From assembly GCA_014338185.1 (NCBI GenBank), contig QUBV01000004.1:1-64000 (forward strand): a stretch of DNA of 64,000 bases, written 5' to 3'. A program made the position numbers and the translations under genes. A model generated the notes under the pieces. That model made no database searches. It worked only from the letters and a program-made list of their open reading frames with translations, and was not told the DNA's origin. Shown one piece after another: positions 1 to 64,000 of the stretch. The stretch's first letter is position 1. The number at the start of each line of letters is the position of its first letter. The DNA comes from Lysobacterales bacterium (GTDB lineage Bacteria; Pseudomonadota; Gammaproteobacteria; Xanthomonadales; Rhodanobacteraceae).

Positions 1-2
1 GG

Positions 3-2075
3 CCGGCGGCGACGCCGGCTCCCGCCAAGCCCGCTCCCGCCGTGAGCAAGGCCGCGCCTGCGCCTGCGCCGGCAGCGGCGCCCGCCCGCACGGCGGTCGA
101 CGGCGAGTACGGCCCGACCCAGGCCGGGGAGACGCTGTCGACGGTGGCGCGCGCGGTGCGCACGGGCGACACCGACATCAACCAGTTGATGCTCGCGCTG
201 CTCAAGAGCAATCCGCAGGCGTTCTACGGCAACAACATCAACATGCTCAAGCGCGGCGTGATCCTGCGCGTGCCCAACGCCGAGGAGATCAGCGCGATCG
301 GCTCGGCTGCCGATGCGGCGCGACAGGTGCATGCGCAGATCGAGGACTGGCGCGGCGGCCACGCCACCGCCACCCGCGTGGCCGCCACGGGCGAGGCCGC
401 GCCGGCCCCGGCCAAGGCCCCGGCCAAGGCCCCGCCGCCGCCCAAGGCTGCGGCGACTCCGACCTCGGGCGAGCGCCTCGCCCTGGTGCCGCCCAAGGCC
501 GGCAAGGACAGCGTCGCGGCCGCCGACCGGCCCGGCGCGGGCAGTCGCGACGGTACCGCGGGCGGCGAAGCCGCGCGCGAGCTCGCGCGCACCAAGGAGG
601 CGCTTGCGGCCAGCGAACAGGCAGCCGGCGATCTCAAGTCGCGGGTCAAGGATCTGGAGGACATCCGCACCAAGAATGAGCGCCTGATCTCGCTCAAGGA
701 CTCCGAGATCGCCGAGTTGCAGGCCAAGCTCAAGGAACTGCAGGCCGCGGCCAAGGCCACCCCCGCGGCGCCTGCCAAGGCCGTTGCCGAGGTCAAGCCG
801 GCCGAGGCCAAGCCCGTGGAAGCCAAGCCGGGCGAGACCAAGCCCGCGGCCACGCCGATCGACAAGAAGGACATCTGGGGCGATGCCGGCAAGGCTCCGG
901 CCACGGCCGACGCCAAGCCCGGCGAGCCGGCAACGCCGCCAGCGGGTACCAAGCCGGTCGAGGTCGACCACGTCAGTCCGGGCGCACCCGCGACCACAGG
1001 CACGCCGCCTGCGGCCAGCCCGGCCTCGACCACACCGGCGACGGCCGCGCCCGCCACCACCACACCAGCCACGCCGGCGACGGCCGCACCCACCACCACA
1101 CCAGCCACGCCGGCGACCCCGCCCGCGGCAACGCCCAAGCCCGTCGCCAAGCCCGAGGCGAGCAAGCCCGCCACGCCGCCTCCGGCTGCGCCAGCTGCGG
1201 CGTGGTACGAGGCCGATTGGGTCAAGCCGGCCGCGATCGGCGGCGCCGTGGTGCTGTTGCTGCTCGGCTTCCTCGGCCTGCGCAAGCGCAAGGCACCGGC
1301 TGCGGCCAAGGCCAGTGCAGCGCCTTCGATCGCGGATGCCTTCAGCGACGGGCCTGCGGGCGCCGTCGCGACGGGCCATGCCTCGGTCGAAGCCGACATC
1401 GCGCACCTGCAGGGTCAGATCGCGGCCGACCCGGGCAACCTGGGCGCCTACCTCGAACTGCTCAGCATCTACTACGCCGAGCGTGACGTGGAGCAGTTCG
1501 AGCACACTGCGGCGGCGATGCGCGAGCACGTGCACGATCCCAACCAGCTCGAGTGGACCGAGGTGCAGGCGATGGGTGAGGAACTGGCGCCGCACAATCC
1601 GCTGTGGGCGGCGGCCGGCGCCAGCGAAGCGCATGACGCCGAAACGGCGCATTACGCTGCGGACGAGTCCGAGAGCTTCCTCGATGAGCCTGTGGCCGAG
1701 GCCACGCCGCCGTCCGAATCGTATGTGCCCGCGGCCGGCAAGCCCGACTTCGGCTTCTTCATGCCGCCGCATGCGGACGCCAAGCTGCCTGGGCAGGACC
1801 TGAAGGATGATACCTTCGGTTTCGATGACATCCCGCCGCTCGAGGAGGCCCATGACATGGCCGAGCCCGCACCCGCTGCAGTTGCATCCGCGCCCGCGCC
1901 GGGTGACGACTTCTTCGGCGACGCCGACGCGGTGGCCACCAAGCTCGACCTGGCCAAGGCCTACATGGACATGGGCGATCCCGATGGCGCGCGCTCGATG
2001 CTCGACGAGGTCGTCAACGAAGGCAACGATGCACAGAAGAGCGAGGCCCAGCGCCTGCTTGCACAGCTGCGTTGA
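3..2075 (+). CDS. fimV: FimV-type polar hub protein, 5' end outside window
   Basis: The reading frame is open at the left edge, so the signal peptide and part of the N-terminal domain are missing. The visible part begins with the FimV signature YGPTQAGETLSTVA, followed by an Ala/Pro/Lys-rich stretch, a coiled coil around nt 565-755, a long Pro/Thr/Ala linker, and one membrane helix around nt 1221-1287 capped by RKRK. A TPR-like cytoplasmic part follows (nt 1380-1560), then the conserved FimV C-terminal domain (DLAKAYMDMGDPDGARSML). The family is an inner-membrane, peptidoglycan-binding polar organiser for type IV pili and twitching. It sits upstream of truA-trpF, as in Xanthomonas, and has its own terminator. 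The GTG at 42 lies inside the protein and is not the start. Confidence 0.93.
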   Translation, partial: PAATPAPAKPAPAVSKAAPAPAPAAAPARTAVDGEYGPTQAGETLSTVARAVRTGDTDINQLMLALLKSNPQAFYGNNINMLKRGVILRVPNAEEISAIGSAADAARQVHAQIEDWRGGHATATRVAATGEAAPAPAKAPAKAPPPPKAAATPTSGERLALVPPKAGKDSVAAADRPGAGSRDGTAGGEAARELARTKEALAASEQAAGDLKSRVKDLEDIRTKNERLISLKDSEIAELQAKLKELQAAAKATPAAPAKAVAEVKPAEAKPVEAKPGETKPAATPIDKKDIWGDAGKAPATADAKPGEPATPPAGTKPVEVDHVSPGAPATTGTPPAASPASTTPATAAPATTTPATPATAAPTTTPATPATPPAATPKPVAKPEASKPATPPPAAPAAAWYEADWVKPAAIGGAVVLLLLGFLGLRKRKAPAAAKASAAPSIADAFSDGPAGAVATGHASVEADIAHLQGQIAADPGNLGAYLELLSIYYAERDVEQFEHTAAAMREHVHDPNQLEWTEVQAMGEELAPHNPLWAAAGASEAHDAETAHYAADESESFLDEPVAEATPPSESYVPAAGKPDFGFFMPPHADAKLPGQDLKDDTFGFDDIPPLEEAHDMAEPAPAAVASAPAPGDDFFGDADAVATKLDLAKAYMDMGDPDGARSMLDEVVNEGNDAQKSEAQRLLAQLR
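1035..1117 (+). repeat. Two imperfect 36-39 bp tandem repeats in fimV linker
   Basis: The segment encodes TAAPATTTPATPA followed by TAAPTTTPATPA. The second copy lacks one codon. The core from accaccac to ccggcgac is identical in both copies, 36 bp apart. It is a low-complexity linker repeat, likely variable in length between strains. Confidence 0.75.
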
Positions 2076-2115
2076 GGCCGGCGCGGCCGCAGCCGCAGCG
2101 TCATGCAATGATCGA

Positions 2116-2142
2116 GGGGGCGCACTGCGCCCCCTGCTTTTT
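2116..2142 (+). terminator. Rho-independent terminator after fimV
   Basis: A perfect 8-bp stem (GGGGGCGC / GCGCCCCC) with a 3-nt ACT loop is followed by tgcttttt. It lies 40 bp past the fimV stop and separates fimV from truA-trpF. Confidence 0.88.
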
Positions 2143-2173
2143 GTCCGGCGCGGCATGCAGGGCGTGCATCCTT

Positions 2174-2179
2174 TACGAT
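2174..2179 (+). promoter_or_regulatory. Candidate -10 element for truA-trpF
   Basis: TACGAT followed by a GC-rich discriminator lies just after the fimV terminator and 29-35 bp before the truA start choices. No good -35 is visible at 17 bp. Confidence 0.3.
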
Positions 2180-2213
2180 GCGTGGCTCCCGCCTCCGCCG
2201 TGACCCCGTGAGC

Positions 2214-3023
2214 ATGCGCATCGCCCTGGGCATCGAATACGACGGCACCGAGTTCCTGGGTTGGCAGCGCCTGGCCCACGGGCGCAGCGTGCAGGGCGTG
2301 GTGGAGGCGGCGCTCACGCGCGTGGCCGCCCACCCGGTCGCCGTCACCTGCGCGGGCCGCACCGATGCGGGCGTGCATGCGCGCTGCCAGGTCGTGCACT
2401 TCGACAGCGACGCGGTGCGCAGCGAGCGTGCCTGGGTGCTCGGCGCCAACTCGAACCTGCCGCGCGATGTGGCGGTGTTGTGGGCGCGGCCGGTCGCGGA
2501 TGCTTTCCACGCGCGCTTCTGCGCGCACTCGCGGCGCTATCGCTACACCATCCTCAACCGGCCGGTGCGCGCGGCGCTGGACGCGCGCCGCATGGCGTGG
2601 GAGCGCGTGCCGCTGGATGCCGAGGCGATGCATGTGGCGGCGCAGGCGCTGCTGGGCGAGAACGACTTCAGCGCATTCCGCACCGCGCAGTGCCAGGCCC
2701 GCACGCCGATGCGCAACGTGCACTGGATCCGCGTGCAACGCCGCGGCGCGGTCGTGACCGTCGACATCGGCGCCAACGCATTCCTGCACCACATGGTGCG
2801 CAACATCGTCGGTTCGCTGCTGCCGATCGGGCGCGGCGAGCAGCCGGTGGCGTGGCTCGCGCAGTTGCTGCGCGGTCGCGATCGCAGCGTGGCGGGTCCG
2901 ACCGCGGCGGCCGCCGGGCTCGTGTTCGTGGCGCCCGGTTATCCCGCGCAGTGGAACCTGCCTGCCACCTGCACCTTGGCCGATGGCGCCCCATCGGCCG
3001 CGCCGGCGCAGTGCGAGCCATGA
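2214..3023 (+). CDS. truA: tRNA pseudouridine(38-40) synthase TruA
   Basis: Converts uridines 38-40 of the tRNA anticodon stem-loop to pseudouridine in the cytoplasm. The protein starts [19 protein letters not shown], typical of TruA. The catalytic aspartate is D51 in the motif GRTDAGVHA. Later motifs such as [14 protein letters not shown] also fit. The length of 269 aa is normal. I chose ATG 2214 because family alignments begin at this methionine; GTG 2208 in the same frame is possible. Its stop overlaps the trpF start (ATGA), so the two are co-translated, a known xanthomonad arrangement. Confidence 0.95.
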
Positions 3024-3661
3024 ACCGTACGCGCATCAAGTTCTGTGGCCTGACCCGTGCCGAGGACGTGCGGGCGGCGGTCGCGCTCGGGGTCGATGCG
3101 GTCGGCTTCGTGCTCACGCGCAGGAGTCGGCGCTGCATCGAGCCGGCGCAGGCGGCGGCGCTGCGTGCGCTGCTGCCGCCGTTCATCAGCGCGGTCGCGC
3201 TGTTCATGGATGATGCGCACGAATGGGTCGAGGCGGCGGCCGCCTGCGTGCAGCCGGACCTGCTGCAGTTCCATGGCCAAGAGGACGCCGCGTTCGCGGC
3301 CGGCTTCGCACGCCCGTATCTCAAGGCGGTGCCGATGGCCTCGGTGGCGGACGTGGTCGCCTATGCCGCGCAGCATCCGCGCGCGCGCGGTTTCCTGCTC
3401 GACAGCCACGCGGTCGGCCAGCCCGGCGGCAGCGGCGGCGCATTCGACTGGACGCGCGTGCCGCGCACGCTGCAACGGCCACTGCTGCTCGCGGGTGGCC
3501 TGGATTCCGCCAACGTCGGCCGCGCGATCGCGCAGGCGCGGCCGTGGGCGGTGGATGTGTCGAGCGGGATCGAACTGGCACCGGGCGTCAAGGACGCCGC
3601 GGCGATGCGTGCGTTTGTGGACGCGGTGCGCGTGGCCGATGCGGCCAGCGCGGCGGGTTGA
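3020..3661 (+). CDS. trpF: Phosphoribosylanthranilate isomerase
   Basis: Third step of tryptophan synthesis: isomerises N-(5-phosphoribosyl)anthranilate to CdRP. The 213-aa protein starts [12 protein letters not shown], with the catalytic cysteine at position 9. The general-acid aspartate is D128 in [15 protein letters not shown], and the phosphate-binding loops [11 protein letters not shown] and DVSSGIE are visible. It overlaps the truA stop by 4 nt, so translation is probably coupled. trpBA follow after a 206-bp gap that contains a possible leader. Confidence 0.95.
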
Positions 3662-3683
3662 GGCCGGGCGCGGCGATCCGCGC

Positions 3684-3689
3684 TAAGAT
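3684..3689 (+). promoter_or_regulatory. Candidate -10 element upstream of trpB leader
   Basis: TAAGAT followed by GCGCGC ends 7 bp before an ATG at 3697. If used, the RNA would start at about that ATG. There is no recognisable -35. Confidence 0.25.
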
Positions 3690-3696
3690 GCGCGCG

Positions 3697-3783
3697 ATGA
3701 GTCCGTGCCGCCGCCATCCGCCTGCGCCATTCGGTCGCTCGCTGCGCCGCTGGCGCCGCGTGCCTGCCGCCGCCGTGCGATAG
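3697..3783 (+). CDS. Possible 28-codon leader peptide before trpB
   Basis: A short open frame encodes 28 residues containing SLRRWRRVP, with one Trp codon at position 19 and a TAG stop at 3781-3783. There is no Shine-Dalgarno; the candidate -10 at 3684-3689 would make it nearly leaderless. Its stop abuts one arm of two mutually exclusive hairpins (3783-3842). Classical trp leaders have tandem Trp codons, so one Trp is weak evidence. It could be a chance frame. Confidence 0.3.
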   Translation: MSPCRRHPPAPFGRSLRRWRRVPAAAVR

Positions 3784-3842
3784 CGCGCCCGCGGCGCCAC
3801 GCCGCCCCTTGCCTGTTTCCGGGCGCGCCGCCATGGCGCGCC
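3783..3842 (+). promoter_or_regulatory. Alternative hairpins in the trpB leader
   Basis: GCGCGCCC at 3783-3790 can pair with GGGCGCGC at 3821-3828 (8 bp). The overlapping GGCGCGCC at 3822-3829 can instead pair with GGCGCGCC at 3835-3842 (8 bp, 5-nt loop). The two structures exclude each other, as in attenuators. No U-run follows, and the trpB Shine-Dalgarno (GGAGAG near 3858) is not inside the stem. High GC makes chance pairing plausible. Confidence 0.35.
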
Positions 3843-3867
3843 GTGCCGTATTCCGCGGAGAGCACCA

Positions 3868-5093
<1,226 letters not shown>

Positions 5094-5097
<4 letters not shown>

Positions 5098-5906
5098 GTC
5101 GCATCGACGCGCGTTTTGCCACGCTCAAGGCGCAGGGGCGCACCGCTCTCGTGCCGTTCATCACCGCGGGCGACCCGCTGCCGCAGGCGACGGTCGCGCT
5201 CATGCACGAACTGGTCGCGGCCGGTGCCGACCTCATCGAGCTCGGCGTGCCGTTTTCCGATCCGATGGCCGATGGTCCGGTGATCCAGCACGCCAGCGAA
5301 CGTGCGCTGGCGCGCGGGGTCGGCCTCGCCGCGATCCTCGGCTGGGTCGGTGAGTTCCGACGGCGCGACCAGGCCACGCCGATCGTGCTCATGGGCTACA
5401 TGAATCCGGTCGAGATCCACGGTGCCGCGCGCTTCGCCGCCGAGGCCGTGGCCGCCGGCGTCGATGGCGTGTTGCTGGTGGATTGCCCGGTCGAGGAAGC
5501 CGCCGCAGCGGCGCCGCTGCGCGATGCGGGGCTGCAGCAGATCCTGCTCGCCGCGCCCACCACCGGCGAGGCGCGGCTCGCGCGCATCGGTGCCGCGGCG
5601 GCCGGATTCCTCTACTACGTGTCGTTCGCGGGCGTCACCGGCGCCGATCGCATCCGCCTCGATGAGGTGCGCGCGCAGGTGCAACGTTTGCGCCAATCGG
5701 TGCGGGTGCCCGTGGCCGTGGGCTTTGGCATCCGCGATGCGGCTTCGGCGCAGGCGATCGGTGCGTTCGCCGATGCGGTGGTGATCGGCAGTGCGCTGGT
5801 TGCGCAGCTGGCCGGTGCCGGCAGCGAGCAGGAAATCCGCGCGCGGGCGCACGACTTCCTCGCGCCGATCCGCGCGGCACTGGATGCGCAGGATCGCGCG
5901 CGCTGA
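5094..5906 (+). CDS. trpA: Tryptophan synthase alpha subunit
   Basis: Cleaves indole-3-glycerol phosphate to indole, which is channelled to TrpB. The 270-aa TIM-barrel protein has catalytic E49 ([11 protein letters not shown]) and D60 (MADGPVIQ), at the same numbers as in E. coli. The phosphate-site motifs GFGIRDA and VIGSALV are also present. The start overlaps the trpB stop (ATGA). Confidence 0.97.
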
Positions 5907-6041
5907 GGCCGGGTGGGCCGCAGCGGCGAAGCGCGGCCAGGGCAGGCCGCGCGCGTGCAGGCGCGTTCCGCCGGCGTGGCCCGCATCGCGCGCGACCCAG
6001 TGGGTAGGCGCCCGGGCGATCCACCGCAAGGCGTTTTTGCG

Positions 6042-6047
6042 TATGCT
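6042..6047 (+). promoter_or_regulatory. Candidate -10 element for accD
   Basis: TATGCT lies 59 bp upstream of the accD ATG and is followed by GTGCGC. The same hexamer occurs before three other genes of this window. There is no clear -35. Confidence 0.3.
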
Positions 6048-6105
6048 GTGCGCCCCATCCTCGTCAACGCCGCGCTGGTTGCCTGCGGCAGTCCCGGAAC
6101 CCGTC

Positions 6106-6975
6106 ATGAACTGGTTGCAGAAATTGGTCGGCCCGCGCGCGCGCAGCAGCACTGCGGCCAGCACCAAGGGCAAGGTGCCCGAAGGCCTGTGGGAAAAATG
6201 TCACGGCTGCGGTGCGGTGCTGTACAAGCCCGAGCTCGAGGCCGCGCTCATGGTCTGCCCCAAGTGCGGCCATCACCATGCGATCCAGGCGCGCACGCGC
6301 CTCACCGCCTGGTTTGACCCGGGCACCGCACAGGAGCTGTTTGGCGGGCTGGAGGCGACCGACCCGCTCAAGTTTCGCGATTCCAAGAAGTACCGGGAAC
6401 GCATCGTCGCGGCGCAGAAGGCCACCGGCGAGAAGGATGCCCTGGTGGCGATGCGCGGCCTGCTCAAGTCCGCGCCCACGGTGGCCTGTGCGTTCGAGTT
6501 CTCGTTCATGGGCGGCTCGATGGGCTCGGTCGTGGGCGAGAAGTTCACACGTTGTGCCGAACTGGCGCTGGCACAGCGCATGCCGCTGGTGTGCTTTGCC
6601 GCCACCGGCGGCGCGCGCATGCAGGAAGGCCTGTTCTCGCTCATGCAGATGGCCAAGACCTCGGCCGCGCTCGCGCGCCTGCGCGAGGCGGGCGTGCCGT
6701 TCGTGTCCGTGCTCACGCACCCGACCACGGGAGGCGTGTCGGCGAGCCTGGGCATGCTTGGTGACCTCAACGTGGCCGAGCCCAAGGCGCTCATCGGGTT
6801 CGCCGGACCGCGCGTGATCGAGCAGACCGTGCGTGAAACCCTGCCCGAGGGCTTCCAGCGCTCGGAGTTCCTGCTCGACCACGGCGCGGTCGATCTCATC
6901 GTCGATCGGCGCGAACTGCGCGACACGCTCGCCGCCTTGCTCGCATTGCTCATGCGCCAGCCCGCGGCCGCTTGA
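6106..6975 (+). CDS. accD: Acetyl-CoA carboxylase carboxyltransferase beta subunit
   Basis: Half of the carboxyltransferase that makes malonyl-CoA for fatty-acid synthesis; the partner AccA lies outside the window. The 289-aa protein has the four-cysteine zinc finger C32, C35, C51, C54 and crotonase-fold motifs such as GGARMQEGL and the oxyanion-type [10 protein letters not shown]. The start MNWLQKLV is the family norm. It follows trpA after 199 bp, as in Xanthomonas. The usual folC neighbour is not next; an oxidase cluster follows instead. Confidence 0.97.
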
Positions 6976-7067
6976 GGCTTCGTCGGGCTCGCTGCTTGCT
7001 GCGGCCCGGAGTCTGCGCCAAGGACACACGGCAACGCGCGGTTGGCGCGGATTGCACGCGTGCCGAT

Positions 7068-7097
7068 TTGACACGGCCGTGCAGGCGAGAGTAGAAC
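7068..7097 (+). promoter_or_regulatory. Promoter of the norSY-type cluster
   Basis: A perfect -35 TTGACA (7068-7073), an 18-bp spacer and -10 TAGAAC (7092-7097) lie 35 bp before the ATG of the first gene. No FNR-type palindrome is visible. Confidence 0.55.
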
Positions 7098-7131
7098 CCC
7101 CCATCGACTCCGACCGCGATGGGGAGCAGCC

Positions 7132-7701
7132 ATGATCTTCCAGGACTTGGTGTGGACCATTGCCGCGAGTGGCATCGCGCTGGTTGCGCTGGTCTTCCTC
7201 TACATCGTCGCCAACGCGGGCCGTGCCATCGACCCGGCCGCGCTGAGCACCTCGCAGCGACGCATCGCCGGCCTGCGGCGGGGACTGTTCTGGGTGCTCG
7301 TGCTCGTGTTCGTCGGCGCCAGCTACGCGAGCCTGCACCGCTTTCCGATTCCGCCGCAGCACGCGCCGCTGGATGCCGCGCAGGTGGTCGACGTGCAGGC
7401 CCGGCAATGGTCGTGGCAGCTCAGCCAGCCCGGGCAGCCGCCTGGCGCCGCATTGCAGCTCACCGCGGGCGCGCCGGTGGAGTTCCGCGTGCGCAGCGAC
7501 GACGTCAACCACGGCTTTGCGATCTACGCGCCCAATGGCCGCATCGCGATCCAGACCCAGGCCATGCCCGGTTTCACCAACAAGATCCTGCACACGTTCA
7601 CCCAGGTCGGCACCTACCGCGTGATGTGCCTGGAGTACTGCGGGCTCGGGCATGCGCCCATGGTGAGCTCGTTCGATGTCGCCGCACCGGCGGGAGGCTG
7701 A
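7132..7701 (+). CDS. norS: CuA-containing heme-copper oxidase subunit II (NorS/CoxB type)
   Basis: A 189-aa subunit II with two N-terminal membrane helices (about residues 7-28 and 52-67) and a periplasmic cupredoxin domain. All CuA ligands are visible: H127, C166, E168, C170, H174 and M177 (CLEYCGLGHAPM). It takes electrons from a soluble donor and passes them to subunit I. It lacks the long linkers of standard aa3 subunit II. The order subunit II, subunit I, SCO, small membrane protein is that of norSY-senC-orf1. A minimal cytochrome c oxidase subunit is the alternative. One nucleotide separates it from the next gene. Confidence 0.75.
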   Translation: MIFQDLVWTIAASGIALVALVFLYIVANAGRAIDPAALSTSQRRIAGLRRGLFWVLVLVFVGASYASLHRFPIPPQHAPLDAAQVVDVQARQWSWQLSQPGQPPGAALQLTAGAPVEFRVRSDDVNHGFAIYAPNGRIAIQTQAMPGFTNKILHTFTQVGTYRVMCLEYCGLGHAPMVSSFDVAAPAGG

Positions 7702-7702
7702 C

Positions 7703-9190
7703 ATGGCCGCATTGACGCTGTACCCCGAGTCCGAGCGCCTGCCACGCGGCGAGCGCATCACCTTCAACCTGTACATGATCAGCGCGCTGCTGCTGTTCGT
7801 GCTCATGATGGTGCTGGGCGTGATCATGCGCATGGGCCAGAGCCTGTGGCTGGACGTGCCACCGGACCTGTTCTACCAGGTGCTGTCGATGCACGGTGCG
7901 GGCATGGTCGGCACGATGTCACTGGCCACGACCGCGGTGATGTGGTTCTTCCTGCGCAAGTACGTGCGCCTGCATCTGTGGGCGTTCCTCGCCAACTACC
8001 TGCTGTTCCTGTGTGGCGCGCTGTGCATCATCGGCGCGGTCTTCGTCGGCCGCTATGCGGGCCTGTGGACGTTCCTGTATCCGTTGCCGACGCATGCGAT
8101 GGGCATGTGGGGCAATGGTGCGGCGGCCTGCTTCATGGTCGGCTACCTGTTCATTGGCGTCGGTTCGCTGCTGTTCTACCTCGACGCCGCGGCCGCCATC
8201 ATCGGCCGCTACGGCAATCTCGGTCGCGCGATGGGCCTGCAGTGGCTGTTCGGCGGCACGATCGATCCCGACCATCCCAAGGCCGTGGTCGCCAGCACGA
8301 TGGTCGTGATCGCCAACTCGCTCGGCATCCTCGCCGGCGCGGTGGTTCTGGTGATGTACCTGGTCGCGATCGCCTATCCCGAGTTCACGATGAACGCGTT
8401 GTATGCCAAGAACCTCACCTACTGGTTCGGCCACATGTACATCAACGCCACGATCTACATGGGTGTGATGGCCGTGTACGAGCTGCTGGCGCGCTACTCG
8501 GGGCGCCCGTATGCGATCTCGCGGCCGTTCCTGTGGTCGTGGGCGGCCAGCTGCGTGTTCGTGATCGTGGTGTTCCCGCACCACCTGCTCATGGACTACG
8601 CACAACCGCGCTGGGTTGCGGTCACCGGCCAGGTCGTGTCCTACCTTGCCGGCTTCCCGGTGTTCCTCGTCACCGTATGGGGCGCGCTCACCAACATCCA
8701 CCGCTCGGGCATGCGCTGGAGCACGCCCTCGCGCCTGCTCATCCTGTCGATGTTCGGCTGGGCAGCCGGCATCCTGCCGGCGATCCTCGATGGCACGATC
8801 GGCATCAATCGCGTCATGCACAATACGCAGTGGGTACCCGGCCATTTCCATTTCTATCTGCTGCTGGGCGTGTTGCCAATGGTGCTCGCGCTGCTGTACC
8901 ACGTGATCGGCAGCCGCCGCGCCGCGCCACCCGATTCGGGCGCGGATCGGCTGGGCGTGCCGGTGTACCTGATCGGCGGCATGACTTTCGCACTCGCGTT
9001 CCTCGATGCGGGCCACATGAGCGTGGCGCGGCGCATGTCCTCGCACCTGGCCGAGTGGATTCCCAACGACCGCGTCGGCGCGATCGGCGCGAGCCTGGTG
9101 TTGCTCGCGATGGTGTATTTCGCCGTGCGCATCATCCACGGCCTGCTGCGGGCACCCGGTGCCGAATCGACTGCGCACGCTGCTGGCTAG
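7703..9190 (+). CDS. norY: Heme-copper oxidase subunit I, probable sNOR-type NO reductase
   Basis: A 495-aa polytopic inner-membrane protein with every metal-binding histidine of the superfamily: H64 and H383 (low-spin heme), H381 (high-spin heme), and H244, H293 and H294 (copper or iron B). In oxygen-reducing A-type enzymes a cross-linked tyrosine sits four residues after the helix-VI histidine. Here that position is N248 (WFGHMYIN). That, plus the neighbours, suggests the CuA-linked NO reductase (sNOR) branch rather than a proton-pumping aa3 or ba3 oxidase, although a divergent oxidase cannot be excluded. The ATG 7703 follows GGAGG. Confidence 0.72.
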   Translation: MAALTLYPESERLPRGERITFNLYMISALLLFVLMMVLGVIMRMGQSLWLDVPPDLFYQVLSMHGAGMVGTMSLATTAVMWFFLRKYVRLHLWAFLANYLLFLCGALCIIGAVFVGRYAGLWTFLYPLPTHAMGMWGNGAAACFMVGYLFIGVGSLLFYLDAAAAIIGRYGNLGRAMGLQWLFGGTIDPDHPKAVVASTMVVIANSLGILAGAVVLVMYLVAIAYPEFTMNALYAKNLTYWFGHMYINATIYMGVMAVYELLARYSGRPYAISRPFLWSWAASCVFVIVVFPHHLLMDYAQPRWVAVTGQVVSYLAGFPVFLVTVWGALTNIHRSGMRWSTPSRLLILSMFGWAAGILPAILDGTIGINRVMHNTQWVPGHFHFYLLLGVLPMVLALLYHVIGSRRAAPPDSGADRLGVPVYLIGGMTFALAFLDAGHMSVARRMSSHLAEWIPNDRVGAIGASLVLLAMVYFAVRIIHGLLRAPGAESTAHAAG

Positions 9191-9779
9191 CCTCTGCATC
9201 GTGGCGGCAGGCGGCGCCGCGCTGTGGGTCGCCACCGATGGCTTGCGCGTATTCACGACCGAGACGGCGCGACGCGTCTCGATCCGCGCCACGCCGCGCC
9301 TGCTGCCCGACGTGGCCTTGCAGGACGATGCGGGTGCGCGGTTCGCGCTGGCCGACTTGCGCGGGCGCTGGCTGCTGGTGGATTTCATCTACACGCGCTG
9401 CCTGAGCTGGTGCAACGTGCTTGGTGGCGACTTCGCGCAGTTGCAGCAGCGCCTGGCTGCGCCGCTGCGCGATGGCAGCCTGCGCCTGCTCAGCATCAGC
9501 TTCGATCCCGCCCATGATGCACCGGCCGAGCTGGCGGCCCACAAGCGCAGGTTCGGCGATCATGGCATCGGCTGGACCGCGGCGCGGCCGCTCGACGCGG
9601 CCGGGCTCGCCACGCTCGGCCATGCCTTCGGCCTCAAGGTCGTCGAGGATGGCATGGGTGGCTACGTGCACAACGCATCGATCGCGTTGGTCGATCCGTC
9701 CGGCCGCCTCGTCGACGTGTTCGATGCGGGCGCACCCAGGCAGGTGGCCGCCGCGGTGCAACGGCGCCTCGCGCAATGA
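9159..9779 (+). CDS. senC: SCO1/SenC family copper chaperone
   Basis: Membrane-anchored thioredoxin-fold protein that delivers copper to, or reduces, the CuA site of subunit II. The 206-aa protein has an N-terminal membrane segment (residues 7-25), the metal-binding C81-x3-C85 and the distal H171 (GYVHNASIALVD). It starts at GTG 9159 inside the end of the subunit I gene (32-nt overlap) and ends in an ATGA overlap with the next gene, so the four genes form one operon. Confidence 0.88.
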   Translation: MPNRLRTLLASLCIVAAGGAALWVATDGLRVFTTETARRVSIRATPRLLPDVALQDDAGARFALADLRGRWLLVDFIYTRCLSWCNVLGGDFAQLQQRLAAPLRDGSLRLLSISFDPAHDAPAELAAHKRRFGDHGIGWTAARPLDAAGLATLGHAFGLKVVEDGMGGYVHNASIALVDPSGRLVDVFDAGAPRQVAAAVQRRLAQ

Positions 9780-10369
9780 GCGTGCGCGCGCTGCTGTGGT
9801 GGCTGCCCGCGGGCGCGATCGCGCTGTTGGCGAGTCCGCCGCTGCGGCATGCGCTGGAGACTTCGATGACCGCGCAGATGCTGCTGCAGCTGCCGCTGCT
9901 GGCGGTGCTCGGCGGTCTGCTTGCCGCGGCGCTGCCCACGCACGTGCGGACAGCGCTCGCGCGCTGGGACCAGGGCGGCTGCAGCGGCCTGCTGCTCGCC
10001 TCGGTCACCTCGTTGCTGTGGATGCTGCCGCGCGCGCTTGATGCGGGCGTGGACCTGCCATGGGTGGCCGGGGCCAAGTTCCTGAGCCTGCCGTTGCTGG
10101 TCGGGATGCCGCTGGCCTTGTCATGGCCACGCATGGGCTTCGTGCTGCGTGGCGTGGTGTGCATGGAAGCGATCGCGAGCTGCTTCCGGCTGGGCTGGCT
10201 GTTCCTCGCCACTCCGCAGCAGTTGTGCAGCAACTATCTGCTCGGCGACCAGCAGCGTCTGGGCTATGCGCTGCTCGCGATTGGCGGCGGCGTGTTCGTG
10301 CTGCTGCTCGGCCGCCTCATCGGCGGGCGCTGGACGCTGCCCGCCGGAGAAGCGCGGCGACCGCGTTGA
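9776..10369 (+). CDS. Polytopic membrane protein, orf1 of the norSY-senC cluster
   Basis: A 197-aa protein with about five hydrophobic segments and no domain I can name. Its place directly after the SCO gene, overlapping it by 4 nt, matches the orf1 described in norSY-senC-orf1 clusters of ammonia oxidisers. It contains cysteines in WDQGGCSGLLL, GVVCMEA, ASCFRLG and QLCSN that could bind metal. A role in oxidase assembly is a guess from context. It ends 10 bp from the convergent rapA stop. Confidence 0.65.
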   Translation: MSVRALLWWLPAGAIALLASPPLRHALETSMTAQMLLQLPLLAVLGGLLAAALPTHVRTALARWDQGGCSGLLLASVTSLLWMLPRALDAGVDLPWVAGAKFLSLPLLVGMPLALSWPRMGFVLRGVVCMEAIASCFRLGWLFLATPQQLCSNYLLGDQQRLGYALLAIGGGVFVLLLGRLIGGRWTLPAGEARRPR

Positions 10370-10379
10370 AGCGTTGCGG

Positions 10380-13226
10380 TCAGCGTGCGCCGAGGTCGGC
10401 GCTGCACACGAAGCGCACCGCGTCCAGGCGTGGCGCGGCACCGGCGAGTGCTGCGCGCAAGGCCTCCAGCTCGGCATCGATCGCGCTGATCTCGTCAGCG
10501 CGCACCGCCGGGTTGACACGCGCCAGTGCCACCAGGCGCGCGCGTTGTGCGCCCAGATCGCGTTCGATCGTGGCCAGGGCCTGGCCGATCTCGTTCGCGG
10601 CCAGGCGCCGCGCCTCGGTCTCGCACGCGGCCAGCATCGGCGGCACGAGCTTGGCCAGCAACGGCCGATAGCGCGCGGCGTCGAGTTCCTGCTCGCGGGC
10701 GCGGGCGAGGCCGGCCGGGCTCGCCTGCCAGTCGCCGCGCGGGTTGAGGCGCGTGTCGACCACGCTGCGGATTGGCAACGGCGGCAGGAAGCGCCCGATC
10801 TCGAGCGCGCGGTCGGCCACGCACTCGAGCACGAACACCGCTTCGAGCAGGGCGCTGCGCGGCGGCAGGGCGGGATCGACGAGGATCGCGGCGTTGCCCT
10901 GTTGGCTTTCCAGCAGCAGGTCGAGTGCGCCGAGCACGAGCGGGTGGTCGAGCCGCAGCAGCGGCAGTTCCTCGCGTGCGAGCGCCAGCGCCCGATCAAA
11001 CGTGGCCTGGCGCGGCCCGTCCTTGAATCCGGACAGGCCATCGGTGCTCAGATACTCGGGATCGAGCACCACGCAGCGGGGTGCGGTTTCCTCGCTGTCG
11101 ATGTTGAACTGCTCGAACAGCTCAAGCACGAAGGCGTCGGTATCGGCGTCGTCATCCTGTGCCTGCAAGGCCTGCTGCAGCGACTGCTCGCGGCCGTGGC
11201 GCTCGCTGGCCAGTTCGAGCAGGCGGTCGCGCCCGCGCTGCACCCGTTCCGACAGTTCGCGGTGGGCCGCGGCCGTGTCGGCAATGAGCGCCTCCAGTTC
11301 GGCATCGGGATCGCCGCCGCCGCGCGCGTGGGCGTCGGCCAGCGCGCGCAGCTGGGTGCCGAAGCGGCGCAGGATCTCGCGGCCATCGGCCGGGCTGGTG
11401 CGCAGCGCATCGAGTCCTTCGTGGTACCAGCGCAGCAGCGCATGCTGGGCGCTGCCGCCGAATGCGGCGAGGTGGATCTGGATGTCGTGGCGCTGGCCGA
11501 TGCGGTCGAGGCGGCCGATGCGTTGTTCGAGCAGGTCGGGATCGTGCGGCAGGTCCCACAGCACGAGCCGGTGGGCGAACTGGAAGTTGCGCCCCTCCGA
11601 GCCGATTTCCGAGCACAACAGCACGCGCGCGCCATCGGCTTCGGCGAAGAACGCCGCGTTGCGGTCACGCTGGACGATGCTCATGCCCTCGTGGAAGCGC
11701 GCGAGCCGCGCACCGCTGCGTGTGCGCAGCGCCTCCTCCAGCGCGAGCACCTTGGCCTGGCTGCGGCAGATCAGCAGCAGCTTGTCCTGGGCATGGCGCT
11801 CGAGCAGCGCCAGCAGCCAGCCCAGTCGCGGATCGTTGCCGTAGTCGAGTTCGCCACCGTCCCCGCGCTCGTGCGCGTCGGCGTGGAACTCCGCCAACAG
11901 GCGTTCGCGCTGCGCCTCGTCGAGCGCGTCGCCGTCGAGCACTTCGATGCAGGCCTGCCGGCGCGGAAAGCCGCCGATCTGCGCGCGGCGGTTGCGGAAC
12001 ATCACGCGGCCGGTGCCGTGGCGGTCGATCAATGCGTCGATGAGCGCGGGCGCCAGCTCGCTGCGCGCGCCGTCGTAGCGCGCAAGCAGGTCCGCCAGTT
12101 CGGCATCGCCGGCGAAGCGTCCGGCCAGTACGCTGCGCGCATCGGCATCCAGCGGCTGCGCCGCGAGCACGCGCTCGGCGATCGCCGACAGTTGTCCGTA
12201 CCCCTCGCTCTCGGCGATGAACGCGTCGAGGTCGGTGTAGCGCGCCGGATCGAGCAGGCGCAGGCGCGCGAAATGGCCGCTGCGGCCCAGCTGCTGTGGC
12301 GTCGCGGTGAGCAGGATGAGACCGGGCGCGCCCGCGGCCAGCCGCTCGACCAGCGCGTAGGCGGGGCCGCTGGCTTGCGGCGTCCATTCCAGGTGGTGTG
12401 CCTCATCGACCACGACGATGTCCCAGTGCGCCGCGAGCACCTGCGCGGCGCGATGCGCATCGTGGGCAAGCCAGCCGATGTCGGCGATCACGCACTGCTC
12501 GTCGTCGAACGGGTTGCGCGCCGGCGCGGTGATCTCGATCGCTTCGCAGCGCTCGCCGTCGAACAATGCGAAGGGCAGGTTGAAGCGACGCAGCAGCTCG
12601 ACCAGCCACTGCGCGGTCAGGCTCGCCGGCGCCAGCACCAGCACGCGGTTGGCGCGGCCGCTGGCGAGCTGGCGCGCGAGGATCATGCCCGCCTCGATCG
12701 TCTTGCCGAGGCCGACCTCGTCGGCGAGCAGCGCGCGCGGCGGCCGGCGCGCCGCGATGATGCCGGCCACGCGCAACTGGTGGGCGATCAGGTCGATGCG
12801 GGCGCTTGCCAGGCCCCACGCAGGCGAGCGCAGCGCGGCGGCGCGCCGTTGCAATGCGGCGAGGCGAAACTGGAAGTGGTGTGGCGCATCCACGCGTGTC
12901 GACAGCAGGCGCTCGTCCGCGCGCGACAGCGGCTGGGTGTCATCGAGTTCGGCCTCGGCCAGCGCCCGGTCCCCCGCGTGGTAGGTGATGAGTCCGCCCG
13001 ATTCGCTCACGCGCTCGACCGCAAAGCACTGCTTCTGCCCCGACACCTTCTGCCCCACGCGGAACTGCGCGCGCGTGAGCGGCGCGGCGTGGGTGGCATA
13101 GTGGCGCAGCACGCCCGCGGTCGCGAACAGCACCTGCACTGTGCGTCCGTCGAGCCGCACCACGGTGCCGAGACCGAGTTCGGGCTCGGCGTTGGAGATC
13201 CAGCGTTGACCGGGGATGTAGGCCAT
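10380..13226 (-). CDS. rapA: RNA polymerase-associated ATPase/helicase RapA (HepA)
   Basis: Swi2/Snf2 ATPase that binds RNA polymerase and helps recycle it after termination. The 948-aa length is close to the E. coli protein (968). It has an N-terminal Tudor-like part starting MAYIPGQRWISN, the Walker A motif DEVGLGKT (residues 169-176) and the DEAH box (274-277). The helicase C domain includes SEIGSEGRNFQFA and IGRLDRIGQ. I chose ATG 13226 because conservation begins there; a longer frame upstream has no family similarity. Long open frames exist antisense to it but are composition artefacts. Confidence 0.95.
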   Translation of the reverse strand: MAYIPGQRWISNAEPELGLGTVVRLDGRTVQVLFATAGVLRHYATHAAPLTRAQFRVGQKVSGQKQCFAVERVSESGGLITYHAGDRALAEAELDDTQPLSRADERLLSTRVDAPHHFQFRLAALQRRAAALRSPAWGLASARIDLIAHQLRVAGIIAARRPPRALLADEVGLGKTIEAGMILARQLASGRANRVLVLAPASLTAQWLVELLRRFNLPFALFDGERCEAIEITAPARNPFDDEQCVIADIGWLAHDAHRAAQVLAAHWDIVVVDEAHHLEWTPQASGPAYALVERLAAGAPGLILLTATPQQLGRSGHFARLRLLDPARYTDLDAFIAESEGYGQLSAIAERVLAAQPLDADARSVLAGRFAGDAELADLLARYDGARSELAPALIDALIDRHGTGRVMFRNRRAQIGGFPRRQACIEVLDGDALDEAQRERLLAEFHADAHERGDGGELDYGNDPRLGWLLALLERHAQDKLLLICRSQAKVLALEEALRTRSGARLARFHEGMSIVQRDRNAAFFAEADGARVLLCSEIGSEGRNFQFAHRLVLWDLPHDPDLLEQRIGRLDRIGQRHDIQIHLAAFGGSAQHALLRWYHEGLDALRTSPADGREILRRFGTQLRALADAHARGGGDPDAELEALIADTAAAHRELSERVQRGRDRLLELASERHGREQSLQQALQAQDDDADTDAFVLELFEQFNIDSEETAPRCVVLDPEYLSTDGLSGFKDGPRQATFDRALALAREELPLLRLDHPLVLGALDLLLESQQGNAAILVDPALPPRSALLEAVFVLECVADRALEIGRFLPPLPIRSVVDTRLNPRGDWQASPAGLARAREQELDAARYRPLLAKLVPPMLAACETEARRLAANEIGQALATIERDLGAQRARLVALARVNPAVRADEISAIDAELEALRAALAGAAPRLDAVRFVCSADLGAR

Positions 13227-13364
13227 GCACGGGGCGCGTCGAAAACGGATGGCGATTATCCGCTCTTGCCGTCGATTGCGGAAGGAACGGCACGTGCCGC
13301 GCATGCATCGGGTGCGGCTCGTCGCCGCACCGGCGCACCGCGGCGCGCCGGTGCAGCGCGCGCT

Positions 13365-15203
13365 TCACGGGTCGGCGATACCCTTCGCGCGCACCATGAA
13401 GGCGCCACCCAGCGGCACGGTCGGCGGAATGTTGCGCGAGCCGAACTGCGCCGAAGCCAGGTCGTCGATCACGCTGGCAATGTCGGGCGAGTAGAAGAAC
13501 CACGAGTTCCCGCCGTCCGCGTCGCGGTCCACGCGCGCGGGCTTGTCCTGCCCGCCCATGAGCTTGGCGCTGGCGGCCACGTACAGCGCGCCGCTGACCG
13601 CGGTCGGCGGGATGGCGACCGCGTAGAACGCGTCATTGCTCACGTTGGGCGTCGCCTCCACGCGCGCCAGCACCTGGGCATTGCGCGGGTCGCCATCGGC
13701 ATCGCTGTCGCCGAGCAGCCAGAAGGTGACCGGACCGTGCTCGCGCGAGGGGAACGTGGGACCGAATGCGACTTCGATGCGGGTGATGATCTCGCCGCCC
13801 GCTTGCACCGGGTAGTAGTTGCCCCACAGCATGTCCGGATCGAAGCTCGACGGCGGCCCCTGGTTGGTGTCGCCATCGCCGTCGTCGTAGGCGTAGGTGA
13901 GCGGCGGGCCGTCGAAGCCATCGCGCAGCAGGGTATCGTCGACCATGGGCGCTGGCCGCTGCGCGTAGGCGACAAACACGCCGCTGCCCCATTCGACCTG
14001 GTTGTCGCCGAGCGGGTGCAGGCCGGCGACGAAGGCGATGTCGCCGTGGTTGTTGAGCGCGGGCGCGCCGCTGAACACCGGGCTCGCATCGTGCTGGCCG
14101 AGCTGGCCCGCGCCGAGGTCGGTGGACACCTCATCACCCGCGCCGACCACGCGCACGAGACCGTTGCCGTCGCCGGCGAAGATCGCTTGGCCGTTGGCAT
14201 CCTCGCCACGGAACACCACGAGTCCCGATGCGTTGATCGCAGGCGCGAAGGCGTCGATCGCGCGCACCGTGCCGGTCGGGTCCACACGCGCGATCTCGGT
14301 GGCCTGGTAGCCGCCGACGCCGGGCGTGAAGCGATACACAGCGCGCACGTTGCCGCTGGCGAGCGTCACCACCACCGCGATCGCGTCGGCATTGTTGAGC
14401 GCCAGGCCATTGTCGAACTTGGCAAATGGCGAGGCGGCGTCGGTGGCCTGGTCGGCCACCACCCGGCTGCCGTTGCCCGGTGCCTCGAACAGGCGGATCT
14501 CGTTGTGGTCGTAGTCGCTGCCACTGAGCTTGACCGCGATGTGCAGGGCGTCGTTGCCCGCGGGCGAGTAGATCCACGACCACGGGCTGGCGGCATCGAC
14601 GTTGGAATCGACCGCGTACAGCAGGTTGGCGCTGTAGCCGGCGAGGGCGATGCCATAGCCGGCGCCGAAGCGGCCGCGAAAGCCGATGCTGCGGTCGGAG
14701 CCGATCGCAGGATTGGCGATCGCGCTGGGCGTGAGCGGGCTGAGGCTGACCGGATTCGACTGGTTGCTCAGCGGGTCATAGCGGCGCAGCACGTAGGCCG
14801 CGCCGTCGTCGCTGGTGTAGTAGGCGAGCTTGCCGTGCAGGTTGATGCCGGGGCGGTCGCTGATGAGCATCGTGGCTCCGGGATCGCCGCTGGCCGGGGC
14901 GTGGATCGCCACGAACTGGCCCGCGCCATGGCCGCCGAACCAGATGCCTGCACCATAGCTGCCGGGGCTGCCCGCGATCGGCACCACCCCCGCGGTGAAG
15001 CTGACCTGGCCGGCGTCGTTGAGGTTGGCCGAGATGCTGTTGAACGAGGTGCCCGGCGGCACGTTCCAGCCATTGTCGTTGACGATGAGGTTGGTGCGCG
15101 CCTGCAGCTCGATCTGGTCGGTCACGGGCAAGGCCGCCGCCAACGGCAGCGCGTGCAGCGACAGGGCCACAAGGCCAGCAAGGGCGAGGCGTGATCCGGG
15201 CAT
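13365..15203 (-). CDS. Secreted NxxGxxAF-type repeat protein
   Basis: A 612-aa exported protein of unknown role. A signal peptide (residues 1-24, SLHALPLAAALP) is followed by repeats built on N-x-x-G plus hydrophobic strands, such as NLNDAGQVSFTAG, NASGLVVFRG and NNHGDIAFVAG. These fit the choice-of-anchor NxxGxxAF tandem-repeat family, probably a beta-rich extracellular fold. Near residue 430 it contains DDTLLRDGFDG, followed by a beta-sandwich-like C-terminal part. That motif resembles the C-terminal tails of three other secreted proteins here. ATG 15203 is preceded by GGAG. The gene is monocistronic. Confidence 0.8.
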   Translation of the reverse strand: MPGSRLALAGLVALSLHALPLAAALPVTDQIELQARTNLIVNDNGWNVPPGTSFNSISANLNDAGQVSFTAGVVPIAGSPGSYGAGIWFGGHGAGQFVAIHAPASGDPGATMLISDRPGINLHGKLAYYTSDDGAAYVLRRYDPLSNQSNPVSLSPLTPSAIANPAIGSDRSIGFRGRFGAGYGIALAGYSANLLYAVDSNVDAASPWSWIYSPAGNDALHIAVKLSGSDYDHNEIRLFEAPGNGSRVVADQATDAASPFAKFDNGLALNNADAIAVVVTLASGNVRAVYRFTPGVGGYQATEIARVDPTGTVRAIDAFAPAINASGLVVFRGEDANGQAIFAGDGNGLVRVVGAGDEVSTDLGAGQLGQHDASPVFSGAPALNNHGDIAFVAGLHPLGDNQVEWGSGVFVAYAQRPAPMVDDTLLRDGFDGPPLTYAYDDGDGDTNQGPPSSFDPDMLWGNYYPVQAGGEIITRIEVAFGPTFPSREHGPVTFWLLGDSDADGDPRNAQVLARVEATPNVSNDAFYAVAIPPTAVSGALYVAASAKLMGGQDKPARVDRDADGGNSWFFYSPDIASVIDDLASAQFGSRNIPPTVPLGGAFMVRAKGIADP

Positions 15204-15569
15204 GGCGAGCTCCAGGGCGGCGACAACAGGGGAGGTCGCGAGCATAGCGTCAAACCCCGTGGGCCGGCGCGGCGCGATGACGCATGGCGAAGACACAGCC
15301 GGCCGCGCTGTGCGCGCGCATTCGCGCGCTGCGTCCGGTGTGCGCCACGGCAGGCCATGCGCAGGCGGCGCATGCCGGTCGGTCGTGAGCGTGAGGCACG
15401 CGACAGCAACCGCTGTCATGCGCCCATGCTGGACCTTCCTGCCGCGTGGTGTTCAACCACGGGCGTGGGTGTCGCGCGCAGGGTCACCCGAACGTGTGCG
15501 TCTCGCACCGCATCGCGGCGCCGCCGCGCGGGCGCATCGCCATGCACCCACGCGCCGCGGTGAATCCGT
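15204..15569. other. 366-bp intergenic region without a convincing gene
   Basis: It lies between the HiPIP stop and the start of the secreted repeat protein, both on the minus strand. Short frames occur on both strands but none has family similarity, a signal peptide or a good ribosome site. It should hold the promoter of the secreted protein; I see no clear consensus. Confidence 0.5.
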
Positions 15570-15920
15570 TCAGGCCTTGTCGGCGTGGGCCGAGCACCAG
15601 CCCTTGGCATGCACCGACTTGCCCGGGAACAGCTGGCACGGGCCGTACTCACCGCTGCCGGCCGTGAAGAACTTGCAGTTGGCGCAGTCCTGGGTCGGCT
15701 TGTGGGTCGGAAACTTCTTGGCATCGACCGTGTTGGTGTCCTCGGTGTAGCCGAGTGCGGCCGCCGTCGGATCGGTCACCGCCAGGTGCGGCAGGTCATC
15801 GGCTTGCGCAAGACGTGGCAATACCGTCGCGGCCAGTGCCACGCCGGCACCGATACCGGTGGTCTTGAGGAAGCGGCGACGGCCTTGATCGACCGTGGGC
15901 TGATCGAGCTTGCTGGGCAT
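15570..15920 (-). CDS. High-potential iron-sulfur protein (HiPIP), Tat-exported
   Basis: A small periplasmic one-electron carrier with a [4Fe-4S] cluster. The 116-aa precursor has a twin-arginine signal (RRRFLKTTGIGAG, residues 14-26, cleaved near residue 40), which fits a cofactor-loaded export substrate. Cluster ligands are C79, C82, C95 and C109 in the HiPIP spacing. ATG 15920 is preceded by AGGAG. HiPIPs carry electrons between cytochrome complexes and oxidases, or in PioC from an outer-membrane iron oxidase. The MtrAB-type operon 3.5 kb away suggests such a role, but the genes are not in one operon. Confidence 0.93.
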   Translation of the reverse strand: MPSKLDQPTVDQGRRRFLKTTGIGAGVALAATVLPRLAQADDLPHLAVTDPTAAALGYTEDTNTVDAKKFPTHKPTQDCANCKFFTAGSGEYGPCQLFPGKSVHAKGWCSAHADKA

Positions 15921-16129
15921 GTGCAATCTCCTGGCTGGCTCAGCCGATGCTGAGGCCTCGACCATGCGCCGATCGACCGCGCCTTGCAAGGGGGCTGGCC
16001 AGTGTGTTCGGCAGCGTGAACGCTCGCGCGCAACGCCTGCGATTGGCGATGCGAATCACTTGCAGTTCGCGCCAGCGCGCGATGTGTCCCGGCGCACACG
16101 CACGCGTGCCGGTGCTGCGGCAAACACCG

Positions 16130-16135
16130 TATGCT
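16130..16135 (+). promoter_or_regulatory. Candidate -10 element for the P1B ATPase gene
   Basis: TATGCT followed by CGCGCG lies 79 bp before the proposed GTG start, in the 294-bp divergent region between the HiPIP and ATPase genes. No clear -35 was seen. No other feature was found in that region. Confidence 0.3.
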
Positions 16136-16214
16136 CGCGCGTGGCGCCGGGTGCCGGCGGTGGCGCCGCGCATGTCGCTGATTGCATGCGCCGGCCTGTT
16201 GCGTGGGAACTGTC

Positions 16215-18506
16215 GTGTTTGATCGCTGGCGGGTTGACCTGGGGTTGTTCGTCGTGTGCGTGGCCGGGCTCGCGAGCGGTGCGGTGGCGTGGCTCGCGGG
16301 TGCACGGGGCGTGGCGGCGTTGGCCTGGATCGGCGCGGCGGTGACCGCGCTGTTGCCCTTGGTGTGGCAGATTCTGGCGGCGCTGCGGCGCGGTGGCGCC
16401 GGCGTCGACGTGCTCGCGCTCGCCGCGATCGTCGGCGCGCTGCTGCTGCACGAGAACCTCGCCGCGGCGGTGATCGCGGTGATGTACGCGGGCGGAACCC
16501 TGCTCGAAAGCCATGCCGAGCGGCATGCGCGGCGCGAGATGTCGGCGCTGCTGGCGCACGCGCCGCGCAGCGCACTGCGCTACGAGGCGGGCCAGCTGGT
16601 GGAGGTGGCGCTGGAGGCGCTGCGCGCCGGTGACCGGCTGCTGGTGCGCCACGGTGCGGTGATCGCGGTCGATGGCGTGCTGGTGGATGAGCGCGCGGTG
16701 CTCGACGAGTCCACGCTCACGGGTGAGTCGCTGCCGGTCACGAGCCTGCGCGGCGACCATTTGCGCAGTGGTGCGATCAACACGGGTGACGCCTTCGAGA
16801 TGGTGGCCACCGCGGTCGTGGCCGACAGCACCTTCGCCGCGGTGGTGCGGCTGGTGGAGCAGGCGCAGCAGTCGCGTGCGCCGGCGGTGCGGCTGGCCGA
16901 CCGCTACGCGATGTGGTTCGTGCCGGTGGCCGCGGTGCTCGCGGTCCTCGCGTGGGTGGCCAGTGGCGACCCGCTGCGCGCGCTCGCGGTGGTGGTGGTG
17001 GCCACGCCATGCCCCCTGCTGCTGGCGGTGCCGATCGCGCTGGTGTCGGGCATCTCGCGCTGCGCCCGCCGCGGCATCCTGGTCAAGGATGGGGGCGCGC
17101 TGGAAAGCCTCGCGGCGAGCCAGACGCTGTTCTTCGACAAGACCGGTACCTTGACCGGTGGCCAGGCGCGCCTGGTCGGCATCGAGACCGCCGGCGGCAC
17201 CAGTGCCGATGAACTGCTCGCGTTGACCGCCTCGCTCGAGCAGATGTCCAGCCACGTGCTCGCGACCGCGGTGGTGGCGGCAGCGCGCCGGCGCAAGTTG
17301 CCGCTGCAGGTTCCACAGGAAGTCAGCGAAGTCGCGGGCGCGGGGATCAGCGGGCGCATCGGCGCAGTGACGCTCGCCGCGGGCTCGCTCGACTACATCG
17401 GCCGTCGCGTCAGCGTGCCGCCGGCGATTGGTGGCGCGCTCGAGCGCGCCACCGCTGAAGGCGCGTCGGCGGTGCTGGTTGCGCGCGATGGCCACTTTGC
17501 CGGCCTGCTGCTGTTGGCCGACCAGTTGCGCATGGAGGCGCCGCGCGCGCTGCGCCTGTTGCGGCGCAGTGGCATCGGCCGCATCGTCATGCTCACCGGC
17601 GATCGGCGCGAAGTGGCCGAGGCGATCGGCGCCGGCCTGGGCGTGGATGAGGTGCTGGCGGAGCGCACGCCCGCGGGCAAGCTCGCGGTGATCAAGGCCG
17701 CGCGCGCGCACGGGCGCACCGTGATGGTTGGCGATGGCGTCAACGATGCGCCGGCCTTGGCCGCGGCCGACGTCGGCGTGGCGATGGGCGCGCGCGGCGC
17801 CACCGCTTCGGCCGAAGCGGCCGACATCGTGCTCATCGCCGATCGCCTGGACCGGCTGGCCGAGGCACTGCGCATCGCGCGCGGCACGCGCGCGATCGCA
17901 CTGCAGAGCGTGTTCGCGGGCATGGGCCTGTCGCTGCTGGCGATGGTCGTGGCGGCGCTGGGCTACCTGCCGCCGCTGTATGGCGCCGCGCTGCAGGAAG
18001 TCATCGACGTTGCGGTGATCCTCAATGCGCTGCGCGTGCTGCGGATCCAGCCGCTACGCACGAGCCAGTATCGACTGGCACCGGCCGAGGCCGAGCGCCT
18101 GCATGCGGAACATCGCGAGCTCGAACCGGTGCTCGACCGCCTCACCACGGTGGCCGATCGCCTGCCCGGCCTGCAGGGGGCGGCCCTGCTCGGCGCGGTG
18201 CAGGAAGTGGAGGCGATGCTGCGCGAGCGTATCCTGCCGCACGAGCAGGCCGACGACCATCAGGTCTATCCCGCGATCGCCGCGTTGCTGGGCGGCGACG
18301 ACCCGCTCGCGGCGATGAGCCGCACCCACCGCGAGATCTTCCGCCTGCACCGGCGCCTGGCGGCGGCGACGGAGCGTCTGGCCACGTCCGGTGATGATGC
18401 GGGGGCGGTACAGGACGTGCAGCGCACGCTGCACGCGCTCGATGCGATCCTGCGCCTGCATTTCCTCCAGGAAGAGGAGATCTACCAGAACCTCGCGCCC
18501 GACTGA
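16215..18506 (+). CDS. P1B-type metal ATPase with C-terminal hemerythrin domain
   Basis: A 763-aa inner-membrane transporter. P-type motifs: TGES (169-172), phosphorylated D308 in DKTGT, GDGVNDAP (506-513). The membrane metal site is TPCP (264-267) instead of the CPC of copper or zinc pumps, the signature of the P1B-5 subgroup linked to iron, nickel and cobalt. H347 in SSHVLA replaces the usual HP motif. There is no N-terminal metal-binding domain. Residues 628-763 form a hemerythrin-like four-helix domain (HEQADDH, THREIF, HFLQEEEIY), as described for the Acidothermus P1B-5 ATPase. It probably exports Fe(II) or a similar ion and senses iron or oxygen through a di-iron site. GTG 16215 is chosen; GTG 16203 is possible. 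Confidence 0.85.
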   Translation: MFDRWRVDLGLFVVCVAGLASGAVAWLAGARGVAALAWIGAAVTALLPLVWQILAALRRGGAGVDVLALAAIVGALLLHENLAAAVIAVMYAGGTLLESHAERHARREMSALLAHAPRSALRYEAGQLVEVALEALRAGDRLLVRHGAVIAVDGVLVDERAVLDESTLTGESLPVTSLRGDHLRSGAINTGDAFEMVATAVVADSTFAAVVRLVEQAQQSRAPAVRLADRYAMWFVPVAAVLAVLAWVASGDPLRALAVVVVATPCPLLLAVPIALVSGISRCARRGILVKDGGALESLAASQTLFFDKTGTLTGGQARLVGIETAGGTSADELLALTASLEQMSSHVLATAVVAAARRRKLPLQVPQEVSEVAGAGISGRIGAVTLAAGSLDYIGRRVSVPPAIGGALERATAEGASAVLVARDGHFAGLLLLADQLRMEAPRALRLLRRSGIGRIVMLTGDRREVAEAIGAGLGVDEVLAERTPAGKLAVIKAARAHGRTVMVGDGVNDAPALAAADVGVAMGARGATASAEAADIVLIADRLDRLAEALRIARGTRAIALQSVFAGMGLSLLAMVVAALGYLPPLYGAALQEVIDVAVILNALRVLRIQPLRTSQYRLAPAEAERLHAEHRELEPVLDRLTTVADRLPGLQGAALLGAVQEVEAMLRERILPHEQADDHQVYPAIAALLGGDDPLAAMSRTHREIFRLHRRLAAATERLATSGDDAGAVQDVQRTLHALDAILRLHFLQEEEIYQNLAPD

Positions 18507-18540
18507 GGGCTTGCGGCAGCCTGGCTCGGCCGCCGGCACC

Positions 18541-18556
18541 GGATGGCGTGCCATCC
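18541..18556. repeat. Short perfect inverted repeat between convergent genes
   Basis: GGATGGC-GT-GCCATCC lies between the stops of the ATPase and cytochrome genes. Without a T-run it is at best a weak bidirectional terminator. The rest of the 171-bp gap shows nothing. Confidence 0.35.
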
Positions 18557-18677
18557 CGGATCGCTTGGGGTCGGGTGACGCGGCAGGTGCGCGTGCGTCA
18601 CGGGCCTGGCGGCCACGCGGCAAGCGTGGGCATCGGTATGCGTCGCGTGCGGGCCATGCCGCGCGGGTGCAGCGCGG

Positions 18678-19394
18678 CTAGCGCTCGGGCGTGCCCGGGC
18701 GCGAGACCAGCCATGCGGCCAACCCATCGATCGCGGCGTCGTCGAGCCCGCGTGCGACGCCGTTCATGATGAAGTCGTTGCTCGAGTTGGGTGGATCGCC
18801 ATCGCGATAAGCGCGCAGGCGCGCAGCAAGGTAGGCGGGGTGCTGGCCCTGCAGGACCGGCCAACCCGGGCGCTGCGCGATGCCTTCGCCGTCGGCGCCA
18901 TGGCAGCCCTGGCAGGGCGGCACGCCGCGTTGGGGATCGCCGCCGCGGAAGATCTGCCCACCCAGCGCGATCGCGGCGGGGTCCGCCGCTGCATCGCTGG
19001 CGTGGGCGAGTGGCTGCGAGGCAAAGAACACCGCGAGGTCACGCACATCCTGGTCGCTCAGCGGTGTGAGCTGTTCGGTCATCGGCGACTGGTAGCGATA
19101 GCCGTGCTTGAGCTCGACCAGCTCCCAGTAGAGGAAGTCCGCACGCTGGCCACCGAGGTTGGGAAAGGTCGGCACCGGCGTGTTGCCATCCTGGCCGTGG
19201 CAGGCGCGGCACACCTCGGACTTGGCCTTGCCGGCTGCGGCGTCGCCGTGGATCGGCGCATGCCCGCGCTTGTCGAGCCACTTGGCGGGCGCAACGGGCT
19301 TGGCGGCAGATTGTGCCTGCGCATTCACGGTGGCCGGCAACAACAGGGGCAGCGCCGCGAGCAGGGCCAGGCAGGGCATCGTCTTGGAGGTCAT
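18678..19394 (-). CDS. Periplasmic diheme cytochrome c (c4-like)
   Basis: A 238-aa protein with a signal peptide (residues 1-25, ATVNAQA) and two class I cytochrome c domains. Heme sites are CRACH (62-66) and CQGCH (161-165). Likely axial methionines are M105 and M210 (FIMNGVARGL). It begins 10 bp after the outer-membrane protein gene and is the last gene of the mtrA-mtrB-cyt operon, so it probably shuttles electrons between the decaheme conduit and the inner membrane. General c4 cytochromes also serve oxidases, so its partner is inferred from position. Confidence 0.88.
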   Translation of the reverse strand: MTSKTMPCLALLAALPLLLPATVNAQAQSAAKPVAPAKWLDKRGHAPIHGDAAAGKAKSEVCRACHGQDGNTPVPTFPNLGGQRADFLYWELVELKHGYRYQSPMTEQLTPLSDQDVRDLAVFFASQPLAHASDAAADPAAIALGGQIFRGGDPQRGVPPCQGCHGADGEGIAQRPGWPVLQGQHPAYLAARLRAYRDGDPPNSSNDFIMNGVARGLDDAAIDGLAAWLVSRPGTPER

Positions 19395-19404
19395 CGGGGC
19401 CACC

Positions 19405-21975
19405 TCACAGCTGCACGTTGAGGAGCACGCCGACCAGGTTGGCGCGATAGCTCTGCGGACCACCGTCGGTGTACACACGATGGTCGATCACGCGCGTCTG
19501 GTCGAAGCCGGCGTAGTGCCAGTCGCTCACGGTGCCGCGTTCGTAGTAATCGAATATGCGCAACGACACTCGATCGATGACCGGAATCGTCACGCCCAGC
19601 GTGAGCGACTGGGTGCGATAACGCATGTCCGGGAACGCGCCTGCACCGGGGCCCGTGGCCGGCCCAAGGGCGGGATAGCCCAGTGCGATGGCACTGGCAT
19701 AGCTGTAGCTGTCGCGCCCACGGGCGTTGATGAAGTTCCAGCTCGCATCCAGCCGCACGCGGCGGATACGGTGGTCGAGGGTGGCCCCGGCATAGGTGTT
19801 GCGTTGCGAGTCATGCAGCCACCACTGGCCGGACAGCGCATAGTTGGGGCCGCCCAGGTGGGGGTCGATGCCGGCGCCGTTCTGCTGGTCCTGCACGTTG
19901 CTCATGCGCAGGCGTGAACGGTCCCACGCGCCGTACAGGCTCACGTGGGTGGTCGAGGCCGGTTGCCACTCCCACTGCAGGGTCGCGCTGTGGGTGTTGT
20001 ACTGCTGCCGCCCGATCGCGGCGTCGTAGGAGTTCCAGTCGCCGCGCAGCGACGCCGATATCGTCATGTCATCGCGCGGCATGAACGTCGCCATCACGTC
20101 GAGCTTGTTGAGCGTGCGGTTGGGCAGGTCGTACTTGCGCATCGCTTCGACCGTGTGCGATGGCACGCCCCCCGGCGGCGGCTCGAATCCGTCGAGGTGG
20201 ACCGAGTAGATGAAATGGTAGGGGTCGTAGTTGTAGCGGTCGCCATCGGAATCCTTCCAGCTGTAGTTCACGCGCAACGTCAACCAGTCGAGCGAACGAT
20301 TGATCCAGGTGAGCTTGAGGCTCGTGTCATCCACGCGTTGCCGCTCGCGGTTGGTGGGCTCGAAGCGGTTGAAGGCCAGTGTTGCGCCCAAGGTGTTGGA
20401 GCCATCGATGCGCCAGTCGGCGCCGACATCGGCATCGATCGTCTGCAGGTCGAGCGGCAGGCTGCGTACGTGGGTGATGACGTCGGCGGCGCGGATCGGA
20501 TGGAAGATGCCTGCTTCGCCCGGCACGATGCTGCCCTGTGAGCCGTTCTCGGCGACGTAGCCGTAGTCCCCCGTGAGGGGATTCCAGGCCAGGTAGCCGT
20601 TGCGATAGTCGTCGCGATTGAAGCGCAAGCCGCCGCGCAGCGACCACGCCGTGGCCGGTTGCAGCGAGATGCGTGCGTCCACCAGCGTGGTGTCGATGCT
20701 CATGTCGGCGCTGCGGCGCGACAGTGCCGCGGGCGTGTTCCACTGCGAACAGTCGAACAGGAACGGATTGGCCGGGCCAAGCTGCAGGTTGCCACCCAAG
20801 CCGATGCCGAACACGCCTTGACAGTCGATCGGGGCGATCAACGCGTCGTTCTGGCGCATGCGTCCGCCCGAGGCGGTGATGGACAACTCGCCGTTGAGCG
20901 GCAGCTTGCGCGTGAAGGCCGCCTTGAAATTGTGGTAGTCGTTGTCCGGTTCCATCGCCATCTGGCCAGTGGTCAGCGGCGCGGCAGCCGAGCCCGGGAT
21001 CACGGCCCACATCGCGAACGGCATCTGGTAGGTGTAGCGCGAGTAGCGGTCGCGGTAGAACGAGCCGCTGTAGGTCAGGTCCATGCGCCAGGTGCGCCCT
21101 GCGTAGCGCAGTCCCGCATTGAGATTGAGCGTGTGGTCGTCGATCGGCTTGGGGGTCTCGAGGATGCCGCCGTTGCCGGGGAACGGGAAGTTGAAGAAGA
21201 ACGGGCCGCCGTACGGACGAGCACCCTTGCGCTGCTCATCGCTGAGGTCCGCGAACACGGTCCATTGCGGTGCGAGGAACATGTTGAAGCCGAGCCCCTG
21301 CTTGGAGCGCTTCACCGACAGCCGGCGCTCGGGCGTCGCTGCCAATACCGCCGCCACCTGGTCGGGCGTGCTCGCGGCAGGCGTGAGGCCGGCCGGCAGC
21401 GTGAGCGCGTTGCTGCCCACGCCGTTCCACAACGACTTGGCGTTGTGGCTGAGGATGTTGGGCATGTCGCGCAGGAAGGCCTGCACCTTGTAGCTGCCGG
21501 CGCGGCCAAACACCGCTTGGTAGTACTGGTCGTCCTCGCTGATGCGACTGGCGCGCACGTTGGCATAGGTGCCGTCGGCCGGGCGCTGCCAAGTGTAGTC
21601 GAGCAGGCCGAGGATGAGGCCGCTGTCCCAGTCGGCGTAGCGGTTCCACAACGCATTGTGGTCATCACCCGAGGTGGCCAATGCGCCCACCTGCAGGACG
21701 CCATAGCCGACCCACTGCCCGAACGTATCCACCTGCGGCATGTCCGCCGGGCACATGTACAGGTTGCCGGTGGGTGAGCGACGCTGGCCATCGATGAGCC
21801 AGCTGGTGCCGCGCGCGTCGGCGCTGGCACCCGCGGCGCCTGCGCTCGGATCAAGCTTGGTGCCGCGCCAGGTGTCGACGCCGATGCCGCTGTCGGCCAC
21901 GGCGGATGAGGCGAATGCAAGCGCGAGTGCGACGGGCAGCGCGCGCAGTGGCAAGGGCAGTCGCTGCATGGACAT
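19405..21975 (-). CDS. mtrB: MtrB/PioB-family outer-membrane beta-barrel protein
   Basis: An 856-aa outer-membrane protein with a signal peptide (residues 1-27) followed by long alternating beta-strand sequence typical of the decaheme-associated MtrB/PioB/DmsF barrels. These barrels sheath a decaheme cytochrome and make an electron-conducting pore. The N-terminal region has one cysteine (LYMCPADMP) where Shewanella MtrB has a CxxC pair. It lies 15 bp after the decaheme gene and 10 bp before the diheme cytochrome, with GGGAGGAAG before ATG 21975. No MtrC-like surface cytochrome follows, which resembles iron-oxidising MtoAB and PioAB more than iron-reducing MtrCAB. Confidence 0.85.
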   Translation of the reverse strand: MSMQRLPLPLRALPVALALAFASSAVADSGIGVDTWRGTKLDPSAGAAGASADARGTSWLIDGQRRSPTGNLYMCPADMPQVDTFGQWVGYGVLQVGALATSGDDHNALWNRYADWDSGLILGLLDYTWQRPADGTYANVRASRISEDDQYYQAVFGRAGSYKVQAFLRDMPNILSHNAKSLWNGVGSNALTLPAGLTPAASTPDQVAAVLAATPERRLSVKRSKQGLGFNMFLAPQWTVFADLSDEQRKGARPYGGPFFFNFPFPGNGGILETPKPIDDHTLNLNAGLRYAGRTWRMDLTYSGSFYRDRYSRYTYQMPFAMWAVIPGSAAAPLTTGQMAMEPDNDYHNFKAAFTRKLPLNGELSITASGGRMRQNDALIAPIDCQGVFGIGLGGNLQLGPANPFLFDCSQWNTPAALSRRSADMSIDTTLVDARISLQPATAWSLRGGLRFNRDDYRNGYLAWNPLTGDYGYVAENGSQGSIVPGEAGIFHPIRAADVITHVRSLPLDLQTIDADVGADWRIDGSNTLGATLAFNRFEPTNRERQRVDDTSLKLTWINRSLDWLTLRVNYSWKDSDGDRYNYDPYHFIYSVHLDGFEPPPGGVPSHTVEAMRKYDLPNRTLNKLDVMATFMPRDDMTISASLRGDWNSYDAAIGRQQYNTHSATLQWEWQPASTTHVSLYGAWDRSRLRMSNVQDQQNGAGIDPHLGGPNYALSGQWWLHDSQRNTYAGATLDHRIRRVRLDASWNFINARGRDSYSYASAIALGYPALGPATGPGAGAFPDMRYRTQSLTLGVTIPVIDRVSLRIFDYYERGTVSDWHYAGFDQTRVIDHRVYTDGGPQSYRANLVGVLLNVQL

Positions 21976-21990
21976 GGTCGGCTTCCTCCC

Positions 21991-23043
21991 TCACTCGTGG
22001 AACCGCGGACCCGACGGCGCGTTGGAGCCGTGGATGTTGGCGTGGCAGGTCAGGCAGGCGCGTCCCATGATGCGCTCGTCGGGATTGCTGCCGGTTGCGA
22101 GCGATTGCGAGGTGAGCAGGTCGTTGGGGTGGCGCTGACCGGTGTGGCATTGCTGGCAAAGGAACGGTACCGGCGCGACCAGCAGCGTGTTCTGGTTGGA
22201 GCCATGCGGTGAATGGCAATTGAGGCAGTTTTCACGCACGGGCGCGTGTTCGAACAGGAATGGCCCGCGCTTTTCGGCATGGCATTGGTAGCAGGTCTCG
22301 TTGACCGTGTTGGTCTTGAGCAACGGGCTGGTGATCGAGCCATGCGGATTGTGGCAATCGGCGCAGCTCATCTGCCCTTCCGGCAGCGGCATGTGCGAGC
22401 GGCGGTTGAACTGTACGCGCACGTCTTTATGGCATTGCGCGCAGGTGTCGCTGATCGAGTTCCGGGCCATGAAGCCTTCGCCCGAGAAGTTGGCCATCGG
22501 GTTGTGGCAATCGCTGCAGGACAGGCCGTTGCGCTGGTGGACCGAGCCGCTCCAGTGGTCGCGCGGACCACCCTTGTGGCAATTGAGGCAGGTTGCGGTC
22601 TGCACCTCGATCGGGGTGCCGCCCGCCTTGGTGAACGCGATGATCGTGCCCTTCTCGAATGGCGCCTGCGCATGGCGCGAACCCGGCCCGTGGCAGGCCT
22701 CGCACACCGGGACCGAGGCGTCGGCCTGGTTGGCGGCGTGCAGTCCGAGCGAATGCAGCGTGTGGGTGAAGTGGTCGGCTTCGAGCTGGTGGCAGGAGAT
22801 GCAGGTCGCCTCACCCACCGCGGTGGCGTCGGGAGCGCCCGGGTTGTGCGGCACGCGCGCGCGGGCAAAGCCCGGCGCCGCCAGCAGCTGGCTGCGCGTG
22901 GCCTGAACCTCGCCGCCGGACAGGTTGGAGGAGGGCAGCCGGGCGGCCAGTTGCTCGCGCGTCTGTTGCGCGTGCAGGCCCGTGCCGTGGCTGAACAATG
23001 CTCCGGTGAAGAGCAGGATCGCTGTCGTGCGCAGCAGGCTCAT
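21991..23043 (-). CDS. mtrA: Decaheme c-type cytochrome, MtrA/DmsE family
   Basis: A 350-aa periplasmic multiheme cytochrome: signal peptide (residues 1-25) and exactly ten CxxCH sites (CISCH, CEACH, CLNCH, CSDCH, CAQCH, CADCH, CYQCH, CLNCH, CQQCH, CLTCH). The length is near MtrA (333). In the family it sits inside an MtrB barrel and wires the periplasm to the outside. It is the first gene of a three-gene operon and is divergent from a LysR gene. DmsE, used for extracellular DMSO reduction, is in the same family, but no DMSO reductase genes are near. The ATG 23043 is preceded by GGGGGAAG. Confidence 0.92.
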   Translation of the reverse strand: MSLLRTTAILLFTGALFSHGTGLHAQQTREQLAARLPSSNLSGGEVQATRSQLLAAPGFARARVPHNPGAPDATAVGEATCISCHQLEADHFTHTLHSLGLHAANQADASVPVCEACHGPGSRHAQAPFEKGTIIAFTKAGGTPIEVQTATCLNCHKGGPRDHWSGSVHQRNGLSCSDCHNPMANFSGEGFMARNSISDTCAQCHKDVRVQFNRRSHMPLPEGQMSCADCHNPHGSITSPLLKTNTVNETCYQCHAEKRGPFLFEHAPVRENCLNCHSPHGSNQNTLLVAPVPFLCQQCHTGQRHPNDLLTSQSLATGSNPDERIMGRACLTCHANIHGSNAPSGPRFHE

Positions 23044-23195
23044 CGTTCGCTTCCCCCGGTTGCCGGCGAACACAGGCAATGTCGCGCCCGTTGCGTGTTG
23101 CGCAGCCCGATCGTTGCGGGTGCGACAATTTGCCCTGCGTGCCCGGAGTGTCGGCCGTGGTTCAGCACTTGACCAGCCTGCATTGCGGAAAAGAT

Positions 23196-23213
23196 CGTTC
23201 GGGAAATCGAACG
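23196..23213. promoter_or_regulatory. Palindromic operator candidate in the mtrA-lysR gap
   Basis: CGTTCG-GGAAAT-CGAACG is a perfect 6-bp palindrome with a 6-bp spacer between the divergent mtrA and lysR genes. Its right half AATCGAACG recurs exactly 50 bp further on. The position suits a LysR-type recognition site. Confidence 0.5.
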
Positions 23214-23254
23214 CTGCAGCCCACGCGGGCGTCGCGTTGGATGCTGCACTGAAC

Positions 23255-23284
23255 AATCGAACGTGCCGCGCGCGTTGCTATGCT
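23255..23284 (+). promoter_or_regulatory. lysR promoter candidate overlapped by operator half-site
   Basis: TATGCT at 23279-23284 is a candidate -10. The -35 position 17 bp upstream falls inside a second AATCGAACG (23255-23263). Binding there would block lysR transcription, which fits autorepression. Confidence 0.38.
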
Positions 23285-23308
23285 GCTTCCTCATGGGGAG
23301 GACGGCGG

Positions 23309-24265
23309 ATGTCCAGCGATCTCAATGACCTGCTGTACTTTGCCAGGATCGTCGAGCACGGCAGCCTGAGCGCCGCCAGCGAGGCGCTGGGCGTGTCCAA
23401 GTCGTTGTTGAGCCAGCATCTGGCACGGTTGGAAGGGCGCATCGGCGTACGCCTGATCCATCGCACCACGCGCAAGCTGCAGGTGACCGAAGTCGGCCAG
23501 CGCTACTACGAACGCTGCCGCAGCGTGCTGGAGGAAATCGCGCGTGCCGATGAGGTCATCGCCGACGCGCGTGGCACGCCGCGTGGCCTCGTGCGCGTGG
23601 CCTGTCCGGTCAATTTCGCGCAGATGGTGATGGCGCCCGTGTTCGTCGACTTCATGCGCAGCCATCCCGAGGTCGAGCTCGCGGTCGAGGTCACCAATCG
23701 CGAGATCGACCTCATTGGCGAGCATTGCGACGTCGCACTGCGCATCGCCTCGAACGTGCGCACTTCGAGCTATGTCGTGCGCACCTACCCGGTCGCGCGG
23801 CACGTTCTGGTCGCCAGCCCCCGGTTCATCGCCGAGCATGGCCCGCTGCGCGTTCCCGAGGACCTGCGCGGCCGACCGAGCTTGTGCGGCATTCGCGGCA
23901 GTGCCGACCGGCCGGTGTGGATGCTGGAGGACGGACGCGGCGCGTCGCGCCTCATCAACCATTCGCCGCGAATGCGCACCGAAGACCTGGTGCTGCTGCA
24001 ACAGGCCGCGCTCGACGCCTGTGGCATCGCCGAGCTGCCGCCCGTGGTGTGCCGTGATGAGCTTGCGGCGGGCTCGCTGGTGCGCTTGCTGCCGCAGTGG
24101 TCGCTGCCCGAGATGAACCTGTACGTGCTGTTCCTGGCGCGCTCGGGACTTGCCCCCGCGGTGCGCTGCTTCGTCGACTACCTGTCCATGCGCATGCGCG
24201 AGGGGCTTGGCGCGAGCATCGCCGGCGCCGCGCCGCTGAGCCTGGTGAGGGGCGGCCGCGCCTGA
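23309..24265 (+). CDS. LysR-family transcriptional regulator
   Basis: A 318-aa DNA-binding regulator. Residues 1-60 form the winged helix-turn-helix (LNDLLYFARIVEHGSLSAAS and ALGVSKSLLSQHLARLE). The rest is a substrate-binding domain of the DNA-binding AaeR/CrgA-like type. Start ATG 23309 has GGGGAGGA at the right distance. It is divergent from the mtrA operon across 265 bp that hold AATCGAACG repeats, so it likely controls that operon and itself. It ends 6 bp from the convergent ccmE stop. The inducer is unknown. Confidence 0.9.
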   Translation: MSSDLNDLLYFARIVEHGSLSAASEALGVSKSLLSQHLARLEGRIGVRLIHRTTRKLQVTEVGQRYYERCRSVLEEIARADEVIADARGTPRGLVRVACPVNFAQMVMAPVFVDFMRSHPEVELAVEVTNREIDLIGEHCDVALRIASNVRTSSYVVRTYPVARHVLVASPRFIAEHGPLRVPEDLRGRPSLCGIRGSADRPVWMLEDGRGASRLINHSPRMRTEDLVLLQQAALDACGIAELPPVVCRDELAAGSLVRLLPQWSLPEMNLYVLFLARSGLAPAVRCFVDYLSMRMREGLGASIAGAAPLSLVRGGRA

Positions 24266-24271
24266 GCGCGG

Positions 24272-24748
24272 TCAGTGCGCAGTGTCGGTGCCGGGCGTGG
24301 CCGGCGCGCCGCCGCCGGCTTCGACATGCTTGGCCTTTTCGATCGCGTCGCGCACTTCGGGCGGCATGTAGGTTTCGTCGTGCTTGGCCAGCACTTCGGT
24401 GGCGATGAAGCGATCGCCGTGCAGCGAGCCGGTCGCGACGATGCTCTGCCCTTCGCGGAACAGGTCGGGCAGGATGCCGGTGTACTCCACCTGCATCTGC
24501 TTGAAGCGGTCGGTCACGATGAAATCGACCTTGAGCGAATCGCTGGCGCGCTGGATCGAGTGCTCGAGCACCACGCCCCCGAGGCGGAAGCGCGCACCGG
24601 TCGGCGCATGCCCGGCGGCGACTTCGCTGGGCGAGTACAGGTAGGTCATGTTCTGCTGCAGGGCGAGCACGGTGAGCCCGGTGGCGATGCCGACCGCCGC
24701 GAGCACGAGGCCGACGAGGATGAGGCGACGCTTGCGGACCGGGTTCAT
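24272..24748 (-). CDS. ccmE: Cytochrome c maturation heme chaperone CcmE
   Basis: Membrane-anchored periplasmic protein that holds heme covalently and passes it to CcmF. The 158-aa protein has one N-terminal membrane helix (residues 9-29) and an OB-fold domain with heme-binding H123 and Y127 in [12 protein letters not shown]. The start overlaps the ccmD stop by 4 nt. It is the last ccm gene here. ccmF, ccmG and ccmH are not in the window and must lie elsewhere if the system is complete. Confidence 0.96.
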
Positions 24749-24933
24749 GGACTGCCCCCGTGCTCGCGTTGCTCGCGAGCGGCGCGGCGTTGCAGGCGGC
24801 CGCGGATGTCGGCGAGCACGCGCCGCCGCTGTGCGAGCGGAGCCAGCGCGTCGAGCGCGAGCACCCCAACGAACACGCCGATCGAAGCCCACACGTAGAA
24901 CGCGTAACCACCCATTGTGATGAACTCAGCCAC
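24745..24933 (-). CDS. ccmD: Heme exporter accessory protein CcmD
   Basis: A 62-aa single-helix membrane protein ([20 protein letters not shown]) that helps release heme-loaded CcmE from CcmC. I chose GTG 24933 because AAGGAG sits 6 nt upstream and the resulting [15 protein letters not shown] matches CcmD N-termini. The internal ATG at 24915 has no such site. It overlaps the ccmC end by 8 nt. Confidence 0.88.
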
Positions 24934-25687
24934 CTGCGGCTCCTTCGTCGAGCGCCACCTTGCGCACCCAGTCCTTGCCACCTTCAAGTTGCAGCAGCGC
25001 GATGCGCGCGCGCATGAGCACGCTGCCGAAGAACCAGATATGGGTCGCCAGCGCCATCAGCAACAGCGGCCAGGCCATCGCCGCGTCGATCTTCGACGGA
25101 CCCATCAGACGGATGGTCGAGCCCTGGTGCAGCGTGTTCCACCAGGTCACCGAAAAATGCACGATCGGCAGGTTGACCACGCCGATCAGGGCGAGGAAGC
25201 CGGCCGCGCGCGCGGCTTGGCGGCGGTCCTCGATCGCCGCGTTGAGGCCGATTACGCCCAGGTACAGGAACAGCAGCACCAGTTCCGAGGTCAGGCGCGC
25301 GTCCCAGGTCCACCAGGTGCCCCACATCGGCTTGCCCCACAGCGCCCCGGTGACCAGTGCGATGAAGGTGAAGGCCGCGCCGACCGGCGCGCTCGCCATC
25401 GCAAGGATCTCGCTGAGCTTGATGTGCCACACCAGCGCGATGAAGGCATTGGCGGCCATGAACGCGTAGGCGAACAGGCTCATCCACGCCGCCGGCACGT
25501 GCACGAAGATGATGCGGTAGGCATCGCCTTGCTGGTAGTCGCGCGGCGCGAGCACCAGCCCGCTGTACAGCGCCACCAACCCGAGCAGCAGACCGATGCC
25601 GTAGCACCACGGCAGCAGCAGCCCGGCCAAGCGGTAGAACGTCGGCGGCGAGCCGAGCTTGTGGAACCACAGTGTGAGGATGTTCAT
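24926..25687 (-). CDS. ccmC: Heme handling protein CcmC
   Basis: A 253-aa six-helix inner-membrane protein that loads heme onto CcmE. The tryptophan-rich WWD motif (WGTWWTWDARLTSE, near residues 123-136) and the heme-ligand histidines H63 (FVHVP) and H187 (NTLHQG) are all present. The ATG overlaps the ccmB stop. Confidence 0.97.
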   Translation of the reverse strand: MNILTLWFHKLGSPPTFYRLAGLLLPWCYGIGLLLGLVALYSGLVLAPRDYQQGDAYRIIFVHVPAAWMSLFAYAFMAANAFIALVWHIKLSEILAMASAPVGAAFTFIALVTGALWGKPMWGTWWTWDARLTSELVLLFLYLGVIGLNAAIEDRRQAARAAGFLALIGVVNLPIVHFSVTWWNTLHQGSTIRLMGPSKIDAAMAWPLLLMALATHIWFFGSVLMRARIALLQLEGGKDWVRKVALDEGAAGG

Positions 25688-26363
25688 GAGATCGAGATCC
25701 GCAGCGCCGCGGCGCAGGCCAGCGGCGCAAGCACGAGGGCCAGGACGAGGGCCGCGGCCAGCCACAGCAGCGGCGCCAGGAACGGCAGGCCCGCCTGCGC
25801 GGCATTGCAGGCGCCGGCACCGAAGATGAGGACCGGCACGTACAGCGGCAGCACCAGCAGCGCGAGCAGCATACCAGAGCGGTGCATGCCCACGGTGAGC
25901 GCCACGCACACCGCGCCGAGCAGGCTCAGCAGCGGCGTCGCCAGCAACAGCGCGAGCAGCAGCACCCCGCGCACCGCAACGGGCAGGTGCAGCATCTCGC
26001 CCAGCAGCGGTGCGACCGCGATGAGCGGCAGCGCGGTGGTCAGCCAGTGCACCGCGATCTTGCAGGCGAGCAGCAGCGCCAGCGGGTGCGGCGACAGCAC
26101 CAGCTGCTCCAGCGAGCCATCCTCGTAGTCGCTGCGGAACAGCGTGTCGAGCGCCAGCAGGCCGGCCAGCAGCAGCGCAACGAACACGATGCCCGCGGCG
26201 ATGCGCCGCAGCTGCTCGGGTTCGGGACCCAGCGCAAGCGGAAACAGCGCCACCACCATGAGTGCGAACAGGATCGGGTTGAGCGCGTCGCCGCGCCGGC
26301 GCCACACCAGCGTGAGGTCGCGCCGCACCAGCGCGGCGCAGGCACCCGCGGTGCCGCCCGGTT

Positions 26364-26367
<4 letters not shown>
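25684..26367 (-). CDS. ccmB: Heme ABC exporter membrane subunit CcmB
   Basis: A 227-aa protein with about six membrane helices, the permease partner of CcmA. With CcmC and CcmD it releases holo-CcmE using ATP. The family motif DYEDGSLEQLVLSP is visible near residue 82. The start MKPGGTAGA overlaps the ccmA stop by 4 nt. Confidence 0.95.
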
Positions 26368-27032
<665 letters not shown>

Positions 27033-27172
27033 GAGCGGCGCATGCTAGCCGGATGCGCCGCGCAAGGCCACGGCGCGGCCACGCATGCCGCAGCGGCGCA
27101 ACGACGCAGGCAGGCGTGGCCGGGTGCACGGCGCGGCGGGCAGCCGCGCCGGATCCACCGCGCGAGGCAGCC

Positions 27173-28648
27173 TCAGAACTGGCTTTCGAAGCCGTTGGCG
27201 AAAATCGCGTCGTCGTACAGGCGCGTGATGAAACCGTCCATGTCGGTCGGGCTGCTGCTGGAGAAGCTGGACGAACCGATGATCACGGGCTGGCTCCCGG
27301 CATAGCTCACCCGCTGCAGTTGCGTGAGGTAGGAATACCCATTGCCGAAGGGATGATCGAAGTAGGCCTTGCCGTTGTAGCCGAAACTCGCATCGGACTG
27401 GCCGTTGGCGTTGAGCTGCAGCAGCAGCCCGTGGCGCGGCAGCGGCGTTCCATCCGGTTGTGTCGCGGCTTCGGCCAGGCCCGGTGAGTTGTCCGTGGTG
27501 TCGCCCACCAGCAGCATCTGGCCGTTGGGGGCGACGGCCGCCGATTTGCCGATGGAGTGGGGAGTGTCGTCGATGAAAGTGTTGGGGGCGGATTCGTTCG
27601 GGGTGCCGATGAATGCCGGATCGCGGTCCAGTTGAGTGTAAGCCCAGCCGCCGGGGGCGATGCCGACCTTGATGCGGGTGGCGGCGATGGAGCCACTGCT
27701 GCTGCCCACCAGCAGGATCGTGGTCGGATTGACCAGCACGGCATCGCCGAGCGTGTCGAACAGCGATCCGCCGGGGCCCGGCAGATTGACGGCGAACGTC
27801 TTGCAGCCGAGATGGTTGGCGAACTCCTGGCCGGTCGTGCCGAGAATGCATGCGGCGAAGTCGGTGTCGTTGTTGCCGACCGCCGAAGTGCCGGTGATCA
27901 CGTAGAAGCCCTGGTCGATGCGCAGGATGCGTTGCGCGTAGGCGGCCATGCCATCGACGAAGTCGGCGACGCTGCCGCGGCGTCCACCCTGATCATTGTC
28001 GATGCTGCCCCAGGTGTCATCGACGGCGCCGTCGACGTTGAGGCGCACCGCGCCGAAGCGCGAGGAGAAGCCCGAGACCCACCAATTGCCGGCCACCACG
28101 ATCTTGTCGCCGCTGTCGATGAGCACGGAGGTGGGGGTGTCGTCACTGTTGATGCCGGGCACGTCGAAGCCGAACGCGGTGCCGCCGTCGCCGGCAAAGC
28201 TGGTGTCGTCGCTGCCGTCGGGGTTGAAGCGCACCACGCCGAAGTCGTTCATCCCGCCTGGCCCCGGCGTGGCGCCGACGACGACGATACGACCTTGCGA
28301 ATCGATGGCCATGTCGGTGACGCTGGTCAGCCAGGCGTCCTTGTAGACCGCGCCAAACGTACCGAAGCCGCTGCTGACCTGCTGGCCATTGGCGTCGAGC
28401 CGGAACAGGCCGATACGCTTGCCATTGCCGTTGTTGGCCCCGCCGCCGGGCAGTTCCAGCGCGACCACCCAGCCGCCATCGGCGGTGCGGGCGTGCGCCA
28501 CGGCATATTCATCCTGCGAGCCACCCCCGCTTTCGAACAGCGAAGTCCAGCCGACAGAGCCGAAATCCGGATCGGCGATGGGGCTGACGGCATGGACGGC
28601 GGGAGACAGGGCACACAGGGCGGCAAGAGCCAGTGGACGCAGATTCAT
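27173..28648 (-). CDS. Secreted beta-propeller-like protein with IFxNG tail
   Basis: A 491-aa exported protein with a signal peptide (residues 1-20, LSPAVHA) and delta-60-like repeats (FGVVRFNPDGSDDTSFAGDGG, cut here across residue groups; FGAVRLNVDGAVDD; LLLQLNANGQSDASFG) that suggest a beta-propeller. It ends with DDAIFANGFESQF. The tail is shared in form with a peptidase and a hydrolase in this window, and looks like a sorting or processing signal. It lies 161 bp after the ECF sigma gene on the same strand and may be its target or an unrelated neighbour. Function unknown. Confidence 0.8.
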   Translation of the reverse strand: MNLRPLALAALCALSPAVHAVSPIADPDFGSVGWTSLFESGGGSQDEYAVAHARTADGGWVVALELPGGGANNGNGKRIGLFRLDANGQQVSSGFGTFGAVYKDAWLTSVTDMAIDSQGRIVVVGATPGPGGMNDFGVVRFNPDGSDDTSFAGDGGTAFGFDVPGINSDDTPTSVLIDSGDKIVVAGNWWVSGFSSRFGAVRLNVDGAVDDTWGSIDNDQGGRRGSVADFVDGMAAYAQRILRIDQGFYVITGTSAVGNNDTDFAACILGTTGQEFANHLGCKTFAVNLPGPGGSLFDTLGDAVLVNPTTILLVGSSSGSIAATRIKVGIAPGGWAYTQLDRDPAFIGTPNESAPNTFIDDTPHSIGKSAAVAPNGQMLLVGDTTDNSPGLAEAATQPDGTPLPRHGLLLQLNANGQSDASFGYNGKAYFDHPFGNGYSYLTQLQRVSYAGSQPVIIGSSSFSSSSPTDMDGFITRLYDDAIFANGFESQF

Positions 28649-28809
28649 GGCGGTGATCCGTGCAGTGGTGGGTGTATTTCCCAGTACGCAACCTGCCGTC
28701 CGGCGGGGACATGAGACGTGCCGCATGGCACGCAGACCCGACGCATGGGGTGCTGGACGTGGCTGCCGGGGGACGCTGCGCCAGTGGTGGGGCGGCCGCC
28801 GCCGCCCGC

Positions 28810-29364
28810 TCAGGCCGGGCTGGCCATCGTCGCCGCGAGCAGGGCGCGGGCGGCCTGCCAGTCGCGCTTGATGGTGCGCTCGTTGAGGCCTTCCAGTTCG
28901 GCGATCTCGCCAAAGCCGAGCCCGCCGAAGAAGTGCAACTGCACCACGCGCGCGGCGCGCGCATCGACCTTCTCCAGTTCACCCAGCGCCTGGTCGAGCG
29001 CGAGCACCTCGGCGGCCTCGGTCGGTGCCTCGGGGATGCGATCGTCGAGCGTGACCAGCGCCAGGCCACCGCCGCGCTTGTCGGCATTCAAGCGCCGCGC
29101 ATGATCGACCAGCACCTGGCGCATCGCGCGCGCGGCCAGCGCCATGAAGTGCTGGCGGCTGTCCAGTTGCAGGCGTTCGGCCGCGACGAGCTTGACATAG
29201 GTTTCGTGCACGAGCGCCGTGGTCGACAGCGTGTGGTCGGCACCACGCAACTGGCGATGCGCGCAGTGGTGCAGCTCGTCGTAGAGCAGGCGGAACAGGC
29301 GGTCGTGGGCGTCGCGGTCACCGCCCTGGGCCGCGCCGAGCAGTCGGGTGATGTGGTCGCTCAT
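28810..29364 (-). CDS. ECF-type RNA polymerase sigma factor
   Basis: A 184-aa sigma factor with region 2 (GDRDAHDRLFRLLYDELHH) and region 4 helix-turn-helix (LGFGEIAELEGLNERTIKRDW). It resembles the ECF group often encoded next to Ser/Thr kinases. Here the kinase gene ends 65 bp upstream on the same strand. No anti-sigma factor is seen, so control by phosphorylation is a reasonable guess. The ATG 29364 gives the normal family N-terminus. Confidence 0.9.
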   Translation of the reverse strand: MSDHITRLLGAAQGGDRDAHDRLFRLLYDELHHCAHRQLRGADHTLSTTALVHETYVKLVAAERLQLDSRQHFMALAARAMRQVLVDHARRLNADKRGGGLALVTLDDRIPEAPTEAAEVLALDQALGELEKVDARAARVVQLHFFGGLGFGEIAELEGLNERTIKRDWQAARALLAATMASPA

Positions 29365-29429
29365 CGAAAGGTGCTTGCGCCAGGTCCAGGCGTGGAACGA
29401 TACAGCATCGTCGTGCGGGATCGCTCCGG

Positions 29430-32354
29430 TCAATTCCCGGGTGTCGGTCGTGACAGGGGCTGCTCGATTTCGGCCATGAGGAACGGGTCGGGCGGAGTCA
29501 TGGTCGCCACGAGCCGGCGCGCGGCCTCGCGCTCGCGCCGGGCCGTGGCACCTTGTCCGCGAGCGTCGGCGATGTGCGCGAGCAGTGCATGCAGGCGCGC
29601 ACGCATCGTGGCATCGTCGGGCGCGTGTTGTTCGCGCTCGGCCAGCACCGTGGTCGCCAGCGCATGCGCCTCGTCCAGCCGCCCCAGGCGCAGCAGCGCT
29701 TCGGCGCGCGTGGCTTGCGCGACCGGCAGGCGCGGCTCGTCGGCGGCGATGCCCTTGAGCGTGGCGATGGCGGCGTCGACCTCCTGCAAGGCCTGCTGGG
29801 CCTGGCCCGCATGATTGAGCGCGATCGCCCAGGAAACACGCACATAGGCGCCTTCGCGCGGCGGGCTGGCGGGGGAAAGCGCGATGTCGACGGCACGGCG
29901 GCCGTAATCGAGCGAGCGTGTGGAATGACCGCGGCGCATTTCCAGCTGCGACAGCGAATTGAGATCGCTCATCACGATCGGGTGGCGTTCGCCGACCGCC
30001 TTGCGATGCAGCGCGAGCGCATGCTGGATCAAGGGTTCGGCCTCGTCATAGCGGCCCTGCTGGATCAACACGGTGGCGAGGTTGTTGCTCATGGTGGCTG
30101 CGGCCGGGGTGTCGGACTGGCCGAGCTTGCGATGGATCTCGATCGCTTCGCGGAACGCCGCTTCGCCATCGGCGGGGCGGCGGCGCGCGAACGCGAGCAT
30201 GCCGAGCGAGTTGAGTGTGTTGGCGGTCATCGGGTGGACGGAGCCGAAGTTCGTGCGCTGGATGCGCAGCGCGTCCTCGAGCGCGGCACGTGCTTCCTCG
30301 TAGCGACCCTGGGGACGCAGGGTCGCGCCGAGAACCTGCTGGGTCTCGGCCACCGCGGGGTGGTCGGCACCGAGGCGCTGGCGGCGGATCTCCAGGGCCT
30401 GGCGCAATGCGGCTTCGGCCTCCTTGCTGTGCCCGCCTTGCGCGAGTGCGGCGCCGTAGTCGTTGAGCATGAGGGCCACGCGGGTATCGGCGTTGCCGTA
30501 GAGGCTGCGTGCATCGGCCAGCGCCCGTTCGAACGTGGTGGTCGCCTCATCGAAGCGCGCCAGGCGTGTCAGCACGAGGGCTTCGAACTGGCGGTCGCGG
30601 GCCTGTTCGGCACGCGTCGATGAGCCCTGCGCCAGATCCAACTGCAGCGCCGCGCGCGTATCGGCCAGCGCCTCGTCGAAGCGGCCCTGCTTCTCCCGCA
30701 ACTGCGCACGCTCGACCAGCGCGCGTGAATGCAGCGCCGGTGTGGCGCTGGTCTGCGGCAGCACGGCATCCAGTTCGTGCTCGGCCTCGTCGATACGGCC
30801 CAGCTCGCGCAACACCGCCACCCGTTCGAGCGCGGCGCGCGCGGCGGCCACCGGGTTGGTCGTTGCCAGCGTGCCATGCGCTGCACCGAGCAGGGTCTCG
30901 GCCTCGGTGTACTGGCCCAGCTGTGCGTACAGCGTGCCCAGTGTCACCTGCATCTCGCCGCGCAGTTCGGGTTGGTCCGCCAGCTGCGTGTCGATGCGCT
31001 CACGGCCGCGGTCGAGCAGTTCGCGTGCGGTCACGCGCGCACCCGCCGCCGTGTCCGGGCTGCTGGCATCGAATACGCTGGTGAGGAACGCCTGCGCCGC
31101 GCGTGCAAGCGCGGCTTCGCTGGCGGCGCGGCGCGCCTGCCACAGCGCGAGCGCGGTGGCCGTGAGCACCGCGAGCAGGGCCAGCACCGCGACGGCGCTG
31201 GCGGCGCGGTGGCGTGCGACGAAGCGGCGCAGACGGTAGCTGGCGCTGTCGGCGCGTGCGGCGATCGGGCGGCCATCGCGCCAGGCCTGCACGTCGGCTG
31301 CGAGCGCCGTCACCGTCGCATAGCGGCGCGTGGGGTCGGCGTCGGTGGCCCGCGCGACGATGATCGCGGCGTCACCGCGCACGCGCGCTGCGGGAATGGC
31401 CCTGCGCGTGGCCGCGTCGGCGCCGGCCCGGGCGCGCACCAGCCAGCCCGAGATGGCGCCGCTGCCGCGCGCGCCGTCGAATCGCGCGCCGGTGAGCAGT
31501 TCGAACAGCAGTGCACCAAGCTGGTAGATGTCGGTCGCGGTGGTGGTGGCATCGCCGCGCAGTTGCTCCGGCGCGGCATAGGCGCGCGACACGAAGCGCT
31601 GCTGCGTGCGGGTGTGCTCGTCCGCCTCGTCGGCGAGCAGGCGGGCAATGCCGAAATCGAGCAGCCGCGCATGGCCCTCGCCGGTGATGAGCACGTTCTC
31701 GGGCTTGATATCGCGGTGCACGATGAGGTGGCGGTGGGCGTGGGCGACCGCATCGCACAACTGCAGCCATGCCGCGATGCGCGCAGTCAGGCTGGCCGAC
31801 GACTGCGCCAGCCACTGGCGCAAGCCCAGTCCGTCGATGTACTCCATCACAAACCAGGGTTGACCCTCGTCGCTGACCCCGCCGTCGAGCAGGCGCGCGA
31901 TGTTGGGGTGCTCCAGCTGCGACAGGATCTGCCGCTCGCGGCGAAAGCGCGCCAGCACCGCCACCGAGTCCATGCCGCGCTTGATGAGCTTGAGCGCGCC
32001 CCGCTGCGTGTAACCGTCGCCCGCGCGCTCGACCAGGTACACCGTGCCCATGCCGCCGTGGCCGAGCGTGCGCTGGATGCGCCATGTGCCGAGCCTGCTG
32101 CCGCAGGCCAGTTCGTCTTCGGGCGCACCGGCGGCCACCAGGCGCGCGGCGAGCGCGCCGGCCTCGCCATCGAGCAGGCTCGGCGCCTGCGTGGCCAGCA
32201 GCGCGTGCAACTCGGCGGCAAGTGCCGCATCGCCGGCGCAGCGCCGGGCGATCCAGGGCGCGCGTTCGGCCTCGTCCACATCCAGTGCCTCGCGCAGCAG
32301 CCCATAGGCGCGCCAGCGGCGCCGGGTCGAATCATCGGCATTTTCGGTTGTCAT
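29430..32354 (-). CDS. Membrane Ser/Thr protein kinase with TPR sensor domain
   Basis: A 974-aa protein. Residues 90-360 are a Hanks-type kinase: glycine loop GHGGMGTVY, K122, HRDIKPEN (D215, N220), DFG (233-235) and APE (261-263). One membrane helix follows (386-405), then about 560 residues of tetratricopeptide repeats on the other side of the membrane. The first 80 residues form a small helical domain seen in such kinases. It lies directly upstream of the ECF sigma gene, suggesting a pair in which the kinase activates the sigma factor. The signal bound by the TPR part is unknown. Confidence 0.93.
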   Translation of the reverse strand: MTTENADDSTRRRWRAYGLLREALDVDEAERAPWIARRCAGDAALAAELHALLATQAPSLLDGEAGALAARLVAAGAPEDELACGSRLGTWRIQRTLGHGGMGTVYLVERAGDGYTQRGALKLIKRGMDSVAVLARFRRERQILSQLEHPNIARLLDGGVSDEGQPWFVMEYIDGLGLRQWLAQSSASLTARIAAWLQLCDAVAHAHRHLIVHRDIKPENVLITGEGHARLLDFGIARLLADEADEHTRTQQRFVSRAYAAPEQLRGDATTTATDIYQLGALLFELLTGARFDGARGSGAISGWLVRARAGADAATRRAIPAARVRGDAAIIVARATDADPTRRYATVTALAADVQAWRDGRPIAARADSASYRLRRFVARHRAASAVAVLALLAVLTATALALWQARRAASEAALARAAQAFLTSVFDASSPDTAAGARVTARELLDRGRERIDTQLADQPELRGEMQVTLGTLYAQLGQYTEAETLLGAAHGTLATTNPVAAARAALERVAVLRELGRIDEAEHELDAVLPQTSATPALHSRALVERAQLREKQGRFDEALADTRAALQLDLAQGSSTRAEQARDRQFEALVLTRLARFDEATTTFERALADARSLYGNADTRVALMLNDYGAALAQGGHSKEAEAALRQALEIRRQRLGADHPAVAETQQVLGATLRPQGRYEEARAALEDALRIQRTNFGSVHPMTANTLNSLGMLAFARRRPADGEAAFREAIEIHRKLGQSDTPAAATMSNNLATVLIQQGRYDEAEPLIQHALALHRKAVGERHPIVMSDLNSLSQLEMRRGHSTRSLDYGRRAVDIALSPASPPREGAYVRVSWAIALNHAGQAQQALQEVDAAIATLKGIAADEPRLPVAQATRAEALLRLGRLDEAHALATTVLAEREQHAPDDATMRARLHALLAHIADARGQGATARREREAARRLVATMTPPDPFLMAEIEQPLSRPTPGN

Positions 32355-32447
32355 GGCTGTGTCAGCGTGCGTCGCGATGGCGTGGGCAGGGGGTTGTCGC
32401 GCAAACGGCGGGTGGGGCGTGGCGCGGGCACGACGGGCGAGGCGTGG

Positions 32448-33116
32448 TCATGCAGGCAAGCCGGCGCGCCGCGCGAAGATCGCGAAGCTGTTGAACGGCG
32501 TGCCGTGCCACAGTGGTTGCACCTCGACGTCGAGGCCGGCCGCGCGCAGCGGCGATTCGATTTCCTCGCGCAGCGGATAGTGCCGCACGCGCGTGGGCAT
32601 CCAGCCGAGCCGGTGGATGAGCCATTCCTCGGCGCGCGTGAGCTGGAAGCGCCAGCCCGGTGTGCGCAGCACGCTGCGCACGACGAGGCACGCGCCGGGT
32701 GCGACGCGTGCGGCGGCCTCGCGCAGCAACAGCGGTTGCTGCTCGCGTCCCAGGTAGTGCAGCACGTCGACCAGTGCGACGTGTCCCGCGAACGCTGGCA
32801 GCACCTGCGCCTGCGCCGCATCGAGATGGAACTGCGCCAGGCCGGCCGCGGCGTGGCGTGCCGCCGCGACCTTGGCCGCATCCGAATCCAGCCCGTGGTA
32901 GGCGCCACGCCAGCCGCATTCACGCAGGTACAGGCCGAGCAGGGCCAGTCCGCAGCCGATGTCGAGCAACGGCCGCGGATCATCGAGCAGCATGTGCGCG
33001 CTGGTCGCGAACACCGGATCGTGGCGCAGCTTGCCGCGGGCATAGCCCTGCTGGAAGCGCGTGGCGAAACGCCGGGCGACGCGTTCGCTGGCGGCAAGGT
33101 CGACCGGGGCTGGCAT
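32448..33116 (-). CDS. Class I SAM-dependent methyltransferase
   Basis: A 222-aa soluble protein with the SAM motif LLDIGCGLALLG (near residues 49-60) and a second motif YHGLDSDAAKV. The family layout fits small-molecule or lipid methyltransferases, but no substrate can be named. ATG 33116 is preferred over an upstream TTG. It is divergent from slyD across 130 bp. Confidence 0.85.
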   Translation of the reverse strand: MPAPVDLAASERVARRFATRFQQGYARGKLRHDPVFATSAHMLLDDPRPLLDIGCGLALLGLYLRECGWRGAYHGLDSDAAKVAAARHAAAGLAQFHLDAAQAQVLPAFAGHVALVDVLHYLGREQQPLLLREAAARVAPGACLVVRSVLRTPGWRFQLTRAEEWLIHRLGWMPTRVRHYPLREEIESPLRAAGLDVEVQPLWHGTPFNSFAIFARRAGLPA

Positions 33117-33186
33117 GACGGGGTCCGGGGGGAGCAACGGCGCAGCCTAGCCCAAGCCGCGGCCATCCGCTCCGCGGCTGGCGGCG

Positions 33187-33215
33187 GTGACGGACTGCGT
33201 CACGCCTGCTATGCT
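33187..33215 (+). promoter_or_regulatory. slyD promoter with palindromic -35 region
   Basis: -35 GTGACG (33187-33192), 17-bp spacer, -10 TATGCT (33210-33215). The -35 is one arm of the inverted repeat GTGACG-n5-CGTCAC (33187-33203), which could be an operator. Confidence 0.5.
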
Positions 33216-33246
33216 CGCGCGCTTTTTTCATGATGCGGAGCGCGTA

Positions 33247-33735
33247 GTGAACGTCGAGGCCAACAAGGTCGTGTCCTTCCATTACAGCGTGAGCGACGGC
33301 GGCAGCGAGCCCGTGGATTCCTCGCGTGAGCGCGGCCAGCCGCTGAGCGTGCTGATCGGCCACGGCAACATCATCCCGGGACTGGAGCAGGCGCTGCTCG
33401 GACGCGCGGTGGGGGAGCGCTTCGAGGTGAGCGTGGAGCCGGCGCAGGCCTACGGCGAGCGTCGCGCCAACTTCACCCAGCGCGTGCCCAAGAAGTATTT
33501 CGACCATGCCGAGCGCCTGCGCGCAGGCGACGTCACCGTGCTGCACACGCGCGAAGCCGGACCGCGCAGCGTGGTCGTGCTCAAGGTCGGGTCGAGCGTG
33601 ATCGATGTCGACCTCAACCATCCACTGGCGGGCAAGACGCTCACCTTCGATGTCGAGATCACCGCGATCCGTGATGCCAGCGAGCAGGAAATCGAGCACC
33701 GCCACGCGCACGGCGCAGGCGGGCACGAACACTGA
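33247..33735 (+). CDS. slyD: FKBP-type peptidyl-prolyl isomerase, SlyD-like
   Basis: A 162-aa cytoplasmic prolyl isomerase and chaperone. The FKBP core with inserted flap domain is recognisable (HGNIIPGLEQALLG, AYGERRANF, NHPLAGKTLTFDV). The tail HRHAHGAGGHEH is histidine-rich, as in nickel-binding SlyD. GTG 33247 follows GGAG and gives the usual N-terminus; the frame extends further upstream without family similarity. Confidence 0.92.
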   Translation: MNVEANKVVSFHYSVSDGGSEPVDSSRERGQPLSVLIGHGNIIPGLEQALLGRAVGERFEVSVEPAQAYGERRANFTQRVPKKYFDHAERLRAGDVTVLHTREAGPRSVVVLKVGSSVIDVDLNHPLAGKTLTFDVEITAIRDASEQEIEHRHAHGAGGHEH

Positions 33736-33776
33736 CGCAACGCCGGCGGCCGCGCCTGCGGGCGCGCACCGCAGGC

Positions 33777-34265
33777 TCACAGCATGCGCTTGCCATAGCG
33801 GAAGTGCTGCCCCCACCAACCCTCGTCGAGGCGGTCCAGGCGCACGGTGCCGCCTGAATTGGGCGCGTGCACGAAGCGGCCATCGCCAACGTAGATGCCG
33901 ACGTGGTCGATGCGGCGGCCGCTGGCAAAGAACACGAGGTCACCCGACTGCAGCGCAGCCGGCGCGAGGCGCTGGCGGCCGAGTTCGGCCATCGCGGCGG
34001 ACTGGCGCGGCAGCGACATGCCCGCGGCATCGCTGAACACGTAGCTGACCAGACCGCTGCAGTCGAAGCCACCCTCGGGCGTGTTGCCACCCCAGCGATA
34101 GGGCGTGCCGACCAGTGACATCGCGCGGAACAGCACCGCGTTGGCCGCATCGACACGGGCGCTGCCGGCCATGGGTGGCGCCGGCGGGCGCGAGGGCGTG
34201 CTGGAGCAGGCGCCGAGCAGGACGGCCAGTGCGGCGAGGGTCGGTGTGAGCGGGCGGACGGCCAC
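33777..34265 (-). CDS. NlpC/P60-family lipoprotein (cell-wall endopeptidase)
   Basis: A 162-aa lipoprotein with lipobox LLGAC (C20) and an NlpC/P60 domain. Catalytic residues are C69 (FDCSGLVSYVF), H121 (HVGIYVGDG) and H133. It likely cleaves stem peptides in the periplasm, like Spr/MepS. GTG 34265 gives a clean lipoprotein signal; no strong ribosome site is seen. Confidence 0.9.
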   Translation of the reverse strand: MAVRPLTPTLAALAVLLGACSSTPSRPPAPPMAGSARVDAANAVLFRAMSLVGTPYRWGGNTPEGGFDCSGLVSYVFSDAAGMSLPRQSAAMAELGRQRLAPAALQSGDLVFFASGRRIDHVGIYVGDGRFVHAPNSGGTVRLDRLDEGWWGQHFRYGKRML

Positions 34266-34349
34266 CGATGAACGGTCGCTTGGGGCGGACGTGCGGTCAG
34301 GCGCTGCGGCGCAGCAACCGTCGCTGCTGCGCCGGCATGACAGCGCGCG

Positions 34350-34667
34350 TCAGCCGTTGGCGACGCAGAGTGTCAACTTTGGACGTTTTGGCTCGGCGGC
34401 GACCGGGGCCGGTGCGGCCTCGGCTTCGAGCAGGTCCTCGTAGGTGTCGCGCAGGCTGTCTTCGAAGCGGGCGAGCCGGTCGTGGGCCGCGGCAACCACC
34501 GGCAGCGCCAGGCGTTCGGCGTCGAGCAGGCGGTGCACCAGGTCGCGTTGCGCCGCGGAAAAGTCCGGGTCGCGCTGGGCCTCGTCGAGCGCGCAGATCA
34601 GTGCCGCGAGCCAGCCGGCATTGGGAGCGCGCAAGGCGAGCAGGACTTCCGGAGTGGCGACTTTCAT
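34350..34667 (-). CDS. Small hypothetical protein
   Basis: A 105-aa mostly helical protein, charged, without signal peptide or membrane helix. It begins MKVATPEVLLALRAP and ends KRPKLTLCVANG. I do not recognise a family. ATG 34667 has GGGGG upstream. Its start faces the dadA-like gene, 77 bp apart. Confidence 0.6.
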   Translation of the reverse strand: MKVATPEVLLALRAPNAGWLAALICALDEAQRDPDFSAAQRDLVHRLLDAERLALPVVAAAHDRLARFEDSLRDTYEDLLEAEAAPAPVAAEPKRPKLTLCVANG

Positions 34668-34732
34668 GGTGGACCCCCGTGGCTGTTCCGCCAAGGTCTT
34701 TGCAGGAACGATGCCAGCCGTGGCGCGGGGCA

Positions 34733-34738
34733 TACAAT
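34733..34738 (+). promoter_or_regulatory. -10 element suggesting leaderless transcript of dadA-like gene
   Basis: TACAAT followed by GCGCCG ends 6 bp before the ATG at 34745, so transcription would start at about the start codon. No Shine-Dalgarno is visible before that ATG. Confidence 0.4.
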
Positions 34739-34744
34739 GCGCCG

Positions 34745-36022
34745 ATGAACACGCGCCCGGATTGCGACGTCCTCATCCTCGGCGGAGGCGTGATCGGCCT
34801 TGCCAGTGCCTGGTACCTGCTCGCGGCCGGACGCGGCGTGACCGTGCTCGACCAGGGGACGGTGGGCTGCGGCAGCTCGCACGGCAACTGCGGCACGCTC
34901 ACACCCAGCCACGCCACGCCGCTGGCGCTGCCGGGCACGCTGGGCACCGCGCTGCGCTGGCTGCTGCGGCCCGATGCGCCGCTGCGCATCAAGCCGCGCG
35001 CCGACCCTGCACTGGCGCGCTGGCTGTTCGAATTCGCGCGCCGCTGCAACTGGCGCGCCGCCGCGCACAGCGCGGCCGCGCGGCTGCCGCTGCTGGAATT
35101 GTCGCGGCAGCTCATCGGGCAGCTCGTGCACGAGCAGGCGCTGGATTGCGAGTTCGCCACCTCGGGCACGCTCAACGTCTACCGCGACGCGCGCGGATTC
35201 GAGCGCGCCTGCCGCGAGCACGAGCGCCTGGCCGACCACCTGCCGCCCTACGAGGTGTTGGACGGCGCCGCCACGCTCGCGCGCGAACCCGCGCTCAAGC
35301 CCGGGGTTGCGGGCGCGTTCTTCAATCCCGGCGATGCCTGCCTGCGGCCCGACCGCTATGTGGCCGAACTCGCGCGCATCGTGCGCGCGCATGGCGGCAC
35401 GATCATCGAGGGCGCACGCATCGAGCGCATCGAGCGCGATGGCAAGCGCATCACCCGGGTGGCCACCAGCCAAGGTGCGTATCGCGGCCATGAGGTGGTG
35501 CTCGCGCTCGGGGCATGGTCGCCGCGCTTTGCGCGCATGCTCGACCTGCGCCTGCCGATCCAGCCCGGCAAGGGCTACTCGATCACCTGGACACGGCCAC
35601 GCCAGTGTCCGCGCACCCCGCTCAGCCTCAAGGAACCGAGCGTGTGCGTGACGACCTGGGGTTCGGGCTACCGGCTCGGCAGCACCATGGAGTTCGCGGG
35701 CTTCGACACCAGCCTCAACCGCACCCGCCTGGAGGCGCTGCGCCGCGGCGCGGCGCAGTTCCTGCACGAGCCCGAGGGCGGCGAGAGGGTCGAGGAGTGG
35801 TACGGCTGGCGGCCGATGACCTGGGACGACCTGCCGATCCTGGGTCGCGCGCCGCACCTGGACAACCTCGTGCTCGCGACCGGGCACGGCATGCTCGGCG
35901 TGAGCATGTCGGCCGGCACCGGCTTGCTGGTGAGCGAGATCGTGGCCGGGCGCGCGCCCTCGCTCGCGATCGATGCGTACGCGCCCACGCGTTTCCACGG
36001 CCGCGCGCTGCAGGCGGCATGA
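34745..36022 (+). CDS. dadA: D-amino-acid dehydrogenase-like FAD oxidoreductase
   Basis: A 425-aa flavoenzyme of the DAO superfamily. The FAD-binding motif is LILGGGVIGLASAWYL (residues 10-25), and C-terminal motifs WYGWRPMTWDDLPILG and LATGHGMLGVSM fit DadA. It would oxidise D-amino acids to 2-oxo acids and feed electrons to the membrane chain. A related amine or proline oxidase is possible. No alanine racemase is beside it; glutathione reductase follows after 22 bp. Confidence 0.82.
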   Translation: MNTRPDCDVLILGGGVIGLASAWYLLAAGRGVTVLDQGTVGCGSSHGNCGTLTPSHATPLALPGTLGTALRWLLRPDAPLRIKPRADPALARWLFEFARRCNWRAAAHSAAARLPLLELSRQLIGQLVHEQALDCEFATSGTLNVYRDARGFERACREHERLADHLPPYEVLDGAATLAREPALKPGVAGAFFNPGDACLRPDRYVAELARIVRAHGGTIIEGARIERIERDGKRITRVATSQGAYRGHEVVLALGAWSPRFARMLDLRLPIQPGKGYSITWTRPRQCPRTPLSLKEPSVCVTTWGSGYRLGSTMEFAGFDTSLNRTRLEALRRGAAQFLHEPEGGERVEEWYGWRPMTWDDLPILGRAPHLDNLVLATGHGMLGVSMSAGTGLLVSEIVAGRAPSLAIDAYAPTRFHGRALQAA

Positions 36023-36044
36023 GCGGCGGCCAGGGGAGTACGCG

Positions 36045-37388
36045 ATGAGCGATTCATTCGACCTGTTGGTGCTGGGCGCGGGCTCGGGCGGCATCGCGAT
36101 GGCGATCCGCGCGGCGCGCCACGGCGCGCGGGTGGCGCTGGTCGAGGCGCGCGCGCTGGGAGGCACCTGCGTCAACGTCGGCTGCGTGCCGAAAAAGGCC
36201 ATGTGGCTTGCGGCCGAACTCGCGCAGGCGCAGCGCGTCGCGCAAGCAGTGGGTTTTGCGCTGCAGCCGGGCGCACTGCGCTGGGACGAGTTCATCGCGC
36301 GGCGCAGCGCCTACATCGACAACATTCACGCGAGCTATCGCCAGCGTTGCGCCGAACTCGGCATCGAACTCGTGAGTGGCCACGGTCGTTTCAGCGCGCC
36401 GCACCGCGTCGTGGTGGGCGGGCGCGAGCTGCAGGCGCCGCACGTGCTCATCGCCACCGGCGCGCAGGCGCGGCGCGAGGCGATGGCCGGCGGCGCGCTC
36501 GGCATCGACTCGGATGGCTTCTTCGCCTTGCGCGCGTGCCCGCGGCGCATCGCGATCGTCGGCAGTGGCTACATCGCGGTCGAGCTGGGCGGTGTGCTCA
36601 ACGCGCTCGGCGCACAGGTCACCCTGGTCGCGCGCAGCGAGCGCCTGCTGCGCCATTTCGATCATGAGATCACCGCCGAGCTCGCGCAGGCGCTGCAGCA
36701 GCACGGCATCACGCTCGCGTTCTCGCGCCGGTTGTCGCGCGTCGAGCGGGCGGCCGATGGCTATGCCTTGCACATGGCGCAAGGGCCGGCGCTGGGTGGC
36801 TTCGATGAACTGTTGTGGGCCACCGGGCGCGTGCCCAACACGCGCGACTGTGGCCTGGAGACGACCGGGATCGCGCTCGATGCGCGCGGCTGCATCGACA
36901 TCGACGCCTGGCAGAACACCAATGTGGCCGGCCACTATGCGGTGGGTGACGTGACCGACCGGGTCGAGCTCACGCCCGTCGCGATCGCCGCCGCGCGGCG
37001 ACTGGCCGACCGCCTGTTCGGCGGTCAGGCCACGGCGCGGCTGGACTACTCCAACATCCCCACCGTGGTGTTCGCGCACCCGCCGGTCGCCACGGTCGGT
37101 CTGACCGAACAGCAGGCGCGCAGCGCGCATGGCGATGCGGTGCGCGTGTATCGCACCCGCTTCCGCCCGATGCTCACGGCGCTCGCCGGCGGCAGCGAGC
37201 GCACCTTCATGAAGCTCGTGTGCGTGGGCGCGGAGGAACGCATCGTCGGCATCCACCTGCTGGGCGTGGCCGCCGACGAGATCCTGCAGGGCTTCGCGGT
37301 GGCGCTCAGGATGGGTGCGCGCAAGGCCGACTTCGACGCGACCGTGGCGATCCATCCGACCTCGGCCGAGGAACTGGTGCTGATGTGA
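36045..37388 (+). CDS. gor: Glutathione reductase
   Basis: A 447-aa FAD enzyme that reduces glutathione disulfide with NADPH in the cytoplasm. The FAD loop is GAGSGG, the redox disulfide is C42/C47 in GGTCVNVGCVPKK, the NADPH fold has GSGYIAVELGG, and arginines after the second strand (ARSERLLRHFD) fit NADPH preference. The C-terminal catalytic base is H437 in HPTSAEEL. ATG 36045 follows AGGGGAG. The length matches E. coli Gor (450). Co-transcription with the dadA-like gene is likely. Confidence 0.93.
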   Translation: MSDSFDLLVLGAGSGGIAMAIRAARHGARVALVEARALGGTCVNVGCVPKKAMWLAAELAQAQRVAQAVGFALQPGALRWDEFIARRSAYIDNIHASYRQRCAELGIELVSGHGRFSAPHRVVVGGRELQAPHVLIATGAQARREAMAGGALGIDSDGFFALRACPRRIAIVGSGYIAVELGGVLNALGAQVTLVARSERLLRHFDHEITAELAQALQQHGITLAFSRRLSRVERAADGYALHMAQGPALGGFDELLWATGRVPNTRDCGLETTGIALDARGCIDIDAWQNTNVAGHYAVGDVTDRVELTPVAIAAARRLADRLFGGQATARLDYSNIPTVVFAHPPVATVGLTEQQARSAHGDAVRVYRTRFRPMLTALAGGSERTFMKLVCVGAEERIVGIHLLGVAADEILQGFAVALRMGARKADFDATVAIHPTSAEELVLM

Positions 37389-37403
37389 GCGCCCGCGCGC
37401 GCG

Positions 37404-39011
37404 TCACATGCGGAACACGCCGAAACGGCCCGGCTCGATCGGTGCGTTGATCGCGGCGGACAAGCCAAGGCCCAGCACGCGGCGCGTGTCGGCCGGGTCG
37501 ATGATGCCGTCGTCCCACAGCCGTGCGGTGGCATACCAGGGATGGCCCTGGTGCTCGTATTGCGCGCGGATCGGCGCCTTGAACGCTTCTTCCTCGTCCT
37601 TGGACCAGGACTTGCCGGCGGCCTCCAGGCCATCGCGCTTGACCGTGGCGAGCACGCTCGCGGCCTGCTCGCCGCCCATCACGCTGATGCGTGCATTGGG
37701 CCACATCCACAGGAAGCGCGCGCCGTAGGCGCGCCCGCACATCGCATAGTTGCCCGCGCCGAAGCTGCCGCCGACCACCACGGTGAACTTGGGCACGTGC
37801 GAGCAGGCCACCGCGGTGACCATCTTGGCGCCATCCTTGGCAATACCCGCCTGCTCGTACTTCTTGCCGACCATGAAGCCGGTGATGTTCTGCAGGAACA
37901 CCAGCGGCACGTTGCGCTGGTTGCACAGCTCGATGAAGTGCGCGCCCTTGAGCGCGCTCTCCGAAAACAGGATGCCGTTGTTGGCGATGATGCCGACCGG
38001 ATAGCCGTGGATGTGGGCAAAGCCGGTCACCAGCGTCTTGCCGTAGCGCGCCTTGAACTCCTGCAACTGCGAGCCATCCACGATGCGCGCGATCACCTCG
38101 CGGATGTCGAATGGCTTGCGCGTATCGGCTGGCACGCAGCCATACAGCTCGCTCGCGGGATGCAGCGGCTCGCGCGGTTCCTGCACCGCGAGCGGCATCG
38201 GCTTGCGTCGGTTGAGGCTGGCGATGATGTCGCGCGCCAGTTCGAGCGCGTGGGTGTCGTTCTCGGCGAAATGGTCGGCCACCCCCGACACCGCGGTGTG
38301 CACGTCGGCGCCGCCGAGCGTTTCGGCATCGACCACCTCGCCGGTCGCGGCCTTCACCAGCGGCGGGCCGCCGAGGAAGATCGTGCCCTGTTCCTTGACG
38401 ATGATGGTCTCGTCGCTCATCGCCGGCACGTAGGCGCCGCCCGCCGTGCACGAGCCCATCACCACCGCGATCTGGGCGATGCCGGCCGCGCTCATGCGCG
38501 CCTGGTTGTAGAAGATGCGGCCGAAGTGCTCCTTGTCGGGAAACACCTCGTCCTGCAGTGGCAGGAACGCGCCGCCCGAATCGACCAGGTAGATGCACGG
38601 CAGGTGGTTTTCGAGCGCGACTTCCTGCGCGCGCAGGTGCTTCTTCACCGTCATCGGGAAGTAGGTGCCGCCCTTGACCGTGGCATCGTTGGCGATCACC
38701 AGCACCTCGCCGCCATGCACGCGACCGATGCCCGCGATGAGGCCCGCGCACGGCGCCGCGTCGTCGTACATGCCATGCGCGGCCAGTGGTGACAGCTCGA
38801 GGAATGGCGAGCCCGGATCGAGCAGCGCGCGGATGCGTTCGCGCGGCAACAGCTTGCCGCGCTCGGTGTGGCGCGCACGCGCCTTGTCACCACCGCCCTG
38901 GGCCGCCTGCGCGAGCAGCGCGCGCCACTGTTCGGTGGCGGCCTGCAGATGGGCGGCGTTGGCGGCGAATTCGGCGGAGCGCAGATCGAGCGCGGAACGG
39001 ATCACGGACAT
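37404..39011 (-). CDS. mccB: Methylcrotonyl-CoA carboxylase beta (carboxyltransferase) subunit
   Basis: A 535-aa acyl-CoA carboxylase carboxyltransferase. Motifs [43 protein letters not shown] and [13 protein letters not shown] are typical of MccB/LiuB, which carboxylates 3-methylcrotonyl-CoA in leucine breakdown. The biotin-carrying alpha subunit is not adjacent and the enoyl-CoA hydratase and lyase genes are missing from the window. isovaleryl-CoA dehydrogenase lies 8 kb away. A propionyl-CoA type specificity is less likely. Confidence 0.88.
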
Positions 39012-39082
39012 GGGGCAGCCTGCTGGCGTCAATCACATCGATGGTAGGCGATCCACGCGCGTCGCGTCACGCATGCGCCGCC

Positions 39083-39116
39083 CAAAAACAACATCGGCCG
39101 CGAGTGCGGCCGATGT
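39083..39116 (-). terminator. Strong rho-independent terminator of the lipoprotein gene
   Basis: An 11-bp perfect stem (ACATCGGCCGC / GCGGCCGATGT) with a 4-nt loop is followed on the minus strand by TGTTTTTGGG. It starts 25 bp past the lipoprotein stop and isolates it from mccB. Confidence 0.9.
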
Positions 39117-39140
39117 CGTCGATCACCGATGGCGGGGCCG

Positions 39141-39548
39141 TCAGTGGCTTTCCTTGTGCGCGGCGTCGGCCGGGTTGTCCTTGGTCGCCTCGATCACCTT
39201 GTTGGCCGCGTCCTTGGCCTGGTCGGCCGCGGTCTGGGCCGCGTCGCCGGCAGCCTTGACCGCGTCGGCGGTGGCGGTGGCGGCGGTCGCGGCTGCATCG
39301 GCCGTGGCCTTGGCGGCGTCGGTCGCCGCATCGGCACCGGCCTGCGCGGCCTCGCTGATCTTGCGCGCGGCCTCGGCGGCTTCGGCCTTGGCCTTCTCGG
39401 CCGCAGCCTGGGCGTCGGCGGCGGCCTTGGCCGCGGCAGCCGCAGCGGCCTCCTGGGCCTGCTTGGCCTGTTCCTGGGCGCTGTCGCCGCACGCGGTCAG
39501 GGCGAGGGCGAGGGCGGCGACGAGTGCGAGCGGTTTGAGCTGTTTCAT
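39141..39548 (-). CDS. Alanine-rich coiled-coil lipoprotein
   Basis: A 135-aa lipoprotein: lipobox LALTAC near residue 20, then about 100 residues of Ala/Lys/Glu/Asp heptads (QEQAKQAQEAAAAAAAKAA and similar) that should form one long helix or coiled coil. The tail is DNPADAAHKESH. It has its own strong terminator, which suggests high expression, as for Lpp-like structural lipoproteins. No C-terminal lysine for peptidoglycan linkage is seen. Function unknown. Confidence 0.8.
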   Translation of the reverse strand: MKQLKPLALVAALALALTACGDSAQEQAKQAQEAAAAAAAKAAADAQAAAEKAKAEAAEAARKISEAAQAGADAATDAAKATADAAATAATATADAVKAAGDAAQTAADQAKDAANKVIEATKDNPADAAHKESH

Positions 39549-39672
39549 GGTGCAACGGTCTCCCAGTTGGCGCCGCCGGGATGGCGGCATCGATCGAAGG
39601 ATGGGCGCTGCCGCAGACGGCGCCCGTGGATATTCGCGGTGCCGCGGCTGGCGCGCACCGCGGTCAACAAGC

Positions 39673-40845
39673 TCAGGGCAATTCCACCGCGATCGCGGTG
39701 GCTTCGCCACCGCCGATGCACAGTGAGGCGACGCCACGCCGCGCGCCGCGCGCGCGCATCGTGTGCACCAGCGTGACCACGAGGCGCGCACCGCTGCAGC
39801 CGATGGGATGGCCGAGCGCGCAGGCGCCGCCGTTCACGTTGACACGTTCGTGGGCGATGCCCAGGTCGTGCATCGCGGCCATGGTGACCACCGCGAAGGC
39901 CTCGTTGATTTCGTACAGGTCGACGTCGGCGGCCTTCCAGCCGGCCTTGTCGAGCACGCGGCGGATCGCATCGACCGGCGCGGTGGTGAACCATTGCGGT
40001 TCCTGGGCGTTGGTCGCGTGCGCGACGATGCGCGCGAGCGGCGCCAGGCCGCGCTGGCGCGCTTCATCGGCACTCATCACCACGGTCGCGGCGGCGCCAT
40101 CGGAGATGCTCGAGGAACTGGCGGCGGTGACCGTGCCGTCCTTGGCGAAGGCCGGCTTGAGCGTGGGGATCTTGGCCGGATCGGACTTGCCCGGCTGCTC
40201 GTCGACCGCATACTCGACCTCGCCCTTGCGACCGGCCACCTTGACCGGCACGATTTCGGCCGCAAACGCACCCGCTCCAATCGCGGCCTGGGCGCGTCGC
40301 ACCGATTCGGTGGCAAACGCGTCCTGCTGCTCGCGGGTGAAGCCGTACTTGCTCGCGGTGGCCTCGGCGAACACACCCATCGACTGGCCGTCATAGGGAT
40401 TGGTCAGGCCATCCCAGGCCATGTGGTCGACCAGCTTGCCGTCGCCGTAGCGGATGCCCGTGCGTGCCGCGACCATATGCGGTGCATTGGTCATCGATTC
40501 CATGCCGCCGGCGACCACGATCGTGGCCGAGCCGGCCTTGACCAGGTCGTGTGCGAGCATGATCGCCTTCATGCCCGAGCCGCACACCTTGTTGATCGTG
40601 GTGCAACCGGCCGCCTTGGGCAGTCCCGCCGCGAGGGCCGCCTGGCGTGCGGGTGCCTGGCCGAGGTTGGCCGGCAGCACGCAGCCCATGATCACCTCGG
40701 ATACATCCGCTGCGGCGACCCCGCCCTGTTCGAGCGCGGCCTTGATCGCGGCGGCACCGAGCGTGGGCGTGGGCACGCCCGTGAACTGGCCGAGCATGGA
40801 ACCGATGGCGGTGCGCTTGGCGCCGACGATGACGATATCGGACAT
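39673..40845 (-). CDS. Acetyl-CoA C-acetyltransferase (thiolase)
   Basis: A 390-aa biosynthetic-type thiolase that makes or cleaves acetoacetyl-CoA. The acyl-binding cysteine is C88 (KVCGSGMKA), with catalytic H346 (GHPIGCSGAR) and C376 (LCIGGGEA). It could finish leucine or ketone-body catabolism, given the mccB and liuA neighbours, or feed other pathways. ATG 40845 is preceded by GGAGAT. Confidence 0.93.
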   Translation of the reverse strand: MSDIVIVGAKRTAIGSMLGQFTGVPTPTLGAAAIKAALEQGGVAAADVSEVIMGCVLPANLGQAPARQAALAAGLPKAAGCTTINKVCGSGMKAIMLAHDLVKAGSATIVVAGGMESMTNAPHMVAARTGIRYGDGKLVDHMAWDGLTNPYDGQSMGVFAEATASKYGFTREQQDAFATESVRRAQAAIGAGAFAAEIVPVKVAGRKGEVEYAVDEQPGKSDPAKIPTLKPAFAKDGTVTAASSSSISDGAAATVVMSADEARQRGLAPLARIVAHATNAQEPQWFTTAPVDAIRRVLDKAGWKAADVDLYEINEAFAVVTMAAMHDLGIAHERVNVNGGACALGHPIGCSGARLVVTLVHTMRARGARRGVASLCIGGGEATAIAVELP

Positions 40846-40900
40846 GGGGAATCTCCGTGATTGAGCGTGGCAGGCGTGTTGCGCCGCAATGGAAGCGGCG

Positions 40901-40929
40901 ATTATGCGCGTGCAACCGCGTGGCCACAA
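40901..40929 (-). promoter_or_regulatory. Candidate promoter of the thiolase gene
   Basis: On the minus strand TTGTGG, a 17-bp spacer and CATAAT lie 56 bp before the thiolase ATG, in the gap shared with the divergent sensor kinase gene. Confidence 0.35.
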
Positions 40930-40988
40930 TCGATCGGCGGCCGCTGCCGCGCCTTGTCGCCGGACGCCGATGCGACTAGCCTCGCCCC

Positions 40989-43900
40989 ATGCGGGGCAGG
41001 GGCCGGCAAGCTCGGGGCTGGATCGTGCGCGCGATCGCGCTCGCGCTGTGCTGCGCGGCGACCGCCCCGGCCGCGCGCGCGGTGCCCGGCACCGATGCGG
41101 TACGCTTCCACACCTTCAGCACCGCCGACGGCCTGCCACAGGCGACGGTGCGCGCGATCGCGCAGGACGCCACCGGATTCCTGTGGCTGGGCACCCAGGA
41201 TGGCCTGGCGCGCTTCGACGGCTACGGTTTCCAGGTGTATCGCCACGAGCGCGACGATCCGTGGTCATTGGCGGAGAGCCATGTCACCGCGCTGGTGGCC
41301 GACACCGACGGCAGCCTGTGGGTCGGGACGCTGACCGGCGGCCTCAGCCACTACGATCCCGACCTCGACCGCTTCCGCACCTATCGCGCCGACCGTGCGC
41401 GCAGCGACACCCTGGCCTCGGACAACATCACGGCGCTGCTGCTCACGCGCGGCGGGCGCCTGTGGGTGGCCAATACCGGCGGACGGCTGCAATGGCTCGA
41501 GCGCACTGCCGACGCCCTGCACGACTCGGGCCTGGGCCAGCGTGCGGCGCTGCGCATGGTGCGCTCGATGCTGGAACTGCCCGACGGCGACCTGCTGCTG
41601 GGCACGCTCGATGGGCTGTGGCGCTTCGACGTCGCCGCGATGCGGCTGGAGCAGATCCACGCCGGTGACGGTCGCGCGCTGGACGTGTACACGCTGGCGC
41701 TGGACGCGCGTGGCCACTGGTGGGTGGGCACGGCCGATGCCGGCATGCTGCATTTCGATGCGGGCGGCAACCTGGTCGCGCGCTATCGCCATGATCCGGA
41801 TGCCCCGCCCGGCCGGGCACTGCACGACGATGCGGTGCGCGCGCTGCTGTTCGATCCCGACGGCTCGCTGTGGATCGCGGGCGACGGCCACGGCCTGGCG
41901 CGCATGGATCCCTCTGGAGTGGGCTTCACGCGCTACACCCACGACCCGGCCAAGCCCGACAGCGTCGCCGCCAACCGCCTGTACGTGCTCGTGCGCGAGC
42001 GCAGCGGCACGCTCGTGGTCGGCTCGTGGACCAACGGCTTCAGCATCCACGATCCGCGCACGCAGGCCTTCGTCCACATCGAGAGCGTCGCCGGCGATCC
42101 GCGCACCTTGCCGGCGCGGCCGGTGACCGGCCTGCATGCCGATGCCGACGGCACGCTGTGGCTGGGCATGACCGAGGCCGGCGGCCTCGTGCAGTTGGAT
42201 CCCGCGCGTGGCGTCGTGCGCCGGTTCAAGCACGACCCGGACCGGCCCGGTAGCCTCGCGCACGACTTCGTGCGCCACGTCACACGCGGCCGCGACGGCA
42301 GCCTGTGGGTGTCGACGATAGGCGGCGGCATCGATCGCCTGCCGCCACAGGGCAACGAGTTCGAGCACCACCGCCACGACCCGGCCGATCCGGCCAGCCT
42401 CGCCTCGGACTCGGTACTGGGCTACTACGAGGACAGCCAGGGCACGCAATGGATCGCCACCAACGACCGCGGTGTGGACGAGCGCTGCGCCGGGTGCAGC
42501 GGCTTTCGCCACCATGCCCACGATCCGGCGCTGCCCGACAGCATTTCCGACAACACCGTGAGCGCGGTGCTGCAGACGCGTGACGGCAGCCTGTGGTTCG
42601 CCACGCGCGGCGGCCTCGACCGCTACGATCGCGCCAGCGGCCGCTTCGAGCACCTGCGTGCGCGCAGTGACGATCCATCCTCGCTCAGCTCCAATTCGAT
42701 CAGCACGCTGTTCGAGGACAGTCACGGCAACCTGTGGATCGGCACCCAGGGCGGCGGGCTCAACCGGCGCATCGCGCATGCCGACGGCAGCTCCTCGTTC
42801 GAGGTCATCGACACCAGTGACGGGCTCGCCGCCGGCGCGATCGGCACCATCGTCGAGGACGGCCAAGGCCGGATCTGGGTGTCGACCACGGTCGGCATCA
42901 GCCGTATCGACGCGCAGCGCCGCGTCGTCAACTTCAGTGGCCGCGACGGCGTGCAGGGGCTGGGCTACTGGACCAACTCGGGCGCCTTGCTGCCGGACGG
43001 GCGCATCGCCTTTGGCGGCCTCGATGGCGCCACCCTGTTCGATCCGGCCCATGTGGCGGGACGGCCGGTGCCCACGCCGATGGTGGTCGACCTGCTGTTG
43101 CGCAACGTGCCCGTGCACATGCGCTGGCGTGATCCGCGTTCGCCGCTGCTGGCCAGCCTGTGGCGTGGTGGCCATGTGCAGCTGGCACACGACCAGAGCA
43201 ATGTCACCTTCGAGTTCAGCGCGCCCAGCTTCGGTGACACCGGCAGCGTGCAATACGCGTACCGGCTTGACGGCCACGACGCGCAGTGGATCCAGACCAG
43301 CGCCGCGCGGCGCTTTGCCACCTACACCGACCTGCCGGCCGGCGACTACGTGCTGCAGCTGCGCGCGCGCAACGACGGCGGCGACTGGAGCGAGCCGCCG
43401 GTGTCGATCGACGTGTCGGTGGCGCCGGCGCCATGGTGGTCACCCTCGGCGTGGGCCTTGTATGGCTTGATGGCGGTCGCGCTGGTGCTGCTGGTGAGCT
43501 GGCGCGTGCGCAGCAACTTGCGTCGGCGGCGCGCGGTGCAGGAGTCCATCCGCAGCAGCGAGGAGCGGCTCAAGCTTGCGCTGTGGGGCAGTGGCAGCGA
43601 GTTGTGGGACGTCGACCTGGCCAGCGGCAGCATGCACCGCGACAACCAGCTCGCCCATCTCGCGGTCAGCCACGATGCACTCGACGCGGGGCTGGAAGCG
43701 TACCGGTCTTATGTCCATCCCGATGACATCGAGCGCTTCGAGCAGGCGTTGACCGCCCACCTGCGCGGCGACATGCCCGCATTCGAGGCGAGTTTCCGCA
43801 CACTCGACACACAGCGGCAGTGGGTGTGGGTGCTCGCGCGTGGGCGCGTGGTCGCCCGCGACGCGGGCGGCAGGCCGCAGCGTCTGAGCGGCACCACGTC

Positions 43901-44810
43901 CGATGCCAACGCCCTGAACCAGGCGCTGGCGGCGTTGCGCACGCTCAATGAGCAGCTGGAGTCGCGCGTCGAGCAACGCACCGCGGCGCTGCAGAATGCC
44001 AACGCCGAGCTGCGCAGCACGCTGGAGCAACTGTCGATCGCGCAGCGCCAGTTGTTCGAAGCCGAAAAGCTCGCCTCGCTGGGTGGCCTGGTGGCGGGCA
44101 TCGCGCACGAGATCAACACGCCCCTGGGCATCGGCGTGACCGCCGCCTCGCACCTGCAGGAGGAGGCGCAGCGCCTGTCGCAGCACATCGCCGGCGGGGA
44201 CCTGGATGCCGACGAACTGGCCCGCTTCGAGCGCACCGCGCGCGAGAGCGCGCAGATGATCCTGCGCAACCTGCAGCGCGCCGACCGCCTGGTCAAGAGC
44301 TTCAAGCAGGTCGCGGTGGACCAGTCGAGCGAGGAACGGCGCGTGGTCGACCTCGGCATCTGCCTCAACGAGATCCTCACCACGCTCGGGCCGAGCCTGA
44401 AGAAGACGCCACACCGCGTGGAACTGCACTGCCCATCCGGCATCGTGGTCGAAACCGCGCCCGGTGCGCTGTACCAGATCGTGTCCAATCTCGTGATGAA
44501 CAGCCTCACGCATGCGTTCACGGCCGATGTCGCCGGCACCATCACGATCACGGTGCGTCTCGACGATGGCGTGGTGTGCATCGACTTCGGCGACGACGGC
44601 CGCGGCATGGGCGAGGCCGTGCGCGCGCGCATCTTCGAGCCATTCTTCACCACGCGGCGCGGCCAGGGCGGTTCCGGTCTGGGCATGCATATCGTCTACA
44701 GCCTCGTCACCCAGGTACTGCACGGCCAGATCGAGTGCGACAGCGCACCGGGCGCGGGCACGCGCTTCACGCTGCGCTTCGGCAAGGATGCAGGCCGACC
44801 GGCAGGCTGA
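40989..44810 (+). CDS. Beta-propeller sensor histidine kinase
   Basis: A 1273-aa membrane sensor. A signal peptide (residues 10-31) is followed by about 14 two-component-regulator propeller repeats (WLGTQDGLARFD, WVGTLTGGLSHYD, WIGTQGGGLNRR) up to residue 710, a Y_Y_Y domain near 745-805, and a membrane helix near 820-840. A PAS-like domain, a coiled coil, the dimerisation helix with H1040 (GIAHEINTPLG) and a HATPase domain (NLVMNSLTH, DDGRGMG, GGSGLGMHIVYSL) complete it. The periplasmic propeller design resembles hybrid sensors for polysaccharides. No receiver domain is present. A convergent DUF3369 response regulator ends 16 bp downstream. Confidence 0.93.
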   Translation: MRGRGRQARGWIVRAIALALCCAATAPAARAVPGTDAVRFHTFSTADGLPQATVRAIAQDATGFLWLGTQDGLARFDGYGFQVYRHERDDPWSLAESHVTALVADTDGSLWVGTLTGGLSHYDPDLDRFRTYRADRARSDTLASDNITALLLTRGGRLWVANTGGRLQWLERTADALHDSGLGQRAALRMVRSMLELPDGDLLLGTLDGLWRFDVAAMRLEQIHAGDGRALDVYTLALDARGHWWVGTADAGMLHFDAGGNLVARYRHDPDAPPGRALHDDAVRALLFDPDGSLWIAGDGHGLARMDPSGVGFTRYTHDPAKPDSVAANRLYVLVRERSGTLVVGSWTNGFSIHDPRTQAFVHIESVAGDPRTLPARPVTGLHADADGTLWLGMTEAGGLVQLDPARGVVRRFKHDPDRPGSLAHDFVRHVTRGRDGSLWVSTIGGGIDRLPPQGNEFEHHRHDPADPASLASDSVLGYYEDSQGTQWIATNDRGVDERCAGCSGFRHHAHDPALPDSISDNTVSAVLQTRDGSLWFATRGGLDRYDRASGRFEHLRARSDDPSSLSSNSISTLFEDSHGNLWIGTQGGGLNRRIAHADGSSSFEVIDTSDGLAAGAIGTIVEDGQGRIWVSTTVGISRIDAQRRVVNFSGRDGVQGLGYWTNSGALLPDGRIAFGGLDGATLFDPAHVAGRPVPTPMVVDLLLRNVPVHMRWRDPRSPLLASLWRGGHVQLAHDQSNVTFEFSAPSFGDTGSVQYAYRLDGHDAQWIQTSAARRFATYTDLPAGDYVLQLRARNDGGDWSEPPVSIDVSVAPAPWWSPSAWALYGLMAVALVLLVSWRVRSNLRRRRAVQESIRSSEERLKLALWGSGSELWDVDLASGSMHRDNQLAHLAVSHDALDAGLEAYRSYVHPDDIERFEQALTAHLRGDMPAFEASFRTLDTQRQWVWVLARGRVVARDAGGRPQRLSGTTSDANALNQALAALRTLNEQLESRVEQRTAALQNANAELRSTLEQLSIAQRQLFEAEKLASLGGLVAGIAHEINTPLGIGVTAASHLQEEAQRLSQHIAGGDLDADELARFERTARESAQMILRNLQRADRLVKSFKQVAVDQSSEERRVVDLGICLNEILTTLGPSLKKTPHRVELHCPSGIVVETAPGALYQIVSNLVMNSLTHAFTADVAGTITITVRLDDGVVCIDFGDDGRGMGEAVRARIFEPFFTTRRGQGGSGLGMHIVYSLVTQVLHGQIECDSAPGAGTRFTLRFGKDAGRPAG

Positions 44811-44826
44811 ATCCGGGGCGGATGCG

Positions 44827-46353
44827 TCAATCGGGCAGTTCGCGCCGCAGCGCGAGTGCGGCGTCCCAGTGGTCCATGAGGCAGTCGACCACGTCCGGGG
44901 CGAACTTCTTGCCGCGTTGTTCAAGCATGTAGCCGCGGATCCGCGCGGGTTCCCATGCCTGCTTGTAACAGCGCTCGCTGCCCAGCGCATCGAACACGTC
45001 GGCCACCATGGTGATGCGACCGCCCAGCGGGATGGCCGGGCCGACCAGTCCGTGCGGATAGCCGCTGCCGTCCCAGTTCTCGTGGTGCGAGGCCGCGATC
45101 TCGGCGGCCAGCTGCAGCACCGGCTGGCGCGATTGCCCGAGCAGCTGGGCCCCCAGCGCCGCGTGCGTGCGCATGATCGCGGCTTCCTCGCTGGTGTGCG
45201 CGCCACGCTTGTTGAGGATCGTGTCGGGAATGCCGATCTTGCCGATGTCGTGCAGGGGTGCGGCGTGGCGCAGCAGCTCGCAGTACTTGTGCGGCAGGCC
45301 GAGCGCGCGACCGAACAGCTGGGCGAGGCAGCCCACGCGGTGCACGTGGCGCGCGGTTTCCTGTGAGCGCGTTTCGGCCGCGCCCGCGAGCAGGTACACC
45401 ATCTCCTGCTGTGAGGTCAGCAGTTCCTCGTGCAGGTGCAGGTTGTCGAACGCGATCGACACGTTGGTACAGAACAGCTCGATGAGCTTGAAGTCCAGTG
45501 CCGACAGGTTCCATGCCTCGCCCACGAACAGCAGGCTCTCGGCCTGCTGGCTGTCGGTGAAGTGCAGCACATAGTGGTCGCGGTCGAAGTGGTGGCTCTT
45601 GTCGCGGTAGGCGTCGCGCATCGCGTTCACGATCGCGGGTGGCAGCGCGGTGGCGGCATCGTCATGCTGCAGGCGACGGTAGTCGCCACTGGTCGCGGCG
45701 ATGTGGAAATGCTCGCCGCTGGTGCCGTCGCGGTCGACGGTGCAGTACAGCGCGCCGCGCTCCAGCCCGACCAGCGCGGTCAACTGCTCGAGCACGGCGT
45801 TGGCGAACTCGCGCGTGTCGTGCTGGGCGAAAATGCGCGCCGAACTGCGGATGACATTCTCGAGGCCGACCTTGTGCGCCTCGATCGCGCGCATGTCGCG
45901 ATACGCACGCAGCGCCGCGTACAGCGTGGTGGTGAGGCGCGAGGCGGTGAGCTCGGTCTTGTCCTTGTAGTCGTTGATGTCGTAGGTGGCGACGACTTCC
46001 TGCTCGGGCGCCTGGCCGGCCTGGCCGGTGCGCAACACGATGCGCACGAAGGCGTTGCCGAGTTCCTCGCGGATCGTGCGCACGAGGGTGAGTCCGGCCT
46101 GCTCGGATTCCATCACCACATCGAGCAGCACCACCGCGATGTCGGGGTGGTCCACGAGCAGTTGGCGTGCCTGCGCCGCGCTGTACGCACTGAGGAACTC
46201 GAGCGGGCGGTCGGCGAAGCGGAAGTTCCCGAGCACCAGGCGCGTGACGTCGTGCACCTCGGGCTCATCGTCGGCGATGAGCACCTTCCAGGTCGCGGCT
46301 GCCTCGCGCATCGCGAGCGGACTCAATGGCGGACCTTGCGGCTCCTTGCCCAC
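44827..46353 (-). CDS. Response regulator with DUF3369 and HD-GYP domains
   Basis: A 508-aa protein: receiver domain with phosphate-accepting D78 (VVLLDVVME), DUF3369 (about residues 160-310) and a C-terminal HD-GYP domain with HD at 368-369 (LHDIGKIG) and an intact GYP motif (GSGYP, 429-433). It probably hydrolyses cyclic di-GMP, like RpfG. The start is GTG 46353 with GAGGGGG upstream; ATG 46311 is an alternative. It is convergent with the propeller kinase gene, its likely partner by position only. Confidence 0.9.
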   Translation of the reverse strand: MGKEPQGPPLSPLAMREAAATWKVLIADDEPEVHDVTRLVLGNFRFADRPLEFLSAYSAAQARQLLVDHPDIAVVLLDVVMESEQAGLTLVRTIREELGNAFVRIVLRTGQAGQAPEQEVVATYDINDYKDKTELTASRLTTTLYAALRAYRDMRAIEAHKVGLENVIRSSARIFAQHDTREFANAVLEQLTALVGLERGALYCTVDRDGTSGEHFHIAATSGDYRRLQHDDAATALPPAIVNAMRDAYRDKSHHFDRDHYVLHFTDSQQAESLLFVGEAWNLSALDFKLIELFCTNVSIAFDNLHLHEELLTSQQEMVYLLAGAAETRSQETARHVHRVGCLAQLFGRALGLPHKYCELLRHAAPLHDIGKIGIPDTILNKRGAHTSEEAAIMRTHAALGAQLLGQSRQPVLQLAAEIAASHHENWDGSGYPHGLVGPAIPLGGRITMVADVFDALGSERCYKQAWEPARIRGYMLEQRGKKFAPDVVDCLMDHWDAALALRRELPD

Positions 46354-46704
46354 ACCGACCCCCTCGTTGGTGGACGGGAGCCAGTGTACTCCGCCTGCGC
46401 CGGCGGATGACCCGCGCGGCGGCCGCGTGACGCGGGTCCGGGGCGGCTGGGGCGGCCGGAACCGGTGGGCGGATCGCACCCGCCGGCGCCTCCCGGCGGC
46501 CCCGACCCGGCACCGCGCGCCGCTGCCGAAACCCGCGTCGTGGCGCGGTTTCGGGGGCATGCCGCGAGCGCGTGCGAACCGCACCTCGGGAGGGTGTGGG
46601 GGTGGTTGCGGGGCGACCGCGCGTGGCGGCGGGTGCCGCCGCGGCCACCGTCAACATGTGCAACATCGCGACGCTGCGCAGCGACACCGCCGCCGCGGCG
46701 CGCC
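46354..46704. other. 351-bp intergenic region without a convincing gene
   Basis: It lies between the liuA stop and the HD-GYP start, both on the minus strand, and is extremely GC-rich. Apart from one inverted repeat (46526-46554) I see no gene, promoter consensus or RNA. Confidence 0.5.
46526..46554. repeat. Inverted repeat between liuA and the HD-GYP gene
   Basis: CCGAAACC and GGTTTCGG are perfect 8-bp arms around 13 nt that can add three more pairs after one bulge. There is no T-run on either strand, so it could be an operator or a rho-assisted stop. Confidence 0.4.
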
Positions 46705-47862
46705 TCAGGACTTGCCGTGGAACAGCTCGCGCCCGATCAGCATGCGGCGGATTTCGTTGGTGCCGGCGCCGATCTCGTAGAGCTTGGCGTCGCGCAGGAT
46801 CCTTCCGGTCGGAAACTCGTTGATGTAGCCGTTGCCGCCCAGCGACTGGATCGCTTCCAGCGCCACCTGCACCGCACTGCGCGAGGCGTGCAGCAGGCAC
46901 GAGGCCGGGTCGATGCGCGAACGCGCGCCGGCATCGTAGTTCTGCGCGACGAGATAGGCATACGCGCGCGAGGATTGCAGCGCGGTGTACATGTCGGCCA
47001 CCTTGGCCTGCATGATCTCGAAGGTGCCGATGGGTGCGTTGAACTGCTTGCGCTCGCGCACATAGGGCAGGGTGATGTCGAGCGCCGCCTGCATCAACCC
47101 GATCGGGCCACCCGACAGCACCAGGCGCTCGGTGTCGAGCCCGCTCATGAGCACGCGCACGCCCTCGTTGACCTCGCCGATGCGGTTGTCGTCGGGAATC
47201 TCGCAGTTGTCGAACACCAGCTCGCAGGTATTGCTGCCGCGCATGCCGAGCTTGTCGAGCTTCTGCGCGGTACTGAAGCCGGGCATGCCCTTCTCGACGA
47301 TGAACGCGGTCATGCAGCGGCTGCCGGCCGGGCGGTGCGCCGTGCGCATGTACACGAGCAGCACATCGGCATCCGGGCCGTTGGTGATCCACATCTTGCT
47401 GCCAGTGGCGATCCAGCGATCGCCCTTGCGCTCGGCACGGCAGGCCATCGAGCCGACCACATCCGAGCCGGCGCCGGGCTCGCTCATGGCCAGCGCGCCG
47501 ACGAACTCGCCGCTGCACAGCTTGGGCAGGTACTTCTGCTTCTGCGCCGGGCTCGCATTGTGGAAGATGTTGTTGATGCACAGGTTGGAGTGCGCGCCGT
47601 AGGACAGGCCGATCGAGCCCGATGCGCGCGAGATCTCCTCCATCGCGACCAGGTGCGCGAGATAGCCCAGGTCCGACCCGCCGTATTCGCCGCCGACCGT
47701 GATGCCGAGCAGGCCCAGTTCGCCGAACTTGCGCCACAGGTCGGACGGGAAGGCGTTGTCACGGTCGATCAGGTCCGCGCGCGGCGCGATCTCCTTGTCC
47801 GCGAATGCGCGCACGCTCTCGCGCAACAGGTCAAGTTCTTCACCAAGGGGAAATGGACGCAT
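46705..47862 (-). CDS. liuA: Isovaleryl-CoA dehydrogenase
   Basis: A 385-aa flavoenzyme of the acyl-CoA dehydrogenase family, first committed step of leucine catabolism (isovaleryl-CoA to 3-methylcrotonyl-CoA). Motifs [12 protein letters not shown] and [16 protein letters not shown] are present. The catalytic glutamate E245 in [13 protein letters not shown] sits at the isovaleryl-CoA-specific position in helix G. Electrons pass to ETF. The product is the substrate of the mccB-encoded carboxylase. It is not clustered with the rest of the liu genes. Confidence 0.93.
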
Positions 47863-48032
47863 GCTGCGGGCTCGTGGCGGCGGGTGGAGGGTGCGGATGC
47901 GCCGCGCGCATCCACGCGCACTGTGCCACAGCGGCGCGGTGCGTTGCACCAACGCCGGCCGCGGCGTCGCGTATCATGCGCGGCTCGGCCGGCCGCCGCA
48001 GGCGGGCCTGCAACGACACAGCGGAGTGGATC

Positions 48033-49922
48033 ATGGCGGGACAATGGGCGGGCCGGCTCGCAGCGGTCGCAGCGATCACACTGGGCATGGTCGCCGGCGT
48101 GCCGGCGGCGCGTGCGCACACCGATGCCGTGGCCGCGGCACCCGTGTACATCGTCACCTCGGCCGACACCTGGCAGGGGATCCAGGCGATCGCGCAGGCC
48201 GCGCAGCAGCGGCGCGGCGCGGGCGGCCAGGCGCTCGTGATCGCCAGGGTCGCGGCCGACCAGCTCGATGCCGTGGCCGGCTACGTGCACGAGCACGAGC
48301 AGCGCTGTGGCGGCTTCTTCGCCTTCGAGTCGCTGGCCGCGGCCGAAGCCTTCGTGGCCAACGACCGCAGTGCCGATGCCATCGCCTTGCCGCTGGGTGG
48401 TATCTACACCGTCGATAACCACGCCACGGTCGACCCCTGGCTCGACCAGGTGGCCGAGGCGAACATCCACGCCACCATCACCAGCCTGTCGGCGTTCCGC
48501 AACCGCTACTACGCCAGCAGCTACGGCCAGCAAGCCGCCGAATGGATCCGCGACAGCTGGCAGGCGCTGGCCGCCGGACGCAGTGACGTGACGGTCGAGC
48601 TGTTCACCGACTGCAGCACCTGCTCGACCCAGCCGTCGGTGATCATGACGCTGCAGGGCCACGAACTGGCGGATGACGTGGTGGTGGTGGGCGGGCACCT
48701 GGACTCGATCAACCAGTCCGGTGGCGGCAGCCAGCAACTCGCGCCCGGAGCCGACGATGACGCCTCGGGCATCGCCACCATCACCGAGATCGCGCGCATC
48801 GCGCTGGCCAGCGGCTGGCAACCGCGCCGCACCATCAAGTTCATGGGCTACGCCGCCGAAGAGGTCGGCCTCAACGGGTCCGAGGCCATCGCGGCGAGCT
48901 TTGCCGCCGACGGCATCAACGTGGTCGGTGTGCTGCAACTGGACATGACCAACTACAAGGACGGCACCGCCTACGACATGCAGCGCATCAGCGACCATTC
49001 CAACAGCGCGCTCAAGGCCTATTTCGGCGACCTGTTCGCCGCCTACCTCACGCCGCGCGGGCTGGTGCTGAGCGATCTGGCCTGCGGCTACGGCTGCTCC
49101 GACCATGCCTCGTGGACCGCGCAGGGGTTTCCGGCCGGCATGATGTTCGAGGCCGGTCGCCCGCGCACGCCGGGCAATCCCTGGGACCTGGGCGACTTTC
49201 CCTACATCCACACCAGCGGCGACACGCTCGCGAACATGGACAACTCGGCCCAGCACAGCGTCAAGTTCGCCCAGTTCGGCCTCGCTTTCATCGGTGAGCT
49301 GGGCAAGACCCACGAGCCCGAGCTGCCGCCCAACGAGGCGCCGAGCGCGGCTTTCAGCTACACCCGCAACGGCATGAGCGTGCAGTTCACGGACGCATCC
49401 AGCGACAGCGACGGTACGATCGTGGCCCGCTTGTGGGATTTTGGCGACGGCAGCACTTCGACCGCCAGCAACCCGCTCAAGACCTGGACCGCGGTGGGTA
49501 CCTGGCCGGTATCGCTCACCGTGACCGACGATGGCGGCCTGCCCAACCTGCACATCGAGTCGGTGCAGGTGGACAACGGCACGGTGGTGCTCGCCAATGG
49601 CGTCGCCCAGGCGGGCCTGCCGGCCTTGCAGGGCGCCGACCAGGACTTCACGCTCGATGTGCCGGCCGGTGCCAGCGGACTGCAGTTCACGCTCACCGGC
49701 GTGGCCGGCGAGGACGCCGACATCGAGGTGAGCTTCGCAGGCCAGGTGCGCTGCAGCGGGCAGGGCGCGACCGCAAACGAGGCCTGCGCGATCGCCGACC
49801 CGCCCGACGCGGGCACCTGGCAGGTGCGCGTGCATGCCTACAGCGCGTTGTCCGCATTCAGCATCGTCGGCGCCTTCGCGCCGCAGGACGATACGATCTT
49901 CGCCGACGGCTACGAGCTCTGA
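48033..49922 (+). CDS. Secreted M28 aminopeptidase with PKD domain and IFADG tail
   Basis: A 629-aa exported zinc peptidase. Signal peptide 1-28 (GVPAARA), a propeptide-like region, then the M28 catalytic domain: H222 (GGHLDSI), the DDDASG aspartates (241-243), E276/E277 (YAAEEVGL), D304 and H393 (YIHTSGDT). A PKD domain follows (about 428-515, LWDFGDGSTSTASNP) and a pre-peptidase C-terminal-like sandwich (525-615). It ends DDTIFADGYEL, the tail shared with other secreted proteins here. It probably releases N-terminal amino acids outside the cell, like Vibrio leucyl aminopeptidase. GGAG precedes ATG 48033. Confidence 0.9.
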   Translation: MAGQWAGRLAAVAAITLGMVAGVPAARAHTDAVAAAPVYIVTSADTWQGIQAIAQAAQQRRGAGGQALVIARVAADQLDAVAGYVHEHEQRCGGFFAFESLAAAEAFVANDRSADAIALPLGGIYTVDNHATVDPWLDQVAEANIHATITSLSAFRNRYYASSYGQQAAEWIRDSWQALAAGRSDVTVELFTDCSTCSTQPSVIMTLQGHELADDVVVVGGHLDSINQSGGGSQQLAPGADDDASGIATITEIARIALASGWQPRRTIKFMGYAAEEVGLNGSEAIAASFAADGINVVGVLQLDMTNYKDGTAYDMQRISDHSNSALKAYFGDLFAAYLTPRGLVLSDLACGYGCSDHASWTAQGFPAGMMFEAGRPRTPGNPWDLGDFPYIHTSGDTLANMDNSAQHSVKFAQFGLAFIGELGKTHEPELPPNEAPSAAFSYTRNGMSVQFTDASSDSDGTIVARLWDFGDGSTSTASNPLKTWTAVGTWPVSLTVTDDGGLPNLHIESVQVDNGTVVLANGVAQAGLPALQGADQDFTLDVPAGASGLQFTLTGVAGEDADIEVSFAGQVRCSGQGATANEACAIADPPDAGTWQVRVHAYSALSAFSIVGAFAPQDDTIFADGYEL

Positions 49923-50035
49923 CGCCGGCATCCGCATGGGTCGGGGCCGCCGCCGGGCGCCAGCAACGACGGCGGATGGTGGGCGGTGGCCGTGATCCGC
50001 GCCGCTGCGTGCCATTCCGGCCGTGTGCCAGCCGG

Positions 50036-51151
50036 TCAGCGGCCGTCGACGCCGTCGCGGAAGATGGCGTCGTAGGTCTCCTGCAACGCGCAGTCGTCGC
50101 GCCACGCCGCGCGCACGGATGCGTCGATGTCGACGATCGCGGCATGCGCGAGCTGGCCCATGGTCGGGTACATGCTGGCGCGCTGCTCGATCATCACGAT
50201 GCCGAAGAAGCCGGCGTCGAAATCGACCCACGGCGCGTAGCCGAACTTGCCGATGCTCGACACCGCGGCCTGTGCCGGGGGCGGCGGGAACGGTTCGATC
50301 CACGCGCCGATGCCATAGGCATGGCGGCCGTCGGCGCCCGGTGGTGAGTAGCCGAGCACGGCGGTGCCGGTCTGGTCGGTCTTGAAGATGGCCAGCGCCT
50401 GCGGCGACAGCAGGCGCCTGCCGTTGCCGACGCCATCGCCCAGCAACATGGCGAGCACCCTGGCATAGTCGGGCAGGCTCGCGCGCGCGCCGCCCGCGAT
50501 GCGGTAGTTCTGGGTCGGGCCCAGTCCCTGCCAGTCGATGCCGGTCGCACCCAGTGGCATGCCCAGGTCGGCGCTCCAGCCGGCCTGCCAGTCCTGGCCG
50601 CTGCGCACCGCCGCGACCTGGCCACCGATCTGCATCGAAATGCCGCCATAGGCGAAGTACGCGCCCGGTGGCGGGAAGGTCAGGTCCATGTGTTGCGCGA
50701 TCCAGTCCACCGCTTGGGCGAGGGTGATCGGCAGGCTGAGGATCGCGCTGTCCTCGTCATCGCCATAGCCCGCGGTATGCGAGAACATCTGCCGCATCGT
50801 CATCGTGCCCTTGATGCCGCCGAACTGGGGCAGGTAGGTCGACAGTGGCGTGTCGAGGTCGAGCAGTCCCCGATCGGCCAGTTGCAGGATGCGCACGCCG
50901 GATAGCAGCTTGCTGGCCGAGGCCAGCGCCACGCGCGTGGTGTCGTCGTAGGCGCTCGTGCCACCACCCGCGTGCAGGTACTGCTTGAGCAGCAGGCCGC
51001 GCGGGGTGCCAATGGCCAGGCCCGCATCGGTCACGCCCGCGTCCTGCATCAGCGTCTGGGTGCGGAGGACGGCTGCGCTGAAGTCGCAGCTGTCGGCATG
51101 GGCCGCGGCGGCACACAGCGTGGCACACAGGGCGGCAAGGAGGCTGCGCAT
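50036..51151 (-). CDS. Secreted beta-lactamase-family serine hydrolase
   Basis: A 371-aa exported protein with signal peptide 1-19 (CAAAAHA) and a class C beta-lactamase/DD-peptidase-like fold. The nucleophile S78 and K81 are in SASK. The second motif reads Y-G-G (YFAYGGISMQ) instead of the Y-x-N of true class C enzymes, so an esterase or peptidase is more likely than antibiotic hydrolysis. The C-terminus is ETYDAIFRDGVDGR, a variant of the IFxDG tail. It is convergent with the peptidase gene. Confidence 0.85.
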   Translation of the reverse strand: MRSLLAALCATLCAAAAHADSCDFSAAVLRTQTLMQDAGVTDAGLAIGTPRGLLLKQYLHAGGGTSAYDDTTRVALASASKLLSGVRILQLADRGLLDLDTPLSTYLPQFGGIKGTMTMRQMFSHTAGYGDDEDSAILSLPITLAQAVDWIAQHMDLTFPPPGAYFAYGGISMQIGGQVAAVRSGQDWQAGWSADLGMPLGATGIDWQGLGPTQNYRIAGGARASLPDYARVLAMLLGDGVGNGRRLLSPQALAIFKTDQTGTAVLGYSPPGADGRHAYGIGAWIEPFPPPPAQAAVSSIGKFGYAPWVDFDAGFFGIVMIEQRASMYPTMGQLAHAAIVDIDASVRAAWRDDCALQETYDAIFRDGVDGR

Positions 51152-51208
51152 GGCGGGTATCCGTCGCTGGCAAGGACCGGCCTGGATAACGCGGCAGGCG
51201 CATTCGCG

Positions 51209-51237
51209 TTGACCGCCGCCAGGGCAAACAGTACAAT
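51209..51237 (+). promoter_or_regulatory. suf operon promoter
   Basis: -35 TTGACC (51209-51214), 17-bp spacer, -10 TACAAT (51232-51237). Both are 5 of 6 matches. It lies 38 bp before sufR, so SufR could bind here and repress its own operon. Confidence 0.7.
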
Positions 51238-51274
51238 TTTGGTCCTCTTTTGCGGCCGCCAGCGGTACCGCCCC

Positions 51275-51721
51275 ATGCTCCGCGTCAGCAAGCTCACCGA
51301 CTACGCCACGGTGGTGATGGCCAGCCTCATCGATGTCGATGACGGCGTGCTCAGCGCGCAGGCGCTGGCCGAACGCACCCGGCTGGAGCCGACCACGGTG
51401 AGCAAGCTGCTCAAGCAACTCGCCCAGGCCGGCCTCGTGGTCGCCACGCGTGGCGCCAGCGGGGGCTACCGGCTGGCGCGCGCGGCCGCGGCGATCTCGG
51501 TGGCCGACATCGTGGTGGCGATGGAGGGCCCGATCGGCATGACCGAGTGCGGTGCGCGCCGTGGCGGCTGCGACCATGAGCTGCATTGCGGCACGCGCGT
51601 GAACTGGCAACGCATCAACCGCGTCATCGTCGAGGCGCTGCAGGGCGTGAGCCTGGCCGACATGGCGCGGCAGCCGCCGCCGCGGCGCAGCGCCACCGCG
51701 CTGCAGGCCGCACGCGCCTGA
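51275..51721 (+). CDS. sufR: Rrf2-family SUF operon regulator
   Basis: A 148-aa Rrf2/IscR-like repressor with an N-terminal winged helix ([29 protein letters not shown]) and three cluster-ligand cysteines C92, C99 and C105 ([18 protein letters not shown]). It matches the xanthomonad SUF system regulator. It would sense Fe-S status and control sufBCDS. Its gene starts the operon, 23 bp before sufB. Confidence 0.93.
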
Positions 51722-51744
51722 ACTCCCGACGGAATCCCCGCCCC

Positions 51745-53238
<1,494 letters not shown>

Positions 53239-53302
53239 GCGCGCACGCATCCGCCGCCTCGCCACCGCCCACCCGCGTCGCGATCACCACCGGAAACCCG
53301 TC

Positions 53303-54063
<761 letters not shown>

Positions 54064-54064
<1 letters not shown>

Positions 54065-55182
54065 TGGCCACGCCCCTGTTCGACGAGCTTGCGCGCGGCG
54101 ATGCGGTGCAGCGCGCCGAATCCTGGCGCTACAGCCGCAATGCGCTGCGCGCGCTGTCGCAACTGGATTTCGCCCCTGCCGCCGCCAGCGCCGCGCCCGC
54201 CGCGCCGTTGCGCGCGCAGTACGAATGGCCGCAGACGCAGGGGCATCGGCTGGTGTTCGTCAATGGCCGGTTCGTGCCCGCACTGTCGGATCCGCCGGGG
54301 CCGGGTTGCCGCATCGAGCAGGGCGCCGACGGTTGCACGCTGCAGCTGGTGGCGGCCGGTGCGCTCGCGCACGTGGTGCACGTGGCCCTGCCCGGCGCGG
54401 GCGCAACGCGCTGGCAGGCGCGCCTGCAGCTCGTCGCCAGCGCGCCGGGCACGCGGCTCATCGAGCAGCACGTGGCGGCCGAGGGCGCCGACGTGCTCGG
54501 CGTGTTCGACTTCGATCTCGCGCTGGCCGAGCGCGCCGGGCTCGAACTGGTCTCGCTCGGCGACCTGCCCGGCAACGCCTCGCTGCTGCGGCGGACCACG
54601 GCCACGCTCGCGCGCGAGGCGCAGCTGCACGCGACCCACGCGGTGTTCGGCGGCCGCCTGCAACGGCTCGAGCTGGGCGTGGCGATCGCCGGCGACCGCG
54701 CGCGCCTGCGCTCGCGTGGCGTGTTCGTGCTGCGCGGGCGCGAGCATGCCGACCTGCAGCTGGACATCGGCCACGCCGCACGTGACAGTAGCTGCGAGGT
54801 GCTGTGGCGCGGCGTCGCCGACCAGCGCGCGCGCGGCATCTTCCACGGCGGCATCACGGTCGAGGCCGGCGCCGACGGCACCGATGCCCAACTCAGCAAC
54901 AAGAACCTGCTGCTGTCGGCCCTGGCCGAGATCGACACCAAGCCCGCGCTGGTGATCCATGCCGACGAGGTCAAGGCCGCGCATGGCGCGACCGTGGGCC
55001 AGATCGACGAGCGGGCGCTGTTCTACCTGCGTTCGCGCGGCATCACGCTGGCGGCCGCGCGGCGCATGCTGGTGGCGGCGTTTTGCGCCGAGGCGCTGGC
55101 CGGCATCGACGACGCGGGCGTGCGCGAGCAGCTCGCGCAGCGCGCGGCGGCGCACCTGCCGGCGCCCGAGGCCGGCGCATGA
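54064..55182 (+). CDS. sufD: Fe-S assembly protein SufD
   Basis: A 372-aa SufB paralogue and partner in SufBC2D, needed for iron entry. The C-terminal conserved stretch (NKNLLLSALAEIDTKPAL, HGATVGQIDERALFYLRSRG) is clear; the N-terminal half is divergent, as usual. The conserved histidine lies in AAHGATVG. It overlaps sufC by one base and sufS by four. Confidence 0.95.
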
Positions 55183-56423
55183 AGGCATCCGCGGCGAGCG
55201 TGGCCGGGTTCGACGTGGCGCGCGTGCGCGCCGACTTTCCGCTGCTCGCGCGGCGCGTGCACGACAAGCCGCTGGTGTACTTCGACAGCGCCAACACCGC
55301 GCAGAAGCCCGTGGGCGTGATCGAGGCGGTCGACCGCTACTACCGCCAGTTCAACGCCAACGTTGCGCGCGCGGTGCACCAGCTCGGTGCCGAGGCGACC
55401 AGCGCCTACGAGGGCGCACGCGACCGCCTCGCGCGCTTCATCAACGCCGCCTCGCGCGAGGAGGTCGTGCTGACCAGTGGCACCACCCAGGCGATCAATC
55501 TCGTGGCCTGGAGCTGGGCCTTGCCGCAACTGCAACCCGGCGACGAGATCCTCGTGAGCACCATGGAGCACCATGCCAACATCGTGCCGTGGCAGCTCGT
55601 GTGCGAGCGCAGCGGCGCGCGGCTCAAGGTGGCGCCGATCGATGCGCGCGGCGAACTCGCCCTCGATGCGTTCGTCGCCGCGCTCACGCCCGGCGTCAAG
55701 CTCGCGGCGGTCACGCATGTGTCCAACGTGCTCGGCACCATCAACCCGATCGCCGAACTCGCGCGCGCGACGCGCCGGCGCGGCATTCCGCTGCTGGTCG
55801 ACGGCTCGCAGGCCGCGCCGCACCTCGCGGTGGACGTGCGCGCGCTCGGCTGCGATTTCTACGCGCTGACCGGCCACAAGCTGTTCGGCCCGACCGGCAC
55901 CGGCGCGCTGTGGGCGCGCGCCGAACTGCTCGAGCGCATGCCGCCGCTGTTCGGTGGCGGCGAGATGATCGACGAGGTGCGCTTCGAGGGCACCACCTTC
56001 GCAGCGCCGCCGCACCGCTTCGAGGCCGGCACACCCAACATCGCCGGCTTCGTCGGTCTCACCGCGGCGCTCGACTACCTGGACGGGCTCGGCCATGTCG
56101 CGGTGCAGGCGCACGAGGCCGCGCTGCTGGAGCATCTGACGCAGGCCCTGCGCGCGCTGCCGGGCGTGCGCATCTTTGGTGAAGCCGCGCACAAGGTGCC
56201 GGTGGTGTCGTTCCTCGTCGATGGCGCGCACGCGCACGACCTCGCCACGCTGCTCGACCACGAGGGCATCGCGCTGCGCTCGGGCCACCACTGCGCGCAT
56301 CCGCTCATGCGTTTCCTCGGCGTGCCAGCGACGCTGCGTGCCTCGCTGGCGTTCTACAACACCCACGCCGAGATCGAGCAGTTCGTGGCGGCGCTCACAC
56401 GCGTACGGCGCCTGCTCGCATGA
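55179..56423 (+). CDS. sufS: Cysteine desulfurase SufS
   Basis: A 414-aa PLP enzyme that releases sulfur from cysteine as a persulfide. The PLP lysine is K234 (TGHKLFGPTG) and the persulfide cysteine C372 (RSGHHCAHP). The sulfur acceptor SufE or SufU is not encoded beside it, unlike in the E. coli operon. The start overlaps sufD (ATGA) and the stop overlaps the GNAT gene. Confidence 0.96.
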   Translation: MKASAASVAGFDVARVRADFPLLARRVHDKPLVYFDSANTAQKPVGVIEAVDRYYRQFNANVARAVHQLGAEATSAYEGARDRLARFINAASREEVVLTSGTTQAINLVAWSWALPQLQPGDEILVSTMEHHANIVPWQLVCERSGARLKVAPIDARGELALDAFVAALTPGVKLAAVTHVSNVLGTINPIAELARATRRRGIPLLVDGSQAAPHLAVDVRALGCDFYALTGHKLFGPTGTGALWARAELLERMPPLFGGGEMIDEVRFEGTTFAAPPHRFEAGTPNIAGFVGLTAALDYLDGLGHVAVQAHEAALLEHLTQALRALPGVRIFGEAAHKVPVVSFLVDGAHAHDLATLLDHEGIALRSGHHCAHPLMRFLGVPATLRASLAFYNTHAEIEQFVAALTRVRRLLA

Positions 56424-57016
56424 GCACGGCCGCCGGCCACGGGCGCCTCGCGCCGGAGCTGCGTTTCCGTCGCGCCGGCGACGCCGACGTGGCCGCGCTC
56501 GTGGCCCTGGTGGAATCGGCCTACCGCGGCGACGCCAGTCGTCAGGGCTGGACCACCGAAGCCGACCTGCTCGATGGCCAGCGCATCGACGCGCAAGGAA
56601 TCGCCGAGGCGCTCGCCGCGGCCGACAGCCGCATCGTGCTCGTCGAGCGCGATGGCGAACTGCTCGGCTGCGCGCACCTGCAGCGGGGCGATGGCCACGC
56701 CTACTTCGGCATGTTCGCGGTGCGCCCGCAACTGCAAGGCGGCGGCATCGGCGGCGCCTTGCTCGAAGAGTGCGAGCGCATCGCGCGCGAAGAACTGGGC
56801 TGTGTGCGCATCGCGATGACGGTGATCAGCCTGCGTGATGAACTCATCGCCTGGTACGAGCGCCGCGGCTACCGGCGCAGCGGCCGCTACAAGGCGTTCC
56901 CGTACGGCGATGCGCGCTTCGGCCTGCCACGGCGCGACGACCTGCGATTCGAATGGCTCGACAAGCCGCTGGCGCCGGTGGTGGCGCCGCGGCCGGGCCA
57001 GCTGCCAGCGAGGTGA
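56420..57016 (+). CDS. GNAT-family N-acetyltransferase in the suf operon
   Basis: A 198-aa acetyltransferase with the acetyl-CoA motif FAVRPQLQGGGIGGALLEEC and the C-terminal WYERRGYRRSGRY. It overlaps the sufS stop by 4 nt, so it is translated with the suf genes. The substrate is unknown; a link to Fe-S assembly is only suggested by position. Confidence 0.88.
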   Translation: MSTAAGHGRLAPELRFRRAGDADVAALVALVESAYRGDASRQGWTTEADLLDGQRIDAQGIAEALAAADSRIVLVERDGELLGCAHLQRGDGHAYFGMFAVRPQLQGGGIGGALLEECERIAREELGCVRIAMTVISLRDELIAWYERRGYRRSGRYKAFPYGDARFGLPRRDDLRFEWLDKPLAPVVAPRPGQLPAR

Positions 57017-57020
57017 GGTG

Positions 57021-57338
57021 ATGGAGTGGGTGCGCGTGTGCACGACTGGCGAGTTGCTCCCGGGCGAATACCAGGTGGCGTGGGATGGCGACACGCCGAT
57101 CGCGGTGATCAACCTCGACGGCGAACTGTATGCGATCGAGGACGTGTGCACCCATGACGGCGGCGAGCTCACCGGCGGCGTGATCGAGGGCCGCCAGATC
57201 GAGTGTCCGCGCCACGGGGCGCGCTTCGACATCATGACCGGCGCGGTGCTGCGTCCGCCCGCGACCGTGCCGATCGCGACGTTCCCGGTGCGGGTCGAGG
57301 ACGGCGTGGTCTACACCCGCGACGACCGCGGCGACTGA
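57021..57338 (+). CDS. Rieske-type [2Fe-2S] ferredoxin
   Basis: A 105-aa soluble Rieske protein with ligands C43, H45, C62 and H65 (CTHDGGEL and CPRHGARFD). It resembles ferredoxin subunits of ring-hydroxylating dioxygenases but there is no oxygenase nearby. It lies 4 bp after the GNAT gene at the end of the suf operon, so it may donate electrons during cluster assembly or be a suf client. Confidence 0.92.
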   Translation: MEWVRVCTTGELLPGEYQVAWDGDTPIAVINLDGELYAIEDVCTHDGGELTGGVIEGRQIECPRHGARFDIMTGAVLRPPATVPIATFPVRVEDGVVYTRDDRGD

Positions 57339-57362
57339 GGCACCTGCGCCGGCGGCCCGCGC

Positions 57363-58730
57363 TCAGCTCGCGGGCAGGCGCACGATCGCGCGCAGGCCGC
57401 GGCCGTTGTGGCCATGGGCGAAGCCGAGCGTGCCGCCGTGGCGCTCGGCGATGCGCAGCACGATTGCCAGGCCCAGTCCCGAACCCACGCGCGCCGCCTC
57501 GGGCGGGCGGAAGAAACGCTCGCCCAGGCGCGGCCACCACTGTTCGGCCACGCCCGGGCCCGAGTCCTCGACCGCGACCACCACGGTGCGCAGTTCCTGC
57601 GCCACCGACACCGTCACCGAGCCGTGTTCACCGGCGTGGTTGAGGGCGTTGTCGACGAGGTTGACCAGTGCCTCGCGCAGCATCACCGCATCGCCCTGCA
57701 CGACGGCGCCGGTGTGGCGGCCCTCGTAGCCGAGGTCGATGTGTTGGCTCAGCGCGTCGGGTACGCGTTCGGCGACGTAGTCACGCGCGAGGTGGGCGAG
57801 GTCGACGCGCGTGAACGCCGGATGCTCGCCCGCCTGCGTGCGCGCGAGTGTGAGCAGCTGGCCCGCCGCGCGCCCCGCGCCGGCCGACAGCCGCTCGACG
57901 TGGGCCAGCGCCGCGCGCACGCTTTCGGGGCGCGGATCGGCCAGCGCGCGCTCGGCCTGCAGGCGCAGACCCGCCAGCGGCGTGCGCAACTGGTGGGCGG
58001 CGTCGGCGATGAAGCGCTCCTGCAGTTCGAGCAGCGTGCGCAGCCGCTGCAGCAGCGCGTCGATGGTCTGGGTGAGCGGGCGAATCTCGCTGGGCACCTT
58101 GTCCTGGTCGAGCGGGGCGAGGTCGCGTGCGCGGCGCTGTTCGAGCTGCTCGACCAGCGGATCGAGCAGGCGCAGGCCGCGGCTCACGCCGACCCACACC
58201 AGCGCCAGCACGATCGCGATGAGCAGCAGCACCACCGGCAGCGCGCCGACCAGGATCTCGCGCGCGAGCGCGCGCCGCGCGCGCAGGCCCTCGGCCACCG
58301 AAATGATGATCGTGGCATCGGCGGCGGCATCGTGCAGCGCCAGCGAGGCCATGCGCAGCGATTGCCCGTCCACCGTCACCGACTCCAGGCGTGGCGCGGC
58401 GCCGGTGGCGGGCGGTGTCGCGGGCAGGGGCAGGTCGCGGTTGGCCGCGAGTACGCCATGCTGCAGGCTGCGCACGCTGTACCAGGTCGGGTCGTCGGTC
58501 TCCGACTCCATGAGGATGCGCACCTGCGGGCTCAGCGCCTCGCTGCCGGCGTCGCTGTGGGCCATGCGCTCGAGCGCGCGCGCGGTTTCGACCAGCGAAC
58601 GGTCGAAGTTGAGGTTGGCGTAATGCAGCGCGAGCACGTAGATCAGCGCGCCGCTGCCGATCCAGGCCAGCGCCAGCGGCACCGCGAGGATCGTGAGCAG
58701 GCGCCGGCGCAGGCTAGGCACGCGCGCCAT
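57363..58730 (-). CDS. Two-component sensor histidine kinase (TctE/QseC type)
   Basis: A 455-aa inner-membrane kinase: helices near residues 10-34 and 160-182 flank a periplasmic domain. A HAMP-like linker, the phosphorylated H246 (DAAHQLRTPLAGLR) and HATPase motifs (NLVDNALNH, DSGPGV, GSGLGLAIV) follow. It overlaps the response regulator gene by 17 nt. The signal is not known; the pair faces a Fur-box operon, so metals are one option. Confidence 0.93.
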   Translation of the reverse strand: MARVPSLRRRLLTILAVPLALAWIGSGALIYVLALHYANLNFDRSLVETARALERMAHSDAGSEALSPQVRILMESETDDPTWYSVRSLQHGVLAANRDLPLPATPPATGAAPRLESVTVDGQSLRMASLALHDAAADATIIISVAEGLRARRALAREILVGALPVVLLLIAIVLALVWVGVSRGLRLLDPLVEQLEQRRARDLAPLDQDKVPSEIRPLTQTIDALLQRLRTLLELQERFIADAAHQLRTPLAGLRLQAERALADPRPESVRAALAHVERLSAGAGRAAGQLLTLARTQAGEHPAFTRVDLAHLARDYVAERVPDALSQHIDLGYEGRHTGAVVQGDAVMLREALVNLVDNALNHAGEHGSVTVSVAQELRTVVVAVEDSGPGVAEQWWPRLGERFFRPPEAARVGSGLGLAIVLRIAERHGGTLGFAHGHNGRGLRAIVRLPAS

Positions 58731-59394
58731 CGTCCTCTTCCAGCAGGTAGCCGAGGCCGCGTGCGGTGCGGATGCGCGCGCCGCTGCCCTCGAGCTTGCG
58801 GCGCAGCCGGTACACGGCGATGTCCAGGCCGTTGTCGGTGAGCGTGGTGTCCCAGCTGCACAGTGCCTCGATCAGCTGCTCGCGGCTGACCACGCGGTCC
58901 AGGCGCGTGGCCAGCGCCTCGAGCAGGCCGAACTCGCGCGGCGTGAGTTCGAGCGCCGCGCCGTCGACGTGCGCGCGCCGCCGCGGCAGGTCCAGCCGCA
59001 GTCGGCCCAGTTGCAGTTCCGGCACGCCCTGACTGGTGCGCCGGCGCAACAGCGCGCGCACGCGGGCCTCGAACTCGCGCAGCGCGAACGGCTTGACCAG
59101 GTAGTCGTCGGCCCCGAGGTCGAGCGCGCGCACGCGTTCCTCCAGTTCCTCGCGCGCGGTCGCCACCAGCACCGGCACCGCGTCGGCGCGGCTGCGCAGG
59201 CGGCGCAGCAGGTCGATGCCGTCGATGCCGGGCAGGCCCAGGTCGAGCACCACGAGGTCGTAGGGATGGTCGCGCAGCGCGGCATCGGCGAGGCGGCCGT
59301 CGGCGAGGCGGTCGACCGCATGGCCCGCGCTGCCGAGCGCGGCGCCGATCGCATCGCCGATCGCGGCATCGTCCTCGATGATCAGGATACGCAT
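58714..59394 (-). CDS. OmpR-family response regulator
   Basis: A 226-aa regulator with receiver domain (D51 acceptor, LVVLDLGLPG; VKPF lysine near 101) and a C-terminal winged helix (LTPREFGLLEALA, IAVYRLRRKLEG). It is the first gene of the pair with the kinase. ATG 59394 follows a 155-bp divergent region with a Fur box. Confidence 0.94.
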   Translation of the reverse strand: MRILIIEDDAAIGDAIGAALGSAGHAVDRLADGRLADAALRDHPYDLVVLDLGLPGIDGIDLLRRLRSRADAVPVLVATAREELEERVRALDLGADDYLVKPFALREFEARVRALLRRRTSQGVPELQLGRLRLDLPRRRAHVDGAALELTPREFGLLEALATRLDRVVSREQLIEALCSWDTTLTDNGLDIAVYRLRRKLEGSGARIRTARGLGYLLEEDDGARA

Positions 59395-59479
59395 GGCGCG
59401 ATTGTATCGGCGGCGCCGCACTGGGTCGGATCGTGGCGGACGCGACTTGTACGCGGCGAGGGCGCCTGTTAGGCTGGTC

Positions 59480-59499
59480 AAGAATCATTCTCATTTGTT
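59480..59499. promoter_or_regulatory. Fur box
   Basis: AAGAATCATTCTCATTT (reverse AAATGAGAATGATTCTT) closely matches the Fur consensus core and sits between the divergent response regulator and PepSY genes, 51 bp upstream of the latter. A TTGACA (59498-59503) partly overlaps it as a possible -35. Iron repression of the rightward operon is expected. Confidence 0.75.
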
Positions 59500-59549
59500 G
59501 ACAGCGCCGATGCCGCCGGGATGGGCGTGCGGCGGCGGCGAGGGCTTCC

Positions 59550-60194
59550 ATGCACGGCGCGCTGCGCGACAGTCCGGCAAGCGATGCGCGCGCGCGCGCG
59601 TACTGGCTCAGGACCTTGCACCAGTGGCACTGGATCAGCGCGGCGGCGTGCCTCGTGGCGATGCTGTTGTTCAGCGTCACCGGCATCACGCTCAACCATG
59701 CCGCGCGCATCGAGGCGCAGCCGCGGGTGACGCGCCTGAGCGCGCAGTTGCCGGCCGAGCTGCGCCAGACCTTGGACAGCGTGGCCGCGAGCGGGCAGGG
59801 CGCGCTGCCCGCTCCGGTGCGCGAGTGGATGGGCGAGCGCCTGCGGCTGCGGCTGGATGCGCGCGCGGCCGAGTGGAGCGATGGCGAGGCCTTGCTGTCG
59901 ATGCCCACGCCGGGCGTGGACGCGTGGCTCAGCGTCGATGCGCGCAGCGGTGCGATCGAATACGAGCGCACCGACCGCGGCTGGATCGCGTGGCTCAACG
60001 ACCTGCACAAGGGCCGCCATGCGGGACCGGTGTGGGCGTGGTTCATCGACCTGGTCGCGCTCGCCTGCATCGTGTTCACGCTGAGCGGCCTGGCCTTGCT
60101 GTGGCTGCATCGGCGCCAGCGCGCGTTGACCTGGCCGCTGCTCGGGCTGGGCCTGGTGTTGCCGTTGCTGATTGCCCTGTTGTTCATCCACTGA
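59550..60194 (+). CDS. PepSY-associated transmembrane protein
   Basis: A 214-aa inner-membrane protein of the PepSY_TM type: one helix near residues 31-50 (LHQWHWISAAACLVAMLLF, with HxH-type heme-ligand candidates), a periplasmic part and two helices near 168-212 (LNDLHKGRHAGPVWAWFIDL). Such proteins in Fur-controlled loci take part in ferric-siderophore reduction. It is the first gene of a rightward operon; the next starts 11 bp later. Confidence 0.85.
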   Translation: MHGALRDSPASDARARAYWLRTLHQWHWISAAACLVAMLLFSVTGITLNHAARIEAQPRVTRLSAQLPAELRQTLDSVAASGQGALPAPVREWMGERLRLRLDARAAEWSDGEALLSMPTPGVDAWLSVDARSGAIEYERTDRGWIAWLNDLHKGRHAGPVWAWFIDLVALACIVFTLSGLALLWLHRRQRALTWPLLGLGLVLPLLIALLFIH

Positions 60195-60205
60195 CGAGGT
60201 TGCCG

Positions 60206-60739
60206 ATGCGTCGACTGACCGGATTCCTGATCGCACTGGGCGCGGGCACGTCGCTGCAGGCGGCGAGCGTGCAGCTCACGCTGGAGCTGCCCAGGATCGA
60301 AGTGTCCGAGTACCACCGGCCCTACGTGGCGGTGTGGATCGAACGCGAGGACCGCAGCGTCGCCGCCAACCTGGCGCTGTGGTACCAGGGCAAGGAGGGC
60401 AAGGACGCGCAGTCGGGCAAGACCGAGCCGGGCAGCAAATGGTTGTCGGACCTGCGCCAGTGGTGGCGGCGCAGCGGGCGCGACCAGGTGCTGCCGCTCG
60501 ATGGCGTGAGCGGTGCCACGCGCCCGGCCGGCCAGCACCAGCTGGTGTTCGCGGGCGACAAGCCGCCGCTGGCGACGCTGGCACCGGGCAGCTACAAGCT
60601 CATGATCGAGGTGGCGCGCGAGGTCGGTGGCCGCGAGGTCGTGAGCGTGCCCTTCAGCTGGCCGCCCAGCGCACCCGAGCACCTGGACGCGCAGGGCAGC
60701 CACGAGATCGGCGCGGTACGCCTGGACCTGGATCCCTGA
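60206..60739 (+). CDS. DUF2271 periplasmic protein
   Basis: A 177-aa exported protein with signal peptide (residues 1-19) and the DUF2271 pattern (EYHRPYVAVWIE, LRQWWRR, DGVSGATRPAG). The biochemical role is unknown, but the family nearly always lies with PepSY, DUF4198 and ApbE proteins in iron loci. It lies 11 bp after the PepSY gene. Confidence 0.85.
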   Translation: MRRLTGFLIALGAGTSLQAASVQLTLELPRIEVSEYHRPYVAVWIEREDRSVAANLALWYQGKEGKDAQSGKTEPGSKWLSDLRQWWRRSGRDQVLPLDGVSGATRPAGQHQLVFAGDKPPLATLAPGSYKLMIEVAREVGGREVVSVPFSWPPSAPEHLDAQGSHEIGAVRLDLDP

Positions 60740-60809
60740 GCCACGGGCGCGGTCGGCCAGCGTGCCGCGCGCGCCGCTCTGCAAGCATGACTGTCAACCG
60801 GAGATGCCG

Positions 60810-61622
60810 ATGAAACACCTGATGCGACTGGCCGCGCTGGCATGCGCGGCGACGGTGCCGCTGAGCGCAGCGGCGCACAAGATGTTCCTGCTGCCGTCGA
60901 CCACGGTGCTGTCGCAAGGCAGTGACGCATGGATCACGGTCGATGCGGCGGTGTCCAACGACCTGTTCTACTTCAACCATTTTCCGCTCGCGCTCGACCA
61001 CCTCGCGATCACCGGTCCCGACGGCAAGCCGGTGGCGGCCGAGAACAAGCACACCGGCAAATGGCGCAGCAGCTTCGACGTGCACCTGACCCGGCCCGGC
61101 ACCTATCGCATCGCGATCGTCAACGACGGCCTGTTCGCGAGCTATGTCGATGCCAAGGGCGAGAAGAAGCGCTGGCGCGGCACCGCCGACAAGCTCGGCG
61201 AGATTCCGGCCGACGCCAAGGAACTGCGCATCAGCCAGTCGCAGGGCACGCTCAACACCTACGTGACCCTGGGCAAGCCCAACGACACCGCGCTCAAGCC
61301 CAGTGGACACGGCCTCGAACTCGCGCCCGTGACCGCGCCCAACGACCTGTATGCGGGCGAGCCGGCGCGCTTCCGCTTCCTGCTCGATGGCAAGCCGGCC
61401 AGGGACCTCAAGGTCAGCGTGGTCGCCGGCGGCACGCGCTACCGCAACGCACAGGACGAGATCGTCGCCACCACCGACGCCAACGGCGAGTTCAGCATCA
61501 CCTGGCCGGCCGCGGGCATGTACTGGCTCAGCGCCTCGCTCGACAAGCAGCCCGCGACCATCGCCAAGGCCAGCGAGCGGCGCCTCGGCTATGTAGCGAC
61601 CTTCGAGGTGTTGCCGCAGTAA
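60810..61622 (+). CDS. DUF4198 periplasmic protein
   Basis: A 270-aa exported protein with signal peptide ending SAAAHK and two immunoglobulin-like parts (HKMFLLPSTTVLSQGSDAWI; LYAGEPARFRFLLDGKPA). DUF4198 relatives occur with nickel, cobalt and iron uptake systems and may bind metal through the mature N-terminal histidine. GGAG precedes the ATG. A 70-bp gap separates it from DUF2271. Confidence 0.85.
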   Translation: MKHLMRLAALACAATVPLSAAAHKMFLLPSTTVLSQGSDAWITVDAAVSNDLFYFNHFPLALDHLAITGPDGKPVAAENKHTGKWRSSFDVHLTRPGTYRIAIVNDGLFASYVDAKGEKKRWRGTADKLGEIPADAKELRISQSQGTLNTYVTLGKPNDTALKPSGHGLELAPVTAPNDLYAGEPARFRFLLDGKPARDLKVSVVAGGTRYRNAQDEIVATTDANGEFSITWPAAGMYWLSASLDKQPATIAKASERRLGYVATFEVLPQ

Positions 61623-61633
61623 CGGCCGCGTCG

Positions 61634-62677
61634 ATGTGCATGCTGTGGCGATGGGCGTCCGCTTGGCTGGCCGGCTGCGTGCTGGCGGGCAGCCTTGGCG
61701 CCTGCGCGCCAACGCGCACCACCACGCTGCGCGGGCCGACCATGGGCACGACCTGGTCGGTGCAGCTGGCGTTGCCGCGCGGACGCAGCGCCGCGCACCT
61801 GCAACGCGGCATCCAGCGCGAGCTCGACGCGGTGGTGGCGCAGATGAGCAGCTGGGAGCCCGATTCGGACCTGGGGCGCTATAACCGCGCAGCCGCGGGC
61901 AGCTGGCAGCAGTTGCCGCGCGAGTTCTTCGACGTGCTCGCGCACGCGCTCGCGCTCGCGCGCGCCAGCGGCGGCGCGTTCGACCCGACGGTCGGGCCGC
62001 TGGTCGAGCTGTGGGGCTTCGGTCCGGGCCCGCGCCTGCATCGCGTGCCCGGCGCCGACGAGATCGCGGCGGCGCGCGCGCGTGTGGGCCATGCCAAGGT
62101 GCAACTCGATCCGGTCACGCGCCGCGTGCTGCAACCCGGCGGCGTCGCGCTGGACCTGTCGGCCATTGCCAAGGGCTTTGGCACCGACCAGGTCGCGCGT
62201 TACCTCGAACGCGAGGGCGTCGGTGATTTTCTGGTCGACGTCAGCGGCGAACTGCGCGCCCATGGTCGCCGCCCCGATGGCGGTGACTGGCGCGTGGGCA
62301 TCGAGAAGCCCGATGCCGCGGTTGCGGCGGTGCGCTCGCTCGACCAGGTCCAGCGCAGCCTGCGCCTGCGCGAGCAGGCGATCGCGACCTCGGGCGATTA
62401 CCGCCACTACTTCGAGCATGGCGGCCGCCGCTACTCGCACCACATCGATCCGCGCAGCGGCTGGCCGGTCGAGCAGCGCATCGCCTCGGTCACCACGGTC
62501 GCGGCCGATTGCCTGCACGCCGACGCCATCGGCACCACGCTGATCGTGCTCGGCGAGGACGCGGGGCTGGAGTTCGCGCGCGCGCATGGCCTGGCGGTGC
62601 TCATGCTCGTGCGCGAAGGCGACCGCTTCGTCGAACGCACCTCGCCCGCGTTCGATGCGCTGCTGGCGACGCCGTGA
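61634..62677 (+). CDS. apbE: ApbE-family FAD:protein FMN transferase lipoprotein
   Basis: A 347-aa lipoprotein (lipobox LGAC, C24). The ApbE domain shows GPTMGTTWSV, the FAD-site DLSAIAKGFGTDQVA, and the magnesium site near DCLHADAIGTTLIVLG. It attaches FMN covalently to a threonine of periplasmic or membrane client proteins. The client here may be one of the operon proteins. It starts 11 bp after DUF4198 and its stop overlaps the next start. Confidence 0.93.
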   Translation: MCMLWRWASAWLAGCVLAGSLGACAPTRTTTLRGPTMGTTWSVQLALPRGRSAAHLQRGIQRELDAVVAQMSSWEPDSDLGRYNRAAAGSWQQLPREFFDVLAHALALARASGGAFDPTVGPLVELWGFGPGPRLHRVPGADEIAAARARVGHAKVQLDPVTRRVLQPGGVALDLSAIAKGFGTDQVARYLEREGVGDFLVDVSGELRAHGRRPDGGDWRVGIEKPDAAVAAVRSLDQVQRSLRLREQAIATSGDYRHYFEHGGRRYSHHIDPRSGWPVEQRIASVTTVAADCLHADAIGTTLIVLGEDAGLEFARAHGLAVLMLVREGDRFVERTSPAFDALLATP

Positions 62678-64000
62678 CGCCGCCGCGCAGCATCCGCGGC
62701 CTGCTTGGCAACACCCTGGCCGGGCTCGTGCTGCTGGCGCTGGCGGCATGGCTGTCCACGCTGCATGGCGCTTTCGCCTGGTCGGCGCCCGCACCCGCGC
62801 GCGGCATTGCGGCGGCGCTGCTGCTGGTTGGCTATGGCGCGATGTGCGTGCTCATCGCCCGCCGCGCGCGCGCCTCGCGCGCACCTGCGCCCGCGCCCGC
62901 GGCGCCGCGTGCCATGTGGGTGATCCATGCGAGCCAGACCGGGCAGGGCGAGCAACTCGCGCTGCGCACCGCACAGGCGCTGCGCGAGGCCGGCCTCGCA
63001 CCGCAGGTGATCGCGCTGGGGCAACTCGGCCGCGACGCCCTGCAGCAACTGCCGCGCGCGCTGTTCATCGCCAGCACCACCGGCGAGGGCGATGCGCCCG
63101 ATGGCGCATTGCGTTTCCTGCGCGAGGTGTGGCCCGCGCCGCCACGCCTGGATCAACTCCACTACGGCCTGCTCGCGCTGGGTGACAGCAGCTATGCCAA
63201 CTATTGCGCGTTCGGCCGCGAACTCGACGGCTGGCTGCGGCGGGCCGGTGCCCAGGCGCTGTTCGATCGGGTCGAGGTCGACGCAGGCGATGCCGCCGCG
63301 CTGCGCCACTGGCAGCACCACCTCGGCGTGCTCAGCGGCCGCACCGACCTGCCCGATTGGACCCCGCCGCGCTACCAGCACTGGCGGCTGCGCGCGCGGG
63401 AGCGGGTCAATGCGGGCAGCGCGGGCGCGCCGTGCTGGCGGCTGGAACTGGTGCCGGCCGCGGGCGCGTTGCCGTCGTGGCGCGCCGGCGACCTGGTCGA
63501 GGTCGCGCCCTGCGCCATCGACGCCGCCGACCTGGCCACGCTGCCGCATCGCGAGTATTCGATCGCCTCGATCCCCGCCGAAGGCGTGTTGCTGCTGCTG
63601 GTGCGGAGCATGAGTCGTGCCGACGGCAGCCCCGGCCTGGGTTCGCACTGGCTCACGCACGGGGCGGCCGTGGGCGGGCCGGTCGCGCTGCGCATCCGTG
63701 GCAATGCCAACTTCCATGCGCCCGACGACGACCGCCCGCTGCTGCTCGTGGGCAACGGCACCGGCATCGCCGGGCTGCGCGCACTGCTGGCCGAACGCAT
63801 CGCACGCGGCCAGCGGCGCAACTGGCTCGTGTTCGGCGAGCGCAACGCGGCGCACGATTACCATTTCCGCGCCGACATCGAGCGCTGGCACGCACAGGGC
63901 GGGATCGAACGGCTCGACCTCGCCTTTTCGCGCGATCCGGCGCCGGATGCGACCGCACCGCGCGCAGCGCATGGCGGCAGCTACGTGCAGCACCGGCTGT
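62674..64000 (+). CDS. Membrane-anchored flavodoxin/NADPH flavoreductase (CysJ-like), 3' end outside window
   Basis: The frame starts at GTG 62674 (GTGA overlap with apbE) and stays open to the window end, giving 442 codons. Two N-terminal membrane helices (about residues 9-32 and 44-63) precede a flavodoxin domain with the FMN loop HASQTGQGEQLA, IASTTGEGDAPDG and LALGDSSYANYC. The FAD/NADPH reductase part follows (REYSIASIP, LLLVGNGTGIAGLRALL). It likely carries electrons from cytoplasmic NADPH to the PepSY protein for reducing siderophore-bound iron. The C-terminus is not in the window. Confidence 0.9.
   Translation, partial: MTPPRSIRGLLGNTLAGLVLLALAAWLSTLHGAFAWSAPAPARGIAAALLLVGYGAMCVLIARRARASRAPAPAPAAPRAMWVIHASQTGQGEQLALRTAQALREAGLAPQVIALGQLGRDALQQLPRALFIASTTGEGDAPDGALRFLREVWPAPPRLDQLHYGLLALGDSSYANYCAFGRELDGWLRRAGAQALFDRVEVDAGDAAALRHWQHHLGVLSGRTDLPDWTPPRYQHWRLRARERVNAGSAGAPCWRLELVPAAGALPSWRAGDLVEVAPCAIDAADLATLPHREYSIASIPAEGVLLLLVRSMSRADGSPGLGSHWLTHGAAVGGPVALRIRGNANFHAPDDDRPLLLVGNGTGIAGLRALLAERIARGQRRNWLVFGERNAAHDYHFRADIERWHAQGGIERLDLAFSRDPAPDATAPRAAHGGSYVQHRL

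Follow-up and report, generated by a model that had tools for sequence, protein, structure and literature searches.

A PioA-like decaheme, barrel and cytochrome c4 operon in a Rhodanobacteraceae genome: a candidate conduit for electron uptake across the outer membrane

Introduction

A 64-kb stretch of DNA from a bacterium of the family Rhodanobacteraceae (order Xanthomonadales), hereafter the window, holds genes whose products resemble parts of PioABC, the phototrophic Fe(II) oxidation system of Rhodopseudomonas palustris TIE-1. This raises the questions of (i) whether these genes encode an electron conduit of that kind; (ii) in which direction, and from which donor, electrons would pass through it; and (iii) whether a high-potential iron-sulfur protein (HiPIP) and a P1B-type ATPase encoded nearby belong to it. 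A literature search, which left most subscription papers outside its reach, turned up no publication on the operon in Xanthomonadales. However, MtoAB-like proteins have been reported in Rhodanobacter (PMC11366258), so that conduits in the family are not wholly new.

Results

The operon and its products

The assembly containing the window comprises 3.17 Mb and has a completeness rating of 99.99%. The features relevant here are:

15570..15917, minus strand: Tat-exported HiPIP (PF01355, E=7e-23; Tat signal RRRFLKTTG)
16182 or 16215..18506, plus strand: P1B-type ATPase with TPC motif and hemerythrin domain (E1-E2 ATPase, HAD and hemerythrin domains; ATPCPLL motif)
18678..19394, minus strand: diheme cytochrome c4, periplasmic (two CxxCH; best PDB match 6q2u, E=1.2e-42)
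19405..21975, minus strand: MtrB/PioB-type outer-membrane barrel, 856 aa (PF11854, E=1.7e-89; 6r2q chain B)
21991..23043, minus strand: decaheme MtrA/PioA-type cytochrome (ten CxxCH; TIGR03508, 261.7 bits; 6r2q chain A, E=6.6e-61; heme-ligand table)
23309..24265, plus strand: divergent LysR-type regulator (PF00126 and PF03466; synteny)
24272..27032, minus strand: ccmE, ccmC, ccmB and an ABC ATPase at the ccmA position (ccmA assigned solely from its position and an ABC motif)

A preliminary description of this DNA had named five of these genes, all of which profile searches and the open reading frame list recovered in place. Its assignment of the decaheme, barrel and diheme genes to one operon is borne out by their common strand and by gaps of only 15 bases (mtrA-mtrB) and 10 bases (mtrB-diheme); its count of exactly ten CxxCH motifs in the decaheme holds; its Tat-exported HiPIP is confirmed by the PF01355 match and the Tat signal; and its diheme cytochrome is present and can be refined to a cytochrome c4. 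Across the window, CxxCH has 15 matches in the DNA where 5.5 are expected, and 12 of the 15 lie inside the decaheme and diheme genes. The LysR gene adjoining the operon is kept there in several genera, as judged by synteny, and may regulate it, while the ccm genes beyond are general cytochrome c maturation genes. The window further encodes a secreted NxxGxxAF-repeat protein of the MXAN_5453 type adjoining the HiPIP gene (13365-15170, minus strand) and an ECF sigma factor beside a protein kinase that has a long tail of tetratricopeptide repeats (28810-32354, minus strand).

The decaheme open reading frame extends from 21991 to 23256, the likely start being the ATG at 23043, which gives a product of 350 amino acids with its first heme cysteine at residue 81, signal peptide included. 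On the basis of its ten CxxCH motifs and its homology to MtrA (33 to 43% identity with Shewanella MtrA), this protein belongs to the MtrA/PioA family; Pfam and NCBIfam group it with MtrA/DmsE decahemes. Close PDB relatives of the decaheme and the barrel are chains A and B, respectively, of the Shewanella baltica Mtr complex 6r2q, and an AlphaFold model of the decaheme, of moderate quality (pLDDT 69), matches 6r2q chain A, agreeing with an MtrA fold. The long N-terminal extension of PioA, about 200 aa in strain TIE-1, is absent from the window decaheme.

The barrel, whose PF11854 match adjoins the decaheme gene, is grouped with MtrB/PioB by both Pfam and NCBIfam, its score against TIGR03509 (229 bits) lying under the 240-bit cut-off. 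The third gene encodes two class-I cytochrome c domains, and its best matches among solved structures are c4 proteins (6q2u, 1etp and 1h1o) that cover both halves; we conclude that it is a cytochrome c4.

Partner genes in the genome

As the preliminary description had proposed, no MtrC-like surface cytochrome is present: the genome has no match to TIGR03507 (MtrC/OmcA-type), and none is encoded in the locus. Nor did the genome yield matches to PF03264 (NapC/CymA-type quinol dehydrogenases), PF00124 (photosynthetic reaction centres) or RuBisCO. A terminal oxidase is available, as ccoN of a cbb3 oxidase scores above its cut-off and several further COX1-type genes are found.

These searches bear on an alternative, previously raised, in which the conduit would be of the DmsEF type and serve an extracellular reductase for DMSO or a similar molybdenum enzyme, as the NCBIfam label 'DmsE family' for the decaheme might suggest. 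However, nuoG is the sole molybdopterin-oxidoreductase match (PF00384) in the genome, a DMSO-type reductase was found neither there nor in the locus, the surroundings are not DmsEF-like, and DmsE is a low-potential protein (PMC12203936). We have therefore dropped the label, and we regard this alternative as largely refuted, with virtually no probability left to it.

Five kilobases from the HiPIP gene, at 7132-10369 on the plus strand, lies a divergent heme-copper oxidase cluster encoding a short COX2-like protein, a COX1-like protein, SCO1/SenC and an unknown protein. The COX1-like product reaches only 45 bits against CtaD and has the helix motif GHMYINATIY where HPEVY is usual, and the cluster could specify an unusual oxidase or an NO reductase.

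Two methionines at distal heme-ligand positions

When 150 decahemes are aligned, histidine is conserved outside CxxCH at exactly ten columns of the His/His group, a number equal to that of the hemes; in window numbering these are positions 97, 124, 169, 183, 218, 234, 266, 280, 305 and 338. Both 183 and 218 are methionine throughout the group to which the window decaheme belongs (100 of 100 sequences, PioA of Rhodopseudomonas included), and the remaining eight positions are mostly histidine. Shewanella-type MtrA has histidine at 183 and 218, and decahemes outside the Met groups have it at one or both. The two methionines recur in the decahemes from Rhodopseudomonas, Rhodomicrobium and Afifella, organisms in which a pioC-like HiPIP gene follows the barrel gene. 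This signature is a clue that the preliminary description overlooked.

In S. baltica MtrA, every heme has bis-His ligation (PMC7198977), while His/Met ligation in PioA was published by Li et al. 2020, as cited in PMC10304953 and PMC12203936. Reported potentials range from -400 to +250 mV for PioA, from -400 to -100 mV for MtrA and from -360 to -90 mV for DmsE (PMC12203936). By analogy with PioA, we infer His/Met ligation in the window decaheme, and with methionine at two distal positions at least one high-potential heme is therefore to be expected. Position 183 is the sole clear ligand change, because the histidine beside Met218, His217, is invariant throughout the Met/Met group and could serve as the ligand instead. 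The abstract by Li and colleagues reportedly describes His/Met ligation at hemes 2 and/or 7 as a feature of PioA homologues in over 30 genera, and part of the Met/Met group may thus already have been noticed there. Only the second position is methionine in decahemes of Elusimicrobia, Acidobacteria and others (loci L177, L178, L181, L188, L193, L195, L196 and L198), possibly an intermediate state.

The shared fold and gene pair, together with the ability of Mtr-type conduits to run both ways, would also suit an outward wire that, like Shewanella MtrAB, delivers electrons to an extracellular acceptor. However, neither a CymA-type quinol dehydrogenase nor MtrC was found, and the methionine ligands and the c4 and HiPIP partners imply a high potential, which is poorly suited to Fe(III) minerals. 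We consider outward flow distinctly unlikely.

Phylogeny of the decaheme and the barrel

In a decaheme tree built without the ligand columns, the window sequence falls within a clade of 54 rows (support 100/100) that lies nearest to the one containing PioA (88/85), while His/His decahemes accompanied by surface-cytochrome genes lie elsewhere. Constraining all Met/Met rows to a single clade was not rejected (p-AU 0.575) and gave a slightly better score. In the barrel tree, the window group likewise forms its own clade (100), apart from PioB, to which its tie is unsettled. The phylogenetic comparison proposed at the outset thus places the decaheme nearest to the PioA clade and, since the clades are separate, identifies the system as a variant beside PioAB rather than PioAB itself.

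Distribution and gene context

A decaheme match was detected in 86 of the 233 genomes of the family, representing 16 of 26 genera; a few of these are of a distant His/His type. It also occurs in some Lysobacteraceae, and the one match on a plasmid is distant. The nearest named relative of the window locus, at 90% identity, is in a Dokdonella MAG, and named relatives identify the family as Rhodanobacteraceae. Among the named carriers are Dokdonella, Dyella, Frateuria, Rhodanobacter, Pseudoxanthomonas, Luteimonas and Stenotrophomonas; more distant ones are Thauera, Aromatoleum, Rhodoferax, Methylobacter, Thiorhodococcus and Verrucomicrobia. Nearly all opened loci of the window's type keep the order decaheme-barrel-c4, and betaproteobacterial loci frequently have two diheme genes.

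Among loci with enough flank to be counted, surface multiheme genes accompany none of 69 Met/Met loci, in contrast to 16 of 31 His/His loci (Fisher p 2e-10), while a c4-like diheme gene is present in 55 of the 69 and only two of the 31 (Fisher p 2e-12); as the sequences are related, p-values that ignore kinship overstate the evidence, and there were too few independent changes for a comparison by pairs. The second copy at L071 was set to zero by hand, the 'surface cytochrome' flagged there being the tandem decaheme itself.

The family also harbors a second decaheme-barrel type, of the His/His kind (L072 in genome G032, and L093-L096), and genome G168 has both types. In G032, a Dokdonella relative, a tetraheme NapC-family gene lies about 2.8 kb from the His/His decaheme on the same contig. 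Duplicated mtrA-mtrB-c4 operons are found at L071 (G041), at L074 (G213) and at C12 and C13 of G036, and are in tandem in two genomes.

The HiPIP and the ATPase

The gene at 15570-15917 encodes the sole HiPIP found in the window genome, its closest solved relative being 1hlq. As 223 of the 233 family genomes have HiPIP genes, mere presence is uninformative and was dropped as evidence for the system; position alone is informative. In the window, the HiPIP gene lies downstream of the operon on the same strand, separated from the c4 gene by the opposite-strand ATPase, and the preliminary description had held its place outside the operon to weaken the link. In the window itself the position is as described. 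However, in ten genomes from three genera (G031, G037, G040, G209, G213 and G227-G231), a HiPIP gene lies a few kilobases downstream of the decaheme on the same strand, and among opened loci it directly follows c4 in L062-L064, L073, L074, L077 and L126. Since the HiPIP gene is operon-linked in these relatives, the doubt is largely answered.

The synteny check proposed with that doubt went the other way for the ATPase. P1B-5 ATPases are defined by a TPC motif and a C-terminal hemerythrin domain, and the predicted domains and ATPCPLL motif of the window protein fit this label, as first assigned. Its gene adjoins the operon elsewhere only in G038, the nearest relative; we therefore dropped it as a component of the system, and its place between c4 and HiPIP is probably incidental. 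That same place would favor a further alternative, in which the region is an island for iron handling or detoxification, comprising the HiPIP and the hemerythrin-domain ATPase, with the wire oxidizing excess Fe(II). Since most relatives' operons are without the ATPase, we judge this very improbable.

Discussion

The proposed route of electrons

The system is conserved and real, and it is a variant of the PioA-type wires, its function being deduced from its parts. The reading that we favor, and consider somewhat more probable than all others combined, is a high-potential porin-cytochrome conduit of the PioA type that takes up electrons and feeds them through c4 and HiPIP toward high-potential oxidases. 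A ten-heme wire would lie inside the outer-membrane barrel, assuming that the two form a complex, with no extracellular cytochrome cap. Electrons would come from a reductant outside the cell, for example Fe(II), reduced minerals or reduced humics, run along the wire to cytochrome c4 in the periplasm and also, in Dokdonella and two related genera, to HiPIP, and from c4 or HiPIP presumably reach a cbb3- or aa3-type oxidase. This reading is supported by the two methionines shared with PioA, by the nearness of the PioA clade, by the reach of PioA to +250 mV and its transfer of electrons to PioC, by the Met/Met loci being without surface cytochromes and with c4, by the operon-linked HiPIP gene of ten genomes, by CymA, MtrC and a DMSO reductase not having been found, and by the presence of cbb3. 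Against it speaks the missing N-terminal extension, given that PioA with this long extension has been described as restricted to phototrophs (PMC6831781).

That electrons flow inward and that Fe(II) is the donor are both deductions; by analogy with PioAB, Fe(II) would be the likeliest donor, reduced humics a possible one. Because no RuBisCO or reaction centre was found, the conduit would add energy to a heterotrophic metabolism rather than support iron autotrophy or phototrophy. A Rhodanobacter isolate is cited in PMC11366258 as unable to oxidise Fe(II) alone, which speaks against simple iron lithotrophy.

The same uptake wire might instead draw on humic or lignin hydroquinones, or provide redox protection at the cell surface, rather than serve iron. 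The named carriers are mostly heterotrophic genera and the window genome yielded no RuBisCO, both of which suit organic reductants. However, PioAB, the nearest characterised relative, uses Fe(II) and electrodes as electron sources (PMC6831781), and we consider an organic or protective role unlikely.

Returning to the conduit that feeds c4 and high-potential oxidases, it is conceivable, although we would not yet presume it, that such wires form a large further class beside PioAB in soil heterotrophs, supplying terminal oxidases through c4 with unrecognised auxiliary electrons from iron or humics. The breadth that this implies, across Xanthomonadales, several betaproteobacteria, Methylobacter and Verrucomicrobia, we propose just as tentatively. 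The methionine signature with the c4 operon occurs in over a third of sampled species of the family, and no phototrophy genes came to light in the genome of the window host. If the proposal is true, electron uptake from minerals or humics would be an ordinary option for many heterotrophs of soil and sludge, and the operon is carried by culturable genera (Dyella, Rhodanobacter, Frateuria and Dokdonella). Automatic annotation merges these wires with those of the MtrA/DmsE type as 'DmsE family'; two methionines, an adjacent c4 gene and no MtrC or CymA would provide a sequence mark that separates them.

Comparison with known systems

The likeness to PioAB that the preliminary description had drawn holds, and more strongly than was apparent there, although the system falls short of PioABC itself. 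The decaheme and barrel, the same two His-to-Met changes, the lack of a surface cytochrome, the nearness of the PioA clade and a HiPIP gene that is nearby in the window and inside the operon in some relatives are all shared, and PioA is known to hand electrons to the HiPIP PioC (PMC10304953). In contrast, the window decaheme belongs to a separate clade and has no long N-terminal extension, its operon has a c4 gene rather than a HiPIP gene after the barrel, and its host has no detected reaction centre or RuBisCO.

MtoAB of Sideroxydans lithotrophicus ES-1 is alike in comprising a decaheme and a barrel without an MtrC gene, and in its uptake role, but no CymA/ImoA-type gene was found in the window genome; the MtoA sequence lay outside our comparison. 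MtrCAB of Shewanella shares the MtrA and MtrB homologues (6r2q chains A and B), whereas the window system has neither MtrC nor CymA and carries two His-to-Met changes. The DmsE-family label of NCBIfam is common to DmsEF and the window decaheme, while the locus and genome of the latter are without a DMSO-type reductase. Finally, the third gene shares its family with cytochromes c4, including the c4-type cytochromes of acidophilic iron oxidisers, but differs in being encoded in one operon with an outer-membrane wire.
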